DNA from: a virus
IMG/VR virus record: IMGVR_UViG_3300017991_002309
Location: 1 to 22,919 of that record
Strand: one strand, 5' to 3'
Length of the DNA stretch: 22,919 bases
Shown here: positions 1 to 22,919 of the stretch, in pieces
How positions within the stretch are numbered: position 1 is the first letter of the stretch
Layout: each line of letters begins with the position of its first letter
Program-made: the position numbers and the translations under genes
The notes under the pieces: model-generated
Told to the model about the DNA's origin: nothing
Database searches by the model: none
Seen by the model: the letters and a program-made list of their open reading frames with translations, nothing else

Positions 1-33
1 GGCCAACGGCCTGTTATTGGGCGGCTTTTTTTG
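1..33 (+). terminator. Possible rho-independent terminator at window edge
   Basis: An imperfect hairpin (GGCCAA pairing with TTGGGC, one G-G mismatch) is followed after GGC by seven T residues at 26-32. It could end a gene lying upstream of the window. The stem is weak and the upstream context is missing, so this is only a suggestion. Confidence 0.25.
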
Positions 34-66
34 ATGCGGTGGGTAAATGTTGGAGTAAGTAAGCGC

Positions 67-83
67 GCAGGCGGGCGGCCTGC
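67..83. promoter_or_regulatory. Inverted repeat upstream of terminase, possible cos or operator region
   Basis: GCAGGC and GCCTGC form a perfect 6-bp stem around the 5-nt loop GGGCG, 21 bp before the terminase small-subunit start. Lambda-type phages carry cos just upstream of the small terminase gene, so this 104-bp leader is where cos would be expected. The string GGGCGGC at 73-79 recalls the start of the lambda cos overhang, but seven bases in GC-rich DNA is weak evidence. Confidence 0.25.
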
Positions 84-104
84 AACGGGAACTGCGATCA
101 TGCC

Positions 105-728
105 ATGGAGATCAGCGAGATCGACCGCCGCCTGGCCGACCAGGCACGCGAGAAACAGCGCCTCGGCCGCAAAGTCCCTCGGGACGAACAGCGCGCGTTA
201 CGTCGCGTCCACCGGGCGGTGGACGAAGAGAGCCGCCGCCGCGCGTACGCCGCGGTGCCGAAGAAAGATTGGAAGACCTGGTCGGGCCGCCAGTACAAGA
301 CGCTCTCCGAGCAGGCGACCACCTACGGCATCCCGATCGCCGGCAAGACGATCGACCTGCCCGCCGTGGTTCGCTGGCTGCACGACTTCCTCGCCGAAAA
401 CGCCCGCCGCCTGGCGACGGTCGAGGGCGAGGATCCGATGGCCGGCCCCACGTCGCCGGCGTTGGAGCGGTGGCGCGAAGAGAAGTACCGACTTGCCAGA
501 CTGGAGCGAATGGAACGCGAGCAACTCCTCCTGCCGCGCGATCTCGTCCACCAGGGCCTGACGCGAATGGCGGCGATTTTCCGCCGCCTGGGAGACACCA
601 TGCAACGCCTCCACGGGCGCGCCGCCCACCAGCTCGTCGACGAGGCCCTGGACGACTGCCAACGAGAAATCGATGATCTGTTTTCTGATGACGATCGCCA
701 CGCTGCTGCCGACGGCTCCGACGCATGA
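105..728 (+). CDS. Terminase small subunit-like protein (Nu1 type)
   Basis: A 207-residue protein encoded directly before the terminase large subunit and overlapping it. Residues 60-95 (around WSGRQYKTLSEQATTYGIPI and IDLPAVVRWLHDFL) resemble the DNA-binding helix-turn-helix and following helix of lambda Nu1-like proteins, which recognise the packaging site and recruit the ATPase subunit. The first 50 residues are highly charged, and the C-terminal half is helical and charged, suited to oligomerisation or to binding the large subunit. The start at ATG 105 has only a weak upstream purine run (ACGGGA). No family was confirmed by search, so the call rests on context plus the HTH-like stretch. 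Confidence 0.6.
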   Translation: MEISEIDRRLADQAREKQRLGRKVPRDEQRALRRVHRAVDEESRRRAYAAVPKKDWKTWSGRQYKTLSEQATTYGIPIAGKTIDLPAVVRWLHDFLAENARRLATVEGEDPMAGPTSPALERWREEKYRLARLERMEREQLLLPRDLVHQGLTRMAAIFRRLGDTMQRLHGRAAHQLVDEALDDCQREIDDLFSDDDRHAAADGSDA

Positions 729-2721
729 CGAGCTGAGCTACTGCATCCGCACAGCCCGCGCGCCGCGGCTGCGGAGTCTGCGGCAGTTCGCCGAGGCCGA
801 GATGGTGATCCCCGAGGGCAAGTACCGCGGCATGAAGCTGCGGATCCACCGCCAGCCCTACGTCGGTCTGCTGTTCGACGCAATCGACAGCGGCCGCTGG
901 AGCCGTCGCGCGATCCTCGGTTGCGTCCAATCCGGCAAGACCTTCTGCGGCTTCGTCGCGCCGCTGCTGTACCATCTCTTCGAGCATCGCGAGACGGTGA
1001 TCTGCGGGATTCCCACCGGCGACATGGCCGGCGACAAGTGGAGCGAGGAGATCCTCCCGGCGATCGAATCCTCCGGCTATCGCCGCTGTTTGCCGAGCCG
1101 CGGCCCGGGTAGCCGCGGCGGCACCGTCAAAGACCGCGTAAAGTTCACCCACGGGCCCACGCTCAGGTTTATGTCCGGCCACGGTGGCGACGAAAAACGC
1201 TCCGCTTTCACCGCCCGCGTGGTAGTGATTACCGAGGCCGACAAGATGGACGAGGCCGGCGAGGCCTCGCGCGAAGCCGACCCGGTCTCGCAACTTGAGG
1301 CCCGCAGCTCCAGCTACGACGAGCCCGAACGAGTCCTCTCGCTCGAATGCACGACCTCGATCGAGAGCGGCCGCATCTGGCGGGAATATCAGGCCGGCAC
1401 CACCAGCCGCATCGCCTGCCCCTGCCCCCACTGCGGCGAGTACGTAACGCCCGAGCGCGAACACCTGATCGGCTGGGAGCGGGCGACAAACAAAATCGAG
1501 GCCGGGCGCCTCGGCCGCTTCGTCTGCCCGGCCTGCGGCGCCGCGATCGACGACGCGCAGCGGGCGGAAATGAACCGCCGCGCCGTGCTGGTCCACCGCG
1601 GGCAGTCGATCGGCCGCGACGGTGTGATCCACGGCGATCCGCCCGAGACCGATACGCTGGGCTTCCGCTGGAACGCCTTCAATAACCTGTTTTGGTCCAC
1701 CTCCACGATCGCCGCCGGCGAATGGGACGCGGCCGAGAAACCCGAGGGCCCCGAGCGCGAAAACGCCGAAAAGCAACAGTGCCAATTCGTTTGGGCCGTG
1801 CCTTATTTGCCGCCGGACATCGAACACGTCGAGCTGAAGCCGGGCGACGTCCGCCGGCGGACCGGCGCCTTGGAGCAGAACCTCGTCCCGGCCGATACCG
1901 AGCACCTGGTCGTCGGCACCGACGTCGGCAAGTGGCATTTCTGGTACCTCGTCCTGGCCGCCGGGCCGTCGGGACTCCACGTGCCCGATTACGGGGTCAC
2001 GGAGGTCCACAGCGACGACCTGCCCGAGTCCAACGCGATCGTCCAGGCCTTGCGGGAGTTCCGCCGGCGGGCCGAGGATGGCTGGCCGATCGCCGGCCGC
2101 AGCGATCGCCGCGTGCCCGACCGCGTCTGGATCGACAGCGGTTACATGCCCGATGCGGTTTTCCAGTTCATTCGCGAATCGGGCACGCTGCGGGCCAACC
2201 GCTACATGGGGATCGTCGGCCGCGGTCTGTCCCAGATCCGGCGGATGGAACGCGGCAATTACACCGCGCCGGCGAAGACCGATAAGTGGGTCCGGCGAAT
2301 CGGCGACGGTTGGCACCTGACGCTGGTGCCAAAGTATCGCGCCGCGCAGATCACGATCAACGCCGACCAGTACAAGCTGGCCTGCCAGCACGGGTTCGCA
2401 CTACCGGCGGGCCAGCCCGGGGCGATCACGCTCTTCGATCCGGGTCTCGACCGCAAGCGGCACACCAAACTGGAGCACCACCTCCTCAGCGAAAAACTCG
2501 TCCACCGCGTGGTCCCCGGCCGCGGCGAGATCGATGTATGGGAAAAGCACGGTGCGAACCACTGGCTGGACTGCGCCTGCTACGCCCTTTGTGCGCTTAA
2601 CTTCTGCGGCTTCCGCCTGCTCGAAACGCAGGCGGCCGCCGCGGCCGCCCCCCTGCAACGCCCGGCCGCCCGGCTCGTAACGCCGGACGGGCAACCTTAC
2701 CTGGTAACGGAACGGAGCTAA
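673..2721 (+). CDS. Terminase large subunit, GpA family ATPase/nuclease
   Basis: A 682-residue packaging motor that pumps DNA into proheads and cuts the concatemer. The N-terminal ATPase has a Walker A-like motif GCVQSGKT (83-90), a Walker B-like VVVITEAD (183-190) and a coupling-motif-like SLECTTS (223-229). A four- or five-cysteine cluster, CPCPHC (249-254) with CPAC (285-288), looks like a zinc ribbon between the ATPase and nuclease parts. Candidate metal-binding acidic residues of the RNase H-like nuclease are D417 (GTDVGKW), D488 (VWIDSGY) and D633 (HWLDCACYA). The length is close to the lambda gpA class. The start at ATG 673 overlaps the small-subunit gene by 56 bases; ATG 688 is an alternative. 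The GpA/Nu1 pairing suggests cos-type packaging, which is an inference. Confidence 0.93.
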   Translation: MICFLMTIATLLPTAPTHDELSYCIRTARAPRLRSLRQFAEAEMVIPEGKYRGMKLRIHRQPYVGLLFDAIDSGRWSRRAILGCVQSGKTFCGFVAPLLYHLFEHRETVICGIPTGDMAGDKWSEEILPAIESSGYRRCLPSRGPGSRGGTVKDRVKFTHGPTLRFMSGHGGDEKRSAFTARVVVITEADKMDEAGEASREADPVSQLEARSSSYDEPERVLSLECTTSIESGRIWREYQAGTTSRIACPCPHCGEYVTPEREHLIGWERATNKIEAGRLGRFVCPACGAAIDDAQRAEMNRRAVLVHRGQSIGRDGVIHGDPPETDTLGFRWNAFNNLFWSTSTIAAGEWDAAEKPEGPERENAEKQQCQFVWAVPYLPPDIEHVELKPGDVRRRTGALEQNLVPADTEHLVVGTDVGKWHFWYLVLAAGPSGLHVPDYGVTEVHSDDLPESNAIVQALREFRRRAEDGWPIAGRSDRRVPDRVWIDSGYMPDAVFQFIRESGTLRANRYMGIVGRGLSQIRRMERGNYTAPAKTDKWVRRIGDGWHLTLVPKYRAAQITINADQYKLACQHGFALPAGQPGAITLFDPGLDRKRHTKLEHHLLSEKLVHRVVPGRGEIDVWEKHGANHWLDCACYALCALNFCGFRLLETQAAAAAAPLQRPAARLVTPDGQPYLVTERS

Positions 2722-2733
2722 CACGGAGCTAAC
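2712..2733 (+). repeat. 11-bp tandem duplication carrying stop codon and ribosome binding site
   Basis: ACGGAGCTAAC occurs twice back to back (2712-2722 and 2723-2733). The first copy holds the terminase TAA stop (2719-2721). The second provides GGAG as a Shine-Dalgarno 8 bases before the ATG at 2735. This is a small slippage-type duplication. Confidence 0.8.
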
Positions 2734-2734
2734 C

Positions 2735-3106
2735 ATGGCTAGACGCAGTACCAAGAGAGCTGGCGGCACACCGCCGGCCGCGCCGCCGCCGATCGACCTG
2801 GGCCCGGAGCCGCTGCCGGCGGCCGAGGAGACGACAGAGGCCGCACCGGCGGCCGAACCCGCGCCGATCGACCCCGGCCAGCAATCCGCAATCATCGAGC
2901 TGCCGGTCGCGGAGCTGGGCAACGAATACGTCTCTCGCCACTGCGAGGCCCGGCTCAATCACCGCCAGTCGGTGGCCCTGCAGCGGCTCTTTAACGGGCT
3001 TGACGCCGCCGGCGCGCGGTTGGCCGGCGGCAATCGCATCTACAGTCGCCCCGACGCCGTTCGCTGGCTGCTCGAACAGATTGCGGAGGCGATCGATGGC
3101 AAATAA
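2735..3106 (+). CDS. Hypothetical protein, proline/alanine-rich N-terminus with helical C-terminus
   Basis: A 123-residue protein of unrecognised family. Residues 1-50 are Pro/Ala/Glu-rich and probably disordered. Residues 55-123 look folded: a strand-like AIIELPV stretch, then helices around LNHRQSVALQRLF and DAVRWLLEQIAEAI. The pattern resembles a small helical DNA- or protein-binding domain, but no function is claimed. It starts 13 bases after the terminase stop, with GGAG from the 11-bp duplication as ribosome site. It overlaps the next gene by 11 bases, which suggests translational coupling. Confidence 0.7.
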   Translation: MARRSTKRAGGTPPAAPPPIDLGPEPLPAAEETTEAAPAAEPAPIDPGQQSAIIELPVAELGNEYVSRHCEARLNHRQSVALQRLFNGLDAAGARLAGGNRIYSRPDAVRWLLEQIAEAIDGK

Positions 3107-3464
3107 ACGCTCCCGCCGCAAGACCCCGCCACGCCACGTCCGCGCCCGGGCGCCGGCCAAGACCCGCGGGAAGATGAACGGCCTCGAGGCCGAGTACGCC
3201 GCGATGCTCACCGCCCGGCAGAACATCGGTGCGGTGATCTGGTGGGCCTATGAGTCGATGCGTTTTCAGATCGGACGGCTCGCCTACTACACGCCCGACT
3301 TCGTCGTGCAACTGCCCGACGGCACGATCCAGCTCCACGAGGTCAAGGGCCACTGGCGCCAGGCAGCCCGGGTGCGGATCAAGTGCGCCGCCGAACGGTT
3401 TCCGTTCGACTTCATCGCGGTGCGGAAGGGGAAGGACGGCGCGTGGGAATTCGAGGAGTTTTGA
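3096..3464 (+). CDS. PD-(D/E)XK-like nuclease, DUF1064-like
   Basis: A 122-residue protein. After a basic N-terminus (1-25), the segment NGLEAEYAAML is followed by YYTPDFVV (65-71) and HEVKGHW (81-87). Together these give the E, D and E-x-K residues of a PD-(D/E)XK nuclease core: E33 or nearby, D68, E82, K84. This matches small phage DUF1064 proteins, thought to be resolvase-like or DNA-end-processing nucleases, often near packaging genes. ATG 3096 is chosen over the more upstream in-frame ATG 3000 because GGAGG lies at 3085-3089, six bases before it, and because the upstream extension is unlike the family. It probably trims or resolves DNA during packaging or recombination (inference). Confidence 0.75.
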   Translation: MANKRSRRKTPPRHVRARAPAKTRGKMNGLEAEYAAMLTARQNIGAVIWWAYESMRFQIGRLAYYTPDFVVQLPDGTIQLHEVKGHWRQAARVRIKCAAERFPFDFIAVRKGKDGAWEFEEF

Positions 3465-3467
3465 AAG

Positions 3468-3559
3468 CTGACGGGGTGAGGGGGTGACTGGGTGAGAGAA
3501 CTTTTGTCGTCACCCCGTCACCCCGTCACCCCGTCACCCCGTCACCCCATCACCCCGTC
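3468..3559. repeat. GGGGTGAC-type octamer repeats in inverted arrangement
   Basis: Three forward units (GACGGGGTGAGGGGGTGACTGG region, 3468-3496) are followed by about six reverse units, GTCACCCC repeated (3509-3559). The two arms can pair into a long GC-rich hairpin between the nuclease stop and the ParB-like start. The only T run is in the loop (CTTTTG), so it is not a standard terminator. Confidence 0.85.
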
Positions 3560-3572
3560 CAGAGGACAACCC

Positions 3573-4175
3573 GTGGCCAAAAGAAAAACCAGCGGCGGCC
3601 GAGCGGCCGCGGCGAAACTCGATCACATCGCCGGGGACCTCCGCCCACTGGCCGTGCCGATCGGCGAATTCGTGCTGGATCCCCGCAACGCGCGGAAACA
3701 CGACGAGCAAAACGTCGCGGCGATCGCCGCGAGCCTGCAGCGCTTCGGCCAGCGCAAGCCGATCGTCGCCAACCGCGCCAATAAGCAGATCGAGGCCGGC
3801 AACGGCACGCTGCTGGCGGCGCAGACACTCGGCTGGTCGCAGCTTGCGGTGGTCTGGGTCGAGGACGATCCGGCCGCCGCCACCGGGTTCGCCGTCGCCG
3901 ACAATCGCACCGCCGAGCTGGCGGCCTGGGACGAAGAGATCCTCGCCGACTTGCTCTCGGAGACCCGCGAGGAACTCGGCGATCTCTACGACGAGTTGCT
4001 GCTCGACGAGTTCGACGCCGCCGAGGACGACGACGGCCAGGCCGCCGCCGAGACGTCCCAGGCCGTGCCCGACGCGTTCCAGGTGGTCGTGGACTGCCGC
4101 GACGAGGCCGACCAGAAACGGCTCTACGAACGGCTCCAGAAGGAGGGCCGCAACTGCCGGCTGCTTACCGTGTGA
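3573..4175 (+). CDS. ParB-like N-terminal domain protein
   Basis: A 200-residue protein with a ParB/sulfiredoxin fold core at about residues 27-98. DPRNARKHDEQNV (36-48) is the family's Asn-rich box, then comes AAIAASLQRFGQRKPI, then IEAGNGTLLAAQTLGW (73-88). The usual CTP-binding GxxR box reads GNGT here, as in many phage ParB-like proteins linked to DNA modification rather than partition. AVADNRTAELAAWD (107-120) is also typical of phage members. The C-terminal 32 residues form a separate small domain after an acidic linker. GTG 3573 is chosen because AGAGGA (3561-3566) precedes it; an upstream in-frame ATG at 3492 would translate the octamer repeats. The next gene starts 39 bases downstream. 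Confidence 0.85.
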   Translation: MAKRKTSGGRAAAAKLDHIAGDLRPLAVPIGEFVLDPRNARKHDEQNVAAIAASLQRFGQRKPIVANRANKQIEAGNGTLLAAQTLGWSQLAVVWVEDDPAAATGFAVADNRTAELAAWDEEILADLLSETREELGDLYDELLLDEFDAAEDDDGQAAAETSQAVPDAFQVVVDCRDEADQKRLYERLQKEGRNCRLLTV

Positions 4176-4186
4176 TTGCAGATTTT
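4174..4186 (+). repeat. Fragment of GATTGCA-type repeat
   Basis: GATTGCAGATTTT overlaps the last bases of the ParB-like stop region. It matches one and a half units of the GATTGCA repeats found elsewhere in the window. It is short enough that chance is possible. Confidence 0.4.
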
Positions 4187-4214
4187 CCAACTCGGCGGCC
4201 CCGCGTGAACGATT

Positions 4215-5501
4215 ATGACCAGCAGCCCGGCGAGAATCTCAAAGACTCGCAAGATCGACGTCGCCCTGGCGACGCCGGTGCACCGCTCCTTTCGCGTCGA
4301 CCAGGTCGCCGGCATGTTCGATCTGGCGATCGAAGAGAAGGCCCGCCAGCAGTTCACCGCCGAGGTACCCGCCGCCGGCGAAGACTGGCGGATCGGCGTG
4401 ATCGTCGGCCCCTCGGGCAGCGGCAAGACGAGCATCGCCCGGGCGGCCTTCGGCAAACACCTATACACCGGCTTCCGCTGGCCCAAGGACAAGGCCGTGG
4501 TCGACGGCTTCGGCGAGCGGCTGTCGATCAAAGAGGTTACGCACATGCTTACGGCCGTCGGCTTTTCCTCGCCGCCGAGCTGGGTGAAGCCGTTTCAGGT
4601 CCTCTCCAACGGCGAACAGTTCCGGTGCAACCTGGCCCGGGCGCTGCTATCAATCGGGAAGCTGGTCGCCTACGACGAGTTTACCAGCGTGGTCGATCGC
4701 ACGGTGGCCAAGATCGGCTCTGCGGCGGTCAGCAAGGCGCTGCGCAAGGGCCGGATCGCAAAACAGTTCGTCGCCGTGACCTGCCACTACGACGTGGTCG
4801 AGTGGCTCGAACCCGATTGGGTGCTGGATATGGCAAGCTGCCAGTTGGCAAGGGGGTGTCTTCAGCGACCAACAATTACAATCGAAGTCGCTCCGGTCCA
4901 CCGCTCCGCCTGGGTTCTGTTTCGCCGGCATCACTATCTAAGCGGCGAGATCTCCGTGGGCGCCCGCTGCTTCGCCGCCTTCATTGACCAGCAGCCGGTG
5001 GCCTTTTCCGCCTGGCTGAACTACATAACCAAGGGCCGCCGCCCGCGCGACATGCGCGAACACCGCACCGTCGTCCTGCCCGATTACCAGGGGATCGGGA
5101 TCGGCAACCGCCTGAGCGAATTCTGCGCGTCGATCTGGACGGGCCTCGGCGGCCGCGCGTTTTCGACAACCGGCCACCCGGCGATGATCGGCTATCGCTC
5201 CGCTTCGGCCAACTGGCGGCGGATCCGTTTGGGGATGGTCCGGCCGACCAGCTCCGGCGGCATGTTCCGCAAAACCAGCGCCGACAAGTACGCGGGGAGT
5301 TCCTGCAAGCGGATCACCGGCGGCTTCCAGTACTGCGGCCCCGCCATGCCGCGGGCCCGGGCGCGCGAGTTCGCCGCCGAGTGCACGACCACGATGCAAG
5401 TCTGGCATATTGTCCGACGGCACCCGGGCTGTCGACGCGCGCACTCGCGCAGCGCGCCGACTTATCCATTACGTGCGTGCGGCGCGCCCTGGAAGAACTG
5501 A
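4215..5501 (+). CDS. ABC-type ATPase fused to GNAT acyltransferase (COG2401-like)
   Basis: A 428-residue two-domain protein. The ABC ATPase spans about residues 25-210: Walker A GPSGSGKT (65-72), signature LSNGEQ (130-135, a variant of LSGGQ), Walker B VAYDEF (151-156) with D154 and E155, and the switch histidine H191 in TCHYD. No transmembrane segment is present, so this is not a transporter. The second part (about 220-370) is GNAT-like, with HHYLSG (239-244), an acyl-CoA loop RTVVLPDYQGIGIGNRL (284-300) and a conserved-looking STTGHPAMIGYRSAS stretch (317-331). I recall this ABC plus acetyltransferase fusion as COG2401, function unknown. The final ~40 residues are Arg/Pro/Cys-rich and look like out-of-frame sequence, where the winged-helix gene overlaps. 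The ParB-like neighbour suggests a DNA-linked role. Confidence 0.85.
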   Translation: MTSSPARISKTRKIDVALATPVHRSFRVDQVAGMFDLAIEEKARQQFTAEVPAAGEDWRIGVIVGPSGSGKTSIARAAFGKHLYTGFRWPKDKAVVDGFGERLSIKEVTHMLTAVGFSSPPSWVKPFQVLSNGEQFRCNLARALLSIGKLVAYDEFTSVVDRTVAKIGSAAVSKALRKGRIAKQFVAVTCHYDVVEWLEPDWVLDMASCQLARGCLQRPTITIEVAPVHRSAWVLFRRHHYLSGEISVGARCFAAFIDQQPVAFSAWLNYITKGRRPRDMREHRTVVLPDYQGIGIGNRLSEFCASIWTGLGGRAFSTTGHPAMIGYRSASANWRRIRLGMVRPTSSGGMFRKTSADKYAGSSCKRITGGFQYCGPAMPRARAREFAAECTTTMQVWHIVRRHPGCRRAHSRSAPTYPLRACGAPWKN

Positions 5502-5593
5502 TCGCCGCCGGCGACGTCGAACAAAAGGGCCGCGGCGGCTCCCGGGGGCGGCCGCAGGCGTTCTACGCGCGGGGTGAGGGGGTGACGGGGTGA
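5381..5593 (+). CDS. Small winged helix-turn-helix protein
   Basis: A 70-residue protein read from GTG 5381, overlapping the ABC-GNAT gene by 121 bases in another frame. LSTRALAQRADLSITCVRRALEELIAAGDVEQKG (18-51) is a classic helix-turn-helix plus wing strand, followed by GRPQAFYA typical of a wing. It is probably a transcriptional regulator, with the operator-rich gap downstream as an obvious target. The last residues, GEGVTG and the stop, are encoded by GGGGTGAC repeats, so the repeat has become coding. The start is uncertain: no clear ribosome site is seen. A frameshifted fusion to the upstream gene is possible. Confidence 0.6.
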   Translation: MHDHDASLAYCPTAPGLSTRALAQRADLSITCVRRALEELIAAGDVEQKGRGGSRGRPQAFYARGEGVTG

Positions 5594-5615
5594 GTCGGCG
5601 TTTTCACCCCGTCAC
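5571..5615. repeat. GGGGTGAC repeats forming a perfect 12-bp hairpin
   Basis: GTGACGGGGTGA (5582-5593) pairs perfectly with TCACCCCGTCAC (5604-5615) across a 10-nt loop. The stem contains the stop codon of the winged-helix gene. It lacks a trailing T run, but it is strong enough to block RNA 3' decay or help terminate the upstream operon. Confidence 0.85.
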
Positions 5616-5927
5616 GTCCAGCCGTAACCCCTTCCCTCCCAACGACTTCCGCCTTCCCCCTTCCCCTTTCCGGCTTGTCGGGGATTCCCGATTTCCCCTA
5701 ACCCCTTGCCGGCAAACGACTTAGGGCGTCGTGTTCCGCGTATTTCGCCGGAAATACCGGCCGCTGCCGGACTTTCGGGAGAATTCCGAAACCCGTAAGT
5801 CGCTACCGCGCAAGGACTTCCGATCAAATCCGCCAATCGGGGAGATTTTCTCACTTCCCCCATTTGGGTGGAGTGATATAATAGTAGTAGACGGGGGCAA
5901 GACACCACCTAACATAAGGAACACGCA
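5616..5927. promoter_or_regulatory. Non-coding control region with several inverted repeats
   Basis: This 312-bp stretch is the longest gap without a convincing gene. It opens with a C/T-rich tract (about 5616-5710). Inverted repeats follow: TCGGG...CCCGA (5678-5691), the perfect palindrome TTGCCGGCAA (5706-5715), GCCGG...CCGGC (5747-5761) and TTTCGG...CCGAAA (5773-5791). CGACTTA at about 5717 is the reverse complement of TAAGTCG at about 5795. It ends in a promoter and ribosome site for the 5928 gene. An open frame crosses it (5731-5931), but the composition and the promoter inside it argue against coding. The repressor could be the adjacent winged-helix protein (inference). Confidence 0.5.
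5874..5882 (+). promoter_or_regulatory. Extended -10 promoter
   Basis: TGATATAAT is a perfect TGn plus TATAAT extended -10 element, rare in such GC-rich DNA. No good -35 lies 17 bases upstream (CTTCCC at 5854-5859), which extended -10 promoters do not need. Transcription would start near 5889-5891, about 38 bases before the ATG at 5928. Confidence 0.6.
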
Positions 5928-6377
5928 ATGAACGAGATTCGCCGAGAAGCCCGGGAGCGGGGGCTCGACTGGAACGCGGTCCGCCAGGCGGCGGCGGAGG
6001 TGCGGGACGCGGAACGGGAGAAACGCCAGCGGCCCAACGAGGTGCGGGAGACCGCCTGGATCATGGCCACCGCCTGCACGCCGGCGAGCTGGCCGTTTTG
6101 GCGGCACGGGTTTTACAGCCGCTGGGGGCGGCGGATCGCCCGCGGGGCCGACTACACGGTCATTCCCCGCTACGACGAGATCGCCCAAGAAGTTGGCTGG
6201 TACTTCCCGGAATACTCCGGCGACGACGGCACGGAGCGGCTGTTCGAGTTCCTGCTTTCCCCTTACGACAAACTCCCGACTCGGGAGGAAATCTACCGCA
6301 AGGCGATGGACCTGGTCGAATGCCACAAGGCGATGGACCTGGTCGAATGCCACCAGCCCGCCGCCATTCCTTTTTGA
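5928..6377 (+). CDS. Hypothetical protein with internal 9-residue duplication
   Basis: A 149-residue protein of unrecognised family. The N-terminal 40 residues are a charged helix (ARERGLDWNAVRQAAAEV). The middle is aromatic-rich (ASWPFWRHGFYSRWGRR), followed by DYTVIPRYDEIAQEVGWYFPEY, which looks like a globular core. The C-terminus contains KAMDLVECH twice in a row from an exact 27-bp duplication. ATG 5928 has TAAGGA at 5915-5920 as a good ribosome site and its own promoter upstream. Sitting between a hairpin-flanked gap and the ASCH gene, it begins a probable independently transcribed accessory unit. Confidence 0.7.
   Translation: MNEIRREARERGLDWNAVRQAAAEVRDAEREKRQRPNEVRETAWIMATACTPASWPFWRHGFYSRWGRRIARGADYTVIPRYDEIAQEVGWYFPEYSGDDGTERLFEFLLSPYDKLPTREEIYRKAMDLVECHKAMDLVECHQPAAIPF
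6300..6353 (+). repeat. Exact 27-bp tandem duplication inside a gene
   Basis: The 27-bp unit beginning AAGGCGATGGACCTGG occurs at 6300-6326 and again, without a mismatch, at 6327-6353. It adds nine residues (KAMDLVECH) in frame near the C-terminus. Perfect identity points to a recent event. Confidence 0.95.
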
Positions 6378-6409
6378 CAGATTCACCTTTGATAGATTCA
6401 CCTTATAAT
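6374..6409 (+). promoter_or_regulatory. Tandem 15-bp repeats abutting a consensus -10
   Basis: TTGACAGATTCACCT (6374-6388) and TTGATAGATTCACCT (6389-6403) are followed directly by TATAAT (6404-6409). Both boxes match consensus, but the TTGACA-TATAAT gap is 24 bp, and the second TTGATA leaves only 9 bp. The -10 lies just 2 bp before the ASCH ATG, so a start site there would fall inside the gene. It may be a promoter disrupted by duplication, or an operator pair. Confidence 0.45.
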
Positions 6410-6411
6410 CA

Positions 6412-6831
6412 ATGAAGGCGATCACGCTGCATCCGGTCTGGGCCTGGGCGGTGATCCACGGGCCGAAGCGGGTGGACAACCGGACGTGGGCCACGAGGCA
6501 CCGCGGGCCGTTGTTGATCCACGCCGGCCGTGGCAACGGGCGGGCCGACGCCGAGGCCCGGGCGATCCTCGAGCGACTCGGCGTCGAGGTCCCCGACGAC
6601 GAGCACGTGCCCCGCGGCGTGCTGCTGGGCACGGTCGAGCTGGTCGACGTCGTCCGCCTGGACGAACGCCGCCAGCCCGACCTCTTCAATCTGCAATCTG
6701 CAATCCCCGATCCGCAATCCCTGGCGACCGGCCCGGTCTGCTGGATCCTGGAAAACCCCCGGCCGCTGGCCGAGCCGATCCCCTGCCTCGGGCGGCAGGG
6801 CCTGTTCAACGTGGACTTGACGGAGACTTGA
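6412..6831 (+). CDS. ASCH-domain (PUA-like) protein
   Basis: A 139-residue protein. ITLHPVWAWAVIHGPKRVDNRTW (4-26) and RGPLLIHAG (31-39) are the hallmark start of ASCH domains, which belong to the PUA-like nucleic-acid-binding fold. GVLLGTVELVDVV (69-81) and GPVCWILENPRPL (107-119) complete the barrel. Related PUA-like folds (EVE, SRA, YTH) bind modified bases, so a role sensing modified DNA or RNA is conceivable but unproven. Residues 91-103 (LFNLQSAIPDPQS) are encoded by a GATTGCA-type repeat lying in frame between two conserved strands. No Shine-Dalgarno precedes ATG 6412. A GGGGTGAC repeat begins at the stop. Confidence 0.85.
   Translation: MKAITLHPVWAWAVIHGPKRVDNRTWATRHRGPLLIHAGRGNGRADAEARAILERLGVEVPDDEHVPRGVLLGTVELVDVVRLDERRQPDLFNLQSAIPDPQSLATGPVCWILENPRPLAEPIPCLGRQGLFNVDLTET
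6686..6721 (-). repeat. GATTGCA-type repeat inside the ASCH coding sequence
   Basis: On the + strand CAATCTGCAATCTGCAATCC and then CCGATCCGCAATCCC are the reverse orientation of the intergenic GATTGCA repeats. Here the array is read through in frame as FNLQSAIPDPQS. Confidence 0.85.
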
Positions 6832-6848
6832 GGGGGTGACGGGGTGAG
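6831..6848 (+). repeat. Two GGGGTGAC units between ASCH gene and small membrane gene
   Basis: GGGGGTGACGGGGTGAG follows the ASCH stop (6829-6831). It may also provide ribosome pairing (GGTGA) for the next gene. Confidence 0.8.
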
Positions 6849-6855
6849 TGCCGAT

Positions 6856-6963
6856 ATGCCCGATCCCGACGACGAAACTCTGACCCCGCAGTGGATAGCG
6901 CTGCTGGTGGCAATCGCCGTTCTCTTCTTCACGCTCAGGGCCTGCGGCCTGATTGATCTCTAG
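6856..6963 (+). CDS. Small single-pass membrane protein
   Basis: A 35-residue open frame from ATG 6856 to TAG 6961-6963. An in-frame GTG 6844 would add four residues. The N-terminus is acidic and short (MPDPDDETLTPQ), followed by a hydrophobic helix WIALLVAIAVLFFTL (13-27) and a short tail RACGLIDL. The acidic N-terminus with Arg after the helix suggests an outside-N, inside-C topology. Its function is unknown; small membrane proteins in phage accessory units can act in exclusion or lysis, but nothing here shows that. GGGGTGA of the repeat lies 10-15 bases upstream as the only ribosome-site candidate. Confidence 0.55.
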   Translation: MPDPDDETLTPQWIALLVAIAVLFFTLRACGLIDL

Positions 6964-6975
6964 GCCGAGCTACTT

Positions 6976-7006
6976 CTGCAATCCGCAATCTGCGATCTGC
7001 AATCCG
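6976..7006 (-). repeat. GATTGCA-type repeat, four units
   Basis: CTGCAATCCGCAATCTGCGA and then TCTGCAATCCG, read on the + strand, is a degenerate reverse-orientation array in the gap after the small membrane gene. Confidence 0.8.
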
Positions 7007-7026
7007 ACCCGTCCGACAAATCCGAA

Positions 7027-7073
7027 GCGTCCGGACTCCGGACGCTATTCGCTGTCCGCCGATCGGACGCTAT
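7027..7073. promoter_or_regulatory. Strong inverted repeat and duplicated GGACGCTAT motif
   Basis: GCGTCCGG and CCGGACGC (7027-7045) form a perfect 8-bp stem over ACT. A second, weaker hairpin GTCCG/CGGAC lies at 7054-7068. GGACGCTAT occurs at 7040-7048 and 7065-7073, 25 bp apart. There is no T tract. It may be a hairpin closing the accessory unit, or an operator before the head genes at 7084. Confidence 0.5.
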
Positions 7074-7083
7074 CTAGTTGGGC

Positions 7084-7374
7084 ATGTCCACGCTGAGCAG
7101 CTCTAGCACGCTGGCCGAGGTCCAGGCCGCTTACGACGACAGCGCCTCGTATGCCGAAGACGAATCGGTCGGCAAGGCGGCGGCGTTTATCACCGCCTGT
7201 CGCGTGCTCTTGCGGCGCCTGCCCAAGCGGGCGGTACACGGCGGCCGCGAGACCGAAGAGATCGAGCTGGACCCGGCGATGATCCGCAAAGAACTCAGCG
7301 AGGCCCGGCGGTGGATCGCCGATCGGAGCACCGCGACGCTGCGGTTCGCCAGCTTCCAAGACTTTCGCGATTGA
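7084..7374 (+). CDS. gpW-like head-tail connector candidate
   Basis: A 96-residue helical protein directly before the portal, the position of gpW in lambda (between terminase and portal). STLAEVQAAYDDSASYAEDESV forms a first helix region, then AFITACRVLLRRLPK. A variable middle (HGGRETEEIELD) follows, and then IRKELSEARRWIADRS. This helix, loop, helix layout with basic patches resembles gpW-type proteins that seat on the portal after packaging. ATG 7084 is preferred to the upstream TTG 7078. No strong Shine-Dalgarno is visible. The sequence is longer than lambda gpW (68 residues), so the family call is tentative. Confidence 0.55.
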   Translation: MSTLSSSSTLAEVQAAYDDSASYAEDESVGKAAAFITACRVLLRRLPKRAVHGGRETEEIELDPAMIRKELSEARRWIADRSTATLRFASFQDFRD

Positions 7375-7401
7375 CCGATGAGACCGAACTGAGACCAAAA
7401 C

Positions 7402-8985
7402 GTGTCCAGATGCCGACGGGACGTATCGACGCTTTCGAGCCCGGAACTGTTCGAGCAGTTCCGCTCGGACTACAACGCCGCCAAGGCCAGCCGCTACCGC
7501 CGCACACCGGCGGGCGTCTCTGCGGTCGGTTCTTCCGCCGATTACCACTACCGCACGGAGTCCGATTACTTGCGGATGATGGAGCTGGCCCGGCATTTCT
7601 TCCGCAATAACCCCGTGATCGCCCAGGCCGTCCGCCGGTTGGTGACCAACTGTATCCAGGACGGGTTCGCGCTGGACCCGCAGACCGGCAACGACAAGGC
7701 CGACAAGATACTCGCCGGGCGTTGGGCCGAGTGGTCGCGACAATGCGATCTGTGCGACGTGGCCGGGCGACTGTCGTTTCACCAGCAGGAACAGCTTGTG
7801 CTGCAATCGACGATCGTCGACGGCGACGTGCTGGTGTTGCCACAGCGGACCGGGCAGTTGCAGTTGGTCGAGGCCCACCGGCTGCGCAGCCCGACCAACG
7901 CCCGTTGCCGCCGGGCGGCCGGCACGCAGCTAGTGCACGGCGTACTGCTCGACCGGCTCCGCCGGCCGCTGGAGTACTGGCTTACCGCCGACGACATCAA
8001 TCCCAGCCGGCGGGTCCGCCGCGTAAACGAGATGCGGCGCTACGCGGCCCGCGACGCCGAGGGCCGCCGCCAGGTGTTCCACATTTACTGGCCCGATCGC
8101 ATCTCGCAGACCCGGGGGATCACGGCCTTCGCCCCGTCGGTAGACACGATTGGCATGGGCGACGACCTGTTCTTCGCGATGCTGGTCAAAGCGCAACACG
8201 GGTCGGTCTATTCGATTTTTCACGAGTTCCCGGAGTTGTATGACGGCGCGGCTCCGCCGCAAAAGGGCGAGCAAGAGACCGAAACGCTGTCGGACGGCTC
8301 CACCCGGACGATTGAGGGCGTCGCGCCGGGGATGGAGATCTTCGGCCGCCCGGGCGAAAAGCTCACCGGCTTTACGCCGAACATCCCCAATCCCGAGTTC
8401 TTCGCCCACGCCAAGCTGATCCTCACGATGATCTCGATCAACCTGGACCTGCCGCTGGCGGTGTTCTTGCTCGACCCGAGCGAGACCAACTTCAGCGGCT
8501 GGCGGGGCGCGATCGACCAGGCCCGCTTGGGATTCCGCCGCATCCAACGCTGGCTCTGCGGCGCCTTTCACGAGCCGGTCTACCAGTTCAAGGTCCGTCA
8601 GTGGATCGCCGCCGACGCCGTGCTGGAGGCCATCGGCCGGCAAGAGGGTGTCAATCTGTTCGCCCACCGCTGGCACCCGCCCGAGTGGAAATACATCGAG
8701 CCGCTGAAGGACGCCTCGGCCGATCTGCTGCGCTGTCGCAACGCGCTGATCTCGCACCGCCGCCGCTGTAACGAACGAGGGCTCGACTGGAACGACCTGA
8801 GCACCGAGATCGTCGACGACAACGCGATGCTGATCCGCAAGGCCAAGCAAAAGGCCGACGAGTTGAACAAGGAGTTTCCCGACCTCTCCGTCACCTGGCG
8901 TGAGGTCGCCAGTCTGCCCACGCCCGACGGCGTAAAGATCGGCATCGAGGCCCACAGCGAGGAGAAGACCGCCGATGGGAAATAA
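7402..8985 (+). CDS. Portal protein, lambda gpB family
   Basis: A 527-residue portal forming the dodecameric DNA channel at the capsid vertex. Family features include NPVIAQAVRRLVTNCIQDGF (70-89), DGDVLVL (140-146), VEAHRLRSP (156-164), SQTRGITAFAP (235-245) and ISINLDLPLAVFLLDPS (344-360). NFSGWRGAIDQARLGFRRIQ (363-382) matches the lambda-type portal motif usually written NYSSaRaa. The length fits lambda gpB (533). GTG 7402 is taken as the start because the N-terminal helix ELFEQFRSDYNAAKASRYRR matches the family; its ribosome site is weak. It overlaps the protease gene by 11 bases. Confidence 0.93.
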   Translation: MSRCRRDVSTLSSPELFEQFRSDYNAAKASRYRRTPAGVSAVGSSADYHYRTESDYLRMMELARHFFRNNPVIAQAVRRLVTNCIQDGFALDPQTGNDKADKILAGRWAEWSRQCDLCDVAGRLSFHQQEQLVLQSTIVDGDVLVLPQRTGQLQLVEAHRLRSPTNARCRRAAGTQLVHGVLLDRLRRPLEYWLTADDINPSRRVRRVNEMRRYAARDAEGRRQVFHIYWPDRISQTRGITAFAPSVDTIGMGDDLFFAMLVKAQHGSVYSIFHEFPELYDGAAPPQKGEQETETLSDGSTRTIEGVAPGMEIFGRPGEKLTGFTPNIPNPEFFAHAKLILTMISINLDLPLAVFLLDPSETNFSGWRGAIDQARLGFRRIQRWLCGAFHEPVYQFKVRQWIAADAVLEAIGRQEGVNLFAHRWHPPEWKYIEPLKDASADLLRCRNALISHRRRCNERGLDWNDLSTEIVDDNAMLIRKAKQKADELNKEFPDLSVTWREVASLPTPDGVKIGIEAHSEEKTADGK

Positions 8986-10399
8986 CGCCAACTTACAGAT
9001 CGACTTACGGCCGCTTACCGGCTTGGATCTGAATCTGGACCAATACTGCGGTCTCTGGGCGGTCGAGGAAGTGCGTTTCTTGCAGATGGTCGAGCGGATC
9101 GCCCGGCTCGACCTGGCGGCCCACGTCGCCGCCCGCCAGCCGGCGATCGCCGCGGCCGCGAAGATAGCACCCGCCGATAATCGGCAGACCGTCGCCGTGA
9201 TCGACATCACCGGGACGATGACCAAGCGCGGCAGTTCGCTCTCGGATGCCGGCGCCACGATCCTCCTGCGCCGCGCGGTCCGGCAGGCGGCCGACGACGA
9301 GGCGATCGACGCGATAGTGCTGCGGATCGACTCGCCCGGCGGGACGGTGGCCGGCACCGCCGACCTGGCCCGCGAAGTGGCCGCCGCCGGCCGCCGCAAG
9401 CCGGTATGGGCCTTCGTCGAGGACCTGGCCGCGTCGGCCGCCTATTGGGTCGCCTCGCAGGCCGCGCGGATCGTCGCCAACGACCGCACGGCGATGATCG
9501 GCTCGATCGGCACCTACGTCGGGCTCTACGACTACAGCGCCGCGGCCGGGCAGCAAGGGATCCGCCCGGTGGTGATCCGCGCGGGCAAGTACAAGGGAGC
9601 CGGGTTCCCCGGCACCGAGATCACCCATGAGCAGCAGGCCGTCTGGCAGAAACTCATCGACAAAACCCAGGCGGAGTTTTCCGCCGGCGTCGCGGCCGGC
9701 CGCAAGATGCCGATCTCCCGCGTCGACGAGCTGGCAGACGGCCGCGTACACATGGCGGCCGACGCCCAATCGCTCGGCCTGATCGACGCGGTAATGCCCT
9801 TCGAGGAAACGATCGCTCAACTGCTCGGGCAGTTGGGCGCAGGCAAAACCGAGTCCAATACCAAAACCTCTTCACCACCAAGCAAACGAGGAGAAACACA
9901 AGTGAGCGAGACTACGACCACCACGCCGCCGCCGGCCACGCTGGAAGACCTCAAAATCTGTTGCCCCGGGGCGGACAACGATTTCCTGGTCGGCGAACTG
10001 GCCAAGAAGGCGACCGTCGACCAGGCCCAGTCGGCCTGGATGGAAGAGCAGAACGCCCGGTTGGCGGCCGCCGAAAAGAAGGCCGCCGAGGCCGAGCAGA
10101 AGGCCGCCGAGGTCGACAAAAAGGCAAACGCCGCCAAGACGGCCGCGGGCGTTGATCCGCTCTCGGCCGCTGGCGCCGCCGGCGACGATTCCGGCGACAC
10201 CGCCGACGCGGTCGAGCAGTTCAACCTGCTGGTGCGCGAGAACATCAAGGCCGGCATGAGCCGCCGCGCGGCGATTCAGGCCGCGGCCCGGGCGCATCCA
10301 TACGAGCACACCGCCTACCTGGCGGCGGTCAACCCCAACCGGCAAAAAATTCAGGACCTGATCCAGGACCGCCACTCACTGGCCCGCCTGGTCGAGTAA
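8975..10399 (+). CDS. Prohead protease (S49/SppA-like) with C-terminal scaffold region
   Basis: A 474-residue counterpart of lambda gpC. The S49 domain (about 70-290) shows VAVIDITGTM (73-82), IDSPGGTVAG (118-127), the nucleophile S154 in LAASAAYW (151-158) and a lysine candidate at K205 or K207 in AGKYKGAG. It cleaves scaffold and itself during prohead maturation. After a Thr/Ser/Pro linker, residues 310-474 are Ala/Glu/Lys-rich coiled coil (around AAAEKKAAEAEQKAAEVDKK) ending in a compact helical tail, as expected of a scaffold. An internal in-frame start at 9902 would make the scaffold alone. AGGAG lies about 10 bases before ATG 8975. Confidence 0.92.
   Translation: MGNNANLQIDLRPLTGLDLNLDQYCGLWAVEEVRFLQMVERIARLDLAAHVAARQPAIAAAAKIAPADNRQTVAVIDITGTMTKRGSSLSDAGATILLRRAVRQAADDEAIDAIVLRIDSPGGTVAGTADLAREVAAAGRRKPVWAFVEDLAASAAYWVASQAARIVANDRTAMIGSIGTYVGLYDYSAAAGQQGIRPVVIRAGKYKGAGFPGTEITHEQQAVWQKLIDKTQAEFSAGVAAGRKMPISRVDELADGRVHMAADAQSLGLIDAVMPFEETIAQLLGQLGAGKTESNTKTSSPPSKRGETQVSETTTTTPPPATLEDLKICCPGADNDFLVGELAKKATVDQAQSAWMEEQNARLAAAEKKAAEAEQKAAEVDKKANAAKTAAGVDPLSAAGAAGDDSGDTADAVEQFNLLVRENIKAGMSRRAAIQAAARAHPYEHTAYLAAVNPNRQKIQDLIQDRHSLARLVE
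9902..10399 (+). CDS. Nested in-frame scaffold protein (Nu3-like)
   Basis: An internal GTG at 9902 is in frame with the protease gene. GAGGAGA (9888-9894) lies seven bases upstream, one of the best ribosome sites in the window. The product would be 165 residues: a Thr/Pro-rich start, a coiled coil (about residues 35-80 from this start) and a C-terminal helical region that likely binds capsid. Lambda makes Nu3 the same way, from an in-frame start inside gene C. The start falls exactly at the linker between protease and scaffold regions, which supports it. Confidence 0.75.
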   Translation: MSETTTTTPPPATLEDLKICCPGADNDFLVGELAKKATVDQAQSAWMEEQNARLAAAEKKAAEAEQKAAEVDKKANAAKTAAGVDPLSAAGAAGDDSGDTADAVEQFNLLVRENIKAGMSRRAAIQAAARAHPYEHTAYLAAVNPNRQKIQDLIQDRHSLARLVE

Positions 10400-10461
10400 G
10401 ACCGTCAAGTCTGTTTTTCCAAATCCAAACCAAAACCAGAGTCAAGCAGGAGTAATCAATC

Positions 10462-11514
10462 ATGCAAGTCAACAAGACGGGAATTCTTAGTCTGGCGGCG
10501 ACCGCGGCGCTGGCCCCGTACCTGCGTGTCAAGTACGACGCCAGTTACGGGCTGGCGGCCTGCGGTCCCGAGGACGTCGGCCTGGGCACGCTCCACAACC
10601 GGCACATCGTCTCCGGGCTGGGCGCATCGGCCAACGCCGCGGTGATCGCCTGGAACGCCGCGGGCACGCGGAAGATGGTGGCCGCCGGCGCGCTGAGCGT
10701 CTTCGACGTTGTCTACGGCGCCGAGGGCGGCAAGGTCGACGACACGGCCAACGCCAACCCCATCGGGGTCGCCTTGGAAGCGGCGACCGCCGACGGCGAT
10801 TACATCGAGGTCCTGCCGATCGCCGAACTGGCCGGCGAGGCCCGAGAGTTCGGCGGCATCGACGAGACCTACGACTTCATCGGCGACTACCCGGCCGCCG
10901 GCACCGCGCTGACCGGGAACGACTGGACCAAGGTCGAGACGCTCGGCCTGGGGGTGATCTCCAGCGACCAGCCCAACGGCGTCCTGAAGTTCAGCTTCGA
11001 CGCGGTGGCCGAGGCCGCCACGGCGGCGCTCTACATGGTCAACGCGCCGCTGGACATCGACCAGAATCCGATCGTCGATTTCCGCCTGGCGGTCTACGAC
11101 ATCGGCGACGACGCGGCGCTGGACATCAACTTCGGCCTGGCCAACGACACCCACGCCACCGACGCCGACGCGATCACCGAGAGCGCCTTCTTCCACCTGG
11201 ACGGCGGCGACCTCTCGCTGTGCTGCGAGTGCGACGACGGCAGCAACGAGACGGCCGCCACCGACACGCTCGTCGATCTGGTCGACGACATATTCTACGA
11301 CTTCCGCATCGACGTGACCGACAAGTCCGACATCAAGTTCTTTTATCGGGCCGTCGGCGCGACCACGTGGACGCGCCTGCTGCCGGACACCACGTTCTCG
11401 ATGGCCGCGGCCACCGGCGCGCTAACGCCGATCGTCCACGTCGAGAAGGAGAACAACGATACCACCGCCGACGTCCGCCTGGACAAAGTGCGTATCCGCG
11501 CCGAACGGGCCTAA
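10462..11514 (+). CDS. Capsid decoration-like protein with C-terminal beta-sandwich domain
   Basis: A 350-residue protein at the lambda gpD position, between scaffold and capsid. Residues 1-125 resemble DUF2190/gpD-like cement proteins, with GALSVFDVVYGAEGGKVDD (76-94) and NPIGVALEAATADGDYIEVL (98-117), which trimerise on the capsid surface. Residues 130-350 look like a separate beta-rich jelly-roll: alternating strands such as LKFSFDAVAE, DFRLAVYDIGDDAALDINFG, FFHLDGGDLSL, YDFRIDVTDKSDIKFFYRAV and PIVHVEKENND. The layout resembles concanavalin/LamG domains that bind sugars. A sugar-binding role on the head is an inference. AGGAG precedes ATG 10462. Confidence 0.75.
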   Translation: MQVNKTGILSLAATAALAPYLRVKYDASYGLAACGPEDVGLGTLHNRHIVSGLGASANAAVIAWNAAGTRKMVAAGALSVFDVVYGAEGGKVDDTANANPIGVALEAATADGDYIEVLPIAELAGEAREFGGIDETYDFIGDYPAAGTALTGNDWTKVETLGLGVISSDQPNGVLKFSFDAVAEAATAALYMVNAPLDIDQNPIVDFRLAVYDIGDDAALDINFGLANDTHATDADAITESAFFHLDGGDLSLCCECDDGSNETAATDTLVDLVDDIFYDFRIDVTDKSDIKFFYRAVGATTWTRLLPDTTFSMAAATGALTPIVHVEKENNDTTADVRLDKVRIRAERA

Positions 11515-11530
11515 GTCGGAAACCCGAAAA

Positions 11531-11575
11531 GCTGAAAACTGAAAACTGATAACTGATAACTGGAAACTAACAACT
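11531..11575 (+). repeat. ACTGAAA-type tandem repeat
   Basis: Seven-base units (GCTGAAA, ACTGAAA, ACTGATA, ACTGATA, ACTGGAA, ACTAACAACTC) fill the gap between the decoration and capsid genes. They are degenerate toward the 3' end, just before AAAGGAGAG, the capsid ribosome site. Confidence 0.85.
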
Positions 11576-11593
11576 CACAAAGGAGAGCAACCA

Positions 11594-12577
11594 ATGCTTC
11601 CTTCCACTGCGATTACGAGGACCGACCTGGCCTCGACCTTCAGCGAGTTCGACCTGGCGATGAGCCGTAAGCGGTTCATCGGTCCGCGGGTTCTGAAGCC
11701 CCGGCTGGTCGGCGTCCAGGCCGCCGACGTGGGCAAGATTCCCATCGAGGCGTTGCTGCGGACCCTCGACGACGCCCGCACCGCCGGCGGCGGCTACCAG
11801 CGGGACGATTTCGAGTTCAGCAAGTTCAATTACTCGACCAACGAGCACGGCCGGGAGGTCGCGCTCGACGATCGGCAGCTCAAGGTGTTCCGCGACCTCA
11901 TCGACGCCGAGTCGATCCAGGCCCAGCGGGCCGAGGACATCGTGCTGCGGAACTACGAGATCGACTGCGCCGCGGCGTTGTACGACACGGCCACCTGGAC
12001 CGGGGCCGCGCTGACCACGGCAATCGTGGAAGAGTGGGATACCGCCGCCGCCGCCGTGCCGATCACCGACGTGGAGGCCGCGCGACGAAAGATCCACGAT
12101 GGCTGCGGGCTGGAGCCCAACGCGCTGATTTGCAATCGCAACCAGTTCTGGAACCTGGCCAACACCGCCCAGGTGATCGACCGGATCAAGTATTGGGGAG
12201 GCGACGATCCGAAGCAGATCAACGAGGCGATGATCGCCGCGCTGCTCGACCTGGAGTACGTGCTGGTGGCCGGCGGGATCAAGAACACCGCCAACGAGGG
12301 CCAGGCGGCGTCGCTATCGCGCATCTGGTCGGACGAGTATGCGATGGTCGCCCGGGTGGCGGTCACCGACGACCCGCAAGAGCCCTGCGTCGGACGGACG
12401 TTCATGTGGAGCGAGGAGAACGCCGGCGTGGGGACCGACGAGGAGCTGGCCACGATCGTCGAGGAGTACCGCGAGGAGGGCGTCCGCGGCAGCGTGATCC
12501 GCGTGCGCAACGACCGCGACATCGTCATTATGTACCCCGAGGCCGCCCACCTGCTGAGCAATGTCACCACGATCTGA
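11594..12577 (+). CDS. Major capsid protein, lambda gpE family
   Basis: A 327-residue HK97-fold shell protein. RKRFIGPRVLKPRLVG (25-40), the extended arm RDDFEFSKFNYSTNEHGREV (70-89) and DDRQLKVFRDLIDAESIQAQRAEDIVLRNYEIDCAAAL (the spine helix, about 92-129) are followed by VEAARRKIH and LICNRNQFWNLANTAQVIDRIKYWG, typical of gpE-like capsid proteins. VIRVRNDRDIVIMYPEAAHLL (301-321) gives the C-terminal strand. AAAGGAGAG lies about eight bases before ATG 11594. The gene lies directly after the decoration gene, as in lambda D-E. Confidence 0.88.
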   Translation: MLPSTAITRTDLASTFSEFDLAMSRKRFIGPRVLKPRLVGVQAADVGKIPIEALLRTLDDARTAGGGYQRDDFEFSKFNYSTNEHGREVALDDRQLKVFRDLIDAESIQAQRAEDIVLRNYEIDCAAALYDTATWTGAALTTAIVEEWDTAAAAVPITDVEAARRKIHDGCGLEPNALICNRNQFWNLANTAQVIDRIKYWGGDDPKQINEAMIAALLDLEYVLVAGGIKNTANEGQAASLSRIWSDEYAMVARVAVTDDPQEPCVGRTFMWSEENAGVGTDEELATIVEEYREEGVRGSVIRVRNDRDIVIMYPEAAHLLSNVTTI

Positions 12578-12616
12578 GCCATGACCTTGTAACTCTGGCA
12601 CGGGAGGCTCCGGCCG

Positions 12617-13018
12617 ATGGCGATCTTCGATGAGCTGTACGCCGCCGGCGCGGCGATGCTGATGGATTACCTCGCCGCCGAGGTGACGTACACGCCCGCC
12701 GGCGGCGCCGGTGTGACGCTCCCGGCGATCATCTCCATGGCGGCCGTCGACGAGGCCGACGATCTCGACGGCCGCCGGCTGAGCGAGCACCGCGAGGTCA
12801 CGATCCCGCGGACCGCCGCGGCCGCCGGCCTCGACGGCGCCGGCGCCCAACGCAACTACCTGGCCCAGCCGGCGACCAATGCCACGGTCACCATCGACGG
12901 GACGAGCTACGCGGTCGAAGCAATCGTTTCGCAGTCGGCGTCGTTCAGCAAACTGGCCCTGGTCCGCCACGCCGCGGCCGAGCGGAGCCGGCGGGGATAC
13001 CGGCTGGCGAACAAATAG
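12617..13018 (+). CDS. Head-tail joining protein candidate (gpFII-like)
   Basis: A 133-residue protein, the first after the capsid gene. The N-terminal helix FDELYAAGAAMLMDYL is followed by a beta-rich body: EVTYTPAGGAGVTLPAIISM, HREVTIPRTAA, ATVTIDGTSYAVEAIVSQS, FSKLALVRHA. This fits small head-tail joining proteins such as lambda gpFII (about 117 residues). GGGAGG at 12602-12607 provides the ribosome site. The family was not confirmed by search; the position is the main support. It ends inside a GATTGCA repeat. Confidence 0.6.
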   Translation: MAIFDELYAAGAAMLMDYLAAEVTYTPAGGAGVTLPAIISMAAVDEADDLDGRRLSEHREVTIPRTAAAAGLDGAGAQRNYLAQPATNATVTIDGTSYAVEAIVSQSASFSKLALVRHAAAERSRRGYRLANK

Positions 13019-13050
13019 ATTGCAGATTGTGGATTGAGGATTGCAGAAGT
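13018..13050 (+). repeat. GATTGCA-type repeat, four units
   Basis: GATTGCAGATTGTGGATTGA and then GGATTGCAGAAG fill the gap before the small membrane gene. One unit reads GATTGAG, which creates GAGGA (13036-13040), the only ribosome-site candidate for the next ATG. Confidence 0.85.
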
Positions 13051-13051
13051 T

Positions 13052-13303
13052 ATGAACGAATCGCAGTTGTTCACGCCGTTTATTCAGTACGGCTTCGCCG
13101 GGATGTCGATGCTGCTGGTCGGCGTGATCGTCTGGCTGATCGGCCGGCTGCTCAAGCTGCTTGACGAGACCAACAAGATCATCGCCGCCAACACCGAGGC
13201 GATCCACGACGTGGGCGAAACGTCGCGGGATTCGATGCGGCTGACGCGCCAGCTCCACGACAAACTCATCAGCCGGCCATGCATCGCCGAACGCGAGACC
13301 TGA
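13052..13303 (+). CDS. Small membrane protein, holin-like (BhlA-type architecture)
   Basis: An 83-residue protein with a short N-terminus (MNESQLFTPFIQ), one strong transmembrane helix (about 13-34, FAGMSMLLVGVIVWLIGRLL), then a charged amphipathic helix with coiled-coil character (36-72) and a polar tail. This resembles BhlA/UviB-type holins, which have one N-terminal membrane helix and a cytoplasmic coiled coil. No endolysin is nearby, and a holin amid head-tail genes would be unusual. A membrane-tethered assembly or exclusion factor is an alternative. ATG 13052 is preferred to the in-frame TTG at 13034, which lies within the repeat. Confidence 0.6.
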   Translation: MNESQLFTPFIQYGFAGMSMLLVGVIVWLIGRLLKLLDETNKIIAANTEAIHDVGETSRDSMRLTRQLHDKLISRPCIAERET

Positions 13304-13343
13304 GAAAAGCTCGCGCAGGGGCGCGGAGAACGCAGAGAACCAA
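13304..13343 (+). repeat. GCGCGGAGAACGCAGAG-type repeat element
   Basis: AAAAGCTCGCGCAGGGGCGC, followed by GGAGAACGCAGAGAACC, resembles a widespread intergenic element of large bacterial genomes whose reverse strand is often mispredicted as LCVLRA-like peptides (recalled, not searched). It leads directly into an ACTGAAA array. Confidence 0.6.
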
Positions 13344-13376
13344 GAACTGAAAACTGACTACTGAAAACTGAGAACT
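13344..13376 (+). repeat. ACTGAAA-type repeat
   Basis: AACTGAAAACTGACTACTG followed by AAAACTGAGAACTA gives four to five degenerate seven-base units ending four bases before the GTG at 13381. No separate ribosome site is visible. Confidence 0.8.
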
Positions 13377-13380
13377 AATC

Positions 13381-13902
13381 GTGACCGAGCCCGTCGGAAG
13401 CCTGCCGCTGTGGATCGACCACCTGCGCCAGTCGCTGGCCGACAGCGCGGCGTTTCGCACGTGGGTGGGCGCGGCCAACCAGGCCGAGGCCCTGGAGCAC
13501 ATCCACTGGGATGCGCTGCCGCCGCCGACTGATGACGCAGAGGAGTACACCGCCGCCGCACTGGCCGCCTACCGGCCCTACGCGCTGCTCGGGCTCGACG
13601 AGGAGCAGGGCTACCAGCGGACCAGAGTGTCGCAACGCGGCTTCGAGACCGCTTGCCGGCTGATCCTGATGCTGATCCAGGCGGACCCTGGCAGCGAGGA
13701 CCGCACCGACGACGACATCGCCTGGCAGAACACGATCGAGGCGATCACCGCGGACATCGAGGCCCGCGTCAACACGGCCGGTTACCTATGCTTCGATCGC
13801 TGGAAGATCGACGAGGGACCCGGCCGCCGCCACCCCGATTACGATCCGGCCTGCGGCGCCGAGCAGGGCGTCATCATCGCTTTCGAGGGTCGGGGAGCAT
13901 AG
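13381..13902 (+). CDS. Tail terminator/completion-like protein (position of gpU)
   Basis: A 173-residue protein from GTG 13381. Features include PLWIDHLRQSLADSAAFRTWVG (9-30), an acidic loop, then AYRPYALLGLDEEQGYQRTRVSQRGFETACRLILMLIQAD (60-99) and a C-terminal half with NTIEAITADIEARVNT and YLCFDRWKIDEGPGRRHPD. The alpha/beta pattern, with a central strand pair and terminal DNA-size-like order, resembles tail completion proteins that cap the tail tube. The assignment is based on size and position between head joining and tube genes. Its start sits in repeat DNA with no clear Shine-Dalgarno, so it may be translationally coupled. Confidence 0.5.
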   Translation: MTEPVGSLPLWIDHLRQSLADSAAFRTWVGAANQAEALEHIHWDALPPPTDDAEEYTAAALAAYRPYALLGLDEEQGYQRTRVSQRGFETACRLILMLIQADPGSEDRTDDDIAWQNTIEAITADIEARVNTAGYLCFDRWKIDEGPGRRHPDYDPACGAEQGVIIAFEGRGA

Positions 13903-13908
13903 CGATTT

Positions 13909-13942
13909 GAGATTGCAGATTGAAGATTGAAGATTGCAGAAG
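13909..13942 (+). repeat. GATTGCA-type repeat, four units
   Basis: GAGATTGCAGATTGAAGATT followed by GAAGATTGCAGAAG lies after the previous stop. It ends in the GATTGCAGAAG junction seen at four gaps in the window. Confidence 0.85.
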
Positions 13943-13969
13943 TGGAAAGCGGACACCTGAGACCTGACA

Positions 13970-14497
13970 ATGGGCGACCTGGTCAAACTGAAAATGGTCT
14001 ACACCGGCGCGGTCCCCGGGCTGGCGGTCCGCGAAGTGAACACGATCAAGCGCCGCGCGTTCTTCGGCGGCGGCGTACAGTGGCACAAGCAGTTCCGCCC
14101 GAAACACTTCACGCGGGCCGGGGCGAGCGAATACGGCTACGCCCCGCGGAGCGGCGAGCGGGGCAACACGCCGCGCGGCGGGTTCAGACGGTCGTACACC
14201 GGCCGGAAACTCAAACAGTTCGGCCATACCCGTCCGCTGGAGTTCAGCGGCGAGGCCAAGGCGTTGACGCGGATGCGCGACGTCCGCGCGACCGCCACGC
14301 GCAAGCGGTCCCGCGTCCGCGTGGTCCTGCACGCCAACAAGCTCAACTGGCGCAATCCCGACAGCGAGATCAACATGGCCGACGAGTTGCGGCGGATCTC
14401 CGCCGCCGAGCGGACCCAGCTTATCCGCACCATCGCCCGCGGCACGATCAGCGGGCTTAAACGGGTGCAACGCCGGGAGACCAAGACTATTTCGTGA
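13970..14497 (+). CDS. Tail completion / minor tail Z-like basic protein
   Basis: A 175-residue, strongly basic protein (many Arg and Lys). It contains AVREVNTIKRRAFFGGGVQWHKQF (19-42), an Arg/Gly/Tyr-rich middle (YGYAPRSGERGNTPRGGFRR) and the C-terminal helix ADELRRISAAERTQLIRTIARGTISGLKRV. The position and charge fit the head-tail joining/minor tail Z or HK97 gp10 class, but I do not recognise the family with certainty. ATG 13970 follows a degenerate ACCTGAGACCTGAC stretch and has no strong ribosome site. Confidence 0.5.
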   Translation: MGDLVKLKMVYTGAVPGLAVREVNTIKRRAFFGGGVQWHKQFRPKHFTRAGASEYGYAPRSGERGNTPRGGFRRSYTGRKLKQFGHTRPLEFSGEAKALTRMRDVRATATRKRSRVRVVLHANKLNWRNPDSEINMADELRRISAAERTQLIRTIARGTISGLKRVQRRETKTIS

Positions 14498-14508
14498 GAA
14501 ATAACCAT

Positions 14509-14582
14509 GACGGGGTGACAAGGTGACCGGGTGACGGGGTGATTGACCCCCTCACCCCCTCACCCCGTCACCCCCTCACCCC
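14509..14582. repeat. GGGGTGAC repeats in inverted arrangement
   Basis: Four forward units (14509-14542, including degenerate ACAAGGTGACC) face about five reverse units (14545-14582, CACCCC repeated). The arms can fold into a long hairpin just before AAGGAA, the ribosome site of the next gene. Confidence 0.85.
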
Positions 14583-14596
14583 GAAAGGAAAAACCA

Positions 14597-15202
14597 ATGC
14601 CCACGGCAAGCCTCAGCACACAGATCAGCGTCGAGGGGACCTCGATCTCGGCGACGCTCAATCGCACCGGCGACGCGGCGATCGCCATCGAGCCGGAGGC
14701 CGGGCTGCTGGCCGGCCAGGCCGGCAGCCTGACCACGAAGACCGACGAGGACACCGGCGTGGCCACGCTGGGCGAGGACCACGGCATCCAGACGGCCGAC
14801 AAGGTCGACGTCTACTGGACGGGCGGCAAACGCTACGGCATGGACGCCACCGTCGACGGCAACGACGTGACGATCGACCTCGGCGACGGCGACAACCTCC
14901 CGGACCAGGACACCGCCGTGGTGGTCTGCAAACGGCAGGAAGCCGACGAGGATTTCGACGGCGACGACCTGGACTTTATCGCCGTCTATAGCTCCAAGCG
15001 GGCGATCGTCGAGTTCACCGAGGACGACGACACCTCGATCCTCGTGCTGGAGATCCCCGCCGGCGAGTTCTGGTTCTGGGACGAGAGCAGCAACTACGAC
15101 AACCCGCTGACCGGCGACCCGGTGGGCAAGATCAAGTTCTCCAACGGCGACACGGCCGCGGGAACAATCACAATCGTGGGGCTGAAGGATACGGTGAGTT
15201 AG
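14597..15202 (+). CDS. Acidic tail structural protein, unassigned
   Basis: A 201-residue, very acidic, beta-rich protein: SLSTQISVEGTSISATL (5-21), TADKVDVYWTGGKRYGM, TVDGNDVTIDLGDGDNLP, AVVVCKRQ, RAIVEFTEDDDTSILVLEIPAGEFWFWDESSNYDNP, GTITIVGLKDTVS. The strand-and-loop pattern fits a tail tube, neck or tail-associated beta-sandwich, and it immediately precedes the tube candidate. ATG 14597 has AAGGAA about seven bases upstream; an in-frame ATG at 14543 would translate repeats. The last two codons and stop lie in a block also found at the end of the next gene. Confidence 0.6.
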   Translation: MPTASLSTQISVEGTSISATLNRTGDAAIAIEPEAGLLAGQAGSLTTKTDEDTGVATLGEDHGIQTADKVDVYWTGGKRYGMDATVDGNDVTIDLGDGDNLPDQDTAVVVCKRQEADEDFDGDDLDFIAVYSSKRAIVEFTEDDDTSILVLEIPAGEFWFWDESSNYDNPLTGDPVGKIKFSNGDTAAGTITIVGLKDTVS

Positions 15203-15234
15203 TGAGGGGGTGACGGGGTGAGGGGGTGACGGGG
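15193..15234 (+). repeat. GGGGTGAC repeats with a block shared with 16137-16166
   Basis: GGTGAGTTAGTGAGGGG starts inside the final codons of the upstream gene and continues as octamers. The same 30 bases, with one mismatch, end the next gene at 16137-16166. Confidence 0.9.
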
Positions 15235-15235
15235 C

Positions 15236-15250
15236 CTGAAAACTGAAAAC
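15236..15250 (+). repeat. Short ACTGAAA-type repeat
   Basis: CTGAAAACTGAAAAC, two units, follows the octamer array directly. GGAGA before ATG 15271 lies just downstream. Confidence 0.75.
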
Positions 15251-15270
15251 CGAGACTCGGAGACCATATT

Positions 15271-16146
15271 ATGAGCTTAACAGCAATCCACGGCCTCGGG
15301 CCGGTCAAGATCGGCTCGACCGTGATCGGCGGCGTGACCGATGCGAGCGTCGATCTCGACACCAACCTGGTGGGCGAGCCGACCAGCGGCGAGATCTACA
15401 CCCGCCACCAGTCGATCGCCGGCCAAAAGCCCGGCGGCAAGTTCACCAGCAACAACATCGCCCAGACGCTGGCGGTCTGCGCGTCGCTGGGCTGCTCGTT
15501 GGACACATACCCGTTGACGATTTTCGCCGCCAAGCGGTCGGCCGGGGCGCCGGCCGCCGGCGCCGTCCACCGCCAATACGTGTTGCGCGGCGGCCTGCTG
15601 GTCCCCCGGCAGTTGACCTGCGAGCACCAGGGCGACGCCTCGCTGAGCTACGAGGCGATCGTGGCCTACGACGGCGGCAACGACCCGATCGTCAAAACCG
15701 ATAACGTCTCGCTGCCGGCCGGGCTGACCGACCTGAGATACTCGCTGTACACCGCCTCGATCGGCGGACTATCGATTTCCGACGAGTGGAAGTCGTTGAC
15801 GATCGACTGGGGGATTGAGGTCCAGACCCAGGGCGGCGGCAGCGAGATCTGGGACTCGAAAATCTGGATCTCGAAGATCGAGCCGACGATCACCCTCCGC
15901 GGCATCGAGCAGACCTGGTTCGATTCGATCCCGCTGCTGGGCGCGGCGGCCACCAACGCCACAATCGTGCTGCGCAAGCGGGCCGACGGCGGCACGTGGG
16001 CCGGCAGCGGCGATGTCACGCTAACCGCCAGCGGGATCGTCGTCCCGCAGCAGCCCCTGAAGGCTTCGGGCGATAACCCCGACGAATCGACGCTGCTGTT
16101 GACCGTCAAGTACGACGGGACCAACGTCCCGATCCGGGTGAGTTAG
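15271..16146 (+). CDS. Major tail tube protein candidate (gpV-like)
   Basis: A 291-residue beta-rich protein. Features include AIHGLGPVKIGSTVIGGVTDASVDLDTNLV (5-34), EIYTRHQSIAGQKPGGKFTSNNIA (41-64), then repeated strand pairs LTCEHQGDASLSYEAIVAYDGG, LTIDWGIEVQTQGGGSEIWDSKIW and ATIVLRKRADGG. A C-terminal part rich in Thr and Val ends in LLLTVKYDGTNVPIRVS. A beta protein of this size just before the frameshifting chaperone and the tape measure is expected to be the tail tube, which stacks as hexamers around the DNA channel. GGAGA lies about 10 bases before the ATG. The C-terminus ends VS-stop inside the shared repeat block. Confidence 0.65.
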   Translation: MSLTAIHGLGPVKIGSTVIGGVTDASVDLDTNLVGEPTSGEIYTRHQSIAGQKPGGKFTSNNIAQTLAVCASLGCSLDTYPLTIFAAKRSAGAPAAGAVHRQYVLRGGLLVPRQLTCEHQGDASLSYEAIVAYDGGNDPIVKTDNVSLPAGLTDLRYSLYTASIGGLSISDEWKSLTIDWGIEVQTQGGGSEIWDSKIWISKIEPTITLRGIEQTWFDSIPLLGAAATNATIVLRKRADGGTWAGSGDVTLTASGIVVPQQPLKASGDNPDESTLLLTVKYDGTNVPIRVS

Positions 16147-16205
16147 TGAGGGGCTGACGGGGTGAGCGGGTGACGGGGTGAGCGGGTGACGGGGTGAGGA
16201 GGTGA
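16137..16205 (+). repeat. GGGGTGAC octamer array grading into a Shine-Dalgarno
   Basis: About eight direct units alternate GGGGTGAC/GGGGTGAG/CGGGTGAC. The last unit has an A inserted, giving GAGGAGGTGA (16196-16205), four bases before the ATG at 16210. This is a near-perfect complement of the usual 16S rRNA 3' end. Confidence 0.9.
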
Positions 16206-16209
16206 AAAG

Positions 16210-17016
16210 ATGAGCGGATTTTTGTATTACGTGCCCGGGCACGAGCGGCCCACGGTGACCGCCGAGGAGCTGCGGGAGCGGGGGATCGACTATGCCTTCG
16301 ACGGCCGCTGGACAGCCGCGGCCGTCCGCGGCGGGCCCGACGAGCAGCACGGCAGCATCATCGCCGACCAGCAGCGCGTGGCGGCGGAGCGGATCGGCTA
16401 CTACCCGCAGCAGCAGACCTGGCGGCGGATCCCCGCTTCGGCGCTGTGGATCGGCTACTACACGGCCGAGCGTCCGGGACCGGCCGACTTGATTAGGCCC
16501 GAGCCGCTGGAGGGTCACCTGGTCACGCTCGGCGACGGCCGGGCCTGGATGGCGCCGATCGCGCGGGCTTGGTTCGAGATTGAGCAGCCGGAGGAACACC
16601 TGGTCTGGTTCTGCAAACTGCCCGAGGCGGTCACGCTCGACGACGAGGGGAACTGGGCGAGCGGTGCCGTGGTCGCGCAGTACCGGCCGCTCTGGGAGAT
16701 CGCCGAGCGTTGGTGGGACGCGATCAACGGCGCCGACCTGCACGTGCAAGACAAACCGCAACGGGTGCGGTTCGACTTCGAGGGCATCAACGACGCGGCG
16801 TTGCTGGCCCTGGGGACCAACTACCGGCTGGGCCGCGTGGAGGTGGACGTGTTGGGACTGTTCACCGATCAGACCGTCCACGCCGTGCTCGGCGCGCTGA
16901 TCGACTGGCCGACGATGGAGCAATTTCTGAAAAAAAAACTCAAAACATCAGCAGCCGGTGGCTCCGGTTCCGCGCCTGGGCCGCCGGCCGGGCCGCCGGA
17001 TACCGGCCCACCATAG
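16210..17016 (+). CDS. Tail assembly chaperone, unshifted form (gpG-like)
   Basis: A 268-residue protein between the tube and tape measure genes, the position of lambda G. The body is mixed alpha/beta: MSGFLYYVPGHERPTVTAEEL (1-21), WIGYYTAERPGPADLIRPEPL (80-100), EEHLVWFCKLPEAVTLDDEGNW, YRPLWEIAERWWDAINGADLHV, then ALLALGTNYRLGRVEVDVLGLFTD and LIDWPTMEQFLKKK. These chaperones coat the tape measure while the tail grows. After the A9 run the zero frame ends in a low-complexity tail (GGSGSAPGPPAGPPDTGPP), which looks like read-past sequence rather than a domain. The ribosome site is GAGGAGGTGA. Confidence 0.7.
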   Translation: MSGFLYYVPGHERPTVTAEELRERGIDYAFDGRWTAAAVRGGPDEQHGSIIADQQRVAAERIGYYPQQQTWRRIPASALWIGYYTAERPGPADLIRPEPLEGHLVTLGDGRAWMAPIARAWFEIEQPEEHLVWFCKLPEAVTLDDEGNWASGAVVAQYRPLWEIAERWWDAINGADLHVQDKPQRVRFDFEGINDAALLALGTNYRLGRVEVDVLGLFTDQTVHAVLGALIDWPTMEQFLKKKLKTSAAGGSGSAPGPPAGPPDTGPP

Positions 17017-17093
17017 CCGACCTCTGGGCGCTGGCCGTGGGGCTGGCCGACCCGGAGCCGATAACCGTAAACACGATCCAGTTTCGACGCTGA
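16210..17093 (+). CDS. Tail assembly chaperone, -1 frameshift product (gpGT-like)
   Basis: Nine A residues (16930-16938), read AAA AAA AAA in the zero frame, form a slippery site. A -1 slip enters an open frame ending TGA 17091-17093, giving about 294 residues. The shifted tail (about 51 residues: TQNISSRWLRFRAWAAGRAA, GYRPTIADLWALAVGL, ADPEPITVNTIQFRR) looks more protein-like than the zero-frame tail. A GC-rich stem is possible downstream (GGGCC with GGCCC at about 16980-17010). Lambda G/GT and most long-tailed phages use the same device at this position. The shift direction and site are inferred from the two frames. Confidence 0.65.
16930..16938 (+). promoter_or_regulatory. Programmed ribosomal frameshift slippery run (A9)
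   Basis: CTG AAA AAA AAA CTC in the zero frame. Poly-A slippery runs of this length are classic -1 sites in bacteria and phages. It is the longest homopolymer I noticed in the window and lies exactly where the two overlapping tail-chaperone frames share an open path. Confidence 0.65.
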
Positions 17094-17097
17094 CAAA

Positions 17098-17178
17098 TGA
17101 GGGGGTGACGGGGTGAGGGGGTGACGGGGTGAATCACCCGATCACCCAGTCACCCGATCACCCAGTCACCCGATCATC
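17098..17178. repeat. GGGGTGAC repeats facing ATCACCCA/GTCACCCG repeats
   Basis: Four forward units (17099-17132) are followed by six reverse units of a diverged type, alternating ATCACCCG, ATCACCCA, GTCACCCG (17134-17178). The arms can pair with mismatches. They separate the tail chaperone gene from the tape measure gene. Confidence 0.85.
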
Positions 17179-17195
17179 CATCCGAGCCTCGAACC

Positions 17196-18953
17196 ATGGC
17201 CGACGGCGGAATCGTTATCGAGATGTCGAGCGAGGAATCCAAGCTTTGGCGAGGGTTCCAGTCGATCATTGCGCAGCAGACGAAGATGGAAGGCGGGCTG
17301 CAAAAGGTCGGCGCCGCCGGCAACAAGGCCGCCGCCGAGCAACGCAAGCTGGAGCAGGCCGCCAAACGGGTTTACGAGCAGACGCGGAGTCCGCAGGAGC
17401 GCTACGCGGCCAAAATGCAGCAGCTCAATATGTTGGTCGGGCGGGGAAAAATCTCGCAAGACACCTACGCCCGGGCCACCCGGCAGGCCACCGAGCAGAT
17501 GCGGGCCGCCGGCCAGGCCGGCACCAACGCCTTTGGCCCGAAAATGATGGGCATGGTCACCGGGCTGATCGGCGCGCTGGGTCTCGGCGGCGGCGTGGCC
17601 GGGGCGGTGATGAAGATCAATCAGGCCTACGAGGTCTGGCTGGAGAATATGCGGGAGATTTCCGCCGAGGCCAAGCGGGCCGGCGACGATATAATCGCCT
17701 TCGCCGCGCTGCAAGAGGGCGGCACAAAGGGCCAGCGGGTAATGGATGCGGCCATGCTGGCGGCGCGTTACGGGATCAGCGACCGCGGCGCGGCCTTCAA
17801 CGCCGTGCAGGCGCTGCAGTCGGCCCACGGCGGCGACATTGAAAAGGGGATGGCGGCCGCCGAGACCGTTTTCGCCGCCAAGCAGGTCGGCGTGCCCACC
17901 GAGATGGGCCTGGAGCTGGAGGTCCTCGGCGCGTCCCAGGGCATGAAGCCCGGCGATGCGCTGCGGATGGCCTACGTCGCCGGCCAGGAATCCGCCCGCG
18001 ACCCGGCCACGCTGGCCGGCGGGGCCGCCGGGCTGAAGTTTTGGGAAGACAAGCAGTTCGGCTTCGCCGCCGCCGGCGTCCTGGCCGGCTCGGTCAAAAA
18101 AGACCAGCTCTCGACCTACCTCAAACGCGGCGGCCAGGCGCTCTCGCGGGTCGGACCGGAGGGCGCGGCGAAGCGGTTCGAGGCGGCCGGCCTGGGCGAC
18201 GCCGGCCAGGCCGAGCGGTTGAAGTATCTGGCCGCCGAAGGCATCGACACCGCGGAAAAACTCAAGCAGTTCGGCTTCACCGAAATCCACCAGGTCGAAG
18301 CGCTTACGGCCCTGGTGCCGAACTATCAAAACGTATTGCGAATCCAGCAGACTATCGGCCGCAAGGCCCGGCCGGGCCTGCTGGCCGAACAACGCCGGGC
18401 GGTCGAAGAGGAGCTGCCGTTTACCAAAACCACTCGCCAGATTGGCCAGCTCGACGTGATGTTCGCCGACGAACAGGCCTTCGGCGCCGGCAAGGACGCC
18501 GCGCTGGCCCAAGAACGCCGGCAGGCGACCCGGGCGATCGCCTTCGAGCGGATGGGAAAGCGGCAGAGCCTCTGGTTCGACCTCATAAAGCGCGGCGAAG
18601 AGGGCGGCGGACGATCCACCGAGGCCGACGTCGCACAATACTTATTCGGCGAGACGGCAAAGGGCATGGCGGGCGGCGGCGGCCGGGCCGCGCAAGGCCT
18701 CGGCGCGGGCCTGCCAGGCGGACTCGGTTTGCTCCTCCGCGGCGGCGCCGGACTGTGGCGAGGCGTCGGCGCCAGCCGCGAACTCGCCGCAGAGACGGGC
18801 AAGATCGAGGCCGAACTCTCCAGCAACGACCCATTGGTGCAGACGAGCCAAGAGCAGACGAACCTGCTGAAACAGATCGCCGCCAACACGGCCTCCGGCA
18901 ACGCCCCACCCGGCGGCAACGCCACGCTGGTCCCGGCGACCGTGGATAAATGA
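17196..18953 (+). CDS. Tail tape measure protein
   Basis: A 585-residue protein following the tail chaperone. The N-terminal 110 residues are coiled coil with many Gln, Lys and Ala (AAAEQRKLEQAAKRVYEQTR). Then comes a hydrophobic Gly-rich helix (about 117-138, MGMVTGLIGALGLGGGVAGAV) as in tape measures that insert into the host membrane. The body is long and helical, with low-complexity Ala/Gly, a second Gly-rich stretch (about 487-520) and the C-terminal helix LVQTSQEQTNLLKQIAANTA. Tape length sets tail length; at about 1.5 angstrom per residue this predicts a tail near 88 nm. No clear peptidase or lysozyme motif was seen. The ribosome site is weak. Confidence 0.88.
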   Translation: MADGGIVIEMSSEESKLWRGFQSIIAQQTKMEGGLQKVGAAGNKAAAEQRKLEQAAKRVYEQTRSPQERYAAKMQQLNMLVGRGKISQDTYARATRQATEQMRAAGQAGTNAFGPKMMGMVTGLIGALGLGGGVAGAVMKINQAYEVWLENMREISAEAKRAGDDIIAFAALQEGGTKGQRVMDAAMLAARYGISDRGAAFNAVQALQSAHGGDIEKGMAAAETVFAAKQVGVPTEMGLELEVLGASQGMKPGDALRMAYVAGQESARDPATLAGGAAGLKFWEDKQFGFAAAGVLAGSVKKDQLSTYLKRGGQALSRVGPEGAAKRFEAAGLGDAGQAERLKYLAAEGIDTAEKLKQFGFTEIHQVEALTALVPNYQNVLRIQQTIGRKARPGLLAEQRRAVEEELPFTKTTRQIGQLDVMFADEQAFGAGKDAALAQERRQATRAIAFERMGKRQSLWFDLIKRGEEGGGRSTEADVAQYLFGETAKGMAGGGGRAAQGLGAGLPGGLGLLLRGGAGLWRGVGASRELAAETGKIEAELSSNDPLVQTSQEQTNLLKQIAANTASGNAPPGGNATLVPATVDK

Positions 18954-18996
18954 TTGCAGATTGCAGATTGCAGAAGTACTGACAACTGAAAACTAA
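18953..18996 (+). repeat. GATTGCA repeat followed by ACTGAAA repeat
   Basis: ATTGCAGATTGCAGATTGCA, then GAAG (to 18976), passes directly into TACTGACAACTGAAAACTAA before the ATG at 18999. The GATTGCAGAAG junction is shared with the other composite gaps. No Shine-Dalgarno is visible. Confidence 0.9.
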
Positions 18997-18998
18997 CC

Positions 18999-19361
18999 AT
19001 GGCCTCCATCGGTGCTGTAAGTTGCGATTTGCTCAGCGGAGAACCGCCGGCGCTGAAGCAGCGGTCCGAGATCTGGAACGTGCCCGGGATCGACGGCTAC
19101 GGCGTCCAGGTGCTCGGCACCGGCGACGCGCCGTTTGCGCTGCGGGCGGTCTACTTCGGCACCATCGCCGCGGTAAGCGCCTGGGCAGTCGCCCTGCAGG
19201 CCCTGCAAGGCACGGTGGCCACGGTGGTTAATGATGCGGGCGTGATCTACACCCGCTGCTTCTTGGCGTCCGTCGGTCCGTTACGCCGCAGCGCCGCCCG
19301 GCGGCCGGGCACGGCGGTCGCCAGCCGCGGCGAAATCGAAATTGAGGGGGTTCGGGTGTAG
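18999..19361 (+). CDS. Small tail-tip protein, unassigned
   Basis: A 120-residue protein directly after the tape measure, where distal tail or baseplate proteins lie. It reads as a small beta-rich fold: LSGEPPALKQRSEIWNVPGIDGYGVQVLGTGDAPFALRAVYFG (12-54), then AWAVALQALQGTVATVVNDAGVIYTRCFLASVG (61-93) and a basic stretch before EIEIEGVRV. The family is not recognised. Context favours a tail-tip adaptor between tube and fibres. Its ATG has only the ACTGAAA repeat upstream, so its expression signal is unclear. Confidence 0.55.
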   Translation: MASIGAVSCDLLSGEPPALKQRSEIWNVPGIDGYGVQVLGTGDAPFALRAVYFGTIAAVSAWAVALQALQGTVATVVNDAGVIYTRCFLASVGPLRRSAARRPGTAVASRGEIEIEGVRV

Positions 19362-19362
19362 G

Positions 19363-19424
19363 GATTACAGGTTGAAGATTGCAGAAGAGAACTGAAAACT
19401 GACAACTGACAACTGAGAACTCAA
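19363..19424 (+). repeat. GATTGCA repeat followed by ACTGAAA repeat
   Basis: A degenerate GATTACAGGTTGAAGATTGC, then AGAAG, leads into GAACTGAAAACTGACAACTG, then ACAACTGAGAACTC. This is the same composite order as at 18953-18996. It ends two bases before ATG 19426. Confidence 0.88.
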
Positions 19425-19425
19425 A

Positions 19426-19983
19426 ATGATTACCGCTTACAACGCCGAACGCGACGGGAACTTCACCACGGTCACCGTGATCAGCGACCTCGGCGGAACG
19501 ATTTACTATCACTGGTACTGCGACGGCGCGCTGCTGTGCTCGACGCAAGCGCCGAGCCACACGTTTTGGCTGCCGGCCGCCGAGCAGTCGCGGATCGAGG
19601 TGCTCGATACGAACGATCCGGACTTCGATGCCGTGGCCAACGCCCCGGCCGGCTACCCGGCGCGGAAAACGCTGTGGTGGATCCGCTCGCCGGCGGAAGA
19701 CGTACTGCACTATCGCGTCGAGCAAAAACAGGATGCCGGGGCCTGGGCGCAGATCGCCGAGCTTCCTGCCGTGGCCGGGCAATGGGATTACACGCTGATA
19801 ACCGATCGGCTGACCGACCTGGCCGAATATACCTGGCGGGTCGTGGCCGTCGACGAGCTGGGCAACGAGAGCACGGCCGCGGTGATCGGACCCGAGCGGA
19901 TCGTGCGGATCCCCGACGCCGTGGAGTTCGAGATTGCCTTCGACCCGGAGACGACGCGGGTTACGTTTGCCGCCGCGGCGTAG
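19426..19983 (+). CDS. Fibronectin type III-like tail protein
   Basis: A 185-residue beta-sandwich protein. FTTVTVISDLGGTIYYHWYCDGALLCST (13-40) reads as an Ig/FN3-like strand set, and the second half (about 80-165) gives a cleaner FN3 pattern: LWWIRSPAEDVLHYRVEQKQDAGAWAQIAEL, WDYTLITDRLTDLAEYTWRVVAVDELGNES. Such domains are common in phage tail-tip and fibre proteins and aid weak binding to surface sugars. It ends VEFEIAFDPETTRVTFAAAA. The start at ATG 19426 follows GAGAACTCAAA, a weak ribosome site made by the repeat. Confidence 0.7.
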   Translation: MITAYNAERDGNFTTVTVISDLGGTIYYHWYCDGALLCSTQAPSHTFWLPAAEQSRIEVLDTNDPDFDAVANAPAGYPARKTLWWIRSPAEDVLHYRVEQKQDAGAWAQIAELPAVAGQWDYTLITDRLTDLAEYTWRVVAVDELGNESTAAVIGPERIVRIPDAVEFEIAFDPETTRVTFAAAA

Positions 19984-20018
19984 ACCGCGGCATCAACCAT
20001 GAAAACCGGGAGGCGCAC

Positions 20019-20462
20019 ATGATCGCAGTTCTGTTATCCTGCTGCTTGGCTGTCGTGCCGCCGCAGATCGAGCCCAGCGACCTCGGGGCGCAAGGCATCC
20101 GGCAGGCCGTCGACGAGGGGACCGGCCTCCCGGCGGGCGACAAGGAACTACTGGCGACGACGTTCAAGTATTGGGCGAATCAGGCCGGTGTGCCCATGCT
20201 CTCCGGGACTCCGTTCCGACAACCGTTTGCTCGTTATCGACCTGAAGAAGAGTCTCCCCGGATCGTTGTGCCGGTACCTCCAAAGACTCAGGGAGTGCGA
20301 TTATGGTTGCGCGTGGTAATTACAGTGGCCGGCGTGTACGGCCTTTTCTTGGTGATCCGGGGGCTGTACTTGATGGAGGAGTTCGACGAGCCCCCAGAGC
20401 CTCGGAAAACATCCCCGATCGAAGAGGAACAAAAACAAAAAGAGCCGTTAGGTGTTGGTTGA
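20019..20462 (+). CDS. Membrane protein, unassigned
   Basis: A 147-residue protein from ATG 20019 with GGGAGG at 20008-20013. It has a short hydrophobic N-terminus (MIAVLLSCCLAVVPP), possibly a signal. The soluble segment is rich in Gly and Leu (about 20-85), and a clear membrane helix follows (about 95-118, LRVVITVAGVYGLFLVIRGL). The C-terminus is charged (EEFDEPPEPRK... EEEQKQKEP). A seven-codon open frame (ATG 19999 to TGA 20022) overlaps the start by ATGA. No family is recognised; a lysis-related inner membrane component such as a spanin is possible but unsupported by motifs. Confidence 0.65.
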   Translation: MIAVLLSCCLAVVPPQIEPSDLGAQGIRQAVDEGTGLPAGDKELLATTFKYWANQAGVPMLSGTPFRQPFARYRPEEESPRIVVPVPPKTQGVRLWLRVVITVAGVYGLFLVIRGLYLMEEFDEPPEPRKTSPIEEEQKQKEPLGVG

Positions 20463-20554
20463 TCGCTGCCGGCGTGTTTGTCCTGTTGGCCTGCCAGTTG
20501 ACAGCTACCGTTTGGCCGCCGCCGGCCCAAAACTCAATTACGAGGAGTGCAGTC

Positions 20555-20986
20555 GTGGCAGAACCCAAAACCCGAAACCTCGCCGAACTGCTGGCCTACA
20601 TGCAGACGCTGCCGGCCGTCCACTGCCTGCTGGGCGTCGCAGAGGTCCGGCAAAACGAATACCCAGGCGGCTTGATCGGCGTGCGACAATCGTACTTGAC
20701 CACCGCCGGCAACAAGATGTGCGCCATCAAGCACCAGATGATCCTGGTACGCAACCACGGCGAGCCGGACGAGGAAGCCTTTTTTATGGAGCACGAGCCG
20801 TACCGGACTCTGCTCACCCCGGCCGAGGGCGCGCTGCTCGACGCCCGCAATCAGCTTATCCAGCAGGGAGCAAACCCTGGGCTGCTCCCCTGGGACCGTT
20901 ACTTGATCGAGGAGAGAGCCGAGTTGGCCGACCAGGGCGGCGCCACCTTGGATGCCTTTAGCGACCAAGCGACTCCTGACCCCTAA
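20555..20986 (+). CDS. Hypothetical soluble protein
   Basis: A 143-residue protein of unrecognised family. It reads as mixed alpha/beta: TRNLAELLAYMQTLPAVHCLLGVAEVRQNEYPGGLIGVRQSYLT (6-49), MCAIKHQMILVRNHGEPDEEAFFMEHEP and a helical C-terminus WDRYLIEERAELADQGGATLDAF. GTG 20555 is chosen because GAGGAG (20542-20547) lies seven bases upstream. The same frame stays open to ATG 20303. The extension contains a signal-like stretch ending LLACQ, so a longer lipoprotein form starting nearer 20459 cannot be excluded. Its last residues (TPDP) and stop are encoded by a CCCCTAACCCCTGA repeat. Confidence 0.6.
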   Translation: MAEPKTRNLAELLAYMQTLPAVHCLLGVAEVRQNEYPGGLIGVRQSYLTTAGNKMCAIKHQMILVRNHGEPDEEAFFMEHEPYRTLLTPAEGALLDARNQLIQQGANPGLLPWDRYLIEERAELADQGGATLDAFSDQATPDP

Positions 20987-20999
20987 CCCCTGACCCCCT
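20972..20999 (+). repeat. CCCCTAACCCCTGA-type repeat
   Basis: ACTCCTGACCCCTAACCCCT followed by GACCCCCTG gives four seven-base units CCCCTRA. It holds the TAA stop of the upstream gene (20984-20986) and ends 10 bases before the ATG at 21010. It is a fifth repeat type. Confidence 0.8.
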
Positions 21000-21009
21000 G
21001 AACAGTATC

Positions 21010-21324
21010 ATGCCTGACTACAGAATCATTGATATTCGGCCCGGTGCGGGCGAAGCGGCGTTGGCCGTCCGCGTGGTCGTGGCCGGTCGGACGAAGGCGG
21101 TTGATCTGATTTTCGACGAGAAACCGCCCGACCTGGAGGCGGCTATCGAAACGGCCGTGGCCGATCTGCCGCCGGAATCGCCGCTTGCTCCCGAACAGAG
21201 CGGCCGCCGTTTTTTGCGGCCGATCCTCGATCTCTGTCGCGGCCTCGACGACGGCCTGCTGTCGATCGATTCTGCGGCGATGCAGATGCTCTTAAAGCGG
21301 ATCGACGCACAGCGAAAAGCCTGA
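21010..21324 (+). CDS. Small hypothetical protein with duplicated 3' end
   Basis: A 104-residue protein. The N-terminal half is beta-like (YRIIDIRPGAGEAALAVRVVVAGRTKAVDLIFD, 4-36), the C-terminal half helical (RRFLRPILDLCRGLDDGLLSI... MQMLLKRIDAQRKA). The family is not recognised; a fibre-assembly or attachment role would fit its place before the fibre gene. No Shine-Dalgarno precedes ATG 21010. The last 17 codons plus the following gene's start are copied in a 79-bp duplication. Confidence 0.6.
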   Translation: MPDYRIIDIRPGAGEAALAVRVVVAGRTKAVDLIFDEKPPDLEAAIETAVADLPPESPLAPEQSGRRFLRPILDLCRGLDDGLLSIDSAAMQMLLKRIDAQRKA

Positions 21325-21428
21325 AGGTGTTCACATGTTGCTTAAAGAATCTGCGGCGATGCAGATGCTCTTAAAGCGGATCGACGCACAGCGAAAAGCC
21401 TGAAGGTGCTCACATGTCGCTTAAAGAA
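21271..21428 (+). repeat. 79-bp tandem duplication, 77/79 identical
   Basis: The unit 21271-21349 repeats at 21350-21428 with two differences (T/C in GGTGT/GGTGC and in ATGTTG/ATGTCG). Each copy carries the 3' end of one gene plus the ribosome site and first codons of the next. CTTAAAG occurs twice within each unit, offering microhomology for the event. Confidence 0.95.
21335..21403 (+). CDS. Chimeric 22-codon mini-ORF made by the duplication
   Basis: ATG 21335 to TGA 21403 encodes a start of the fibre gene (MLLKE) fused to the last 17 residues of the 21010 gene (SAAMQMLLKRIDAQRKA). AAGGTG lies about seven bases upstream, so it has the same initiation signal as the fibre gene. It may be translated, but a function is doubtful; it is listed because it has an intact signal and is too short for routine gene finding. 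Confidence 0.35.
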   Translation: MLLKESAAMQMLLKRIDAQRKA

Positions 21429-22355
21429 CTCGACTCCGAAAACGGCGATTTCGACCTGACTTCTACGGTTACGGTCTTGACCGATACGCCGGACGGTAGC
21501 CGGGATGTGCTTTGCTATGCAGTGATCTATGCCGGCGACGGGGCAAAGGATTTAGATGGGACCGGCGGGACATTCGAGTTGCGCGTGGAGATCGATGGTG
21601 TCGGTTGGGATTCGCCACAGCAGAAGAGCGTGGCGGCCACTGTTGAGAGGACCGTCTGGATCACAAACCCCTTCCCGGTCAAGGCCGGCGAGCAGGTCGT
21701 GCTGAAGGTCAAGTCGCCCAACGGGGCGGATACCGACGTCGATGTCACCGCCAAGTTGTACGAGGCCCCGGTGGGGAACGTCAACGAAATCAGCGAGGAC
21801 AGTACGGCGGCCGACAACCTGAAGGCCATGCTCAACGGCACCGGCGACGTCGCCTTGACGCTTAACAAGCTGACCATCGATGCCGACAATGTCGACGGCG
21901 GCCTGTACATCGTCAACGCGGGCGGGCCGGGTGTTTCCACGGAAGGAGATGACTACGGCATCTATGCTGCTGGTGGCTTCAATGGCATCTACGCCGACGG
22001 CGTTTCTGACGGTATCTATGCCACTGGTAACTCCGCCGGTATTAACGTCTCAGGTGGTTCTGACGGCATCTATGCCTACGGCGCTAGCGGCGACGGTATC
22101 GTTGCCGAAGGAATGGACGACGGAATGCACCTGGTCGGCACTGCCGGCGAGGACCTCAACGCCGACTTCAACGACATCGACGGCAAGAGTTTGCAGCAGG
22201 CGTTGCGTTACATTGCCGCGGTGCTGGCCGGCAAGGTGTCCGGCGCCGGCACCGGCACCGAGACCTTCAAGGGCCTCGACGGATCGACCGACCGAGTCGA
22301 AGTCACCGTCGACGCCCAGGGCAACCGGACGGGGGTTAGCTACGATCCACCGTAG
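21414..22355 (+). CDS. Tail fibre-like protein with nonapeptide repeats
   Basis: A 313-residue protein. The N-terminal domain (about 15-120) is beta-rich and probably a tail-attachment sandwich (DVLCYAVIYAG, TFELRVEIDGVGW, VVLKVKSPNGADTDVDVTAKLYE). Residues 163-245 are nonapeptide repeats with consensus G-I-Y-A-x-G-x-x-D: GIYAAGGFN (182-190), GIYADGVSD (191-199), GIYATGNSA (200-208), GINVSGGSD (209-217), GIYAYGASGD (218-227), GIVAEGMDD (228-236). This strongly suggests a beta-solenoid or trimeric stalk. The C-terminal part has a helix (GKSLQQALRYIAAVLAGKV) and a beta tip ending SYDPP. It likely touches the host surface. AAGGTG precedes ATG 21414. Confidence 0.75.
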   Translation: MSLKELDSENGDFDLTSTVTVLTDTPDGSRDVLCYAVIYAGDGAKDLDGTGGTFELRVEIDGVGWDSPQQKSVAATVERTVWITNPFPVKAGEQVVLKVKSPNGADTDVDVTAKLYEAPVGNVNEISEDSTAADNLKAMLNGTGDVALTLNKLTIDADNVDGGLYIVNAGGPGVSTEGDDYGIYAAGGFNGIYADGVSDGIYATGNSAGINVSGGSDGIYAYGASGDGIVAEGMDDGMHLVGTAGEDLNADFNDIDGKSLQQALRYIAAVLAGKVSGAGTGTETFKGLDGSTDRVEVTVDAQGNRTGVSYDPP

Positions 22356-22390
22356 GACGGGTGACGGGGTGACGGGGTGATGGGGTGAGG
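22356..22390 (+). repeat. GGGGTGAC octamer array before the last gene
   Basis: GACGGGTGACGGGGTGACGG followed by GGTGATGGGGTGAGG gives four units, ending two bases before ATG 22393. The final GTGAGG is the only ribosome-site candidate. Confidence 0.88.
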
Positions 22391-22392
22391 AA

Positions 22393-22919
22393 ATGAAAAG
22401 TACCTTTCAACCCGATAGTTTTGCGGCGCGGAGCTTCGGTGCCGAGGCGCTGGCCGGCACGCTGCGGCTGCGCGTAACGATCCACGCCGCCGGGCGGGCC
22501 GGCGGCGCGCAGAGACTGCCGGCCCGATCGCGGTTGCTGCAGACCCGGTACGTGGAGGCCGCGCCGCCGCCGCCGGTCGATTGGCCGCCGCGGCTGGTCG
22601 CCGGAAGGCCCGAAATACGGCCGCCCGCGCCGCCGTCGAGGATCCTCTTCCGTCGGCCCGACGCGCCGGCGCCGGCGGTCAACCGACACGCGGGCGCCTT
22701 GCAGGTCTTCGCCGCCGGCGTGGAAGTCAAACACCTGGTCGCCGTCGGCACCTTGCCCGGCGTGACGATCACCCGCGTGGCCGGTCGCAACGGCCCGGGG
22801 ATGGGTTATCTGCGCAGCAGCGGACCGCAGGCCGGGCAGTTCGCCTGGTCGGCGCCGGGATCGAGCAGTTTCGGTGCGGCCGCCGCGGTCGACGCCACCG
22901 GCGAGGCGCTGCTGCGCGA
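22393..22919 (+). CDS. Partial tail/fibre-region protein, runs off the window
   Basis: An open frame from ATG 22393 to the window end, at least 175 codons, with no stop. It starts MKSTFQPDSFAARSFGAEAL. A Pro/Ala/Arg-rich segment (about 55-95) contains APPPPVDWPPR. It continues with a beta-like part: LQVFAAGVEVKHLVAVGTLPGVTITRVAG and MGYLRSSGPQAGQFAWSAPGSSSFG. The N-terminal F.PD.FAARSF pattern is common at the start of phage minor tail proteins (recalled, not searched). Function is not assigned. High Arg/Pro content could reflect a structural linker. Confidence 0.6.
   Translation, partial: MKSTFQPDSFAARSFGAEALAGTLRLRVTIHAAGRAGGAQRLPARSRLLQTRYVEAAPPPPVDWPPRLVAGRPEIRPPAPPSRILFRRPDAPAPAVNRHAGALQVFAAGVEVKHLVAVGTLPGVTITRVAGRNGPGMGYLRSSGPQAGQFAWSAPGSSSFGAAAAVDATGEALLR

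Follow-up and report, generated by a model that had tools for sequence, protein, structure and literature searches.

In a virus that probably infects planctomycetes, several genes lie between those for terminase and portal in the window (the whole stretch of 22,919 nt analysed here). Is this block of about 4 kb one inserted cassette, as held by the original prediction, which took its genes together to suggest DNA-base modification, protection of packaged DNA or DNA-end handling, or does a smaller unit carry the function? The core of the block is a two-gene module of a ParB-like protein and an ABC ATPase-GNAT protein (ABC-GNAT), while the nuclease, ORF 5928 and ASCH genes are lineage-specific passengers.

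Layout of the block

Profile matches place nuclease, ParB-like, ABC-GNAT and ASCH genes between terminase and portal. The features are:

105-728: TerS
673-2721, plus strand: terminase large subunit TerL, GpA type, upstream flank (PF05876, E 4e-26)
3096-3464, plus strand: PD-(D/E)XK-like small nuclease, TPDF...HEVKG (phrog_190, E 4e-16)
3573-4175, plus strand: ParB-like protein, 200 aa, GTG start, N-terminal ParB/Srx-type domain (phrog_620, E 7e-29)
4062-4172, plus strand: TAIL, C-terminal module of about 37 residues of the ParB-like protein, AVPDAFQVVVDCRDEADQKRLYERLQKEGRNCRLLTV (HMM E 6e-15)
4215-4850, plus strand: ABC ATPase domain of ABC-GNAT (Pfam ABC_tran, 29.1 bits against a cut-off of 25; alignment invariants)
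4851-5351, plus strand: GNAT acyltransferase domain of ABC-GNAT (Acetyltransf_1, 22.2 bits against 20.7, whole protein)
5381-5593, plus strand: winged-helix ORF, detached C-terminal domain of ABC-GNAT (fused in L145, L146 and L147)
5928-6377, plus strand: unknown ORF 5928, lineage-specific neighbour (homologues in few relatives)
6412-6831, plus strand: ASCH-domain protein, lineage neighbour (Pfam ASCH, 21.6 bits against 21.2; phrog_3193, E 7e-37)
7402-8985, plus strand: portal protein, lambda family, downstream flank (PF05136, E 8e-57)

The composition gives no sign of inserted DNA, with GC of 0.63-0.69 in the block and 0.58-0.72 across the window. The promoter ascribed to the block comes down to a single weak sigma-70-like match at 6382-6409 (0.3 expected), the TATAAT of which leaves just 2 nt to the ASCH start codon ATG; no -35 match accompanies the other TATAAT, near 5877. 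Hairpins and operators are not specific to the block either: they represent an 8-bp repeat, CGTCACCC/GGGTGACG, that is present at numerous gene boundaries throughout the window (41 matches against 3.7 expected).

The 4 kb was also rejected as one cassette because the neighbouring genes do not co-occur across relatives. The gene order ParB, ABC-GNAT, ORF5928, ASCH, ORF7078, portal is found again in the relative L146. BLAST found the nuclease in no relative, with matches confined to the window and to copies of the window itself (L001 and L047). ORF 5928, in which 27 bp are duplicated exactly and in tandem at 6299-6353, has no PHROG or NCBIfam match and only Pfam matches below cut-off; homologues exist in a few relatives, for instance L145-L148, L150 and L095. 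An ASCH gene lies within 6 kb of the module in 29 of 225 loci, on mixed strands, and for both ASCH and ORF 5928 the distance and strand relative to ABC-GNAT vary in other loci. The ASCH protein of phage MismyG matches the candidate defence family PDC-M11B (PADLOC).

The winged helix had been counted as a gene of its own. In the relatives L145, L146 and L147, however, ABC-GNAT continues in frame into this domain at its C-terminus, and therefore the winged helix was assigned to that protein and rejected as an independent gene. The window's ABC-GNAT copy is broken in frame close to its 3′ end, near 5430, which puts the winged helix out of frame in the 5381-5593 ORF; GntR/HTH profile matches of this ORF are below cut-off.

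The two proteins and their recurrence

Membership of the ParB-like protein in its family (phrog_620) was upheld, whereas its start was moved from 3492 to, probably, GTG 3573, since AGAGGA at 3561-3566 stands ahead of this codon. By profile the protein is not a canonical partition ParB, with Pfam ParB_N reaching only E 0.061 (13.8 bits against a cut-off of 26.3) and the partition profile TIGR00180 19.7 bits against 58.45. Its gene shares the frame of the ABC-GNAT gene across a gap of 39 nt.

ABC-GNAT extends from 4215 to about 5351 and matches phrog_11143 over its full length (E 1.4e-97, residues 18-377 to profile positions 5-352 of 357). The ABC domain has Walker A GPSGSGKT, signature LSNGE, Walker B/D-loop DEFTSVVDR and H-loop CHYD; G65, S67, K71, S131, G133, D154, E155 and H191 are invariant in 30 aligned sequences, as are R284, V286, P289 and G293 of the GNAT domain, which carries an HHYL motif and the acyl-CoA loop VVLPDYQGIGIG. 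The ABC part resembles ATPases of transporter type (ABC_tran 29 bits, SMC_N E 0.022), and its best PDB matches are nucleotide-binding domains of exporters. The protein consists of ABC plus GNAT, and a scan of ten ORFs in its surroundings showed no permease or membrane domain, so that the identity of an ABC transporter was rejected. In named phages these genes are annotated as 'ABC transporter' or 'hypothetical'. PADLOC gave no whole-protein match, and no literature on COG2401 under that name was found.

The original prediction named recurrence of the pair and its linkage to terminase among the points to check, and both are found; a lack of recurrent pairing would have counted against it. The pair, with its order conserved, recurs in phages of Gordonia (such as BiggityBass and NHagos), Arthrobacter, Rhodococcus, Lactococcus (P335), Streptococcus, Oenococcus, Pseudomonas and Porphyromonas, and in many Planctomycetota prophages; the set comprises 193 non-redundant loci, 187 of them evaluable for TAIL. 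In 104 of 162 loci a TerL gene follows the module at a distance of no more than 2.5 kb, and at least three TerL families are represented. The window differs from this prevailing arrangement in having TerL upstream. In some phages the module is followed by a gene for a formyltransferase (as in Pseudomonas phage Komp_PAO1_1) or an aspartate decarboxylase (as in phage Jace).

Linkage to several TerL families would suit a DNA packaging or segregation factor, in which the ParB-like protein loads the ABC ATPase near the terminase and the GNAT domain regulates it. Chromosomal ParB loads SMC on DNA, which provides a precedent. Nevertheless, this explanation is unlikely: the ABC part is transporter-like and lacks the length for the coiled coil of an SMC protein, the conserved GNAT active-site region is left without explanation, and in Mu-like phages the pair stands behind the tail genes, away from the terminase.

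The predicted structure of the GNAT domain (AlphaFold, pLDDT 87.7) matches IAA acetyltransferase (Foldseek E 4.6e-8) and, in a viral structure library, Mom (E 8e-5). Among solved structures, its fold is closest to acetyltransferases of small molecules and of proteins, which raises the alternative of an enzyme that acetylates proteins in order to take over the host or to counter its defences. A passage of PMC7824862 describes a phage enzyme of this kind, Rac, acting on RNA polymerase. For the present protein such a role appears decidedly unlikely, as it accounts for neither the ParB partner nor the ABC fusion nor the winged helix, and a ParB gene overlaps a Mom gene too. TmcA (2zpa), with a similar NTPase-GNAT architecture, is among the PDB matches in both fold searches and would suggest acetylation of a cytidine amine in tRNA. 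We regard this as highly improbable, since ParB companions belong to DNA-modification systems and the gene stands beside terminase or behind tail genes.

TAIL and the ATPase

TAIL is the feature that goes with ABC-GNAT: in 177 of the 187 evaluable loci it stands immediately ahead of the ATPase or is fused to it. It forms the C-terminus of ParB in 162, follows another or unrecognised N-terminal part in 2, is a stand-alone miniprotein in 12 and in one, L138, is enclosed in a single-ORF fusion, ParB-TAIL-ABC-GNAT. The TAIL HMM, built from L001-L064 only, has no unrelated match in 45,789 ORFs. A 40-aa TAIL query matches 21 of 50,697 phage records, and all 21 contain ABC-GNAT. In an independent Planctomycetota sample, TAIL is present in 11 of 11 ParBs beside ABC-GNAT and in 0 of 16 other ParBs.

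TAIL co-varies with the ABC domain at r 0.71 (0.66-0.76), a value to which physical closeness could contribute in part, but not with its own fused ParB domain (r 0.39, partial 0.10). Because TAIL tracks the ATPase so closely, the sequence data suggest that it probably docks the ParB-like protein on the ATPase. This proposal is not based on the predicted model of ParB plus ABC (pTM 0.58), for which the alignment rows held ParB and ABC in shared frame with stops read as G. Eight loci have no TAIL, chiefly those of a divergent clade that includes T4-like phages and pT24, so that neither ParB nor TAIL is indispensable.

Alternatively, TAIL could be kept for translation or RNA reasons, as a case of coupled overlapping genes: its ORF often shares 4, 19 or 22 nt with the start of ABC, and in Mu, com comes before mom and overlaps it. 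This is very unlikely, given that TAIL stays conserved where ParB and ABC are in one frame, which makes overlap impossible, as is the case in 31 of 176 pairs; in the window a gap of 39 nt separates them. It is also retained inside the L138 fusion, and its conservation is at the amino-acid level across very different phages.

Proposed DNA-base acylation and known systems

We favour, with somewhat better than even confidence, a two-protein enzyme that would acylate the amine of a base in the DNA of the phage itself and have a protective role like that of Mom. The GNAT domain would bind acyl-CoA and carry out the transfer, and the ABC ATPase with ATP would dimerise on DNA so that a base is exposed. 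The ParB-like domain, by binding DNA or nucleotide, would bring the complex to DNA, with TAIL, as ParB C-terminus or free miniprotein, docking on the ATPase; the ParB part of such a system would be exchangeable. The winged helix may add a DNA contact in the window, and the downstream formyltransferase or aspartate decarboxylase may tailor the group in some phages.

Iyer et al. reportedly predicted an ABC ATPase-GNAT DNA-acylation system in 2013. Acylation of a DNA base by ABC-GNAT of phage pT24 is given as a prediction in a passage of PMC7824862 that cites this work, and pT24 is among the matches of the window protein. ParB-like companions are documented for other systems: DpdB (PMC12839542, PMC6392294), CmoX modification (PMC12783734) and thymidine hypermodification (PMC11955845). 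In phage Appa a ParB-like gene directly precedes and overlaps a Mom-like gene. With the recurrent pairing, these observations make DNA modification fit the pair. The same reading cannot be carried over to all of the 4 kb, because the nuclease is in no relative, ASCH and ORF 5928 are lineage-bound and the winged helix is part of ABC-GNAT.

ParB-like genes adjoin phage DNA-modification enzymes that are chemically unrelated, and their role there was called unknown in a 2025 study (PMC12783734); TAIL, as a putative adaptor between ParB and ATPase, offers a testable answer for one case. As a tentative extension, less likely true than false, ParB-like proteins might be exchangeable DNA-loading subunits for many such enzymes, each coupled through a particular short adaptor at its C-terminus, which would be TAIL in the case of ABC-GNAT. 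The ABC-GNAT branch might then make an acylated base that has so far escaped notice and that the downstream formyltransferases and decarboxylases diversify. TAIL makes ABC-GNAT genes easy to locate, and these can be tested directly for a new DNA base.

Among known systems, Mu Mom, which acylates N6-adenine, resembles the window GNAT in fold, in an HY motif at the corresponding position and in a small ORF upstream, and some Mu-like phages have ABC-GNAT behind tail genes. Mom differs in having no ABC domain, and its profile similarity is insignificant; direct homology was rejected (hhalign probability 7%), with no match of the window GNAT to Pfam Mom (PF25680) and one of 24 members at E 0.035. 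In Appa a ParB gene precedes Mom, but the ParB protein ends in a CPxC motif, not TAIL. TmcA/NAT10, a tRNA cytidine acetyltransferase acting on the base amine, likewise joins an NTPase to GNAT, yet the NTPase is helicase-type, the substrate RNA and ParB absent. Split trios on Planctomycetota chromosomes and on Acinetobacter plasmids with phage genes carry all three domains, likewise in the order ParB, ABC, GNAT, whereas ABC and GNAT are separate genes and the ParB C-termini differ, without TAIL. The 7-deazaguanine insertion system DpdA/DpdB also combines a ParB-like protein with a base-modifying enzyme, near terminase genes in phage CRB2 (PMC6392294), but DpdA is a transglycosylase, and the system has neither ABC nor GNAT. 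A further counterpart is the predicted DNA-acylation system of PMC7824862, which is of the same family as the window ABC-GNAT and includes the matching pT24, a member of the TAIL-less clade, unlike the window. The passage describing it makes no mention of a ParB partner, TAIL, a fused winged helix or tailoring genes.

Gene layout between terminase and portal

The window probably derives from a virus of planctomycetes, on the evidence of its relatives. Its genes from terminase to portal are arranged as follows.

Genes from TerS to portal in the window
105–728, + strand, TerS
673–2721, + strand, TerL
2735–3106, + strand, uncharacterised ORF
3096–3464, + strand, nuclease
3573–4175, + strand, ParB-like protein
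4215–5501, + strand, ABC ATPase fused to GNAT acyltransferase (ABC-GNAT; extent as ORF)
5381–5593, + strand, winged-helix ORF
5928–6377, + strand, uncharacterised ORF (ORF5928)
6412–6831, + strand, ASCH protein
near 7084–7374, + strand, small ORF
7402–8985, + strand, portal

The original prediction regarded 3096–6963 as an accessory island with its own promoter and operators. By base composition, the genes between TerL and portal are indistinguishable from the remaining window. Some evidence for an own promoter exists, though it is thin. The operator-like repeats are 8-bp units (CGTCACCC/GGGTGACG) dispersed across the entire window and so do not mark an island; CACCCCGTCACC with up to 2 mismatches is matched 41 times against 3.7 expected. 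Many gene boundaries carry a short run of these units in tandem, in places as inverted pairs. Intergenic 7-bp tandem blocks (GAAAACT, AACTGAA, AGATTGA, GATTGCA) are also present.

Tandem blocks in the window
8-bp unit: 3469–3559, 5571–5616, 6835–6846, 14506–14582, 15201–15236, 16146–16217, 17098–17180, 22359–22388
7-bp units: 11526–11575, 13345–13376, 13910–13940, 18952–18974, 19390–19426

A 79-bp tandem duplication (21271–21428, 97% identity) spans one ORF's end and the next ORF's start, and within ORF5928 an exact 27-bp tandem duplication (6299–6353) yields KAMDLVECH two times.

The winged helix had been taken for a separate gene, yet in three relatives (L145, L146, L147; 65–70% identity) ABC-GNAT continues in frame into it. 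The window segment begins with HIVRRHPG in the ABC-GNAT frame, and the remainder (LSTRALAQRADLSITCVRRALEELIAAGDV) lies in a different frame. The same break occurs in L001, which matches at 99.99% identity across an ungapped 10.3 kb and may not be an independent assembly.

Recurrence of the pair and its neighbours

ABC-GNAT was found by protein search in 55 of 50,697 phage records, and in IMG/VR in 46 contigs (first scan) and more than 590 (profile scan). Prokaryote genomes gave 512 matching stretches, the best 80 of which are mostly from Planctomycetota. Once near-duplicates were removed, 193 loci were left, and the pairing with ParB recurs among them. The gene order in annotated phages is ParB, ABC, GNAT, and separate genes encode ABC and GNAT in Lactococcus, Streptococcus and Oenococcus phages. 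Linkage to terminase, which the original prediction proposed to score, was likewise recovered. Of the 162 loci with sufficient flank, 104 have the start of a TerL gene no more than 2.5 kb downstream (median 435 nt; at least three TerL families), against a few per cent in a 40–60 kb genome by simple geometry rather than a formal null.

Several loci vary this arrangement. L153 (4152–6575) has one ABC-GNAT between two ParB-like genes, of which the downstream one bears the C-terminal module described below (TAIL). Four chromosomal-looking Planctomycetota loci (L243, L246, L250, L252) encode an HTH protein, ParB, ABC ATPase and separate GNAT, with a different ParB C-terminus (VxLEVPxxxWxxV...IRLHV). 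L264 (4357–7074), a type carried by ~110-kb Acinetobacter plasmids bearing phage genes, has ParB without TAIL, ABC, thioredoxin and a GNAT-like ORF, all upstream of terminase. In Streptococcus phage MismyG (L060, 7123–7491), an ASCH protein matching PADLOC candidate family PDC-M11B (E 6e-39) adjoins ParB-ABC-GNAT.

In Gordonia and Mu-like phages a formyltransferase gene lies 3′ of ABC-GNAT, as it does on an IncP plasmid where the ABC-GNAT copy looks 5′-truncated. In phage Jace this position is taken by an aspartate-decarboxylase-like gene, which is also found there in a Gemmataceae MAG and in one virus contig.

The C-terminal module of the ParB-like protein

The window ParB ends in TAIL, a module of ~37 residues (consensus FQVVVECxDExxQxxLxERLxxEGxxCRxLTL). 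A profile built from L001–L064 and run on all loci placed TAIL immediately 5′ of, or within, the ATPase ORF in 177 of the 187 loci that could be evaluated. In 162 of these it terminates a ParB-like protein, in 12 it is a short stand-alone ORF, in 2 it follows a different or unrecognised N-terminal part, and in 1 (L138) it lies inside a single ParB-TAIL-ABC-GNAT ORF. Two further loci have it displaced but nearby, and these were the only additional copies to score among 45,789 ORFs. The profile detected no TAIL in 8 of the 187, mostly a divergent clade including T4-like phages and pT24. A stand-alone 40-residue TAIL, compared with the whole set of phage records, gave 21 matches, every one in a record also containing ABC-GNAT. 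In 294 evenly drawn Planctomycetota genomes outside profile training, TAIL was present in 11/11 ParBs adjoining ABC-GNAT and in 0/16 other ParB-like proteins (one being the Mom-linked ParB of phage Appa), which end in different modules or methyltransferases.

Correlation of distance matrices over 147 loci gave r = 0.71 for TAIL and ABC (bootstrap 0.66–0.76), 0.65 for TAIL and GNAT, 0.45 for the ParB domain and ABC, and only 0.39 for TAIL and its own fused ParB domain. The last value drops to 0.10 once ABC is controlled, whereas TAIL–ABC stays at 0.66 with ParB controlled (reached in 0/500 permutations). Since TAIL tracks ABC, and hardly ParB once ABC is controlled, these sequence distances indicate that ParB domains have been swapped upstream of TAIL while TAIL remains with its ATPase. 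Because TAIL adjoins the ABC gene, hitch-hiking by closeness may explain part of this co-variation.

Relation to known modification systems

The likeliest reading of the ParB/ABC-GNAT pair is a Mom-like system for DNA-base acylation, with its chemistry and protective role presumed, in which the ParB subunit would dock through TAIL. The proposed base modification or protection fits the pair; the nuclease, ORF5928 and ASCH are its local company, and the island is not one unit. The GNAT domain model (pLDDT 87.7) resembles GNAT acetyltransferases in structure search, TmcA among them. TmcA is an NTPase-GNAT that acetylates cytidine of tRNA, a make-up paralleled by the ABC ATPase-GNAT of the window. 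A Mom protein matches the GNAT model at E 8e-5 in a viral structure library; at sequence-profile level, the GNAT is not recognisable as a Mom. The ABC part resembles transporter-type ATPases, and no permease adjoins the window ABC gene.

In phage Appa, a Mom-like gene is overlapped by a ParB-like gene whose product shares 38% identity with the window ParB in the common domain but ends in CPSC instead of TAIL. Aeromonas phage PX29 (L259, L057) carries both a Mom-like gene and a TAIL-less ABC-GNAT. ParB-like partners have been reported for DpdA (PMC12839542, PMC6392294), for CmoX, where the role was termed unknown (PMC12783734), and for thymidine hypermodification genes (PMC11955845). For ABC-GNAT itself, the published prediction is that it acylates a DNA base, as an uncharacterised modification (Iyer 2013, as restated in PMC7824862). 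Judged against that restatement, the predicted role of ABC-GNAT in DNA modification is already known, and the TAIL link, module exchange, fused winged helix, candidate tailoring genes and split trios appear to be added here.
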